Shown here piece by piece: positions 1 to 39,641 of a stretch of 39,641 nucleotides of DNA. How positions within the stretch are numbered: position 1 is the first letter of the stretch; every line of letters starts with the position of its first letter. The stretch covers positions 1 through 39,641 of the forward strand of contig JBCCHV010000061.1 of NCBI GenBank assembly GCA_039028635.1, given 5' to 3'. Source of the stretch: Acidobacteriota bacterium (lineage in GTDB: Bacteria > Acidobacteriota > Thermoanaerobaculia > Multivoradales > JBCCEF01). Position numbers and translations under genes: made by a program. The notes beneath the pieces are model-generated. The model saw only the letters and a list, made by a program, of their open reading frames with translations. It was not told where the DNA came from and did no database searches.

Positions 1-91
1 CGTCCACGGCGCCGAAGGCGCCGCGGACGGGGGTGAGCCCGCGCGACATGCGCGTGCGGGCGAGGGGGGCGCCCAGCCCCCCTGAAACGAC
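1..91. other. GC-rich hairpin-forming stretch at the window edge
   Basis: No gene can be assigned. The stretch lies just past the stop of the minus-strand sulfatase-fold gene. It holds a near-perfect 13-bp inverted repeat (1-13 with 17-29, loop GAA, one mismatch) and a G-run/C-run hairpin near 64-82. None is followed by a T tract, so termination is not shown. Two frames are open to the edge: a plus-strand frame ending at TGA 83-85, and a minus-strand ATG at 48-46. Either could be a fragment of a gene outside the window, but neither has recognisable sequence. Confidence 0.3.
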
Positions 92-1510
92 TCAGAGATA
101 CCCGAGGCTCTTCAGCCGTTCGCGCTCTTCCGGGCTGAGCTGACTGTCCTCCTCGCCGGTGTCTTGCGGCAGGGCGTTGAAGCGCCGGCGGTTGTCGCGC
201 ACTTCTTGCTGCAGGCGGTCGCGCAGCCGCTCCGTCAACCCGGGGCGAGCCTGCGAGAGATCTTCCAGCTCCGCCGGATCTTCGAGCAGATCGAACAGCT
301 CGGTGTGGCCGTCCTGGAAGTCGTGGATCACCTTGAAGCGCCGGGTGCGCAAGGAAAAACGGCTGCGCCGTAGCTTGTCCTGACTGAGCGCCGGCAGGCC
401 GTCCCAATCGCCGTTCTCGATCAGCGGAACCAAGGAGCGTCCCTGCAGGTCCGGGGGCGATGCCAGGCCGAGGAGGTCGGTGATCGTCGGCAGCAGATCG
501 ATCAACCGCACGACGTGGGGTATCTGGCGCCCCTTGAGACGGCCCTCCGGGAGCTTGACGACCAGTGGCACGGCCACCGTTTCCTCGTACACCTGGCTGT
601 GCAAGAAGCGGCCATGCTCTCGAAACTCCTCGCCGTGGTCGGAGGTCAGGACGATCAGCATGCGCTCGTAGAGGCCGCGGCGTCGTAGCTCCTGAAACAG
701 CCGTCCGAGCTCAGCGTCGAGATAGCGCAGGCCATCTTCGTACTGACGACGAATGGCGTCGATCTCCGCGGCCGGTAGCGGTCGCTGGTCACGATCGGCC
801 TGCAGCAGGTACTGGGTGGCGCAGTTGCCTTGCGGGTCGCAGAAGCCTTCCCCCGCCGGTCCCGCCGAACGGAACTCCGGTGGTGCGTAGTAGGGCAGCT
901 GGTTGTTGGCCACCTGGGTGAAGTCGGAGTGCGGGTCCATGTAGTGCAGGAAGAGGAAGAAGGGGGTGCGCTCGGGGTCGCGGGGCAGCTTGTCGAGGGC
1001 CTCGCGGTTGAGCCGATCGGCGTAGGTCAGGCGATGTCGCAAGCGGCTGTAGCTGTCGAAGCCGCGGCCGAAGCCGAAGTCCGCTTTGAGCCAGTCGTTG
1101 GTCACCAGGCCACTGGTGCGGTACCCAGCCTCCTGCAGAATCTCGGGCAGGGTGACCAGGGCTGCCGTCAGGCGATCCTTCTCGGTCGAGACCCCGTGAG
1201 CGCCGGGGTTGAGACCGGTGAACATCGACATGTGCGACGGCAGGGTGAAGGCCATCGGAGCGATGGCGTGGCGGAAGACGATGCTGTCGGCGGCGAAACG
1301 GTCGAGCTCGGGGGTGATCGACGGTCCCCGGCGCAGGGCGCCGAGGCCATCGGCGCGAAAGGTGTCGAGGGAGATCAGCAGAACCGACGGTCCGCTCGGG
1401 GGCGCCGTCTCCTGCTGGCAGCCGAGGCCGGCGAGCAAGGCGCCGGTGAGAGCCCAGCCGAGGACTGCGTGACGGCGCTGCCGAGGACTCCTGGTCGGGA
1501 CCATCGCCAT
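92..1510 (-). CDS. Sulfatase-fold lipoprotein with Thr nucleophile (AlkP superfamily)
   Basis: Exported lipoprotein of the alkaline-phosphatase/sulfatase superfamily, 472 aa from ATG 1510. ATG 1504 is equally possible, and neither has a clear Shine-Dalgarno. A hydrophobic signal ends in a lipobox (GLGC, Cys31). The N-terminal metal motif SLDTFRAD (Asp49) is followed by FTLPSHMSMFTG, which places Thr89 at the nucleophile position. A true sulfatase has Cys or Ser there and Arg four residues later; here that residue is His. SDHGEEF (Asp291-His292) supplies the second metal site and resembles phosphatases and LtaS rather than the Asp-Asn of sulfatases. The protein ends in LKSLGYL, a tail shared by the other three family members in this window. 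It follows the gene at 1533-2927 with a 22-nt gap, probably in one operon. The fold is certain; the substrate is unknown. A phosphotransferase or phosphodiesterase acting on envelope material is inferred. Confidence 0.9.
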   Translation of the reverse strand: MAMVPTRSPRQRRHAVLGWALTGALLAGLGCQQETAPPSGPSVLLISLDTFRADGLGALRRGPSITPELDRFAADSIVFRHAIAPMAFTLPSHMSMFTGLNPGAHGVSTEKDRLTAALVTLPEILQEAGYRTSGLVTNDWLKADFGFGRGFDSYSRLRHRLTYADRLNREALDKLPRDPERTPFFLFLHYMDPHSDFTQVANNQLPYYAPPEFRSAGPAGEGFCDPQGNCATQYLLQADRDQRPLPAAEIDAIRRQYEDGLRYLDAELGRLFQELRRRGLYERMLIVLTSDHGEEFREHGRFLHSQVYEETVAVPLVVKLPEGRLKGRQIPHVVRLIDLLPTITDLLGLASPPDLQGRSLVPLIENGDWDGLPALSQDKLRRSRFSLRTRRFKVIHDFQDGHTELFDLLEDPAELEDLSQARPGLTERLRDRLQQEVRDNRRRFNALPQDTGEEDSQLSPEERERLKSLGYL

Positions 1511-1532
1511 CGAGGAAATGGCCGGCTCGCGG

Positions 1533-2927
1533 CTAGAGATAGCCCAGGGCTCGGAGCTGAGCCTCGGTTTCGGCGTCATAGGCCGCCGGCTCGCCTTCGG
1601 GAGCCGCCGTCGGCTCCGCCAGCTCGCGGTCGATCAAGGCCTGGAGGCCTGCGATGGGCAGATCCTGAGAGGGCGTGAGAGGACTTCGCTCGGCGGCATC
1701 CTGGCGCAGGTCGTAGAGCAGCTCGACGCCGTCGAAACGACGAATCAGCTTGCGACCCTTCCAGGTCACCGATTGGCTGTCCGGTCCGTAGGCCGGCGAT
1801 TCGGCGATCTGAGGCAAGGGAGTGCAGTCGACCGGGTTCGCGGCGCGCAAGTGCGGGTCGAGGGCGACGCCTTGCATCTCCGTTGGAATCTCGAGGCCGA
1901 GAAGTGCCAGAGCCGTCGGGGCGATGTCGAGCTGTCGAGCCGGGCAGGGAATGCGCTGGCCTTCCTGGATTCCGGAGCCGGTGAGAATCCAGGGCACCTG
2001 GAGCAGCTCACGGAACATCGAGTGGCCGTGGCCGATGCCCCAAATGTCCCGCGGGTCGCCGCCGAGCTGACGCCCGATCTCGGCATGGTCCCAGAACTCC
2101 TCGCCGTGGTCGGAGGTCACCATCACCAGCGTCGAGTCGTCGAGGCCGAGCTCTTCGAGGGCCGCCAGCAGGCGTCCGATCTCGGCGTCGACGTAGCGCA
2201 GGGCACCATCGTAGAGGGCGATCTTGTGCGCCTTGTAGCTGCGGAAGGCGCGGTTGTCGAGATCCTCCTGACGCGGGTAGCCCCAATTGACGTGCTGGTC
2301 GCCGCGCACGCTGGTGTAGGGCACCTCGAAGTAATCGAAGTAGGGCTCCGGAGGCTCCAGCGGCTGATGCAGATCGATGTACTGGAGGTAGAGGAAGTGA
2401 GGCTTGTCGGGAGCGATCCGCAGCCATTCGATGGCGCGGTCGGTGAGGGAGGTGGCGTCGGTGCGGCCGACCTGGGCGAGGTCGAAGCCCTCTTTGAAGG
2501 GACCGTAGAGATAGGGATTCGCCGACAGCAGGGCGGTCCTCAGACCGGCCGCGGAGAGAATCTCCCCGAGGTTCTGAACCTCTCCCGCCATCGGTAGTGG
2601 TCGCTCCTGGCCGAGATGGCGCACGTCGCCGCGCAGGCCCGCGCCGTGCTGCGAAGGATAGAGAGAGGTCAGAATCGAGGCAGTCGCCGGCACGGTCCAG
2701 TTGGACTGCGCGATGACGTCGTCGAAGACGGCGCCCGCGCGACTCATCCGGTCGAGGTTGGGCGTCGTATCCCGGTCGTAGCCGTAAACCCCGACGTGAT
2801 CGGCCCGCAAGGTGTCGATGCAGAGGATGATCAGGGACTGGTCGGGAGGCTCTTGGCAAGCGGTCCCGAAAAGGGCCAGCAGGGCGGCGGCGAGAAGGCG
2901 GCAAGCGCCCTGGCGGAGCGGCTTCAT
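1533..2927 (-). CDS. Sulfatase-fold lipoprotein with Thr nucleophile (AlkP superfamily)
   Basis: 464-aa exported lipoprotein and first gene of a minus-strand pair. The signal peptide has a lipobox GTAC (Cys24). The metal motif is CIDTLRADHVG (Asp38). The nucleophile region reads NWTVPATASILTS, so Thr78 replaces Cys/Ser and the sulfatase Arg is absent. TSDHGEEF (Asp273-His274) and GIGHGHSMF (His300, His302) complete a phosphatase-like metal site. The C-terminus is LRALGYL. A GWGIG-type insertion of about 20 residues between SDHGE and the final His pair makes this copy different from its neighbour at 92-1510, so the two are diverged paralogs rather than a recent duplication. No strong ribosome-binding site is visible before ATG 2927. 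The product is likely anchored in the envelope. The substrate is unknown and a classical sulfatase is unlikely. Confidence 0.9.
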   Translation of the reverse strand: MKPLRQGACRLLAAALLALFGTACQEPPDQSLIILCIDTLRADHVGVYGYDRDTTPNLDRMSRAGAVFDDVIAQSNWTVPATASILTSLYPSQHGAGLRGDVRHLGQERPLPMAGEVQNLGEILSAAGLRTALLSANPYLYGPFKEGFDLAQVGRTDATSLTDRAIEWLRIAPDKPHFLYLQYIDLHQPLEPPEPYFDYFEVPYTSVRGDQHVNWGYPRQEDLDNRAFRSYKAHKIALYDGALRYVDAEIGRLLAALEELGLDDSTLVMVTSDHGEEFWDHAEIGRQLGGDPRDIWGIGHGHSMFRELLQVPWILTGSGIQEGQRIPCPARQLDIAPTALALLGLEIPTEMQGVALDPHLRAANPVDCTPLPQIAESPAYGPDSQSVTWKGRKLIRRFDGVELLYDLRQDAAERSPLTPSQDLPIAGLQALIDRELAEPTAAPEGEPAAYDAETEAQLRALGYL

Positions 2928-3021
2928 GGGGGGCGCGATGTTATCTCAACGGGGAGCCCACTGGCAGGCGCTGCAGGGATTTGCGCTTTGGCATCGGGCT
3001 CAGTAGAATGCGAGGAGTACA

Positions 3022-3045
3022 TGCAGGCATAGATTGCAGCCTGCA
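3022..3045. promoter_or_regulatory. Inverted repeat, possible operator
   Basis: TGCAGGC, ten bases, then GCCTGCA: perfect 7-bp arms. A nested palindrome TTGCAG-C-CTGCAA covers 3034-3046. It sits between divergently transcribed genes, about 95 bp from the minus-strand start, where an operator would fit. There is no T tract, so a terminator is less likely. Binding by a regulator is inference. Confidence 0.3.
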
Positions 3046-3129
3046 ACCCGGAGCAAGGATTTTCTGCCGCCTATTCACACCCTTCGTCGACACGTGAAAA
3101 CGATGGGGTGGGGGGCCAGCAGGATCGGG

Positions 3130-3159
3130 TTGGCCTTGGAGACCAGTTTCGGGTAGCAT
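3130..3159 (+). promoter_or_regulatory. Possible sigma-70-type promoter
   Basis: TTGGCC (3130-3135), an 18-bp spacer, then TAGCAT (3154-3159). Matches to the consensus are partial (TTG at -35, TA and final T at -10). It would give a 5' untranslated leader of about 115 nt for the gene starting at 3284. No better candidate was seen in the region. Confidence 0.3.
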
Positions 3160-3283
3160 ACGCCTCGGTGCATTCAAAGACCGACGCTAAACGGGTCATC
3201 GATTGTTCGATGGAATTGCATTTGGACGGCGCTCGCTTGAAGGGCTTCACGTCGTCCGACAACTTGGACCGGAGGTAATACAG

Positions 3284-3931
3284 GTGAAAATGAAGACTGG
3301 TCTCGCGTTTCTTGCCGTAGCGCTCTTCGTGTTCGTCGGAGTGCCGGCGTCGGCGAATAGCTTGAATGTCAACGCTGCGGCGGCTCTGTCGGGCTCCGTG
3401 GGTACCGCTTGTGGTGGCAGCCCGTGCGGCCTCGAGGTCGTCCTGACGGACACCAACTCGGCCTACGTGCAAAGCGACCACCCGAACCAGGAGCCGTTCG
3501 TCAATCTGGCCTTCCAGATCGACCCCAACGACGTGATGTTGCCTGAGCGCGGCAACGGCACTCCGGGACGTTTCCGGGTCCTCAAGGCCTACCGTGAGCA
3601 GGGCAACAACCCGCGTCAGCATCTGTTCGTCACCCTGAAGCGCAACATTGCCAACACCGGCTACCGCCTGGCGATCCTGCAGCGCGACGACACGCCGCTC
3701 TTCAACTTCGTTGGCGAGTTCTTCCTCGGCAACAACGACAATCTCATCGAGATCACCTGGGATCGCGCCAACGAGACCGTGACCGTCTTCCGTAACGGCA
3801 CGCAGCGCGCGACCGCCAGCATCACCATGGACACCTGGAACATCGACCGGGTGCGCATGGGCGCCATCGACGAGATCGACGCCGGCGTCTCCGGCAGCAT
3901 CTACATGGACGAGTACTCGTCCACCCGGTAG
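3284..3931 (+). CDS. Secreted LamG/concanavalin-like protein
   Basis: 215-aa exported protein. The start is taken at GTG 3284 because GGAGG at 3271-3275 lies 8 nt upstream; ATG 3290 is the alternative. Residues 3-24 form a signal peptide ending in an ASA-type site. The mature part is rich in beta-strand pattern: FQIDPNDVMLPE, a segment with GYRLAILQRDD, then ITWDRANETVTVFRNG and a closing GSIYMDEYSSTR. That order, with a strand presenting a carried group and a final glycine-plus-YMDE strand, is what concanavalin-like (LamG-type) jelly-roll domains look like. This is fold recognition by eye, not a motif match. A glycan or surface-binding role is inferred. It stands alone, closed by a strong terminator 26 nt after the stop. 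Confidence 0.75.
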   Translation: MKMKTGLAFLAVALFVFVGVPASANSLNVNAAAALSGSVGTACGGSPCGLEVVLTDTNSAYVQSDHPNQEPFVNLAFQIDPNDVMLPERGNGTPGRFRVLKAYREQGNNPRQHLFVTLKRNIANTGYRLAILQRDDTPLFNFVGEFFLGNNDNLIEITWDRANETVTVFRNGTQRATASITMDTWNIDRVRMGAIDEIDAGVSGSIYMDEYSSTR

Positions 3932-3957
3932 TTCGACGACCCACCTAGAGTAGGTCG

Positions 3958-3994
3958 AAAAACCCCGACTGAGGGTCCCTCGGTCGGGGTTTTT
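3958..3994 (+). terminator. Intrinsic terminator
   Basis: 17-bp arms (3958-3974 and 3978-3994) with a 3-nt loop and a single T-G wobble. The stem starts with A5 and ends with T5, so it can work in both directions. It follows the stop at 3931 by 26 nt and separates this gene from the glycan cluster starting at 4046. Confidence 0.9.
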
Positions 3995-4045
3995 GGGTTC
4001 TTGCCCGCCCCACCACCCTTCCCGAATCGCATGCAGGGAGACGGC

Positions 4046-5446
4046 ATGTCGCTCGCTGGTCGCCGCCAGGCGCTCTGTTGGCTGCTGATTGCGTTCTCCG
4101 GAACCTTCGTCGGCTGTATCGGCGGCGGGAAAGGGGTGGAGCCGCCAACTTACGCCTGTGCCGACTGCAACGTCGTCTTGGTGTCCCTGGACACCCTGCG
4201 GGCGGATCGTCTCGGGACCTACGGCCACTCGCGGCCGACTTCGCCCAACATCGATGCCCTGGCGGCCCGCTCGACGGTCTTCGAGCGCGCCTACAGCGTG
4301 TCGTACCACACCGCCGACTCGCACATGTCGGTGTTCACTTCGACCTATCCTTCGGTCCATCTGGTACGCAACGCCGCCAAGGGCGGAGGGCGGGCCCTCG
4401 ATGAGGTGGTTCCGACCCTCGCCGAGCTGCTGCAAGGGGCCGGCTATTCGACCGCCGGTTTCCACGGTGGCGGCAATGTCTCGCCCCTCTACGGCTTCGA
4501 TCGCGGCTTCGAGCACTACGTCAACGGCGACATGGACGACGCCCTGGCCTGGCTGCGGCAGGCTCCCGCGGAGCCCTTCTTTCTCTTTTTCCACGCCTAT
4601 TACACCCACGATCCCTACACGCCCGAGACCTTGGCCTTCGGTCAGGACTACGAGGGCGACATCGTGAGCCGGCGAGACGAGCTGCTGGCGATGACCGAGA
4701 ACGGCAGCTTTCTCGAGCTCAGGGACACCTTCTGGGAGCAGGTGGATTCGTCCGATCCGCAGGATCTTGAGCACCTGTTGGCGCTCTACGACAGCGAGAT
4801 TCGCGAGATCGACGCGCGTTTCGGTGAGCTGTTGACGGCGATCGAGGCCTTGCCCGGCGAGACCCTGATCGTGCTGATGTCGGACCACGGGGAAGAGTTC
4901 TTCGAGCACGGTCGCTTCCTGCACGATCAGCTCTACGACGAGCTGCTCCACGTGCCCCTGGTGGTGCACCACCCGAGCGCACCGCCGCGACGGGTTTCGA
5001 CTCGCGTCAGCCTGATCGACTTGGCGCCGACGGTGCTCGAGATGGTGGGCGCGGAGCTGCCAGCAAGCTTTCAAGGAGAGTCCCTGGTGGCGGTGGCCGA
5101 GGGCCAGCGTGTGCCGGAGTTCGTCTTCAGCGAGAAGCTGCGTCGCCTGCCGGGGGATGCCGGTCCGCCGGGCCGCGGTCTGTCGGCCTACTCCCTGGTT
5201 CAGGACGAGGTCAAGCTGATCCTGCGTGGCGAGCCCGAGGTCTACGACCTCGAGAGCGATCCTGGGGAGCAGGAGAATTTGGGCCGAGAGAGCCGGGAGC
5301 TGCGCCGCCTCGTCGCCCTCGGCAAGCAGATCGCGCGCGACAACCAGGCCCAGCGCGAGGTCATGGGCATCGGCGGCGCCGGGGCCGAGGCCGCCCTCGA
5401 CGATGAGACCCGCGATCAGCTCAAGGCCCTCGGCTACCTGCAATAG
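4046..5446 (+). CDS. Sulfatase-fold lipoprotein with Thr nucleophile (AlkP superfamily)
   Basis: 466-aa exported lipoprotein. ATG 4046 is chosen over an upstream ATG (4031) and TTG (4001) because AGGGAG lies 5 nt before it and the signal peptide then has a normal length with lipobox FVGC (Cys24). The metal motif is SLDTLRADRLG (Asp49). The nucleophile region is SYHTADSHMSVFTS: Thr89 replaces Cys/Ser and even the Pro of the usual LPSH is Asp. MSDHGEEF (Asp280-His281) and GRFLHDQ follow. The C-terminus is LKALGYLQ. Only 5 nt separate its stop from the GT4-GT2 fusion at 5452, so the two are co-transcribed. That coupling is the best hint that this enzyme acts on a glycan or glycolipid. The substrate is unknown; a phospho-group transferase or hydrolase is inferred. 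Confidence 0.9.
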   Translation: MSLAGRRQALCWLLIAFSGTFVGCIGGGKGVEPPTYACADCNVVLVSLDTLRADRLGTYGHSRPTSPNIDALAARSTVFERAYSVSYHTADSHMSVFTSTYPSVHLVRNAAKGGGRALDEVVPTLAELLQGAGYSTAGFHGGGNVSPLYGFDRGFEHYVNGDMDDALAWLRQAPAEPFFLFFHAYYTHDPYTPETLAFGQDYEGDIVSRRDELLAMTENGSFLELRDTFWEQVDSSDPQDLEHLLALYDSEIREIDARFGELLTAIEALPGETLIVLMSDHGEEFFEHGRFLHDQLYDELLHVPLVVHHPSAPPRRVSTRVSLIDLAPTVLEMVGAELPASFQGESLVAVAEGQRVPEFVFSEKLRRLPGDAGPPGRGLSAYSLVQDEVKLILRGEPEVYDLESDPGEQENLGRESRELRRLVALGKQIARDNQAQREVMGIGGAGAEAALDDETRDQLKALGYLQ

Positions 5447-5451
5447 GCATC

Positions 5452-8184
5452 ATGACGCAAGACCCGGGCTCACCACCGAACGGCGAGGCTTCTCAGGAGC
5501 AGGGTCGCCCGGAGCAGGGTCGCCCGGACCAGGGGGGCCCGGAGCAGGGAGACGGAGTGACTCGCGACGAGCGGGTGCGAGACCTCGAGGAACAGCTCGC
5601 GGCGGCCCGGCGGGAAATCGAATTCCTCGGTGCTCGCATCGCGGCCGACCGGGCGCGGGGCGCCGAGCAGGAGCACGAGCTGGGTCAGCGCCTCGACGAG
5701 GTCGAAGGCGAGCTCGACGAGATCCACGCCTCCAAGATGTGGAAGCTGTGGATGCTCTATCTCTTCGGCATCGCCGTGCTGTTGGCGCCGCTGCGAGCTC
5801 TCGGGCGCGGCATCGAGGCCCTGCTGCGTCAGCCGGGACTCTTCGCGCGCCTCCGTCGAGCCTTGACCAGGCGCTTGCGCTGGCTGGTGCGAGGCCTGCG
5901 GGTCGTCTGGTGGCGCTTGCGCCGCTGGTTCCTCAACCTGCTGCTGGTTGTGCCCCACACGGCCGGCCGGATCTACCTGTCGCGCTATAGCCGGGAGCGC
6001 TTCGACGCGGCCCGCAGGCGGCGCGAGGAAGAACCCGAGAGCTTGGCCCTCGGTCCCGTCGAGGAGCCGGTCGCGGCACCGCGGGAGGGGCGTCGGCCGC
6101 GGGTCTTGATGGTGTCGCCGTACCCGATCTATCCGGTGAACCATGGCGGGGCGGTGCGCCTCTTCCACCTCATCCGCGAGATCAGCCGTTCGGTGGATCT
6201 CTACCTGCTGGTCTTCAGCCGCCAGAAGGACAACCGCGAGCAGCGCGAGGCCCTCGAGCCTTACTGCGCCGGCCTCTACTTCTATGCCTGGCAGCCGATT
6301 CTGGCGCCGGACTTCTGGGGCCTGCGGGCCCCCGGAGTGCAGCTCTTTCGGTCGCCGGCGGTAACCCGTCGGCTCCAGCAGCTGATTTCGGAAAAGAACA
6401 TCGACATCCTGCAGCTCGAGTACACGGAGCTCGGACAGTATGCGCCGCGGGTGGCGGTGCCGCGCAAGATCCTCACCGAGATCGACATCACCTTCCGGTC
6501 GCGCTATCGTCGGCGGCGAGCCGGCTTTCACCGCCGCTACCGCCACGACCGCGTCTTCGGAACCTCGCGCGGTGATGGTCATCGCCTCTTTCGCTACGAG
6601 GTCGAGGTCTGCGAGACCGTCGACCAGGTGCACGTCATGTCGGAGGACGACGGGCGCTATCTGGCCTCCTTCCTGAGCGATCGCGGCGAGCGCATTCGAG
6701 TCGTTCCCAACGCCGTCGACACCCAGCGGCTGCAGCGTCCTTCCGCCGCGCCGCGGCCGGACCAGGTGCTGTTCCTGGGCAACTTCCAGCACCTCCCGAA
6801 TGTCGATGCGGTCGATTTCCTGCTCTCCGAGATCTGGCCCCAGGTGCGACAACGGCTGCCTGGAGCGACCCTCAATATCGTCGGAGTGGGGCCGCCGGAC
6901 CACGTCCTCGGCCACCATGGGCGCGACGGTGTCGAGGTCCTCGGCGCGGTTCCCGACGTCTTGCCTTACTTCGTTTCACACCGCGTCTTCGTCGCCCCGA
7001 TTCGTGCCGGTTCCGGAACCCGGCTGAAGATTCTCGAGGCCTTTTCGGCGGGGCTGCCGGTGGTCTCGACAACGGTGGGGGCGGAGGGCATTCGATGTCG
7101 GGACGGCCAGCACCTGCTGCTGGCCGAGAGCGCCGAAGCGATCGCCGACGCCATCGTTCGCCTGCTCGAGGACGAAGCCCTGGGACAGCGTCTGGCGACG
7201 TCGGCGCGTGAGCTCGTCGAGGCGGAGTACGACTGGCGGGCGAGCGCCGAGCGGTTGGTCTCCGCTTACTGGGAGCTGATGCCGGAGCCGGACCGGGTGC
7301 CGCGCCAGAGGTCGACATCGGGGCCGGCGATCTCGGTGATCTTGCCGACTCGCAATGGCGGTCCGCTGCTCGAAGAGACCCTCGCCGCGATCTTCGAGCA
7401 GCGCATCGATCGCGAGTTCGAGGTCCTGTGCGTCGACTCCGGCTCGCGCCCCGAGGATGTCGAGCTCATGGGCCGTTTCCCGCTACGCTTCATCGCGATC
7501 GATCCCGCGGACTTCAACCACGGATTGACGCGCGATTTCGGCGCCTCGAAGGCCCGCGGAGAAGTTTTGGTCTTCCTCAACCAGGACGCCACTCCGGTTC
7601 ATCGCCACTGGCTCGAGCGCATCACCGAGCCGCTGTTCTCCGGCGACGACCACATCGCCGGAGTCCAGGGCGGCATCCAGGAGCGAGAACACGGCATGCG
7701 GCGCTTCTACTGGGACTCCTGTGGTGAGCGCTTCTACTTCACCCGGGAGTCGGATCGCTGGATCGAGAGCTTCGACGGCATCGGGTTCTCGACCGTCAAC
7801 GCAGCGCTGCGGCGCGATGTCTGGCAGCGCCATCCCTTCGGCTTCGCGCCCATCATGGAGGACAAAAAGTGGCAGCGGGAGGTGGTCGAGGCCGGCTACC
7901 GGCTGGAAGTTCGACCGGAGGCTCTCGCTGCCCACACCCACGACTACGACCTGCGCACCCTGATGCGGCGTTGCCTCAGCGAGGGCTACGGCTGGCGGCT
8001 CCTCGAGGAGCCCTACGGCGTGCTCGACATGCTGCGTGACATGTTTCAGCCGCACATGGCGGCAGACTGGGTGAGCGGCCTGTTCCAGGGCCGAATTCGC
8101 ACTCCGGCGGAGTTCTTTTTCCCGTGGATTCGTCCGCTGATGCTGCACTACGGCAACCGCTGGAGCCGAGGCGTCAAGCTCTGA
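5452..8184 (+). CDS. Membrane-anchored two-domain glycosyltransferase (GT4-GT2 fusion)
   Basis: 910-aa protein with two glycosyltransferase modules. Residues 1-35 are a Gly/Gln/Pro-rich low-complexity tail coded by a 15-bp tandem repeat. Residues 36-95 are heptad-like and charged (coiled coil), and 98-114 form a hydrophobic segment followed by a very Arg-rich amphipathic stretch to about 190. From about 216 (VSPYPIYPVNHGGAVR) to about 615 is a GT-B fold GT4 domain with the family's donor-site region IRAGSGTRLKILEAFSAG near 517-534. From about 625 (VILPTRNGG) to about 890 is a GT-A fold GT2 domain with DFNHGLTRDFGA near 687 and FLNQDA near 708, features typical of rhamnosyltransferase-like GT2 enzymes. 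The polypeptide probably adds two sugars in sequence at the inner membrane face. It follows the lipoprotein gene by 5 nt and its end overlaps the convergent DoxX-like gene by 11 nt. Confidence 0.92.
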   Translation: MTQDPGSPPNGEASQEQGRPEQGRPDQGGPEQGDGVTRDERVRDLEEQLAAARREIEFLGARIAADRARGAEQEHELGQRLDEVEGELDEIHASKMWKLWMLYLFGIAVLLAPLRALGRGIEALLRQPGLFARLRRALTRRLRWLVRGLRVVWWRLRRWFLNLLLVVPHTAGRIYLSRYSRERFDAARRRREEEPESLALGPVEEPVAAPREGRRPRVLMVSPYPIYPVNHGGAVRLFHLIREISRSVDLYLLVFSRQKDNREQREALEPYCAGLYFYAWQPILAPDFWGLRAPGVQLFRSPAVTRRLQQLISEKNIDILQLEYTELGQYAPRVAVPRKILTEIDITFRSRYRRRRAGFHRRYRHDRVFGTSRGDGHRLFRYEVEVCETVDQVHVMSEDDGRYLASFLSDRGERIRVVPNAVDTQRLQRPSAAPRPDQVLFLGNFQHLPNVDAVDFLLSEIWPQVRQRLPGATLNIVGVGPPDHVLGHHGRDGVEVLGAVPDVLPYFVSHRVFVAPIRAGSGTRLKILEAFSAGLPVVSTTVGAEGIRCRDGQHLLLAESAEAIADAIVRLLEDEALGQRLATSARELVEAEYDWRASAERLVSAYWELMPEPDRVPRQRSTSGPAISVILPTRNGGPLLEETLAAIFEQRIDREFEVLCVDSGSRPEDVELMGRFPLRFIAIDPADFNHGLTRDFGASKARGEVLVFLNQDATPVHRHWLERITEPLFSGDDHIAGVQGGIQEREHGMRRFYWDSCGERFYFTRESDRWIESFDGIGFSTVNAALRRDVWQRHPFGFAPIMEDKKWQREVVEAGYRLEVRPEALAAHTHDYDLRTLMRRCLSEGYGWRLLEEPYGVLDMLRDMFQPHMAADWVSGLFQGRIRTPAEFFFPWIRPLMLHYGNRWSRGVKL
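5496..5550 (+). repeat. 15-bp in-frame tandem repeat
   Basis: Unit GGAGCAGGGTCGCCC, with two exact copies (5496-5510, 5511-5525), a third with three changes (5526-5540) and a 10-bp partial fourth (5541-5550). It codes for Glu-Gln-Gly-Arg-Pro-like pentapeptides in the N-terminal tail of the glycosyltransferase. Because 15 is a multiple of 3, copy-number change would keep the frame. Confidence 0.85.
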
Positions 8185-8818
8185 CGGCGCTTCGGCGGCG
8201 CCAGCGGGTGATGAAGAAGTAGCCGGCGGTGGTGAGCCCGGCGAGACCTCCGAGGACCATCGCCGGTCCGACCCAGGAGAGCGGCACGAAACCTCGCGTG
8301 CTGGCGAAGGCGGCCAGGAAGCTGGCGGCAAACACGCTGAAGCCGAAACGCTCGAAGGGGGCGAGTCGATGCTCGACGATGCCCTCGAGGGGCGGGCCCT
8401 GACGCAACAGCGGACGAAAGCGGTGATAGTCCCAGGCGCACAGGAAGAGCACCGCCAGCAGCATCAGGCCGGTGACGACCGGAGTGCCGCGAAACCCCAG
8501 GGCGACGGTGATCACGAAGATGTTGACCATGATCGGAAGAAATGCCGCCGCTCCGAGGTGAGCCCAGCGGGGGAGCAGCAGGAGGGCGCCGGCGAGCATC
8601 TGGCTGAAGCCGAGAAACCGCCAGTAGAGGCCGGTCTGGAACATCGCCTCGAAGAATGCGCCGATCGGCGAATCGGGAGCGATCTGGGTGAAGCGCTCAC
8701 CGAGCACCTTGACCAGGCCCGTCGGCAGAAAGCCGGCGGCGAGCAAGACGCGGGTGAAAAGTGCGAAGCGGTAGAGAAATGCGCTGCTGCGCAGGCGCAG
8801 AAAGAGTGCGTCGAGCAC
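8174..8818 (-). CDS. DoxX-like integral membrane protein
   Basis: 214 aa. GTG start at 8818 with GGAGG 7 nt upstream. There are about five or six hydrophobic segments (roughly 17-37, 66-84, 90-109, 113-130, 158-174, 180-200). The first helix followed by GLVKVLGERF and a Gly/Ala-rich second helix is the DoxX/TQO-small-subunit-like pattern. The family is poorly defined biochemically, with redox and quinone-linked roles proposed for some members. It is the last gene of a minus-strand operon with GT2 (57-nt gap) and GT4, which may place it in envelope biogenesis. Its 3' end overlaps the convergent glycosyltransferase gene by 11 bp. Function is not determined. Confidence 0.75.
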   Translation of the reverse strand: MLDALFLRLRSSAFLYRFALFTRVLLAAGFLPTGLVKVLGERFTQIAPDSPIGAFFEAMFQTGLYWRFLGFSQMLAGALLLLPRWAHLGAAAFLPIMVNIFVITVALGFRGTPVVTGLMLLAVLFLCAWDYHRFRPLLRQGPPLEGIVEHRLAPFERFGFSVFAASFLAAFASTRGFVPLSWVGPAMVLGGLAGLTTAGYFFITRWRRRSAVRA

Positions 8819-8875
8819 GGTGGGGCCTCCCGAGGAGATGGTGACACTCTCCTCACGCTCGTCCCGGCCCGGGGA

Positions 8876-9832
8876 TTACGTGGTCGGCCAGTCGGTGGCC
8901 GGTTCGAGGGGTCGGTAGCGGCGGACCGTGAACACCGAGCGCACCATGCCGTCGATGTAGCCCCACAGAGCGCCGCGGTGGCAGTGGGCGAGGAGCTTGC
9001 CGTCGCGATGGCGATGGCGAAAGCCGCCGACGGCGTTGCGCAGGGCCTGATCGAGGCCTTTGCGCAGGCCCCGCATGCCGCCGTGCTGCCAGTCGATGAT
9101 CGCTTCCGAGCGGCCTTGGGCGCCGAAGCGCGCGACCAGCCAACGCGGCGTGATGCGCTCCGTCGAGACCCGGTGGCGCACCCCGGCGCCGGGGACATAG
9201 AGGATCTTGCCGCCGCCGCGCTCGATGCGCAGACAGATCTCGATCTCCTCACAAGAGCGCAGTGACTTGCCCTTGCGCCCGAGCTCTGGGCTGAAGCCGC
9301 CGAAGCGCTCGAAGGCTTCCTTGCGGAAGGCGATGTTGGCGCCGCGCGGATACTCGTTGTAGGCCAGCGCATGGAGCTGATCGCCGCGATCCCAAACGGT
9401 GAGGTAGGGCAGGTAGCGCTCGGCGAACCAGTCCGGGAGATCGCCCTCGAAGAGGGGCTCGACGGGGCCGCCGGCGGCGAGGGCAGAGTCCTGCTCCAGG
9501 GCGTCGACCAGGGCTTTCAGCCAGGTGGCGTCGGGGAAGGCGTCGTCGTCGAGGAAGGCGACGATCTCGCCGCGGGCTTCGCGAATGCCGCGGTTGCGGG
9601 CGGTCGACAGACCGATTGCCGGCTCCTCGATGACGCGCACACGGCCGGGGTGCTCGTCGGCGATTCCGTGCGCCACCTCGAGGGTGTCGTCGGTCGAGCG
9701 GTTGTCGATGATCACCAGCTCCCAGGCGTCGCTGGGGAAGTCCACCGCCAGCACTGAGCGGCAGGCTTCGGCGAGCAATCGGGAGCGATTGTGGGTGCAG
9801 ACAACGACGCTGGCGAGCGGTGCGGAAGCCAT
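8876..9832 (-). CDS. Family 2 glycosyltransferase
   Basis: 318 aa, GT-A fold. The N-terminus reads SVVVCTHNRSRLL, then VIIDNRSTDDT (nucleotide-binding Asp), GLSTARNRGI and the DxD-type metal motif FLDDDAFP at about 94-100. Later, YPRGANIAFRKEAF and SCEEIEICLRIE give the ED-type catalytic base region near 200. No membrane segment is seen, so it is a cytosolic or peripheral enzyme using a nucleotide-sugar donor. It starts 6 nt after the stop of the GT4 gene (9839-11164) and is followed by the DoxX-like gene, so the three form one operon. The sugar and acceptor cannot be read from sequence. Confidence 0.92.
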   Translation of the reverse strand: MASAPLASVVVCTHNRSRLLAEACRSVLAVDFPSDAWELVIIDNRSTDDTLEVAHGIADEHPGRVRVIEEPAIGLSTARNRGIREARGEIVAFLDDDAFPDATWLKALVDALEQDSALAAGGPVEPLFEGDLPDWFAERYLPYLTVWDRGDQLHALAYNEYPRGANIAFRKEAFERFGGFSPELGRKGKSLRSCEEIEICLRIERGGGKILYVPGAGVRHRVSTERITPRWLVARFGAQGRSEAIIDWQHGGMRGLRKGLDQALRNAVGGFRHRHRDGKLLAHCHRGALWGYIDGMVRSVFTVRRYRPLEPATDWPTT

Positions 9833-9838
9833 AGCGGT

Positions 9839-11164
9839 TCAGAGATTCGAAGGCCCTGTCCGAAGCTGGCCCGAGTCGTCCGGATGGGCGGAAGAACGCG
9901 AGCCTAGCACAGGGATCTCGAGGAGCTCCGCCAGCCGGCGAGCGCGTGCCGACCAGCCCTCGTTGGCGACTCGCTGGCGGCGGAGGAGGCGGGCCTCGGG
10001 ACCGTCGTCTTCGCGGCGGTGGCGCAGCCTGGCGACGAGCTCGTCGGGGGTGTCGTAGAGGGCGACTTCGGGCCCTTCCCAGGCGGCCAGGCCGGGCAGC
10101 CGGCGGGCGATCACCGGCAGGCCGACGGCGAGCATTTCGTAGAGCTTCACCGAGTCGATGGCGCGGGTCAGCGGTTGGTCGGTGTAGGGCACCAGCCCGA
10201 CATCGAGGTCGGCGAGGAACGCCGCGACCCGCGAGAACGGAATCTCGCCGTAGAGGGTGACTCGAGGGTGCGCCCCGAGGGCCCTCACCGCGGGATCCTC
10301 GACCCGGCCGGCGAGGTGCAGCTCCCAGGGCAGCTGGTCGAGGCAGCGGCGCAGCGCCGTTGTGTCGATACGGCCGTCGAGGGCGCCGACGAAGCCGGCC
10401 CGTGGCGGTTGGTTGCCGGGGCTCGGCGCGAGGGGCAGGCGCTCGAGGTCGACGGCGTTGGGCAGCAGCTCGACGCGGCGGGCGTGGGGCAGTGAGCGCT
10501 GCGCCAGGTCGGGAGAGGTGGCGGTGACCAGGTCGGCGGCGGCGAGCAGCTCCGTCTCGACCTCGCCGACCTGCGCCGGAGTCCCCGGGAAGGCGGTGTG
10601 GAGGTCGATACGGTCGTAGACCAGCGGCACCGTCAGCCGCTGCGCCAGGGCGGTCGCGAAGGGCGACCAGAAGGGAAGCTGGGCGAACACCGCCTCTGGG
10701 CGGCGCCGGAGGTGGTCGGCGACCTCCGCCACCAAGGGCTCGATCGCTGCTTGCGGGAACGGCTGGCGGAATGGGTCCGGCAGCCCGGGCAGCCGTCGGC
10801 TCACCACCTGCAGGGCCGGCCGGTCGAGGCGCCGCCGCCAGGGCGGGTTGAGCCGCAGGCGGTCGAATGCTTCGAGATAGAGGACCGCCGGTCCGAGCTC
10901 GGCGAGGGCGACGGCGAGCTGCTGCGGGCGCTGGAAGCGAAAGCTCCACGGTAGCGCCGGCAGGTAGAGGACCACCGGTCCCTGAGACTCCGAGAGGTCC
11001 GGGAGAGGCGGTCGGGTCCAGCGGCCGATGTCTTCCCGACGCAGCGGACTCCGCCCCTGGCGCAGGCGTCGGCCGAGGGCGCGCAGCACGCGCTCCCCGC
11101 CGGCGGCGAGCTCTCGCAGGCTGTCGGTGCGGGTGGTGGGAAGGTCGAAAAAGGGATCGCTCAT
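9839..11164 (-). CDS. GT4-type glycosyltransferase (TuaH-like)
   Basis: 441 aa from ATG 11164. The open frame continues upstream, but that part overlaps the divergent epimerase gene and has no glycosyltransferase character. Residues 68-84 (LPALPWSFRFQRPQQLA) match the start of TuaH-like GT4 enzymes. The region LPNAVDLERL joins the two Rossmann-like halves, and DSVKLYEMLAVGLPVIA near 345-360 is the donor-binding part of a GT-B fold. No signal or membrane helix is visible. It is the first gene of the minus-strand operon with GT2 and the DoxX-like protein. It is divergent from the epimerase, 78 bp apart. A role in surface polysaccharide or glycolipid assembly is inferred from domain and neighbours. 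Confidence 0.9.
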   Translation of the reverse strand: MSDPFFDLPTTRTDSLRELAAGGERVLRALGRRLRQGRSPLRREDIGRWTRPPLPDLSESQGPVVLYLPALPWSFRFQRPQQLAVALAELGPAVLYLEAFDRLRLNPPWRRRLDRPALQVVSRRLPGLPDPFRQPFPQAAIEPLVAEVADHLRRRPEAVFAQLPFWSPFATALAQRLTVPLVYDRIDLHTAFPGTPAQVGEVETELLAAADLVTATSPDLAQRSLPHARRVELLPNAVDLERLPLAPSPGNQPPRAGFVGALDGRIDTTALRRCLDQLPWELHLAGRVEDPAVRALGAHPRVTLYGEIPFSRVAAFLADLDVGLVPYTDQPLTRAIDSVKLYEMLAVGLPVIARRLPGLAAWEGPEVALYDTPDELVARLRHRREDDGPEARLLRRQRVANEGWSARARRLAELLEIPVLGSRSSAHPDDSGQLRTGPSNL

Positions 11165-11242
11165 GGCGGCGGTGGCGGTGGTAACCTCGCGGGCGTCGGA
11201 CCCTTCCAGCATACGGCCTCTCGGATCACAGGAGAACTCGAA
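11165..11242. promoter_or_regulatory. Divergent promoter region (inferred)
   Basis: 78 bp between the divergent GT4 and epimerase genes, so both promoters should lie here. The only clear element is GGAGA at 11231-11235, the ribosome-binding site of the epimerase. No confident -35/-10 pair was found by eye. Confidence 0.4.
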
Positions 11243-12184
11243 GTGACCAAAACCGATCAGCCCCTCCACGTCGCCGTCACCGGCGGTGCCGGATTCATCG
11301 GCTCTCACCTGGCCGATGCGTTTCTCGATCGCGGTGATCGGGTGACGGTGATCGACGACCTCTCCGGAGGCAAGCGCGAGAACGTATCGCCGCGGGCCGA
11401 GCTGCTCGAGCTCGACATCCGCAGCCGCGAGGCGGCCGAGGCGGTCGCCGACCTCGAGGTGCAGGTGCTCGTTCACCACGCCGCCCAGATGGATGTCGGG
11501 CGCTCCGTCAAGGACCCCTGCTTCGATGCCGACGTCAACATCGTCGGCAGCCTGAATCTGATCGAAGCCGGCCGCCGGGCGGCCCTGCAGCAGGTGCTCT
11601 TCGCTTCCACTGGCGGCGCCATGTACGGCGAGCAGGAGGTCTACCCGGCGCCGGAGGATCATCCGACGCGGCCGGTGTCTCCCTACGGGGTCAGCAAGCT
11701 GGCGCTCGAGCGCTACCTCTACTTCTACCACCAGGAGTACTCCCTCGACGCCACTTGCTTGCGCTATGCCAACGTCTACGGCGAGCGCCAGAATCCCCAT
11801 GGCGAAGCCGGCGTGGTGGCGATCTTCCTCAACCGCCTGCTCGCCGGCGAGACGCCGCGCATCAACGGCGACGGCGGCCAGACCCGCGACTACATTCACG
11901 TCTCCGACGTGGTGCGGGCCAATCTCTCGGCGCTCGGTCGACCGGGCTTTCACATCTACAACATCGGCACCGGCCGCGAGACCTCGGTGCTCGGGCTCTA
12001 CGACGGCCTGCGGCGAGCCGCCGAGAGCGAGATTCGGGCCGAGCATGGACCGCCGCGACCGGGGGAGCAGCGGCGCTCTTCGATCGACGGCTCGGTCGCC
12101 CGACGCGAGCTCGCTTTGCCAGATCCCCTCGACCTCGAGGCCGGTCTGGGGCGCACCGCGGGTTGGTTCCGGGACCGGACCTGA
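11243..12184 (+). CDS. NAD-dependent sugar epimerase/dehydratase (GalE-like, extended SDR)
   Basis: 313 aa, GTG start at 11243 with GGAGA 7 nt upstream. It is an extended short-chain dehydrogenase acting on nucleotide sugars. TGGAGFIGSHL at 13-23 binds NAD, HHAAQMDV near 78-85 is the core strand, Ser122-Thr123 (FASTGGAMYGE) and Tyr148/Lys152 (SPYGVSK) form the catalytic set, and RYANVYGERQ and DYIHVSDV are substrate-site motifs. Overall it is closest to UDP-glucose/UDP-N-acetylglucosamine 4-epimerases, but the epimerised centre cannot be fixed from sequence. It probably supplies a donor sugar to the three nearby glycosyltransferase genes. The downstream lipoprotein gene starts 11 nt after its stop, so the two are likely co-transcribed. 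Confidence 0.93.
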   Translation: MTKTDQPLHVAVTGGAGFIGSHLADAFLDRGDRVTVIDDLSGGKRENVSPRAELLELDIRSREAAEAVADLEVQVLVHHAAQMDVGRSVKDPCFDADVNIVGSLNLIEAGRRAALQQVLFASTGGAMYGEQEVYPAPEDHPTRPVSPYGVSKLALERYLYFYHQEYSLDATCLRYANVYGERQNPHGEAGVVAIFLNRLLAGETPRINGDGGQTRDYIHVSDVVRANLSALGRPGFHIYNIGTGRETSVLGLYDGLRRAAESEIRAEHGPPRPGEQRRSSIDGSVARRELALPDPLDLEAGLGRTAGWFRDRT

Positions 12185-12195
12185 GGCCAGCCCCG

Positions 12196-14229
12196 ATGCG
12201 GTGGGCGGGGACCGGCTGCTGGCTGCTGCTGACGGCCTGTGTCTTCGGCGCTTGCGGCCCTGGAGAGCAGCCGCCGGACCGCCTGCTGCTGGCCACCGCG
12301 GGGCCCCAGCCGGTCGAGTGGGTGAGCCTGGCCGGCAGCGAGCGGCGGGCGGTGACCGCGACCGACGGTGTCGCCTGGCGCGGCGAGGTGATCCTGCAGC
12401 CGGGCGACGCCCTCGACTTCAGCCTGGCCCTCGTCCCCGGAGCGGCGAGCGGTGTTTCGGCCGAAGCCGTCGTCGAAACGGCCTCCGGGCGCGAGCTGGC
12501 GCGGTGGCCGCTGTCGACGGCCGGGAGCTGGCAGGAGCAGCGGCTCGATCTGCCGCTGACCGGCCGTCATGAGCTGGTCCTCCGCTCGGTAGGCGCCGGC
12601 ACCGTCGCCTGGGCCGAGCTCAGCCTGCTGCGACGGCCCTCGCCCGCGGTTGGCGGCGAGCGCCCCAACCTGATCCTGATCTCCCTCGATACGGTGCGCG
12701 CCGATCATCTGTCGCTCTACGGCTATCACCGGCCCACCAGCCCCTCTCTGGAGGCTCTGGCGGCCTCTTCCTGGGTCTTCGAGCAGTCCTTTTCCACTTC
12801 GACCTGGACTCTGCCCAGCCACGGCTCGATGTTCACCGGACTGCTGCCGGACCAGCACGGTCTGCAGCGGGTCGCCGATCGCCTGGCCCCGAATGCGGAA
12901 ACGGCGGCCGAGCGCCTGGCCGCCGACGGCTACCGCACGGCGGCGATCACCGACGGAGGCTTTCTGGGGTCGCGCTGGGGCTTCGCCCAGGGCTTCGAGC
13001 GCTACGACAGTACTTCCGGCCAGGCCTGGGAGCCGAAGGACGCGGCGGTGATCTTCCGCCGGGCCGCCGAGTGGGTGGCGGCCAACCGCCATCGTCCATT
13101 CTTCCTCTTCGTCCACACCTACGAAGCCCATCAGCCCTATTTCAATCGCGAGGGCTTCGCCGATCCCTTCCTCGATCCCGACTACCGCGGCCCCTTCGAG
13201 CAGTCGGCCAACGTCTTTCGCAAGGATGTCGATCTGCCGGCAGAGGTCGAGCGCATCACCGCCCTCTACGACGGCGGCCTGCGTCGCATGGACCACTACC
13301 TCGGCCGCTTCCTGGACGACTTGGAAGCGCGAGGCGTGCTCGACTCGACAGCGCTGATCGTCACCTCCGACCATGGCGAGGGCCTGAACGAGCACGGCGA
13401 CTTCGAGCATGCCCACGGCGAGGTCTTCGACGAGCATGTGCGGGTGCCCCTGCTGGTGCGGCCGGCGGGCGGCGTGAGCGCAGCCCGAGTGGCGACGCCG
13501 GTGACCTCCCTCGACGTCCTGCCGACACTGCTCGATTTCGCCGGCCTCGAAGACCCTGGCCTGCTCGGCGGGTCGCTGCGCCGTCTGGCGGAGGCCCCTT
13601 CGCAGCCATCGCGAGCGGTGCTCAGCCACGGCATCAACTCGCTGCAGGAGCTCTTCGAGCGCCGCTACCGCCTGGGTGAAGGGGACTCCCTGGTGATCTT
13701 CGACCGGCCGCGCCAGGCGCTCGCGGGATTTCAGCCGAGCAGCGATCCGGAGATGCGCCGGCCGCAGCCGCCGAGCCCTGACGACCCCGCCGCCCGGCGC
13801 CTCGGCCGCCTGTTGGCTTGGTTGGGAGAGGGCGACTACTGGACCTGTTTCGAGGCCGGGCGCCGACTCACCTGGGTCGACGGCGCTGCGCTGGCGGTGG
13901 CCGGCCACTGGAGCGGCGAAGGGTGGCAGTCGGGGCCGGCTCCGGCGGAGCTCTCCGCCGCTCCCGGACAGGAGCTCTGCGTCAGCTTCGAGATCCTACC
14001 CGGCCAAGGGCCGCGGGCGGTCGAGGTCGACGGTCGGCGGCTCCGCCTGCGTCGAGCGCCAGCCGATACCTCGGCCGCTGCGAGCCCATTGGTGTCGGAT
14101 CAGCCACTCCTGCCTTCCTCTGGTGACGCGGTGCTGGTCTGGCCGACGGCGGCGGCGTTCGAAGCCGAGCGCACCACCCTCGATGAGGCCGCCACCGAGG
14201 AGCTCCGCGCCCTCGGTTATCTCGGTTGA
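12196..14229 (+). CDS. Large sulfatase-fold lipoprotein with Thr nucleophile and extra domains
   Basis: 677 aa from ATG 12196 (GAGG 9 nt upstream). The upstream part of the frame overlaps the epimerase and is discarded. The lipobox is FGAC (Cys20). Residues 25-150 look like a beta-sandwich that is not part of the catalytic fold. The catalytic domain starts near 157: ISLDTVRADHL (Asp165), STWTLPSHGSMFTG (Thr205 as nucleophile, no Cys/Ser), TSDHGEGLNEHG (Asp392-His393). From about 560 a further beta-rich region follows. The C-terminus is again LRALGYLG. It is about 200 residues longer than the other three paralogs here, by the N-terminal domain and the C-terminal extension. It is coupled with the epimerase, within the glycan region. 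Substrate unknown; action on a surface glycan is inferred. Confidence 0.9.
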   Translation: MRWAGTGCWLLLTACVFGACGPGEQPPDRLLLATAGPQPVEWVSLAGSERRAVTATDGVAWRGEVILQPGDALDFSLALVPGAASGVSAEAVVETASGRELARWPLSTAGSWQEQRLDLPLTGRHELVLRSVGAGTVAWAELSLLRRPSPAVGGERPNLILISLDTVRADHLSLYGYHRPTSPSLEALAASSWVFEQSFSTSTWTLPSHGSMFTGLLPDQHGLQRVADRLAPNAETAAERLAADGYRTAAITDGGFLGSRWGFAQGFERYDSTSGQAWEPKDAAVIFRRAAEWVAANRHRPFFLFVHTYEAHQPYFNREGFADPFLDPDYRGPFEQSANVFRKDVDLPAEVERITALYDGGLRRMDHYLGRFLDDLEARGVLDSTALIVTSDHGEGLNEHGDFEHAHGEVFDEHVRVPLLVRPAGGVSAARVATPVTSLDVLPTLLDFAGLEDPGLLGGSLRRLAEAPSQPSRAVLSHGINSLQELFERRYRLGEGDSLVIFDRPRQALAGFQPSSDPEMRRPQPPSPDDPAARRLGRLLAWLGEGDYWTCFEAGRRLTWVDGAALAVAGHWSGEGWQSGPAPAELSAAPGQELCVSFEILPGQGPRAVEVDGRRLRLRRAPADTSAAASPLVSDQPLLPSSGDAVLVWPTAAAFEAERTTLDEAATEELRALGYLG

Positions 14230-14321
14230 GGCGGCTCTAGACGCCGAGTTTTGGCGCGGCGCAGGAATCTCTTGGGACGAGGCCCCAACAACCGTGTCCG
14301 CGAGAACGTAAAATTAGGCAT

Positions 14322-15512
14322 ATGAGCCTGCGTTTTGCGATCTTGGCGACGGTCGTCGTTTCGGGACTCGTCCAGCTCGGCTGTGCCGGAGCCGAGGCGG
14401 AGTCTTCGCGCCACCTGATGGTGAGCCGCGGATCCCTGACGCCGCGGGTCCTGATGACCGGCGAGCTGGTGGCCGGTCGTGCCCACAGCCTGGCGGTGCC
14501 GCGCACCCCGACCTGGGAGGTGCAGATTCGCTGGATGGCCGAGGACGGTACCGAGGTGGTGGCCGGCGACAGGGTGGTCGAGCTCGACAACACCCCCTTT
14601 CTGACGGAGCTCGAAGAGAAGAGGCTGACCCTGTCCCAACACAAGGAAGAGCTGGCCCGCAAGCGCGCCGAGGGCAAGCTACAGATCGCCGATGGCGAGT
14701 TCGCCGTCGCCCAGGCGGAAGCCGGCCTCGAAAAGGCGCGCATCGCCGCCGCCGTGCCCGAGGCGCTGATGGCGCGGCGCGAGTTCGAAGAGCTCCAGCT
14801 AGCGCTGCGGCGGGCCGAGATCGATCTCGACAAGGCGCGCGAGAGTCTTGCCGCGACCCGCCGGCGAAGCGAGTCGGAGCTCGCCATTCAGCGCATCCAG
14901 GTGGAGCGCTTCGGCCGCCAGATCGACCTCGCCGAGAACGCCGTCTCGTCTCTGCAGTTGACGGCGCCGGTGGACGGTATTCTGGTGGTGGGCAATCATC
15001 CCTGGGAAGGTCGCAAACTGCAGGTCGGAGACTCGGTTTGGGTCGGCATGACGGTGGCCCGGATCCCGGACCTGACGACCATGCGAGTGGCGGCCGATCT
15101 CCCCGATGTCGACGATGGCCGGGTGGCCGTCGGCATGAAAGTTCGCTGCACCCTCGATGCGTACCCGCAAGAATCCTTCGCCGGCCGCGTCGAGCAGGTG
15201 GCGATGGTCGCCAAGGAAGCCAGCAGTCGCAGCCTGCGACGGTTCTTCGACGTCGAAGTCGGCCTCGACGAGGGCGACTCGGACCGGATGCGGCCGGGGA
15301 TGTCGGTGAAAGTGGAAGTGTTCGGTGAGGAGCGGGCCGATGCCTTGCTGGCCCCCCGGGCCGCCCTCGATCTCGACGCCGAGAGCCCGCGGGCTCGGAC
15401 TCCCGGGGGCTGGCGCGAAGTCGACCTCGGATCCTGCGATGCGCATCATTGCGAGGTCACCGGAGGTTTGAGCGAGGGAACCCGCCTGGCCGCGGTTGGA
15501 GAGGCCTGGTGA
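14322..15512 (+). CDS. HlyD/MacA-type periplasmic adaptor, lipoprotein
   Basis: 396 aa. The signal peptide has lipobox QLGC (Cys21). Residues 30-100 form a barrel/lipoyl half (RGSLTPRVLMTGEL, then DGTEVVAGDRVVELD). A long coiled coil follows (about 100-210, many Glu/Lys/Arg heptads). The second lipoyl half (LTAPVDGILVV) and a beta-barrel domain (DRMRPGMSVKVEVF) end the protein. This is the domain order of membrane fusion proteins that link an inner-membrane ABC permease to an outer-membrane channel. It is the first of three adaptors in a row and the only one with a lipobox. The next gene starts at GTG 15509, sharing GTGA with this stop. A 92-bp gap separates it from the preceding lipoprotein gene. 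Confidence 0.88.
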   Translation: MSLRFAILATVVVSGLVQLGCAGAEAESSRHLMVSRGSLTPRVLMTGELVAGRAHSLAVPRTPTWEVQIRWMAEDGTEVVAGDRVVELDNTPFLTELEEKRLTLSQHKEELARKRAEGKLQIADGEFAVAQAEAGLEKARIAAAVPEALMARREFEELQLALRRAEIDLDKARESLAATRRRSESELAIQRIQVERFGRQIDLAENAVSSLQLTAPVDGILVVGNHPWEGRKLQVGDSVWVGMTVARIPDLTTMRVAADLPDVDDGRVAVGMKVRCTLDAYPQESFAGRVEQVAMVAKEASSRSLRRFFDVEVGLDEGDSDRMRPGMSVKVEVFGEERADALLAPRAALDLDAESPRARTPGGWREVDLGSCDAHHCEVTGGLSEGTRLAAVGEAW

Positions 15513-16708
15513 AGCGTCTGGCCCTCGCCGCGGTGATCGTCGGTCTGCTGGTGGCGGTGGTGAGCTGGGCCGGCGGCGGCAGCGAGGAGCAAGCCTGGAG
15601 CGAGGTGGTGCGTGGTGATCTGGTGATCGGTATCGAGGTCAGCGGCGAGCTCCGGGCCGCCTATTCGGACCTCCTCGGACCGCCACCGATGCCGGGCGTG
15701 GCGTCCTACAAAATCGCCTCCCTGATGCCCGAAGGGCGGGCGGTGAAGGCAGGAATGCCGGTGCTGCGCTTCGATACCTCGGACCTGGAGCGGCGCCTGC
15801 TCGAAAAAATGGCGGAGAAGGAATCTGCCGACAAAGAGCTCGAGAAGCTCGGCACGACCCTGGCCTCGGAGCGGCGCGCCAGCGAGCTGCGCCTGGCCGA
15901 GGCACGAGCACGGCTGCGTCGCGAAGATCTCAAGATCGACGTTCCCGAGGATTTGGTGCAGGCCAACCAGCTCGCCACCACCCGCCTCGATCGCGAGCTG
16001 GCGGCGGACGAGGTGGCCCACCTCGAACAGCGTCTCGAGCTGATGGGGCGTCAGTCCCGGGCCCAGTTGGCCTCCTGGCGCGAGCGCAGCGCGCGGGCCG
16101 CCGGCCGGGTCGAGGAGATTCGGCAGCAGATCGAGCGCATGACGGTGCGGGCGCCGCGGGACGGCACCTTGCTGCATCGCGCCGACCACCGAGGCGACAA
16201 GAAACGGGTGGGAGATTCGGCGTGGCAGCGCGACAAGGTGGTCGAGATTCCGGATCTCGAACGCATGATGGCGGAGGGGCAGGTGGAGGAGGCGGACGCC
16301 GGCCTTCTCGCCCTCGGTCAGGCGGTCACCCTGCGGCTCGACGCCCACCCCGACGAGGTCTACTCCGGAAAGGTCGTTTCCCTCGGCGATTCCGTCCGGC
16401 GGCGCTCGCGCTTCAATCCCCTCAAGGTGGTGGCGGTGGAGATCGAGCTCACGAACACCGACGTCGAACGGATGCGTCCCGGCATGCGTTTCCAGGGCGC
16501 CATCGAGATCGAGCGTGTCCCCGACATCCTGCTCGCCGAGGTGGCGGCCGTCGGCGAAGGCCTGGACGGACCGGTGGCGCGGCGCAAGAGCCTGTGGGGA
16601 GAGGAAACGGTGCGCGTCGAAACCGGCCGCAGCAACCGCCAGCAGGTCGAGGTGCTGGCGGGCCTCTCGGCCGGTGACCGCCTGCGGACCGGGGGAGGCC
16701 GACCGTGA
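15509..16708 (+). CDS. HlyD/MacA-type periplasmic adaptor
   Basis: 399 aa. The start is GTG 15509, which overlaps the previous stop by 4 bp and has GGAG 7 nt upstream. An uncleaved N-terminal helix (about 3-22) anchors it to the inner membrane. Then come a barrel/lipoyl half (MPEGRAVKAGMPVLRFD), a coiled coil (about 100-210), the second lipoyl half (TVRAPRDGTLLH) and a barrel domain (VERMRPGMRFQGAIEIE). It differs from the first adaptor in having a membrane anchor rather than a lipid. The next gene again overlaps by GTGA. It is part of the four-gene exporter-like unit ending at 19199. The cargo is unknown. Confidence 0.88.
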   Translation: MKRLALAAVIVGLLVAVVSWAGGGSEEQAWSEVVRGDLVIGIEVSGELRAAYSDLLGPPPMPGVASYKIASLMPEGRAVKAGMPVLRFDTSDLERRLLEKMAEKESADKELEKLGTTLASERRASELRLAEARARLRREDLKIDVPEDLVQANQLATTRLDRELAADEVAHLEQRLELMGRQSRAQLASWRERSARAAGRVEEIRQQIERMTVRAPRDGTLLHRADHRGDKKRVGDSAWQRDKVVEIPDLERMMAEGQVEEADAGLLALGQAVTLRLDAHPDEVYSGKVVSLGDSVRRRSRFNPLKVVAVEIELTNTDVERMRPGMRFQGAIEIERVPDILLAEVAAVGEGLDGPVARRKSLWGEETVRVETGRSNRQQVEVLAGLSAGDRLRTGGGRP

Positions 16709-17967
16709 AGTCCTGGCTCGCCCTCGCCGGCGTGGTGGTGCTCGGAGCGGTGCTGTTCTTGACCTTCGGCGCCGCCGCCGGCCCGGAGATCCCCACCCAG
16801 CGTCTAGAACGTCGCGACTTCGTCCGCCGGGTGCCCGCCGAGGGCTATCTGCGGGCCACCCAGTCGAACGCCCTCAAGGTGCCGAGCACCATTCAAGGCC
16901 CGGTGCGTATCGCCTGGGTGACCGAGGACGGTTCGCGGGTGGCGGCGGGCGAGCCGGTGGTGCGCTTCGATCCGAGCGATTTCGAAGAGCGCATGACCCA
17001 GGCGCGGGACGATCTCGATCGTCTCGGCTTCGAGCGCCGCTCCGAGGACTCGACCTCCCAGGCGGAGCTCGCCAACCTCGATCGCGATGCCGAGGTCGCC
17101 CGCCTCGAGCTCGATTCGGCGGAGCGCTTTCAGAAGCGCGACGAGCAGCTCTTCTCCCGCACCGAAATCATCGAGTCCGAGATCGACGGTGATCTCGCCC
17201 GCCACCGGCAGCGCCACGCCGAATCGTCGAAGGCGGACCGCGCCAAGCTGTCGCGTACCCAGCTCGACCTCCTCGGTATCGAGCAGCGCCAAGCCAATCT
17301 CCGCCTCGCCACCGCCGAAAGCAGCCTCGAGGATCTTGAGATCGTGTCGCCCCAGGACGGTATCGTGGTGCTCAAGACCGACTGGCGCGGCAATCCGCCG
17401 CGCACCGGCGACACCACCTGGGCGGGGCAGCCGCTGGCCGAGATCCCTAACCTCGCGGAGATGGAGGCGGAGGTCTGGGTGCTCGAGGCGGATGCCGGAG
17501 GGCTGGCGGCGGGGCAGGCCGCGTCGTTGGTGGTCGAGGCTCATCCGGAAGTGCGCCACGGCGCGGTGGTCAAGAGCGTCGACTCGGTCGCCAAGCCGCG
17601 GCGCCGGGGATCGCCGGTGCAGTACTTTTCCGTCGTACTGACCCTCGAGGAGACCGATCCGGCGGTGATGAAGCCGGGGCAGCGGGTGCGGGCCGAGCTC
17701 CTGGTCGAGGAGCGGCCGGATGCTCTGGTGGTGCCGCGGCAGGCGATTTTCGAGCGTGACGGTGAGTTCGTGGTCTTCGCTCGCCAGGGAGCTGGATTCG
17801 AGCCTCGATCGGTGGTGATGGCGACCACCTTTCTCGGCCAGAGCGTGGTCGAAGGCCTCGACGAAGGAACCGAGATCGCGCTCGTCGATCCCGCCGCGTC
17901 GAGCTCTTCGGCGTCGTCCCAGGAGGCCGCGCCGCCGAGCGCCGCCGAAGGAGTCCTGGCGCCTTGA
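16705..17967 (+). CDS. HlyD/MacA-type periplasmic adaptor
   Basis: 420 aa, GTG start at 16705, sharing GTGA with the preceding stop. An N-terminal anchor helix (4-24) is followed by a lipoyl/barrel half (TEDGSRVAAGEPVVRFD), a coiled coil (about 90-205), the second lipoyl half (IVSPQDGIVVLKTDW) and a barrel domain (AVMKPGQRVRAELLVEE). A C-terminal macro-barrel-like segment (VVPRQAIFERDGEFVVFARQ) and a Ser/Ala-rich tail end the protein. The C-terminal part, with a FERDG hairpin, is more complete than in the two preceding adaptors, so this is the most canonical MacA-like member. The next gene overlaps by TTGA. The three adaptors are clearly diverged from one another. Confidence 0.88.
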   Translation: MKSWLALAGVVVLGAVLFLTFGAAAGPEIPTQRLERRDFVRRVPAEGYLRATQSNALKVPSTIQGPVRIAWVTEDGSRVAAGEPVVRFDPSDFEERMTQARDDLDRLGFERRSEDSTSQAELANLDRDAEVARLELDSAERFQKRDEQLFSRTEIIESEIDGDLARHRQRHAESSKADRAKLSRTQLDLLGIEQRQANLRLATAESSLEDLEIVSPQDGIVVLKTDWRGNPPRTGDTTWAGQPLAEIPNLAEMEAEVWVLEADAGGLAAGQAASLVVEAHPEVRHGAVVKSVDSVAKPRRRGSPVQYFSVVLTLEETDPAVMKPGQRVRAELLVEERPDALVVPRQAIFERDGEFVVFARQGAGFEPRSVVMATTFLGQSVVEGLDEGTEIALVDPAASSSSASSQEAAPPSAAEGVLAP

Positions 17968-19199
17968 ACCTGCGCGAGGCCTTGTCCAGCGCCGCCGAGA
18001 ATCTGGCCGGCCACAAGCTGCGCTCGGCGCTCACCATGTTGGGCATGATCTTTGGCGTCGGTGCCGTCATCGCGATGCTCTCGATCGGTGCCGGGGCCGA
18101 GCAGCAGGCCCTCGAGATGATCGAAAGCCTGGGCCTCAACAATGTCTTGGTGCGGGACGCCGCGCCCGAGGGCGAAGAGCTCCAAGAGGCGCGGGAAAAA
18201 TCCCCCGGCGTGTCGCTGCGCGACGTCGCCGCCATCGAGGACGCGGTCCCCGGGGTCGCCGAGGCGTCGCCGCGGGTGCGCATCGAGCCTTATCGCGTGC
18301 TCGCCGCCGGCGGCAAGAGCGAGGCTCTGGTCTTCGGGGTCTCCCATCGCCACGCTCGCCTCGCCGGCTTGAGGGTCTCCGAGGGACGATTTTTCGATTC
18401 CCGCGACGAGGCCCACCACGGCCAGGTTTGCGTCATCGGTGCCGAGGTGCGGCGCGAGCTCTTCGGCTTCGGACCGGCCATCGGCCAAGACCTCAAGGTC
18501 AACGATGTCTGGTTCGAGGTGGTCGGTATCCTGAGCACCGGCGGCGCCACCGCCGACTCCTTCCAGGGAGTTCAGCTCGGTGAGCCGGCGCGCGAGATCT
18601 ACGTGCCGGTGTCGACGGCCCTGCGCAAGTTCGATCAAGGGCCCCTCGACTCACCGTTGAGCGAGATCGTGGTGCGTCTCGAAAACGGTGCGCCGGCCCG
18701 CCGCACCGGCGACCTCGTCGCCGGCCTGCTCGATCGGCTGCACGCCGGTGCCGGTGACTTCGAGCTGGTGGTGCCGGAGGCTCTGCTGGCCCAGAGCCGG
18801 CGCACCCAGCGCCTGTTCAATCTGGTGATGGGCTGCATCGCCGGCATCTCTCTGCTGGTGGGCGGCATCGGCATCATGAACATCATGCTGGCGACGGTGC
18901 TCGAGCGCACCCGCGAAATCGGCGTGCGGCGCGCCGTCGGCGCCCGCGGTCGCGACATCCAGTTCCAGTTCCTCACCGAGGCCTTCGCGATCAGCCTGCT
19001 CGGCGGAATAGCGGGGGTGGTGGTGGGGGTCGCTATTGCTCGCGGCGTCGCCGCCTGGGCGGATTGGGAAACGGTGGTCACGCTGGGGTCGGTGTTGCTT
19101 TCGACCGGCGTGGCGATGGCCGTCGGCCTGGCCTCGGGCTACTACCCGGCGGTGCGCGCCGCCCGCCTCGACCCGGTCGACGCCCTGCGCTACGAGTAG
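17964..19199 (+). CDS. MacB/FtsX-type ABC transporter permease
   Basis: 411 aa, TTG start at 17964 within the TTGA overlap of the preceding stop. The topology is that of MacB permeases: one N-terminal helix (about 22-44, LTMLGMIFGVGAVIAM), a large periplasmic domain, then three helices (about 285-312, 332-358, 370-393). The MacB/FtsX signature REIGVRRAVGARGRDI lies just after helix 2 and the end is RLDPVDALRYE, also typical. There is no ATP-binding domain in this protein and none in the window, although MacB normally carries or is paired with one. With the three adaptors it forms an export or envelope-remodelling unit of mechanotransmission type. The substrate is unknown; the ATPase must be encoded elsewhere. 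Confidence 0.9.
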   Translation: MNLREALSSAAENLAGHKLRSALTMLGMIFGVGAVIAMLSIGAGAEQQALEMIESLGLNNVLVRDAAPEGEELQEAREKSPGVSLRDVAAIEDAVPGVAEASPRVRIEPYRVLAAGGKSEALVFGVSHRHARLAGLRVSEGRFFDSRDEAHHGQVCVIGAEVRRELFGFGPAIGQDLKVNDVWFEVVGILSTGGATADSFQGVQLGEPAREIYVPVSTALRKFDQGPLDSPLSEIVVRLENGAPARRTGDLVAGLLDRLHAGAGDFELVVPEALLAQSRRTQRLFNLVMGCIAGISLLVGGIGIMNIMLATVLERTREIGVRRAVGARGRDIQFQFLTEAFAISLLGGIAGVVVGVAIARGVAAWADWETVVTLGSVLLSTGVAMAVGLASGYYPAVRAARLDPVDALRYE

Positions 19200-19208
19200 A
19201 CTCCGCCC

Positions 19209-20378
19209 ATGCGGTGGCGCAATCTACTTCTGCTGGCCGGTGTCCTGGTGCTGGCCTACTTCCTCCTCTGGCCGGTGCCGGTGGCGCCGGTCGCCTGGCA
19301 GGCCCCGGCCAATCCCGGCTACGGCGACGGTGCGGCCGGCTCGCCGCTGGCGCAGCTCGAGCGCATTCCTCTGCCCGCCGGCGAGCACGGCATGGAAGAC
19401 CTCGCCCTGGGCCCCGATGGCGCCATTTACGGCGGTACCGAGAGCGGTGCCGTGTTGCGCCTCGATCCCGCCAGCGGCGAGATCCGCGAGTGGCGACGGT
19501 TCCCGGGCCGCCCGCTCGGCTTGACCTTCGATCGCGACGGCACCCTGTGGCTGGCCGACGCCTTCCGCGGCCTGGTGCGGGTCGCCGCCGATGGCTCGGC
19601 GGAGCTGGTGGCGACGGCGGCCGAGGGCACCGATTTCGGCTTCACCAACAACGTCGACGTCGCGCCCGATGGGCGGGTCTACTTCAGCGACGCGTCCTCG
19701 AAGTTCGCGGCCCGCGAGTGGGGCGGCACCTACGCTTCCAGCAAGCTCGACATCCTCGAGCATGGCGGCCACGGCCGCCTGCTGCGTTTTGATCCGAAGA
19801 GCGGTGAGACGGAGGTTCTACTGCGGGGGCTGCAGTTCGCCAACGGCGTGGCGGTGGCGGCCGACGGCCGCTTCGTGCTGGTCGCCGAGACCGGCTCCTA
19901 CAGCATTCGACGGCTGTGGCTCGAGGGTCCTAAGGCCGGCACCGACGAGCCCTTCGCCGGGCCATTCCCGGGTTTCCCGGACAATCTCACTCGCGGCCCG
20001 GCGGGGCGCTTTTGGGTCGCCCTGGTCTCGCCGCGGAATCGCCTGCTCGACGCCCTTTCAGGAAGCCCCGGCAGCCGCCGCGCCATCTGGCGCCTGCCGG
20101 CCTTCCTGCGTCCGGAAGCCACCGTCTACGGCCACGTCATCGCCCTCGACGACGCCGGGCGCCCGTTGCTGGACCTGCAGGATCCGGCGGGCGCCCTGGC
20201 GGTCAACACGGCGGTTCTCGAAACCGCCACCGACCTCTGGGTGGCGAGCCTGCAGGAACCCGCCATCGGTCGCCTCCCCAAGGCCGGCTTGGGGCTCCCG
20301 GAGCCGGCCTTGCCGCCGTCGGGCGAGGCTCAGGAGCTCTTCGAGCCGAGGGCCGGCGATCCCGGGCCGAAGGCGTAG
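19209..20378 (+). CDS. Strictosidine-synthase-like beta-propeller protein (SMP-30/gluconolactonase-like)
   Basis: 389 aa. It starts 9 nt after the permease stop. An N-terminal hydrophobic segment (about 4-25) acts as a signal anchor. The rest is a six-bladed-propeller pattern with repeated LALGPDG, LTFDRDGTLWLAD, VDVAPDGRVYFSDAS and VAVAADGRFVLVAET strands. The segment FPGFPDNLTRGPAGRFWVAL is characteristic of the strictosidine synthase/APMAP family. Those proteins are mostly lactonase or esterase-like, and only the plant enzymes make strictosidine, so that reaction should not be assumed. It is probably periplasmic. Its last 49 bp overlap the convergent DoxX gene at 20330. Confidence 0.85.
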   Translation: MRWRNLLLLAGVLVLAYFLLWPVPVAPVAWQAPANPGYGDGAAGSPLAQLERIPLPAGEHGMEDLALGPDGAIYGGTESGAVLRLDPASGEIREWRRFPGRPLGLTFDRDGTLWLADAFRGLVRVAADGSAELVATAAEGTDFGFTNNVDVAPDGRVYFSDASSKFAAREWGGTYASSKLDILEHGGHGRLLRFDPKSGETEVLLRGLQFANGVAVAADGRFVLVAETGSYSIRRLWLEGPKAGTDEPFAGPFPGFPDNLTRGPAGRFWVALVSPRNRLLDALSGSPGSRRAIWRLPAFLRPEATVYGHVIALDDAGRPLLDLQDPAGALAVNTAVLETATDLWVASLQEPAIGRLPKAGLGLPEPALPPSGEAQELFEPRAGDPGPKA

Positions 20379-20710
20379 ACCATCAGCAGGCCGCCGAGGA
20401 TGGAGAGGTTCTTCAGAAAGGCGATGACCTCCATCTGATCGGCGAAGTTGGTGTGGAAGATCAGGGTCGCCGGAATCAGGAAGATGATCAGCGCCAGGGC
20501 TCCCAGGCGGGCCTTGAAGCCGGTGACCAGAGAGAGGCCGCCGAAGAGCTCCAGCACGATGGCACCGGCGAGGAGAAGGCCGGTCATCGGCATGCCTTTG
20601 GACTCCATGTAGGCCTGCGAGCCGGCGAAGTCGGTGATCTTGCCGAACGCCGACATGAGAAAGATTCCGGACAACAGGATGCGACCGAGCAACGGGGCGA
20701 TCTTCTGCAT
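20330..20710 (-). CDS. DoxX family membrane protein
   Basis: 126 aa with four hydrophobic segments (about 5-22, 42-62, 67-87, 98-114). GRILLSGIFLMSAFGKITDF at the N-terminus and a tail YAFGPGSPA are the DoxX family pattern, at normal length. GGAGG lies 5 nt before ATG 20710. DoxX proteins are small inner-membrane proteins of incompletely known function, sometimes linked to redox stress. The 3' end overlaps the convergent propeller gene by 49 bp, an unusually long coding overlap in this window. A second, longer DoxX-like protein lies at 8174-8818. Confidence 0.88.
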   Translation of the reverse strand: MQKIAPLLGRILLSGIFLMSAFGKITDFAGSQAYMESKGMPMTGLLLAGAIVLELFGGLSLVTGFKARLGALALIIFLIPATLIFHTNFADQMEVIAFLKNLSILGGLLMVYAFGPGSPALGSKSS

Positions 20711-20865
20711 GGGGTCCTCCCAGAAGTGACAACGAATGGGTGATGTGGCCCTATGCTATCGCCCGTCGTCTTCACCTACCTCTCCGGGATTGCGCTCGGT
20801 AGGGGGAGCGTCGCGGAGGAGATGCCCTGACGACGGCTCCGGGCGGTGGTATCGTCCCTGCCGTC

Positions 20866-21441
20866 ATGCACTGTCCAAGGCCCCTGCGCTGGCTTCCGGC
20901 ACTCGCCCTCGGCCTGGCCTGCTCGGCCCCTCCGGAGGTCGTCGCGCCGGCCGATGCGCGGCTCTTCGAGCCGCCGCGGGACGGTTGTCTACGCTCCGAG
21001 CACGTCGAGCGCTATCTCACCGTGCTGCGGCGGGCGGCAGTGCTGCGCCGCGACCGGGTGGCGTCCTTCGACCGGGAGCTGACGCTGACCAGCGACGGCG
21101 GCTTGGCCGGCCTGCGTCGGGCTTACGAGGCAGTCGACGGGTTGCGCGAGCTCGCCGGCCTCGAAGAGCAGGCGGCCCGCGAGCTGGGCTTCGATCCCCA
21201 CGAGCATGCCTGGGTGGCGGCGACCCTCGAAGAGGCCGAGCTGACCCTCGCCGAGGCCGAGATGCGGGCCTTGGCGGAGGACCCCGAAGAGCGCTCCAAC
21301 GGCCGTAACGGCCGGCGCCCGCGGCAGGCCGTGGTGGACGATCCGGAGCAGCGTGCCCAGCTCGCCAACGAAGGCGTCCTGCGGCGCTATCGGCGTGCCC
21401 TCGAGCAGGCCCGTGGTGGGGGAGTGCACAGTGTTCCCTAA
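20866..21441 (+). CDS. Small alpha-helical lipoprotein, unknown function
   Basis: 191 aa. Not recognised. The signal peptide has lipobox LACS (Cys19). The mature part is almost wholly charged and helical, with Glu/Arg/Ala-rich stretches (about 45-140 and 150-185) that could form a coiled coil. No catalytic motif is visible. The last 14 bp lie in an 18-bp tandem duplication that also spans the start of the next gene, which begins at GTG 21431 inside this gene's end. Translational coupling with the PLP enzyme downstream is likely. Confidence 0.7.
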   Translation: MHCPRPLRWLPALALGLACSAPPEVVAPADARLFEPPRDGCLRSEHVERYLTVLRRAAVLRRDRVASFDRELTLTSDGGLAGLRRAYEAVDGLRELAGLEEQAARELGFDPHEHAWVAATLEEAELTLAEAEMRALAEDPEERSNGRNGRRPRQAVVDDPEQRAQLANEGVLRRYRRALEQARGGGVHSVP

Positions 21442-21463
21442 ATCTGCAGTGTTCCCTAGGACT
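21428..21463 (+). repeat. 18-bp tandem duplication at a gene junction
   Basis: Two 18-bp units, 21428-21445 and 21446-21463, share an exact 12-bp core (CAGTGTTCCCTA) and match at 14 of 18 positions overall. Each unit carries an in-frame GTG-TTC-CCT, so the downstream PLP enzyme has two possible GTG starts (21431, 21449). Unit 1 also contains the stop of the upstream lipoprotein. The six-codon period keeps the frame. Confidence 0.8.
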
Positions 21464-22603
21464 TCCGACTCCTGGGCCCGCGATCTACGCTGCTCGCGCG
21501 ACGATCACCGGGCGCCCCTCGACGAGCCCGCTTTCCTGTCTCCGGAAGGTGTGCCCTGGCTGGTCTCCTACGACCTCGACCGCCAGCGCGGCGCGTCTTT
21601 CAAGGAGGCCCTCTCGCGTCGCCCCTGGACCCTCTGGCGCTACCGCGAGCTGCTGCCGCTGGCGGATTTCGACCGCCGCATCGATCTCGGAGAAGGCGGC
21701 ACTCCCCTGATCACCCTCAATCATCGCCCCGGCGGTGCCCGCCTGGTGGTCAAGGAGGAAGGCGGTAATCCCACCGGCTCCTTCAAGGCCCGCGGCCTGT
21801 CTCTGGCGGTCAACCGTGCTCGCGAGCTCGGGGCTCCCGGCGTCGAGCTGCCGAGCGCCGGCAACGCCGCCCTGGCGCTGTCCGCCTACGCCGCCGCCGC
21901 CGGCCTGCCGGCCCGGGTGGCGGTCCCCGGCGATACTCCGGCGACGGTTCTGCGGCGCTGTCGCGAGCACGGTGCCGAGGTGCTCACCAGCTCCGGCACC
22001 CTGGTCGAGGCCGCCGGTCGCCTGGCCGAAGACGACCGCGGCTACTGGAACCTCTCGACCCTCAAAGAGCCCTATCGCGCCGAGGGCAAGAAGACCATGG
22101 GGCTCGAGCTCGCCGAACAGCTCGACTGGCAGCTCCCGGACTGGATCGTCTACCCGACCGGTGGCGGCACCGGCATCGTCGGCATGGCGAAGGCCTTCGA
22201 CGAGCTCGAGGCCCTCGGCTTGATCGGCTCCCACCGGCCGCGCTTCGTGGTCGTCCAGATGGCCGGCTGCGCCCCCCTGGTGCGGGCTTTCGAAGCCGGC
22301 GCAGAACGCGCTGAGACCTGGGCCAACCCGCACACCGAGGTCTGGGGGCTGCGCGTCCCCAAGGCGATCGGCGACTTCATCATTCTGAACGCCCTCCGGC
22401 GCACCAACGGCCTCGCCTTGGCGATCGCCGAAGACCGCCTGCCCGCCATCACCGACCAGGTCGCCCGCACCGAGGGCGTCCGCCTCGGCCCCGAAGGAGC
22501 CGCCTGCTGGGCCGCCATCGAAGACCTCGCCGAAGCCGGCGAAGTCCAGGCCGGCCAGCAGGTAGTCCTCTTTCAGACCGGCAACCCGGACAACTACCTC
22601 TAG
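21431..22603 (+). CDS. Threonine-synthase-like PLP-dependent enzyme
   Basis: 390 aa from GTG 21431, with GGGGGAG 6 nt upstream; GTG 21449 is the alternative. Fold-type II PLP enzyme: GEGGTPL near 88, the Schiff-base lysine in NPTGSFKARG (Lys119), SAGNAALALSAYAAA, and the phosphate loop PTGGGTGIVG. The C-terminal EGVRLGPEGAACWAAI is also typical of threonine synthases, which convert O-phosphohomoserine to threonine. Two features argue for caution. The N-terminal region that holds a Cys4 zinc ribbon in many relatives keeps only one Cys (Cys21) here. The residue after the lysine is Ala rather than the Asp common in threonine synthases. No threonine-pathway gene is nearby. A related elimination, racemase or dehydratase activity cannot be excluded. 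Confidence 0.85.
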   Translation: MFPKSAVFPRTSDSWARDLRCSRDDHRAPLDEPAFLSPEGVPWLVSYDLDRQRGASFKEALSRRPWTLWRYRELLPLADFDRRIDLGEGGTPLITLNHRPGGARLVVKEEGGNPTGSFKARGLSLAVNRARELGAPGVELPSAGNAALALSAYAAAAGLPARVAVPGDTPATVLRRCREHGAEVLTSSGTLVEAAGRLAEDDRGYWNLSTLKEPYRAEGKKTMGLELAEQLDWQLPDWIVYPTGGGTGIVGMAKAFDELEALGLIGSHRPRFVVVQMAGCAPLVRAFEAGAERAETWANPHTEVWGLRVPKAIGDFIILNALRRTNGLALAIAEDRLPAITDQVARTEGVRLGPEGAACWAAIEDLAEAGEVQAGQQVVLFQTGNPDNYL

Positions 22604-22742
22604 CGCCAGTCGGCTCCGAGGGCCTCGGCTCTCTGCTGGCTGGGGTCGGACATCGTCCGCCGGGGCATCTCGTCGGCGCCTCGGTTTTCGCCGCGGTCAC
22701 TGAGTCGGCGCACGCTTCTCGGCAGGAATCCAGTGCCTCGCC

Positions 22743-22777
22743 TTAACATCTGGAGAATAAAAGCATCTAAATATAAT
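22743..22777 (+). promoter_or_regulatory. Promoter-like AT-rich island with perfect TATAAT
   Basis: TATAAT at 22772-22777 matches the -10 consensus exactly, inside a roughly 60-bp AT-rich block (22741-22800) that stands out from the GC-rich surroundings. The best -35 candidate, TTAACA at 22743-22748, is 23 bp away, longer than the usual 17, and the site with 17-bp spacing (22749-22754) is weak. So the -10 is well supported but the -35 is not. It would drive the Cys-rich gene at 22819 with a leader of about 35 nt. Confidence 0.5.
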
Positions 22778-22818
22778 GTGGAGAGTTAAACGAATCGATA
22801 TTCAGAGAGGACTCTGTG

Positions 22819-23124
22819 ATGAGTTCCAAGACGACAGCAGTAGTTCTGGGCGCCCTTCTGTTCTTAGGACTGATCGGCTGGGTGTCCGAGAGCACAGCCA
22901 ACCCGCTGGGATGCTGGAAGTGCACGATCGACACTTTCAGCTGTCAGTGGGGCGGTCTTCATTGCCACACAGACTGTGAATATGTGAGTGATGGCAATGG
23001 TGACGGGATTAGCTGTCTGGACAATCTTGGCCTATGGCATAACCAGTGCAACACGTTCGGCGGGGCCTGCCTTGCGATCACCGTCGAGGTCGAGGAGCCG
23101 GACTGCCGGGACTTCTGCCCGTGA
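22819..23124 (+). CDS. Secreted ten-cysteine protein, unknown function
   Basis: 101 aa from ATG 22819, with AGAGG 8 nt upstream; GTG 22816 is an alternative. A signal peptide (about 1-28, ending ESTA) is followed by a mature part of only about 73 residues with ten cysteines: 32, 35, 42, 49, 53, 66, 77, 84, 96, 100. The arrangement is C-x2-C-x6-C-x6-C-x3-C and further, which suggests up to five disulfides. SDGNGDGIS (57-65) resembles a calcium-binding DxNxDG loop but is not a full EF-hand. No known toxin or enzyme motif is recognised. Its stop overlaps the start of the next gene by GTGA, so the two are translated together. Function is unknown; a secreted disulfide-stabilised domain or ligand is inferred. 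Confidence 0.8.
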   Translation: MSSKTTAVVLGALLFLGLIGWVSESTANPLGCWKCTIDTFSCQWGGLHCHTDCEYVSDGNGDGISCLDNLGLWHNQCNTFGGACLAITVEVEEPDCRDFCP

Positions 23125-25379
23125 GGTCGGCAGGGCGGTGGGTGGTTCCGTTGGTTTTCGCTCTCCTGAGCTTTGCAACTCCGATCATTGCCGGGGAAGT
23201 GACCTTTGCGGTGGTCGATGCTCGCAGCGGGGAGGCGGTTGAAGGCGGCGGTATCGTACTGCTCCCAATGGGCGACGGCGAGCGCCTGGAGGTGCCGGGC
23301 CGTCAGGCGGCCCTCCCGGAGGGCAGCGAGTGGAATGCCTGCTGGAAGCAGGACGGCTTCTGGGCTCGGTGTGAGCCCTTTTCCGTCGGGCCGGAGTCCC
23401 GACCGAAGCTCTTGGCCTGGCCGAGCCGCAAGGTGAGCGGCAGCCTCCGGAAGGTCGAAGGCGCCGCGCCGGAGCAGCTCCTCATGCGGTTCAGTGCCGT
23501 CGCTCCCAAACTGGTCGAGAAGATCTCGCTGGCGCGCGTCCCCTGCCTCCTCGAAGAGAAATCCTGGACCTGTGAAGTGCCGGCGGTCGAGCTCGACCTC
23601 GAGCTGCGGGCAACGGGCTTCGTGCCGCACTATCGCTTCGGCGTCGACATGGCCAAGGACCACGCCTTCGGTGCGGTCGACCTGAAGCGCGGCTCCTCCC
23701 TGGTTGGCGAGGTGCGGACCGAAGACCGTCTGGCACTCGGCCGAGAAGGGCGGGCAAAGCTCTACCAATACAGGGCCGGCCGCGCCAGGTCGCGGTTCGA
23801 TCGCCCGGTACAGGAGTCCCCGGTGCTCGAAAACGGCTTCTTTCAGCTCGGAGGCCTTGCCGCCGGAGTCTACGTGCTCGAAGTCGAGCGTCCGGGCTAC
23901 GTTCCGGCAGAGCAGTTTCCGATCGAGATCTGGGAGTCCGTCGAAGTGCGGCTGCAGGAAGCTCTGACCCTGCGACGTCCCCTCGCTCTCGCCCTGCAGA
24001 TCGTGCCGGCGACGGATTGGGCCGGTCGGCCGTGGACCGTGAGGGTGTCTCGAGGCTCCGAGCTTTCGGCGTCGATGTATGGACCAGCAGAATTCGACGG
24101 CCAGGCCGATGAGCTCGGCCGCGTCGTCGTCGAGAACCAGGGGACGGGTATCTTCGCGGTGAGCGTCGAGGATGGGGACGGTAGCTCCATGCTCTATCGC
24201 AGCGACATCGTCCTCGAGCGGGGCGGTGGTGAGGTTGTGCTCGAGCTCGATCAAGTCGTCGTGCGAGGCGAGCTGCGCTTTCGCGACGGGCCGATCGCCG
24301 GGGCAGTGCGCTTCCGAGGCGGGATCGGAGCCAGCGTCCAGATCAAAACGGACCGCGAGGGAGCCTTCCTGGGGGTTGTTCCCGAAGAGGGCTGGTGGAC
24401 CGTCGAGGTGGAGGTCCCGGAGCTCTTCAGTGGGCGGATCGTGCAACGGGTCGAGGTCGAGGCAGACTCTCGCGGCGAGGCCCGCATCGAGCTGGAGTTG
24501 CCCGACACAGAGCTTCGGGTGCGGGTCGTCGACCGCCTTGGCTCTCCGGTCGAGGGGGCGAATGTCTCTCTCCTGGGCGCGGAATCTAGGCCTCAGCGTG
24601 CGCCTTCCGATGCCGCCGGGGAGGTTGTCTTTCGGGGGGCTTCGGTAGGAGAGGTGTTGGTTGGTGCGTCGGATGACAACAACGGTGTCGAACGCACCAG
24701 CGACGGCGTCGTCGAGGTACTGCGAGAGGGCTTGCCCGTTGGGCCCGTCGAGCTCGTGCTGCGCGAAGCCGAAGGGCGCCGTGGCCGAGTCGTCTCGGAG
24801 CGCGGAGGAGTCCCTGGGGCGCGCGTGCTCGTGGGCATCGCCGAGCCCACTCAGATGGCCTTCATCGACGATGATCACAGCGATCGCGAGGGCCGTTTCG
24901 AGTTCGACACGCTGCCCGGGGCTCGGGTCCTGTGGGTGGTTGTGTCACCCCCAGGCCACGCCCTCCTGGCGACCCGCATGGCCGCCCCCGCCGCCGAAGA
25001 AGACTTGACCGTCGCGGTGCCGGTGGTCGGAGGAACCCTGCATCTGGTCCTCGGAGATTCCGACCAAAGCCGAGTGAAGCACCCCCGGAGTCTGGGCCTC
25101 AGCCGGGACGGGCACGGGATTCCTTGGGGAATCCTCGCCAACTGGGCTCGGGCCCATGGAGAAGTGTGGGGTGCCGAGGCCGAGTCGGTGGTCATCCCCC
25201 AGCTCGCCCCCGGCACCTACCGCGCCTGCTGGGAAAGAGTCGCCGCCAGCCTACGGGGCCTGAACACCTTCGCAGCCCGCGACGAAAGCGCCTGCGCCGA
25301 AGTCTTCCTCAGCGCCGGCGGCACGGCGACGCTGGATATCTCGAAGCTGAAGGAAAAAGCCAGCCAGGCGGCTCGTTAA
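23121..25379 (+). CDS. Large exported protein with carboxypeptidase-regulatory-like domains
   Basis: 752 aa. GTG start at 23121, overlapping the Cys-rich gene's stop by 4 bp. The frame is open further upstream, but that part lies in the other gene's frame. A signal peptide (about 1-24, ending IIAG) precedes several immunoglobulin-like prealbumin folds of the carboxypeptidase-regulatory-like type. Examples are VTFAVVDARSGEAVEGG near the start, RVRVVDRLGSPVEGANVSLL near 475, and RRGRVVSERGGVPGARVLVG near 555 with DREGRFEFDTLPGARVLW following. These domains bind or scaffold and carry no catalytic residues. There is no membrane anchor and no sortase-type or long hydrophobic tail. Because it is coupled to the ten-cysteine protein, they are likely partners at the cell surface. 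Function is unknown. Confidence 0.85.
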   Translation: MRSAGRWVVPLVFALLSFATPIIAGEVTFAVVDARSGEAVEGGGIVLLPMGDGERLEVPGRQAALPEGSEWNACWKQDGFWARCEPFSVGPESRPKLLAWPSRKVSGSLRKVEGAAPEQLLMRFSAVAPKLVEKISLARVPCLLEEKSWTCEVPAVELDLELRATGFVPHYRFGVDMAKDHAFGAVDLKRGSSLVGEVRTEDRLALGREGRAKLYQYRAGRARSRFDRPVQESPVLENGFFQLGGLAAGVYVLEVERPGYVPAEQFPIEIWESVEVRLQEALTLRRPLALALQIVPATDWAGRPWTVRVSRGSELSASMYGPAEFDGQADELGRVVVENQGTGIFAVSVEDGDGSSMLYRSDIVLERGGGEVVLELDQVVVRGELRFRDGPIAGAVRFRGGIGASVQIKTDREGAFLGVVPEEGWWTVEVEVPELFSGRIVQRVEVEADSRGEARIELELPDTELRVRVVDRLGSPVEGANVSLLGAESRPQRAPSDAAGEVVFRGASVGEVLVGASDDNNGVERTSDGVVEVLREGLPVGPVELVLREAEGRRGRVVSERGGVPGARVLVGIAEPTQMAFIDDDHSDREGRFEFDTLPGARVLWVVVSPPGHALLATRMAAPAAEEDLTVAVPVVGGTLHLVLGDSDQSRVKHPRSLGLSRDGHGIPWGILANWARAHGEVWGAEAESVVIPQLAPGTYRACWERVAASLRGLNTFAARDESACAEVFLSAGGTATLDISKLKEKASQAAR

Positions 25380-25838
25380 GTCGGTAGCGCCGGAAGCAAG
25401 ATCGGGCTGGGCGGCGTAGGCGAGGCGGCGCTCGGCCCCAGAGCCGTCAGCGAGGTCGATCCGGCAATGTCGACTTGTTCGATGCGCTGGGGGGAAGGGG
25501 CGCGGCAGAAGAGGAGTGGAGATTCGGAACGCGTCAACCTCCACCACTCCGGAGTCGCCTCGGCGATTGGGCGGTCCGGAACCTGATCGCACTGAAAGCA
25601 TGCTCGTCCGACACGTCACCCGAAGGTGCAGCGTACTGCGGTCCTCATCTGGTGTCGGGGATGGCTCTCACGGTCGTGCGTAGCCGCTCTGTCGGCGGCA
25701 CCGCTCTCGGCGCTCAGGACTCTCTCCTCGAGAAACAGTCGATTCTCGGTTCGGTACCATGAAGGCGTCGGGATGCCCTCGACGATGGCTCGAAGTGAGG
25801 ATCGGCTGGGTGCCTGAAGACGGAGGAGAATCGTCCCA
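25380..25838. other. Intergenic region
   Basis: 459 bp without a supported gene. Short open frames such as 25475-25762 and 25626-25817 lack a ribosome-binding site and protein-like composition. No inverted repeat strong enough to call a terminator was seen after the stop at 25379. GGAGGAGA at 25822-25829 belongs to the gene at 25839. TACCAT at 25755-25760 could be a -10 element, but no matching -35 was found. Confidence 0.5.
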
Positions 25839-26621
25839 GTGAGAAGAGAGCTTTCGGTCTTGTCTCTGGCCGCGTTGGTCGTGGCTGCCGGGCCGGTGCT
25901 CTTGGCCAACGAGCCGGCTCCCGAAACTCCAGAGTTCCGCGAGCGGGCAGTCACGGCATTCCACGCCGACACGGCTGCGATTCGTGAGTTTTCTTTCTCG
26001 CGCAAAGTAATTCGACGCACCCTCGACCGCAACGGGGGGGAGAAGTCCCTCGAAGTCCTCAACAGCCGGGTCACTCCCAAGGAAGTCGGATTCGACGAGC
26101 TGTTGACGGACATCGACGGCCGTGTGCCAAGCGAAGCCGAAGTCAGGCGACACCGCGAGGCGGCGATCTTCTCGAAGCATCACCGCCAGCTCACGGCGGG
26201 CCGCGTCGAGATGGGCCTCGTTGCGGACCTGGAGCTCTCGGTTCTTCTCAACACCTACAACTATGAGTATGCGGGGGAGGCCGTGATGCATGGCGCGCCG
26301 TGCTTCCGTTTTCTCGTCAAGCCTTTCTCGCCGCCAGAAGGTGCCTCGAGGACCGAGAGAGTGGCGGCCGCAAGTCACGGTTCCTTCTGGTTCACGCGAG
26401 AGGGACAGCACCTGGCTCGCATGGAGGTCCGCCTGGCGAGCCCCTTGAAGATGATCGGAGTCACGCTGAAGACGCTGGACCTGACCCTGGACCGGCAGCA
26501 GCTCGATGGCGTCTGGCTGACAACCCGCGCCGAGGTGCGCTCGGAGTTCAAGCTTGGGGTGACGATCAGAAAGCACAACACCTGGATGTACTCAGACTTC
26601 GAGAGGTTCCGCAGAGACTAG
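25839..26621 (+). CDS. Exported LolA-like protein, unknown function
   Basis: 260 aa. GTG start at 25839 with GGAGGAGA about 10 nt upstream. A signal peptide spans about 1-23 (ending LLANE). The mature part is beta-rich and reads like the outer-membrane-lipoprotein-sorting (LolA/LppC-like) fold: YEYAGEAVMHGAPCFRFLVKP, HGSFWFTREGQHLARMEVRLASP and TLKTLDLTLDRQQLDGVWL. These are successive strands that form a half-barrel with a closing region. Fold assignment is by pattern, not by a diagnostic motif. The protein has one Cys and no lipobox, so it is probably periplasmic. It stands alone between intergenic regions. Lipid or lipoprotein carriage is only an inference. Confidence 0.7.
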   Translation: MRRELSVLSLAALVVAAGPVLLANEPAPETPEFRERAVTAFHADTAAIREFSFSRKVIRRTLDRNGGEKSLEVLNSRVTPKEVGFDELLTDIDGRVPSEAEVRRHREAAIFSKHHRQLTAGRVEMGLVADLELSVLLNTYNYEYAGEAVMHGAPCFRFLVKPFSPPEGASRTERVAAASHGSFWFTREGQHLARMEVRLASPLKMIGVTLKTLDLTLDRQQLDGVWLTTRAEVRSEFKLGVTIRKHNTWMYSDFERFRRD

Positions 26622-27019
26622 TCCTGCTGCCATGGAGTCACAGGCAGGGAGCCTGAAGTCCCCGCGGCGAACTGAGAGGCTCGGAGACCGTTTCCCCGAG
26701 CCTCTCGCAGGTGAGGCTAGACGCCACCGCATCGATCACATCGTCGAGTCGGTTCGAGCTGTTGTTACTGGGCCCAGCGATCAGGACCGGCAAAGTGCGC
26801 GAATGGCGGAAACTGTCCGGCCCCGGGGACGGATTTCGGACGGGCGGCTGGTCCTTACTTAGCGCGACTTTCGCTTCAGTTACGCCCCTGATAATAGACA
26901 CGTATCGAAAGTCAGGAACACTCGGCCGAGCGCCCGGGAGGCGGTGGTCGCGCTGCCTGGGCCGTGTCGCGGAGGCGGGGGCCGGGAACCCCCGAATAGG
27001 GTGGAATCCTCGTGGCAGC
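26622..27019. other. Convergent intergenic region
   Basis: 398 bp between the stop of the LolA-like gene and the stop of the tyrosinase-linked lipoprotein, so both transcripts end here. It holds a perfect 11-bp inverted repeat (listed separately) and a 6-bp GC stem (26976-26981 with 26989-26994) near the minus-strand stop. Neither is followed by a T tract. No gene is supported. Confidence 0.5.
26674..26706 (+). terminator. Perfect inverted repeat, possible terminator hairpin
   Basis: GAGAGGCTCGG (26674-26684) and CCGAGCCTCTC (26696-26706) are exact 11-bp complements around an 11-nt loop. It lies 53 nt after the LolA-like stop and between convergent genes. It lacks a T tract, so efficient intrinsic termination is uncertain. 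The call rests on position and stem strength. Confidence 0.5.
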
Positions 27020-27508
27020 TCACGGTTCTGTTTGCCAACGGATCATCAGATCGAGGCTGAGGTCGGCAGATTCTTCGTGATCCTTCAGCTCGACGACGAG
27101 CTCCACCTTGCTTACAGTCTCGGGCAGCTGAGCCCAGGCACCGGAGGCATGCAGCTGGAAGCGGCCTTCGCGATCCGCGGGGTACACCGCGAACCGACCG
27201 ATCCTCAGCATTTCCCCGCCGCTGGTCCTCAATGCGAGCGCGATCGAAAAAGGGGCGAGGTTCGGATTCTCGAGGGCGACGATCTCGGCTTCGAGGATTG
27301 GTGGTCGCCATGCGATCAACTTCCGATCCAAGGGAACGGCGACTCTGGGTAAATCAGCGCTCAGGACGATGGCCGATTCTGTTTCGCTGGTCGCGACTTC
27401 GGAACGGGGTTCGCCAGAGCGAGCCGGCGAACCCTCCCAGGCCGAGCAAGCCGAGGTGGCGAGCACCACGACCAGCGTCAGCGCCAAGATCCAGCTCCTA
27501 CGAATCAT
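27020..27508 (-). CDS. Small lipoprotein coupled to tyrosinase
   Basis: 162 aa, ATG 27508. The start overlaps the tyrosinase stop by ATGA, so the two are translated together. Lipobox TSAC (Cys21). After a Ser/Glu-rich linker (about 25-50) the rest (55-162) is a single beta-sandwich-like domain with alternating hydrophobic strands (VAVPLDRKLI, IEVALENPNLAPFSIALAL-like spacing, VELVVELKDH, LSLDLMIRW). No catalytic motif or metal ligand is visible. Not recognised beyond that. A structural or copper-site-shielding role for the neighbouring oxidase is a reasonable guess from coupling only. The start and lipobox are well supported. Confidence 0.75.
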   Translation of the reverse strand: MIRRSWILALTLVVVLATSACSAWEGSPARSGEPRSEVATSETESAIVLSADLPRVAVPLDRKLIAWRPPILEAEIVALENPNLAPFSIALALRTSGGEMLRIGRFAVYPADREGRFQLHASGAWAQLPETVSKVELVVELKDHEESADLSLDLMIRWQTEP

Positions 27509-28935
27509 CGTCCTCGAGCTTTGATCACCGGAGCCGACGGCGTCACTCGGGATCTTTCGATGCGCAGCTCGCGGGCCGCGAAGGTCTGGTCTTGGACCTC
27601 CCGGCCCTCGAGGGTGCCCGGAGCCAGGGTGACGGCAATCTCTTCGGTTTGATTTCCCGAGTCGCTGAGCTGGCGCAGGGTGTCCGTGAGATCGATACGG
27701 AAGCTCTGGGGGTGATCGTGGTGCGGCGACTCGGGATCGGTGAAGAAGCTGAAGCTCCCGGCATAGCGTGGATCCTCGAGAGGATCGGCCGGGGGATCGT
27801 CGACTTCACCAACGTAGACGTGAACGAAGTAGTCCTCGTTCTCGGGGGGCTGCAATCCGCTCGCGATCAGGAAGAGGCGGTCTCCCTCCTGGCGCCCCGC
27901 TACACCGGCTTTGAGGCTCTGCTCGAGGGCGAGTTCGGAGACCCTCGACCGACGAGTGATGGCTTGGCCGACTCCGATCCGCAGCTCACCGTCGAGGTCG
28001 AAGCGCTCCAGAACCTGAACTTCGACCTTTGCTCCGCGCTCGAGGAGCCCCTCGAGCTGCCGGTTGGTGATCGTTCCCGAGGGATCTTTCCCTTTGGTCG
28101 GACTTTCGTAACGATAGCCGAAGATCGGCATCAGCAGGGTGCTCTCGACGGTGAGGTCTTCGATCAGATCACCCTGGCCATTGACAAACTGACCGTTGAA
28201 GATGTGCTTGGTCCAGGTGCTGTCGTTCGGGTTCCCGTGACCGCGTCGGTTCCACTCGACCCAAAGACACTCGACCATGTTGTGATGGCACCAGAAGATG
28301 GGGTCGAGAGGTGAATCGTAGGTGCTCATTGTCCCGCCCACGAAGCCGTGAATATGGTTGTGCGGCGTCCCCTCGAGCTTCCCGGCTGCGGCGGGACCGC
28401 TGCCGAAGACAAAGAAGTTGGGCTCGTCGAGGATGTCCTCGATGACGTTCGCGCCGACGGCCCACGCTGCGGCTTGGCTCGAAGACGTCGCGAAACGAGG
28501 GGAGTGCCTGAGAGGGTTGCTCGACGAGCCCCAGAAGGCGTTCGGGATTTTGCGGTTTTTCTGCCAGTTCCAGTACGGCAGTCCGAAGTCGTTATTGCCG
28601 GTGAGCTCGCAGCAGATCTGCTCGAAGTAGTAGAGGTAAGCGCGGTGCCAGGGAAGGAAGAACCAGTTGCCGTGAGGGCAGTGTTCCAAGTGGATTTTGG
28701 CCTGGGCCGACCAGCTCCGTGGGTTCGAGTCCGGGAGGGCTTTCATCGCCTTCACCGCCGCACGGTACGTCACCAGATCGGGATGATCTGGCGCCAGGGT
28801 CGCGATGTCGCGCCGCCGTGGCCGATTACGCAGCCTCTCGAACAACGAACATCCTCCCAGCGTCGAGGCCCCCATCAGTGCTCCGGCCCCTGCTGTCAAA
28901 CGCAACATCTCCCGACGCGTCAGCTCGAGCTTCAT
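27505..28935 (-). CDS. Tat-exported tyrosinase/polyphenol oxidase lipoprotein
   Basis: 476 aa. AAGGGAG lies about 8 nt before ATG 28935. A twin-arginine signal (TRREMLRL, 6-13) leads to a lipobox (LGGC, Cys29), so the protein should be folded and copper-loaded before export and then lipidated. CuA ligands are His82, His88 and His97 (FLPWHRAY), and CuB ligands are His192, His196 (TPHNHIHG) and His218 (DPIFWCHHNMVE). Cys86-Pro-His88 fits the Cys-x-His thioether of fungal tyrosinases. The C-terminal part (369-460) contains YFVHVYVGEVD, YAGSF (391-395) and SFRIDLTDTL (411-420). These resemble the C-terminal shielding domain of plant polyphenol oxidases. It oxidises phenols or catechols with O2, either as a tyrosinase or as a catechol oxidase. 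It is the first gene of a pair with the small lipoprotein. Confidence 0.93.
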   Translation of the reverse strand: MKLELTRREMLRLTAGAGALMGASTLGGCSLFERLRNRPRRRDIATLAPDHPDLVTYRAAVKAMKALPDSNPRSWSAQAKIHLEHCPHGNWFFLPWHRAYLYYFEQICCELTGNNDFGLPYWNWQKNRKIPNAFWGSSSNPLRHSPRFATSSSQAAAWAVGANVIEDILDEPNFFVFGSGPAAAGKLEGTPHNHIHGFVGGTMSTYDSPLDPIFWCHHNMVECLWVEWNRRGHGNPNDSTWTKHIFNGQFVNGQGDLIEDLTVESTLLMPIFGYRYESPTKGKDPSGTITNRQLEGLLERGAKVEVQVLERFDLDGELRIGVGQAITRRSRVSELALEQSLKAGVAGRQEGDRLFLIASGLQPPENEDYFVHVYVGEVDDPPADPLEDPRYAGSFSFFTDPESPHHDHPQSFRIDLTDTLRQLSDSGNQTEEIAVTLAPGTLEGREVQDQTFAARELRIERSRVTPSAPVIKARGR

Positions 28936-29010
28936 CCTGGATCTCCCTTCCGTTGAGGGGTGTGGTTTTTATTGGCTTGTTCGGGCCGCTTCAGGTCGCG
29001 GCTTCAGTCC

Positions 29011-29841
29011 TCACTTCTCCCAGATGGCGGCGAAGCGAGAGCTTCGACCGGCACCGAAGGCGCTGATCTCGGCGGGCCTGTACCCGGCGTCGGTCTGATC
29101 GTCGAACTGGGACTGATACTTGGCGGCGGTCATCCCGTGGCGCGCGATCCAACGCCCGCCGCCGCGCTTCTCCCAGATCGCCGCATACAGGTGTTTTCCC
29201 TTGACCGAGTAGCCGCTGACCAGCGTCGGCCGGTAGCCGGCCCGGGTCCACTTGTTGAACTCGGCTTGGTAGCGCGACGACGTCAGGTTGTGACGCGCCA
29301 CGTATGCCGGTCCGGACCGCTTCTCCCAAATGGCGGCAAAGCGCGCTCGCGAGCCGTCCGAGTAACCGCTGACATGGGCCAGCCGGTAGCCGGCGCGGGT
29401 CCACTTGTTGAATTCGGCCTGGTAGCGCGACGACGTCAGGTTGTGACGGGCCACATAGGCCGGGCCGGATCGTTTCTCCCAGATGGCGGCGAACTTGATT
29501 CGCGTTCCGATGCAGTAGCCACTGACGTGGGTCAGCCGGTAGCCGGCTCGGCGCCGGCGATCGAACTCTGCCTGGTAGGCACTGGAGCTCAGGCCGTGAC
29601 GGGCGACCCATCGCGGACCGGACTTCTTCTCCCACACCGCGGCGTAGCGCTCCTTGCCGTTCTCCGAGTATCCGGTGACGTCGGTCAGTCGATAGCCGGC
29701 GCGGGTCCACTTGTTGAACTCGGACTGATAGCGGGAGGGCGAGAGCCCGTGGCGGGCGACCCACTGTGCCGAGGCTGGAGTGCTCGCCGCAAACAAGCCG
29801 GCGGCGAAGGAAGCAAGGACTGCGATTTTCAGTGCGTTCAT
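29011..29841 (-). CDS. Secreted protein of five 51-residue repeats (BTRD1-like)
   Basis: 276 aa. ATG 29841 is chosen because GAGGA lies about 8 nt upstream; ATG 29871 has no such site. The signal peptide is 1-26, cut after TPASAQ or before it. The mature part is five tandem repeats with a 51-residue period, starting at residues 27, 78, 129, 180 and 231. Each repeat runs W/Y-V-A-R-H-G/N-L, then YQAEF, a basic stretch, AGYR, VSGY and AAIWEK. This matches the bacterial tandem repeat domain 1 pattern, which also occurs as a non-catalytic part of fungal polyglycine hydrolases. The last repeat is the most diverged. Function is unknown; binding to a polymer or surface is inferred. It lies 75 bp upstream, in transcription order, of the tyrosinase operon. 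Confidence 0.85.
   Translation of the reverse strand: MNALKIAVLASFAAGLFAASTPASAQWVARHGLSPSRYQSEFNKWTRAGYRLTDVTGYSENGKERYAAVWEKKSGPRWVARHGLSSSAYQAEFDRRRRAGYRLTHVSGYCIGTRIKFAAIWEKRSGPAYVARHNLTSSRYQAEFNKWTRAGYRLAHVSGYSDGSRARFAAIWEKRSGPAYVARHNLTSSRYQAEFNKWTRAGYRPTLVSGYSVKGKHLYAAIWEKRGGGRWIARHGMTAAKYQSQFDDQTDAGYRPAEISAFGAGRSSRFAAIWEK
29014..29763 (-). repeat. Five tandem 153-bp coding repeats
   Basis: Repeat boundaries on the coding strand are 29763-29611, 29610-29458, 29457-29305, 29304-29152 and 29151-29014. Repeats 3 and 4 are nearly identical over long runs at the nucleotide level, while repeats 1, 2 and 5 differ more. That points to recent duplication or gene conversion in the centre of the array. 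Confidence 0.85.
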
Positions 29842-30207
29842 CGAGATCGTCCTCGTTGAGTTGTCGTTCATGGGGGAGACGAGTGAGCGCTTCTTTTGCT
29901 TCAGGACTCCGGTGAATGCTGGCGATAGGGAGGCGCCCCGCCATTCGCCTCGACCCACTCCGCCGACGACCTCGACCCTCGGCCTGATCGCGTCGCTCGC
30001 GGGCTGGCCGCCCGTCGTCTTCCGGGCCTTCGACGGTCGCCGTTGACGCTCCTTCTGCTGTCTCCCTGCTGAGGGTGACGCCCCCCGAGCTCCTCGATCT
30101 CGAGTCCTTCTGAGCCACTTTCGGCGCCGTTTCCGCATTACCGGCGTCGGTCCATGACTTATCTCGGCTCTCCTCCTCGGAGGGCCCTTCGGTGAAGGAG
30201 GATTTCC
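29842..30207. other. Divergent intergenic region
   Basis: 366 bp between the minus-strand repeat-protein gene and the plus-strand secreted pair. It should hold promoters for both. The clear element is AAGGAGG at 30195-30201, six nt before ATG 30208. GC-rich self-complementary runs occur around 30165-30200 (CTCC/GGAG and GGGCCC) and might fold around the ribosome-binding site. No confident -35/-10 pair or RNA gene was identified. Confidence 0.45.
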
Positions 30208-31044
30208 ATGCGGAAGGCTGCTCTATGCCTGGCCTTGGCCATGGTGTTTCTCTGGCAGGCGCCGCCGGCGCCGGCGGCGACGGTGATGCCGGGGGGCTCG
30301 GTGGCCCTCGACTCCTGCAATGGCAACTGCCTCAACTTGCGCCCGGACGAGCTCGAGGCGCGGCTGTGCGGTGTCTTCGCCGCCGATACGGCGGAAGAAG
30401 AGGAGCACCCGGCTCCGACGTGCGAGCCGATCCGAACCACCCTGATCACCAGTCCTTCGGTCGAGCCTCAGGCCCTGCCGCCGGCCGGTCTGCTGCTGTC
30501 TCTGGCCGACAGCGCGTGGGCGGCGCCGGGGGAAGGCGCCGTCGAGGTGACGCCGCAGGCCTTCTGCTTTACGAGCCAGCAGGCGGTGGCCACGGCTTGT
30601 GGCGATTGGCGCTTCGGCGGCGGGCTGGCGCCGGGCCGACAGCCGGTCTCGACTCTACTGGCGCTGCGCTCGAGCAACCAAGGAGGCTCTTTCACGGGCG
30701 CCCTCCGGCTGCGGCTCCGCCTGGTCTTCGTCGAAGTCGGGACGGGGCGTCGCGAGTCCTGGGACGAGACCTTCACCTTCTTCAGCTCGGGTCCCTGGGC
30801 CGACCTGGTGACGACGGCGGTTCCGCGGGGCGGCGGCTTCGACAGCGACTGCAGCGGCGTCGTCGACTCTCCTTTGCCGCCACCGGCCGCCCTCCAGGCG
30901 GGCTGGGTCGGGGTGCAACCGCAACCCTTCTGGCTTTCCGGTGATGGACAGCTTTGTCTGGTGCCTCGAGGCGAGGCGCCTTTCTTACCTCCGGGGACCG
31001 TTTCGACGGCTGCCCCAAAACCTCCCAAGGAGGAACTCCCATGA
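30208..31044 (+). CDS. Secreted protein, unknown function (first of a coupled pair)
   Basis: 278 aa. AAGGAGG is 6 nt before ATG 30208. The signal peptide is about 1-24 (ending APA-A). The mature part begins GGSVALDSCNGNCLNL and has paired cysteines (37, 41, 54, 72, 120, 131 and others later), likely in disulfides. The middle is beta-rich with a long amphipathic strand region (ALRLRLRLVFVEV), and the end is Pro-rich and hydrophilic. No family is recognised. The last codons double as the ribosome-binding site region of the next gene, whose start overlaps this stop by ATGA. The two products are therefore made together and likely act together outside the cytoplasm. Confidence 0.75.
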   Translation: MRKAALCLALAMVFLWQAPPAPAATVMPGGSVALDSCNGNCLNLRPDELEARLCGVFAADTAEEEEHPAPTCEPIRTTLITSPSVEPQALPPAGLLLSLADSAWAAPGEGAVEVTPQAFCFTSQQAVATACGDWRFGGGLAPGRQPVSTLLALRSSNQGGSFTGALRLRLRLVFVEVGTGRRESWDETFTFFSSGPWADLVTTAVPRGGGFDSDCSGVVDSPLPPPAALQAGWVGVQPQPFWLSGDGQLCLVPRGEAPFLPPGTVSTAAPKPPKEELP

Positions 31045-31775
31045 AGCGTTCAATTCTTCTTCTTGCCCTGTGCGCCATGATCTTCGCGTTTGCGCCGGCA
31101 GCGCTGGCGTCGGACCCCTGTGTGGTGCCGGATGATGGCTCCGGAACCGTCACCATGCCGCCCGAGGGCTGCGGCTACATCAGCCCGGACCGCTTCCACG
31201 CCATCGTTAACGGCCTGCCGCCGGGTACCACGATCATCGTCAAGCCGGAGCACGGTTGGTTCGTGTGCAACGGCGGTCGCGGCGGCCGGCAGGAGCGGGG
31301 CTGCACCATCGGCGGCACCCCCGAGACCGGCGAGACTGAGGAGTTCGAGTCCACCGTGCGCCTGACCCTCTCCGGCGCCGGCGGTCCCCTCGACGGCTAC
31401 ACCCGCACTCTCGACGTGCCGGCGACGGTGCGCACCAAGGTCGGACCGCGCAAGCCGGGCCAGCCGGTGCAGAGCTTCCAGACTGAGATGCTGAGCATCG
31501 AGGGCGAGGTGGTCGGTGACCACGACTTCGCCTACCTCAAGATCTCCGGTGGTTCCGAGAGCGGTATCCCGAGCCCCGGCGAGACCACCCTGAGCTACGC
31601 CGGTAACGGCAAGTGGCACGTCGACTCCAAGTTCGAGGTGGGCTACAACATCACCTTCGAGGGCGCCGCCGGCAGTCTGCTCGAGGGCAGTGGTGGCACC
31701 ACCACCGGTAGCGTCAGCATGTCGGCCGTGGCCGGTCCCGACGCTGACAACGCGGACGTCCATCCGCAGCGCTGA
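31041..31775 (+). CDS. Secreted beta-rich protein, unknown function (second of a coupled pair)
   Basis: 244 aa from ATG 31041, overlapping the upstream stop by ATGA, with AAGGAGG 7 nt upstream. The signal peptide is 1-23 (ending ALAS). The mature protein reads as a single beta-rich domain: GYISPDRFHAIVNGLPPGTTI, a glycine-rich loop, EEFESTVRLTLSGAGG, SFQTEMLSIEGEVVGDHDF, ISGGSESGIPSPGETTLS, FEVGYNITFEGAAGS and a final GSVSMSAV. The same order of phrases recurs, as far as I recall, in secreted proteins of Acidobacteria and Planctomycetes, but I cannot name the family with certainty. There are no catalytic residues. It probably acts as an extracellular partner of the protein encoded just upstream. 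Confidence 0.75.
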   Translation: MKRSILLLALCAMIFAFAPAALASDPCVVPDDGSGTVTMPPEGCGYISPDRFHAIVNGLPPGTTIIVKPEHGWFVCNGGRGGRQERGCTIGGTPETGETEEFESTVRLTLSGAGGPLDGYTRTLDVPATVRTKVGPRKPGQPVQSFQTEMLSIEGEVVGDHDFAYLKISGGSESGIPSPGETTLSYAGNGKWHVDSKFEVGYNITFEGAAGSLLEGSGGTTTGSVSMSAVAGPDADNADVHPQR

Positions 31776-31792
31776 TTTTCTCCCCTGAGCGG

Positions 31793-31822
31793 CCGGCGGG
31801 TGTGAGGGGCCTCATCCGCCGG
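31793..31822. terminator. Hairpin between convergent genes
   Basis: CCGGCGG at 31793-31799 pairs with CCGCCGG at 31816-31822, and TGAGG (31803-31807) continues the stem with CTCA (31811-31814) across a small bulge. It lies between the stop of the secreted pair and the stop of the kinase and partly inside the kinase's last codons, so it could end both transcripts. It has no T tract, so this is a moderate call. Confidence 0.4.
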
Positions 31823-34451
31823 TCGTGACTCTTACCTTGCTCAGCTCGCGGGCCGCGGGATGGTCCGCACCCAGCCGCTCTTCGAGCTCGGCGGCGGCCC
31901 GGCGAATCTCCTCGCCAGCGGCGCCATCCCCTTGCGACCAGCGACTGACCGCCCACAGACCTCGGGCTTCGATGCTGCGCCAGTGTTCATGGCCCCAGGC
32001 GCGGCGGCGCAGCTCCAGGGCTTCGCCGAAGGCTCGCTGGGCGGCTTGGGGTCGTTCTTCGAGAAGGCTGCGGCCGAGGCCCATCAGTGGATGGGAGAGG
32101 TTGGCGTCGCCGGCCGGAAACACTTGTCGCCCCAGCTCGACGGCCTTGGCGAAGAGGCCACGCGCTTCGTCTCGGCGCCCGGCGTCGAGAATCACCGCCG
32201 CCAAGGCCGTGCGCGCCATCACGCTGAAGGCGTGGGCTTCGCCCAGGCGCGAGAGGTTGCTCTCGAGAGCCTGGCGCAGCAGCTTCTCGGCCTCCGGGAG
32301 CTGATCGAGCTCGCGCAGCAACAGGCCGAGGTTGTTGCGGCTGACGGCGACATCGGGGTGGTCGTCTCCGAGGACCTCGCGCTGGATGGTCAACACTTCC
32401 CGCAGCAGCACTTCCGCCCGGCGGCGTTCGCCCTGCCGCTGCAGGGTGGCGGCAAGGCGAGCCAGGGCATCGAGGGTGCGCGGATCACGCTCCCCGAAAA
32501 GTCGTCGGAAATCCCCGACTGCGGTTAGCAGAAGACCCTCGGCGCGCGACCAGTCGCCGCGCTGAAAGGACAGATGGCCGAGGTTGGCGCGGGTGGTGGC
32601 CGCCTGGGCGCCGTCGGGCGGTTGGCGCGCGAGGGCGGCGACGAGGAGCGGCTCGGCGTCGTCCGGATAGCCGTTTTCGAACAGAGTGCTGCCGAGGTTG
32701 GCGAGGGCGGTGACGGCCTCTGGGTGCTGGCTACCAAGGGCTTGCTCAAAAAGGGCGAGGGACTCTTCGGCGAGGCTGCGAGCGCGTCGCGGATCGCCAC
32801 TGCGCAGCTCGAGGGCGGCGAGGCGGCTGAGGGTTGCGGCGGTGGCAGCGGGGGAGAGTCGACGGTGCGCTTCGAGGGCGCCTTCGAGCATCTCCCGGGC
32901 TTTCTCGAAGTCTCCGAGGTGAAGGTAGATGCGCCCGAGCTGATCGCGAAAGCGACCTTCCTCGGCGGGCCGGCCGGCGAAGCTCGGTTCGACGGCGGCG
33001 GCGCCGCGGTCGAGGATGTCGCGAGCGCTCAGGTCCGGGTCGCCCTGGGGAGATTCGGGGTCCGAGGACTCGAAGAGCTGGAAGAGGAAGCTCGACAGGC
33101 TCTCGGCGCGCTCGCGAGCGCGCTCCGCGACTTCGCGCTGGTGCTGGGCGCGCAAACCCAGGGCGGTGGCTCCGACCGCCAGCAGCGCGGCGAGGACGAG
33201 GGCGGAAGCGGCGATGGGCGAACGTCGTACGCGTTTTCTCAAGCGGTAGAAGAGGTTGGTCGGGCGCGCCCGAATGGGTTCCCCCGCCAGGTGCCGGCGC
33301 AGGTCCTCGGCGAGCTGCTGCGGGCTGCCGTAGCGCTGCCGCGGATCGCGCTCCAGGGCCCGTCCGACGATGACGTCGAGGTCGCCGGCGAGGCGGCGCT
33401 CGAGGCGCCGGGGGGACAGGCCGCGACGGGCGGCGACCTCGTCCACCGACAGGCCGCCGAGGTCGGTCCGTTCCAGGCAGCGGCTGGCGGTGGCGGGCGC
33501 TTCTTCGAAGACCTGTCGCACCAAGGTCCACGGCGTCCGCCGGTCGACCTGATAGGGCCGCCGGCCGGTGAGCAGGAGGAACAGCAGGACGCCCAGGGAG
33601 TAGACGTCGCTGGCGGTGGTCACCGGCTCGCCGGCGAGCTGCTCGGGGCTGGCGTACTCCGGAGTCATCGCCCACCAGCCGGTCATGGTTTCGTCGCCGG
33701 GAGCCGGGTCGAGGAGCTTGGCGATCCCGAAGTCGAGGAGCTTGGGGGTGCCCTCCCGAGACACCAGGATGTTGCTCGGTTTGAGATCTCGATGGACGAT
33801 CAGGTGGCGGTGGGCGTCGTGGACCGCCGAGCAGACGTCGCGGAACAGCTCGAGGCGGTCGGGGACGGGGAGGTGGTGGCGGTCGCAGTAGCGGTCGATG
33901 GGCTCGCCATCGACATACTCCATGACCAGGTAGGGAAGTCCTTCAGCGGTGGTGCCGCCATCGATCAGGCGGGCGATGTTGGGGTGCTCGAGGCGGGCTA
34001 GGATCTGGCGTTCGGCGCGGAAGCGTCGCGCCACCTCGCCGCCCTGGCGAATCACCTTGACGCAGACCTGTTTCGAGAAGGCATCGTCGGCCCGCTGGGC
34101 GCGATAGACGACCCCCATGCCGCCTTCGCCAATGCGCTCGAGGGTGCGATAGGGACCGACGTCGAAGACTTCCGGCGGTTCGGGCCAAGCGGGCGCATCG
34201 AGGAAGTCGCCGGCCTGGTCGTGGCAGGCGAGGAGCGACTCGACGGGACGCCGCAGCTCGGGATCGTGCTGGCCGAGCCAGCGCGCCCGCTCGTCGGGCG
34301 GCATATCGAGGGCGGTCAGGAACAGCTTCTTGACCCGCCGCCAGTGCCCGGCCGCTGTGGTCCCGGTCGACGACCCGGCGGACCCTGGAGGAGCCTCTTC
34401 GATCTGCTCCTGAGACAGAAGCTTGTCCGGCTGCTGGTGCGACGCGATCAT
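31812..34451 (-). CDS. Membrane Ser/Thr protein kinase with C-terminal TPR domain
   Basis: 879 aa, ATG 34451, 21 nt after the sigma-factor stop. The first 95 residues are an N-terminal cytosolic segment with a helical part (38-80). The kinase domain (about 100-395) has GEGGMG near 108-113, Lys132 (VKV), HRDLKPSN (Asp222, Lys224), DFG (Asp240), TPEYASPEQL and SDVYSLGVLL. A basic, helical insert (about 330-355) sits in the C-lobe. One transmembrane helix (412-433) follows, then a sensor part of about 440 residues made of tetratricopeptide-like repeats (roughly 470-850), many with an ALANLGS or RNNLGLLLRELD core. In the usual topology the TPRs face the periplasm or outside. It is paired with the ECF-like sigma factor, which it probably regulates or works with. 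Confidence 0.93.
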   Translation of the reverse strand: MIASHQQPDKLLSQEQIEEAPPGSAGSSTGTTAAGHWRRVKKLFLTALDMPPDERARWLGQHDPELRRPVESLLACHDQAGDFLDAPAWPEPPEVFDVGPYRTLERIGEGGMGVVYRAQRADDAFSKQVCVKVIRQGGEVARRFRAERQILARLEHPNIARLIDGGTTAEGLPYLVMEYVDGEPIDRYCDRHHLPVPDRLELFRDVCSAVHDAHRHLIVHRDLKPSNILVSREGTPKLLDFGIAKLLDPAPGDETMTGWWAMTPEYASPEQLAGEPVTTASDVYSLGVLLFLLLTGRRPYQVDRRTPWTLVRQVFEEAPATASRCLERTDLGGLSVDEVAARRGLSPRRLERRLAGDLDVIVGRALERDPRQRYGSPQQLAEDLRRHLAGEPIRARPTNLFYRLRKRVRRSPIAASALVLAALLAVGATALGLRAQHQREVAERARERAESLSSFLFQLFESSDPESPQGDPDLSARDILDRGAAAVEPSFAGRPAEEGRFRDQLGRIYLHLGDFEKAREMLEGALEAHRRLSPAATAATLSRLAALELRSGDPRRARSLAEESLALFEQALGSQHPEAVTALANLGSTLFENGYPDDAEPLLVAALARQPPDGAQAATTRANLGHLSFQRGDWSRAEGLLLTAVGDFRRLFGERDPRTLDALARLAATLQRQGERRRAEVLLREVLTIQREVLGDDHPDVAVSRNNLGLLLRELDQLPEAEKLLRQALESNLSRLGEAHAFSVMARTALAAVILDAGRRDEARGLFAKAVELGRQVFPAGDANLSHPLMGLGRSLLEERPQAAQRAFGEALELRRRAWGHEHWRSIEARGLWAVSRWSQGDGAAGEEIRRAAAELEERLGADHPAARELSKVRVTTGG

Positions 34452-34472
34452 CGCGCGATGTCGGCGTTCGCC

Positions 34473-35066
34473 TCAGACAGGCTGCCGCTGGCTCAAGCGC
34501 TGGAAAAGCCAGGCGCGGGCCATCGTCCATTCGCGTTTGACGGTGGCCGGCGAGATCTCGAGAGCGGTAGCGGTTTCGGCGATGGTCAGGCCGGCGAAGT
34601 AGCGCAGCTCGACGATGCGCGCCTGGTCGGGGTCGAGGCGCGCCAGCTCGTCGAGGGCCTGATCGAGGGCGAGGAGATCGGTCTGCGGATCGCAGTGGCC
34701 GTCGAGCACCTCGTCGAGGGGCACTTGCGGAGCGTCGCCACCGCGCTTGTCAGCCCGCCGCTGGCGGCCGTGATCGACCAGAATGCGTCGCATCACCCGC
34801 GCCGTGACGCCGATGAACTGGGCCCGGTTGTGCCAGTCGACGGGGCTTCCCGAGAGGCGCAGATAGGCCTCGTTGATCAGCGCCGTCGCTTGCAGCGTGT
34901 GTTCCCGGCCTTCGCGCGCCAGATAGGCGCGAGCGAGGCGATGCAGATCCTCGTAGACCTGGGGGAGGATCCGCTCGAAGGCCTCCGGGTCTCCGAGGCT
35001 CCAGTCGCGAAGATCGGCGGTGATCTGGTCGCCGATGGTTAAAGGCGTCTTGGTATCTATGTTCAT
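34473..35066 (-). CDS. ECF-like RNA polymerase sigma factor
   Basis: 197 aa from ATG 35066; a TTG at 35090 would add eight residues. Region 2 runs from about 25 to 100 (EDLHRLARAYL, ALINEAYLRL, HNRAQFIGVTARVMRRILVD), and region 4 from about 130 to 190 (LDPDQARIVELRYFAGLTIAETATALEISPAT is the DNA-binding helix-turn-helix). RILVDHGRQRRADKRGG in the linker is typical of the ECF-like group found with Ser/Thr kinases in Acidobacteria and Planctomycetes. It has no anti-sigma gene beside it. The kinase gene follows in the same direction, so signalling through phosphorylation is the likely control. Its targets are unknown. Confidence 0.92.
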   Translation of the reverse strand: MNIDTKTPLTIGDQITADLRDWSLGDPEAFERILPQVYEDLHRLARAYLAREGREHTLQATALINEAYLRLSGSPVDWHNRAQFIGVTARVMRRILVDHGRQRRADKRGGDAPQVPLDEVLDGHCDPQTDLLALDQALDELARLDPDQARIVELRYFAGLTIAETATALEISPATVKREWTMARAWLFQRLSQRQPV

Positions 35067-35286
35067 CGTTGTAGATATTTTTATTTTCAAAACTCACTTA
35101 ACTTTACCATGAGCGCATCGCCTTCGGCGCGAAAACGGAAGGGATGACGGCGCCGGGGATCTGAGGCATGATAGGGACCAGCGAGGGGTGGATCCCGCCG
35201 TCCGTCGCACCGTCGGCACCACCCACTGCCGGCCGCCTCAAAACGCCAACGTCGGCCCGTCTTACGGGTCCGGAGGAATTCCCATC
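35067..35286. promoter_or_regulatory. Divergent promoter region of sigma factor and thiolase operon
   Basis: 220 bp between divergent genes. The part next to the sigma-factor start (about 35070-35106) is strikingly AT-rich compared with the GC-rich surroundings and would hold its promoter, but no clear -35/-10 pair was seen. On the other side GGAGGAA at 35272-35278 is the thiolase ribosome-binding site, 8 nt before ATG 35287. TGATAG at 35168-35173 could be a -10 element for the thiolase, with a weak -35. Confidence 0.4.
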
Positions 35287-36468
35287 ATGGAAAAGCAAGA
35301 TCTCGTGCTGGTCGATGGCCTGCGAACGCCGATGGCGGCGTTCAACGGCTCCTTTGCCCGTACTACCGCCATCGACCTGGCCGCCCACGTCGCCAAGGCG
35401 CTTCTCGAGCGCACCGGCGCCGCGCCGGAAGAGATCGACCACGTGATGGTGGGCAACGTGTCGCAGACCTCGAAGGACGCCATCTACGGTGCCCGCCACG
35501 TTGGCCTCAAGGCCGGGGTGCCGAAGGAGGTGCCGGCTCTGACCGTCAATCGCCTCTGCGGCTCCGGCCTCGAGGCGGTGATCCAGGGCGGGCTCAGGAC
35601 GCTCGCCGGCGAGGCCACGACCACTCTGGTCGGCGGCATGGAGAACATGACCCAGGCACCGCACGTCGTGTGGGGGGCGCGGGCCGGCTTCCGCTTCGCA
35701 CATGGGTCCTTGGAGGACTCCCTGCTGACCTCGCTGCTCGACCCCTACTGCGGCTGCTTCATGGCCCAGACTTCGAACAATCTAGCCAACGACTACGGCA
35801 TCAGCCGTGAGGAGCAGGACGCCTTCGCGGTGCGCAGCCAGCAACGGGCCGGAGCGGCGCGGGAAAAGCTGGCGGAGGAGATCGTCGCCATCGAGGTCGG
35901 TCGGGGCAAGCGCGCCAAGACCATCGCCGCCGACGAGCATCCGCGGCCGGAAACCACCCTGGAGACCCTCGCCAAGCTGCCGCCGGCCTTCGACGAGGAC
36001 GGCTACGTCACCGCCGGCAACGCCTCTGGCATCGTCGATGGTGCCGCCATGCTGCTGATGACCACTGCCGCGCGGGCCGCCGAGAGGGGCTGGAAGCCGC
36101 TCGGCCGGGTGCGCTCCTGGGCCACCGTCGGCGTCGAGCCGTCGCGCATGGGTATCGGTCCGGCGCCGGCGATCCGCAAGGCCCTCGAATCGGCCGGTAT
36201 GAACCTCGGCGATCTCGACCTGATCGAGATCAACGAAGCCTTCGCCGGTCAGATCCTGGCCTGCGTTCAGGAGCTCGGCCTCGACATCGACAAGCTCAAC
36301 GTCAACGGCGGCGCCATCGCCCTCGGTCATCCCCTGGGGGCCACCGGTGCCCGCATCACCCTCACCCTGCTGAAGGAGCTGCAGCGGCGTGGCGGGGGCG
36401 TCGGCGTCGCTTCGGCCTGCATCGGCGGCGGTCAGGGCATCGCGATGATCGTCGAATCGACCGGTTGA
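35287..36468 (+). CDS. Acetyl-CoA acetyltransferase (thiolase)
   Basis: 393 aa from ATG 35287, with GGAGGAA 8 nt upstream. Thiolase superfamily of normal length: nucleophile Cys91 (NRLCGSG), His348 in GGAIALGHPLGATGAR, and Cys378 (ASACIGGGQG) as the general acid/base. INEAFAGQILA near 315 is the third signature. It would condense two acetyl-CoA (or cleave 3-oxoacyl-CoA), cytosolic. The short-chain reductase gene follows 16 nt later, so an acetoacetyl-CoA or beta-oxidation step is likely. Acyl-chain length preference and direction cannot be read from sequence. Confidence 0.95.
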   Translation: MEKQDLVLVDGLRTPMAAFNGSFARTTAIDLAAHVAKALLERTGAAPEEIDHVMVGNVSQTSKDAIYGARHVGLKAGVPKEVPALTVNRLCGSGLEAVIQGGLRTLAGEATTTLVGGMENMTQAPHVVWGARAGFRFAHGSLEDSLLTSLLDPYCGCFMAQTSNNLANDYGISREEQDAFAVRSQQRAGAAREKLAEEIVAIEVGRGKRAKTIAADEHPRPETTLETLAKLPPAFDEDGYVTAGNASGIVDGAAMLLMTTAARAAERGWKPLGRVRSWATVGVEPSRMGIGPAPAIRKALESAGMNLGDLDLIEINEAFAGQILACVQELGLDIDKLNVNGGAIALGHPLGATGARITLTLLKELQRRGGGVGVASACIGGGQGIAMIVESTG

Positions 36469-36484
36469 TTCCGGACTCTGGGCC

Positions 36485-37240
36485 TTGATCGACTTGCGCC
36501 AGCGGCGGGTGGCGGTGACCGGTGGTAGCCGCGGTATCGGCGCCGCCTGCTGCCGGCTCTTCGCCGGCGCCGGGGCCGCCGTGCTGGTGGCCTACGGTGG
36601 GCGTCGCGGGGCGGCCGAGGAACTGGCCGAGGAGCTGCGGCAGATCAATCCGGGCCCCCACGACACGGTGGGCGGAGATCTCGCGTCGCCGGCCGGGGCC
36701 GAGGCCCTGGCGCAGGCGGCGCGGAACCTCTGGGGCGGCCTCGATTGTCTGGTCAACAACGCCGGCGTCTGGTGGCGCAATCCCCTCGGAACCTTCGATG
36801 TCGAGTCCTATCGCCGCCTGATGGCGGTCAACGTCGATGGTTGCTTCCTCGCTGCCCGCGCCGTCCTGCCGCTGCTCGAGCGCTCGTCCGACGGCAACAT
36901 CGTCAACATCACCTCGACCGCCGGTCAGCGGGGAGAGGCTGACTACAGTGCCTATGCCGCCTCCAAAGGCGCGATGATCGCCGCCACCAAGGCCTGGTCG
37001 ACGGAGCTCGCGCCGAGGGTGCGGGTGAACTCGGTGGCCCCCGGCTGGGTCGATTCGGAGATGTGCGCGCCGGCCTTCGCCGATGGTGGCCGCGAGCGCA
37101 TCGCGGCGTCGATCCCCCTGGGGCGGGTCGCCGATCCCGGCGACATCGCCGGCCCGGTGGTGTTTCTCGCCTCATCGCTGGCTCGCCACATCACCGGCGA
37201 GGTCCTCAACGTCAACGGTGGCAGTGTCCTGGCCGGCTGA
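36485..37240 (+). CDS. Short-chain dehydrogenase/reductase (FabG-like)
   Basis: 251 aa, TTG start at 36485. No better start exists, and it gives the normal SDR N-terminus. TGGSRGIG (12-19) binds NAD(P). NNAG (91-94), Ser144, Tyr157 and Lys161 (YSAYAASK) form the active site. The C-terminal PLGRVADPGDIA and NVNGGSVLAG are typical of 3-oxoacyl-ACP or 3-hydroxyacyl-CoA reductases of the classical SDR type. It probably reduces the 3-oxoacyl product of the thiolase encoded just upstream. The FAD oxidoreductase gene starts inside its 3' end. Confidence 0.92.
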   Translation: MIDLRQRRVAVTGGSRGIGAACCRLFAGAGAAVLVAYGGRRGAAEELAEELRQINPGPHDTVGGDLASPAGAEALAQAARNLWGGLDCLVNNAGVWWRNPLGTFDVESYRRLMAVNVDGCFLAARAVLPLLERSSDGNIVNITSTAGQRGEADYSAYAASKGAMIAATKAWSTELAPRVRVNSVAPGWVDSEMCAPAFADGGRERIAASIPLGRVADPGDIAGPVVFLASSLARHITGEVLNVNGGSVLAG

Positions 37241-38399
37241 GTCGAGCGCTCCCTCGCTCTGGCTGAACCGTCCCGGGGCGCCTCGGGAGGTGCCTCTGGC
37301 GGTGGTGGGCGGTGGCCTGGTCGGCCTGTCCACCGCCTACTGGCTGGCCCGGCACGGCCAGTCGCCGCTCCTCCTCGAAGCGGGGAATCTGGCGGCCCGG
37401 GCGTCGGGACGCAACGCCGGCTTCCTGCTCTCCGGAGTCGCCCAGGTGGTCGAACGCCTCGGACGGCCTCAGGAGCGCGACGGCTTGCTCGACTTCTGGC
37501 GCGCCACCATCGCCAACCGCGAGCTGTTGCGGCGCGAGCTGATCGATCCTGGCCGAGTCGACTGTGACTTCTTGCCGGAGGGGAGCTGGCTGGCGACGGT
37601 GGGGGATCCCAGCGCCCTGCAGCAGGCCTGCGAGACCCTCCGGGGTGAAGGTCTCGACCTGGACTGGCGAGGCGCCGAAGCGGCCTATGCGGCGAGCGGC
37701 AGCCGCGCCATCCTGGGCGGCATCTTCACCGCTCGGGACGGCGGCCTGCACCCGGTCAAGCTGTGCCACGGTATGGCCGAGGCCGGCGGCTTCGCGGTCG
37801 AATGCGGATTCCGCGTTCGGAGCTTGGAGGCGCGGGGTGATCGCGCTCTCCTGGTGTCCGAAGGCCGCTCGGTGATCGCCGAGCGAGTCGTGTTGACCCT
37901 CAACGCCTATGCTCCCCGAGTGCTCCCGCAGCTGGCCTCGGCGGTGCGCCCGGTGCGTGGCCAGATCCTCGCCACCGCGCCCGGAGAGCGTTTCCTGCAA
38001 GGGGTCTGGTACCTCAACGATGGCTTCGAGTACGTTCGGCAGCTCGCCGACGGCACGCTCCTCGTCGGCGGCCGTCGCCTGGCCGCCGAAGCCGACGAGC
38101 GCGGTTATGCCGAAACCCCCACGGCGACCGTGCAGGGAGCGCTCGAAGAGGTGCTGCGCGAGCTCTTTCCGGGCTGCGGTGATCGCCCGATCGTCCAGCG
38201 CTGGGCCGGCACTATGGCCTTCACTCCCAACTGCCTGCCCTGCATCGGTCGTCTCGACCACCTGCCGGCGGTCACCTACGGCGTCGGCTTCAACGGCCAC
38301 GGCCTCTCCCTCGGCTTCCTCGCCGGCCGCCACCTCGCCCTCCAGGCCCTCGAGCAGGCAGGCGACCCCGACTTTCTGCCCCTGACCCGCTACGGCTGA
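37224..38399 (+). CDS. FAD-dependent amine oxidase-like oxidoreductase (DAO family)
   Basis: 391 aa from GTG 37224, overlapping the SDR gene by 17 bp. The open frame extends further upstream, but that sequence is the SDR gene read in another frame. The dinucleotide-binding motif VVGGGLVGLSTAYWLA (27-42) with Glu52 binds FAD. ASGRNAGFLLSG (60-71) resembles the flavin-contacting region of glycine oxidase and gamma-glutamylputrescine oxidase-type enzymes. RPVRGQI and the C-terminal RWAGTMAFTPNCLPCIGRL and GFNGHGLSLGFLAGRHLA are the usual DAO-family closing motifs. It oxidises an amine or amino acid with O2 or another acceptor. Being in one operon with thiolase and reductase, it may feed an acyl-CoA route. 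The substrate is not determined. Confidence 0.9.
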   Translation: MSWPAESSAPSLWLNRPGAPREVPLAVVGGGLVGLSTAYWLARHGQSPLLLEAGNLAARASGRNAGFLLSGVAQVVERLGRPQERDGLLDFWRATIANRELLRRELIDPGRVDCDFLPEGSWLATVGDPSALQQACETLRGEGLDLDWRGAEAAYAASGSRAILGGIFTARDGGLHPVKLCHGMAEAGGFAVECGFRVRSLEARGDRALLVSEGRSVIAERVVLTLNAYAPRVLPQLASAVRPVRGQILATAPGERFLQGVWYLNDGFEYVRQLADGTLLVGGRRLAAEADERGYAETPTATVQGALEEVLRELFPGCGDRPIVQRWAGTMAFTPNCLPCIGRLDHLPAVTYGVGFNGHGLSLGFLAGRHLALQALEQAGDPDFLPLTRYG

Positions 38400-38463
38400 C
38401 GGCGGGCTACCGCCTCCTGTGGAAGCGCCGTTGAGTGGCGCGACTTCCTGAGGGGTTTCTCGT

Positions 38464-38507
38464 TTCCGGACATCTTCCGGACATCTTCCGGACGTCTTCC
38501 GGACATC
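38464..38507 (+). repeat. 11-bp tandem repeat, four copies
   Basis: Unit TTCCGGACATC at 38464-38474, 38475-38485, 38486-38496 (one change, A to G) and 38497-38507. It lies in the 253-bp gap between the FAD enzyme and the gene at 38653, about 145 bp upstream of that start. The 11-bp spacing is close to one helical turn, so bound proteins would sit on the same face. No frame codes a supported protein here. The rest of the gap holds nothing else recognisable. Confidence 0.9.
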
Positions 38508-38652
38508 TTTTTCGGGCCTGATCGCCGAAAACGCCTGTAAAACGACGAAGTCCTCCATGGCACGTGGCTTGCTGTAGCGCTTTGGCAAGGAAATGAATCC
38601 AGTTTTACGTTGTCCTGGAAGGACGAGGGCATTTCTTGGGAGATTGGACGTG

Positions 38653-39282
38653 ATGCATCGAGCGTTGATGTTGGCGGTGTTGGGACTGTTTTCGGTAGGC
38701 GGTTCGCTATCAGGCCTTGAGCTGATTTCGGGAGCGAAGTCCCTGACGATCGCCCGGGTCCCGGCGGACGCCGAGCTGTGGGTCTTCGGGCTCGGCAAGA
38801 GCCGAGACGGCTACAACCGGATCTTGACGACCTACTCGGAGAGCTTGAGCGATGCGGACGGCGACGGCCGGATCACCTACGAGCCCGCGGGCGGGATGCC
38901 GGTGCTGGCCTCGTGGGGGGTGGCGGATCCTTCCACCGGTGCGGTGACGGTCCTCCCGTCGCCGGGCTGGGAGGGTTCGGTGTCGAGCCTGCCGGCGACG
39001 GCGCTCGATCCCTCGGGGGAGTCCCTGACTCTGCCGCACCGCCAGGTGGAGGCGTTCCTGGTGCGTCCTTCGACCTCGGGCTGGCGTCAGTCGATCGGCG
39101 ACGGTTCTTCGGCGGATGGCGACGGCCTCGAGGATGGCTCGGTGAGCCTGTCTCTGTCGTCTCTCGCCTCCCGGGACGGTGGCTCGGAGTTGCCGGGCTC
39201 TCTGCAGCCGGAGGATGTGCTGGTGGTGATCGACACGTCGACCCTGGAGCTGATCTGGAGCGGTGAGGAGGTGTCGCCGTGA
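38653..39282 (+). CDS. Small exported protein upstream of RHS-type gene
   Basis: 209 aa from ATG 38653, with GGGAGA 9 nt upstream; GTG 38650 is the alternative. The signal peptide is about 1-22. The mature part is Ser/Gly/Asp-rich and beta-rich, with LSDADGDGRITYE (about 65-77) and DGSSADGDGLEDG later, which resemble calcium-binding DxDxDG loops. No catalytic motif is visible. Not recognised as a named family. Its stop overlaps the next gene's start by GTGA, so it is translated with the RHS-type protein and may be its accessory or presentation partner. Confidence 0.75.
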   Translation: MHRALMLAVLGLFSVGGSLSGLELISGAKSLTIARVPADAELWVFGLGKSRDGYNRILTTYSESLSDADGDGRITYEPAGGMPVLASWGVADPSTGAVTVLPSPGWEGSVSSLPATALDPSGESLTLPHRQVEAFLVRPSTSGWRQSIGDGSSADGDGLEDGSVSLSLSSLASRDGGSELPGSLQPEDVLVVIDTSTLELIWSGEEVSP

Positions 39283-39641
39283 GCCGCCTCTCGACCGTTC
39301 TCTGCGTGGCCGCCCTGCTGCTGCTTTCGACGACTGCCCTCGCCCAGCCGAAGCCGGTGGAAGCGCGCGGTTTCTCCCCCGGGGAGGTCTACGACTACTC
39401 GGGTCTGGATTCGGTGAACCTGTTCAACGGCAACCTGGTGCTGGCGTTGCCGCTGGGCGGCCAGTACCCGCTGGGTGGGGGCTTCTCCTACGGCCTGCGC
39501 CTGACCTACAACGCCAAGGTCTGGGATGTGGAGACGCGTCCGTTCTCCTTCTCGGAGGCGGCGTTCGAGGCTCGGGTCTCGGAGGATTTCAACGCTGGGG
39601 TGGGCTGGACGGTGAGCCTGGGTGGGTATCTGACGAACAGC
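39279..39641 (+). CDS. RHS/YD-repeat-type secreted protein, N-terminal part only
   Basis: 121 residues, cut by the window end. GTG 39279 overlaps the previous stop by GTGA, with GAGGAGG 7 nt upstream. A signal peptide (1-22, ending ALA) is followed by VNLFNGNLVLALPLGGQYP and FSYGLRLTYNAKVWDVE, the phrase seen at the start of RHS/YD-repeat proteins (a beta-strand region before the repeats and toxin or core domain). The repeats and any C-terminal effector lie outside the window. Large secreted or surface protein; whether it carries a toxin cannot be told. Confidence 0.8.
   Translation, partial: MSRLSTVLCVAALLLLSTTALAQPKPVEARGFSPGEVYDYSGLDSVNLFNGNLVLALPLGGQYPLGGGFSYGLRLTYNAKVWDVETRPFSFSEAAFEARVSEDFNAGVGWTVSLGGYLTNS

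Follow-up and report, generated by a model that had tools for sequence, protein, structure and literature searches.

The window analysed is an entire contig (C61) of 39,641 bases, and it carries a run of four genes on the forward strand, each overlapping the next by four bases, as the earlier note had described and direct reading of the sequence confirmed. The features are:

14322..15512, + strand: A1, first periplasmic adaptor (HlyD/MacA type, long hairpin), start ATG
15509..15512, + strand: A1/A2 overlap of 4 bp, GTGA, sequence read directly
15509..16708, + strand: A2, second periplasmic adaptor with a hydrophobic N-terminal anchor, start GTG
16705..16708, + strand: A2/A3 overlap of 4 bp, GTGA, sequence read directly
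16705..17967, + strand: A3, third periplasmic adaptor, start GTG
17964..17967, + strand: A3/permease overlap of 4 bp, TTGA, sequence read directly
17964..19199, + strand: MacB-type (type VII ABC) permease without a nucleotide-binding domain, start TTG

All three adaptors exceed the Pfam cut-offs for HlyD_D23 (A1, 2.9e-11; A2, 2.6e-11; A3, 1.8e-12) and HlyD_3 (2e-8 in A1), and their mutual identity in this genome is 28%. The permease has the MacB fold according to Pfam (MacB_PCD 4.8e-39; FtsX 1.1e-18) and matches MacB chains in the PDB over residues 3-409 (best 4.5e-50); it is 411 aa long and contains a single copy of the domain. The adaptors had been described as one lipoprotein and two membrane-anchored proteins. 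A1 of this genome is probably a lipoprotein with an atypical lipobox, VQLGC, which fails the simple lipobox pattern passed by most of its relatives (35/55); 3/54 A2 and 26/61 A3 relatives also pass, all with roughly placed N-termini. The reported lack of an ATPase and an outer membrane channel is true of the 39.6-kb contig, on which none of the 72 ABC_tran or 16 OEP matches of the genome lies, but not of the genome, where all of them are found elsewhere (the family search for TolC-type proteins covered this genome only). A sulfatase gene is located directly upstream of the unit, as it is in the locus of a genus mate (L049).

Membership of true MacAB was rejected because the NCBIfam equivalog cut-offs (PRK10535 and PRK11578) were missed: the permease reached 204.6 of 966 bits and no adaptor more than 35.8 of 342. 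The permease also scored 44.5 of 362.45 bits against the lolCE equivalog cut-off, on which LolCDE membership was rejected, and 140.1 of 622.3 bits against the ADOP model (TIGR03434), far under the family cut-off and matching one half of its 803 positions, so that ADOP membership was likewise rejected. Unlike ADOP, the unit has a permease that is not duplicated and that comes with three adaptors.

The earlier note had left conservation of the set in related genomes to be checked, and we found it to be kept. Among 107 distinct loci sampled from Acidobacteriota, Myxococcota and Gammaproteobacteria, 90 have the order A1-A2-A3-MacB and the remaining 17 break off at a contig end, with all three adaptors retained in every locus that has room for them. 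The recurrence of the same four genes in the same order in 90/107 loci places the arrangement far beyond chance, and on this comparative evidence the unit is an old module spread over all three groups. Four-base overlaps are common in these loci but not universal, occurring at the A1/A2 junction in 51, the A2/A3 junction in 71 and the A3/permease junction in 23 of the 90. Orthologues of the permease with 59-81% identity were identified in 25 of 58 other genomes, the next class reaching at most 42%, and mean column identity over 22 loci is 72%. Two loci at contig ends fit the pattern badly: in L193 the sole visible adaptor was classed as A2 though it adjoins the permease, and the A3 gene of L358 is spread across two reading frames. 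Conserved neighbours gave no usable hint at a substrate: apart from the ATPase, they were shared by no more than two to four loci at a time.

A quick tree of adaptors labelled by position alone resolves three clades of 33 rows each (SH-aLRT 97, 97 and 98 for positions 1, 2 and 3, respectively), each containing members from Acidobacteriota, Myxococcota and Gammaproteobacteria and all separate from six other adaptors, five from this genome and one from G003. Recent local duplication of the adaptors is ruled out by these position-specific clades. Together with the strong conservation of order and of permease sequence, they also make it extremely improbable that the unit is a set of paralogues in decay, or brought together by chance, with no joint function, a reading with which the failure to find a sigma-70-like promoter around the unit would agree (consensus scan covering that promoter type alone). 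A1 and A2 are fused in-frame in 8 of the 90 loci, and in the fusion linkers that were read both the C-terminal part of A1 and the membrane anchor of A2 are gone. In the predicted model of one natural fusion both hairpins are complete and the linker is disordered; the top Foldseek matches of this model are EmrA chains. An apparent A2-A3 fusion in L050 was left uncounted, the linker containing A3's own signal-like stretch.

Hairpin length was determined by an alignment-based measure, which took the place of a first measure using loose patterns. Among rows long enough to measure, the hairpin stretch comprises 127 residues in 71/71 A1, 83/85 A2 and 88/89 A3 proteins, and A1 and A2 of this genome each have 127; in ordinary adaptors of these genomes it comprises 96 residues in 20 of 23 rows, one gene being counted twice. 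The adaptor fold of A3 is based on an AlphaFold model (pLDDT 86.4, pTM 0.60; hairpin helices 91-141 and 152-209) with Foldseek matches to AcrA, MacA and EmrA, and that of A1 and A2 on Pfam, the alignment and the fusion model from a relative.

An ordinary MacB system has one kind of adaptor. The MacB dimer is two-fold symmetric, and a ring of six around it therefore has exactly three inequivalent positions. The hetero-oligomeric ring suggested in the earlier note is favoured, indirectly and from sequence comparison, by the conserved gene order, the position clades, the A1-A2 fusions and the matched hairpins, which point to one mixed ring of six. The three adaptors of such a ring would not be interchangeable; in the simplest case A1, A2 and A3 would each be present twice, with one adaptor for each inequivalent place, and the long hairpins, equal in all three, would reach a TolC-type channel. 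Equal coiled-coil length may reflect descent alone. It is unlikely that each adaptor instead forms its own homo-hexamer on one permease, allowing for other partners or conditions and giving no mixed ring: specialisation of this kind would predict the low identity between the adaptors (just 28% in this genome) and their differing anchors, but all three are kept wherever the locus has room, the A1-A2 fusions force one-to-one use and the hairpins are equal in length.

The earlier note would have been contradicted by an ATPase gene immediately outside the unit in related genomes, and such a gene was found. Of 63 Acidobacteriota genomes scored, 13 have it linked to the unit; in seven genomes of the same taxonomic order as this one it lies downstream, and it is upstream in 7/8 myxobacterial-type and 7/7 gammaproteobacterial loci with visible upstream DNA. 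The 63-genome count leaves out G033 and G102, whose downstream side could not be seen, and G168, from which no permease was recovered. The other 50 Acidobacteriota units are unlinked; both flanks can be seen in 38, and in 12 the upstream side runs off the contig, where an upstream ATPase is possible. Linked units are scattered over the permease tree, requiring seven changes, three of them forced by starred branches. The unit is thus not ATPase-free in principle; a detached ATPase gene is characteristic of certain lineages. To our knowledge, ADOP permeases of Acidobacteriota have MacB-like permease domains and no neighbouring ATPase, and by analogy the permease might need no ATPase at all and serve for passive or sensory mechanotransmission. 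This is consistent with the 50 units that have no linked ATPase in sight, but is made very unlikely by the MacB-type ATPases linked to the unit in all three groups of relatives and at several points of the permease tree, and by the protein itself, which is not duplicated and reaches 140 where the ADOP cut-off is 622; an ATPase-free device was therefore rejected.

Candidates for the missing components were found elsewhere in this genome, in an operon encoding TolC, MFP, ATPase and MacB at 263.9-269.0 kb of contig C1. Its MacB-type ATPase is the best match in the genome to the dedicated type (about 65-66% identity; other ATPases compared, at most 53%), but it already has a MacB and an adaptor of its own. 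A genus mate that is 99% complete (G001) has only its C1-type ATPase at 1e-70, with no dedicated one at that threshold. We infer that the ATPase of this unit is supplied in trans, most likely by the C1 operon. The earlier idea of a borrowed ATPase is to that extent supported for this genome; in the linked relatives the ATPase adjoins the unit. It is distinctly unlikely that a dedicated gene is present here and was missed through an assembly gap: the assembly has 117 contigs and a completeness of 95%, and trees place free-standing ATPases of the dedicated type in G033 and G044, but the best match here is the C1 operon ATPase (66%) and the genus mate likewise has only the C1-type copy.

Among Acidobacteriota genomes with the unit, an ATPase of the C clade (membership set by hand; SH-aLRT 92 in a quick tree) is encoded elsewhere in 41/50 unlinked versus 2/13 linked genomes (Fisher 1.5e-5, kinship uncorrected), and within the taxonomic order alone in 16/19 versus 0/7 (1.8e-4, likewise uncorrected). 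Without the 12 genomes whose upstream side is unseen, the counts are 33/38 versus 2/13 (5.6e-6) and, for the order, 12/13 versus 0/7. The scoring gave no C-clade ATPase for nine of the unlinked genomes, the linked ATPase of G120 falls inside the clade, and weaker matches (54-60% identity) in both groups were left off the tree. A kinship-corrected test on well-supported branches yielded just three independent pairs, of which none went the same way, a mean of 2.1 went the opposite way and 0.9 showed no difference (median p 0.5), and complementarity is consequently not statistically established. In fourteen genomes with the unit, a close ATPase has no MacB permease within the surrounding 12-20 kb that was read; the unit is unlinked on both sides in eight of these, five have a flank unseen and G103 also has a linked ATPase. 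A dppDF-TolC-ATPase locus without a permease is also present in three genomes lacking the unit (G034, G030 and G167), with a possible fourth, G125, cut by a contig start, which weakens the permease-less TolC-ATPase locus as a marker of the three-adaptor system.

The four genes probably account for the periplasmic and membrane components of a MacAB-TolC-like (type VII ABC) exporter with a three-adaptor ring and an ATPase acting in trans. The C1 operon ATPase would power the permease, the TolC of that operon may also serve as exit, and ATP hydrolysis would drive MacB-style mechanotransmission through the adaptor ring. The permease fold and adaptor domains are those of MacAB-TolC (PDB 5nik), and a TolC-type gene adjoins the unit on the same strand in the myxobacterial-type loci L311 and L334. 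However, MacAB-TolC has one adaptor where the unit has three, the hairpin of the unit is longer (127 residues versus 96 in ordinary adaptors of these genomes), and its ATPase is a separate protein, mostly unlinked in Acidobacteriota. Compared with type VII systems in general, three adaptor classes by sequence stand in place of a single adaptor forming a homo-hexamer, and the cognate ATPase, fused or in the same operon in such systems, is absent from C61 and adjoins the unit only in the linked relatives. EmrAB-TolC has an adaptor hairpin of about the same length, but an MFS transporter and one adaptor. YknWXYZ, Spr0693-0695, LitOPAI and VarACDEF are described as MacB-type exporters with a separate ATPase subunit (PMC5985334, PMC11559062, PMC5595328); these differ from the unit in having one adaptor each and the ATPase in their own gene cluster. 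In TriABC-OpmH of Pseudomonas aeruginosa, distinct adaptors are both needed in one assembly (PMC13328181, PMC4338810), but that system is an RND pump with two adaptors, whereas the transporter here is MacB-type by Pfam and has three. No description of a three-adaptor MacB system was found in the titles, opening abstract lines and consulted passages of open-licence PMC literature, a scope that makes this a weak indication.

More tentatively, the unit could be a new ABC architecture, in which an A1-A2-A3 hetero-hexamer matches a two-fold transporter to a three-/six-fold channel and a plug-in ATPase, perhaps with its TolC, comes from another locus and is shared by several permeases. If so, having its own protein for each of three inequivalent positions would resolve the symmetry mismatch, much as TriA/TriB would in an RND pump of three-fold symmetry. 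Studies of how a ring of six adaptors fits between a two-fold ABC transporter and a three-fold channel usually deal with identical subunits, and a natural pump with a distinct protein per inequivalent position would make the symmetry question directly testable. The split ATPase suggests that MacB permease and motor can separate and re-pair in nature, a point also relevant to the orphan permeases of Acidobacteriota. In G129, which is assembled as one contig, a MacB- or LolD-type ATPase lies near 9 of the 11 MacB_PCD proteins; the other two belong to its two three-adaptor units, and the only ATPase at 1e-75 sits after a TolC gene with no permease. The second of these units is followed immediately by an ABC ATPase of a different type.

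The unit under study comprises four genes, each sharing four bases with its neighbour at every junction:

14322-19199 (+), four-gene unit

Genes 1 to 3 (A1, A2 and A3) encode HlyD/MacA-type adaptors; gene 4 encodes a permease of MacB type that lacks an ATPase domain. The permease and adaptors have their home in the type VII ABC and MacA fold families, and the unit scores below the NCBIfam equivalog cut-offs for MacA, MacB and LolCE as well as the ADOP cut-off. No ABC ATPase or TolC-type protein was detected on the complete contig C61 that forms the window; the source genome as a whole (6.28 Mb, 117 contigs, 95% complete) yields 72 matches to ABC_tran and 16 to OEP. Published passages already describe MacB pumps with a separate ATPase (PMC5985334, PMC11559062, PMC5595328) and two-adaptor RND pumps (PMC4338810, PMC13328181); a three-adaptor ABC pump was not found described in the passages seen of the open-licence PMC literature searched.

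Permease orthologues with 59-81% identity are present in 25 of 58 other genomes, the next class reaching at most 42%. Permease matches at 1e-100 occur in 26 of the 72 genomes of the order (source genome counted in), and at 1e-45 A3 finds a match in 75 of the 396 genomes sampled from the phylum. A named scan identified further unit loci in Acidobacteriota, Gammaproteobacteria (Alteromonas, Alkalimonas, Glaciecola) and Myxococcota, to which we take Paraliomyxa and Enhygromyxa to belong. The order A1-A2-A3-MacB is found in 90 of 107 sequence-distinct loci, the remaining 17 lying at a contig end; loci were retrieved via A3 or the permease, so both are present by selection while A1 and A2 are unselected, and the 39 loci taken from the phylum sample outside the order are mostly its best-ranked A3 matches. 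Judged by these sequence comparisons, the three-adaptor unit is an old one that has been conserved. A quick tree was built from 99 adaptors of 33 loci with gene position as the sole label; in it, positions 1, 2 and 3 formed three clades of 33 members each (SH-aLRT 97, 97 and 98), every one containing Acidobacteriota, Myxococcota and Gammaproteobacteria, and six other adaptors (five of the source genome, one of G003) fell outside them. The source genome's A1, A2 and A3 share 28% mutual identity, and the tree separates them as three distinct kinds of adaptor. The hairpin stretch between the lipoyl half-motifs spans 127 residues in 71/71 A1, 83/85 A2 and 88/89 A3 measurable proteins (90 each in total). 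The predicted model of A3 from the window (pLDDT 86) is a complete adaptor with helices at 91-141 and 152-209, its nearest solved folds including AcrA, MacA and EmrA.

A1 and A2 form a single open frame in 8 of 90 loci:

Acidobacteriota group: L159, L173, L298, L316, L329
G120: L195
Glaciecola: L370, L371

We read these as about three fusion events. The linkers of L308 (the record of L159), L298, L316, L329, L370 and L371 lack the A2 membrane anchor, and in their alignment the A1 C-terminal stretch is absent. For one natural fusion, an AlphaFold prediction (pLDDT 72, pTM 0.49), informative on the fold of each half rather than on their packing, has a disordered linker between two complete long hairpins.

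According to published passages, the working form of MacB is a homodimer and that of MacA a hexamer (PMC5985334). With six adaptors seated on a two-fold transporter, the ring would offer three inequivalent positions. In TriABC, an RND pump, the adaptors number two, whereas the present unit has three and a MacB-type permease. Three-fold symmetry is discussed for such RND pumps in the passages seen (PMC4338810, PMC13328181), which would give TriABC two inequivalent ring positions. By this analogy we infer that symmetry could explain the adaptor number, three on MacB and two on RND, an argument not met in the passages seen on MacB and TriABC pumps.

In some relatives, a MacB-type ATPase gene lies beside the unit (linked). 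It follows the permease in seven members of the order (G005, G013, G015, G020, G022, G036, G048) and in G120, and precedes A1 in five other Acidobacteriota. Among named-scan loci whose upstream DNA is visible, all 7 from Gammaproteobacteria have it ahead of A1, as do 7 of 8 of myxobacterial type; the exception is L327, and the seven include L344, titled just 'uncultured proteobacterium'. Since linkage thus extends over Myxococcota, Gammaproteobacteria and some Acidobacteriota, the ancestral operon was likely ATPase-A1-A2-A3-MacB, and the ATPase gene seems to have been separated later in most Acidobacteriota. Same-strand TolC-type genes lie downstream of the unit in L311 (Pfam agrees) and L334.

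A quick ATPase tree contains a clade (C clade, SH-aLRT 92) whose typical context is the operon TolC-MFP-ATPase-MacB and which includes one ATPase of the source genome:

C1:267030-267695, C-clade ATPase

ATPases linked to the unit fall outside this clade in Myxococcota, in Gammaproteobacteria and in 11 of 13 linked Acidobacteriota; that of G120 falls inside and that of G380 has no placement. Free-standing ATPases of G033 and G044 group with the dedicated type. Ordinary adaptors beside C-clade ATPases have a hairpin stretch of 96 residues in 20 of 23 rows (one gene counted twice), shorter than the 127 residues typical of A1, A2 and A3. Across 63 Acidobacteriota genomes, a C-clade ATPase is encoded elsewhere in 41/50 with unlinked units versus 2/13 with linked ones (Fisher 1.5e-5, kinship uncorrected; clade status assigned by hand, matches at 54-60% identity left off the tree), and in the order alone in 16/19 versus 0/7. 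The upstream side is invisible in 12 of the 50 'unlinked' genomes, and minus these the proportions are 33/38 versus 2/13, and 12/13 versus 0/7 in the order. A kinship-aware test yielded three pairs on well-supported branches (0 the same way, a mean of 2.1 opposite, 0.9 without difference), a direction that fits complementarity in a number too small for significance.

Fourteen unit-bearing genomes encode a close ATPase with no MacB permease within the 12-20 kb read, 10 of them with no adaptor there either. The unit is seen unlinked on both sides in eight (G017, G024, G129, G132, G238, G331, G373, G400), and G103 carries a linked ATPase too. This permease-less ATPase lies within a conserved dppD-dppF-TolC-ATPase cluster in 7 of the 14; the cluster reads dpp-TolC-MFP-ATPase-MacB in the source genome and its genus mate G001, and TolC-MFP-ATPase-MacB in G003. 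L227, L228 and L231 show dppD, dppF, TolC, a MacB-type ATPase, ExbB and a TonB-like gene, with a methylmalonyl-CoA mutase gene nearby (opposite strand in 2 of 3) and, in L228, a Yip1-domain frame between TolC and ATPase. Of eleven MacB_PCD proteins in the single-contig genome G129, eight have a MacB-/LolD-type ATPase within 1.5 kb, the ninth is a tandem partner of one of these, and the remaining two are the permeases of its two three-adaptor units, the second of which has an ABC ATPase of another type downstream. This second unit is a diverged one (L364; Acidobacteria bacterium Mor1, CP011806, ~162-176 kb), and the ABC ATPase after it is of a non-MacB type (L380:6274-7203 (-), 309 aa; closest reference compared DppD, 32%). 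Two observations count against exclusivity: the permease-less TolC-ATPase cluster occurs in 3 of 50 unit-free genomes, and G017 has two further, ordinary MFP-MacB sets (L378 and L379, on its contigs C2 and C25) with no ABC ATPase signature within 16 kb, so that unlinked ATPases are not confined to the three-adaptor system. The ATPase of the permease-less cluster may therefore be a module shared by several permeases.

The ATPase aside, 26 unit loci compared had no widely shared neighbour. A substrate taken from the periplasmic side, such as a lipid, a peptide or another amphiphile, would be in keeping with the MacB family at large; the present data do not single one out. Upstream of the unit in the window are four sulfatase-family genes (92-1579 (-), 1533-2927 (-), 4001-5446 (+), ~12370-14229 (+)) with glycosyltransferase genes nearby (5452-8184, 9839-12046), and the sulfatase gene immediately before the unit is shared with the genus mate locus L049. 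Elsewhere in the window are a polyglycine hydrolase-like protein of BTRD1 repeats (29011-30138 (-), 1.2e-108) and a protein in which a kinase domain precedes a long run of TPRs (31812-34451 (-)). With the downstream side scanned in a handful of other loci besides, a Glaciecola locus has a metallo-beta-lactamase-superfamily gene after the permease (L373:8312-9325).
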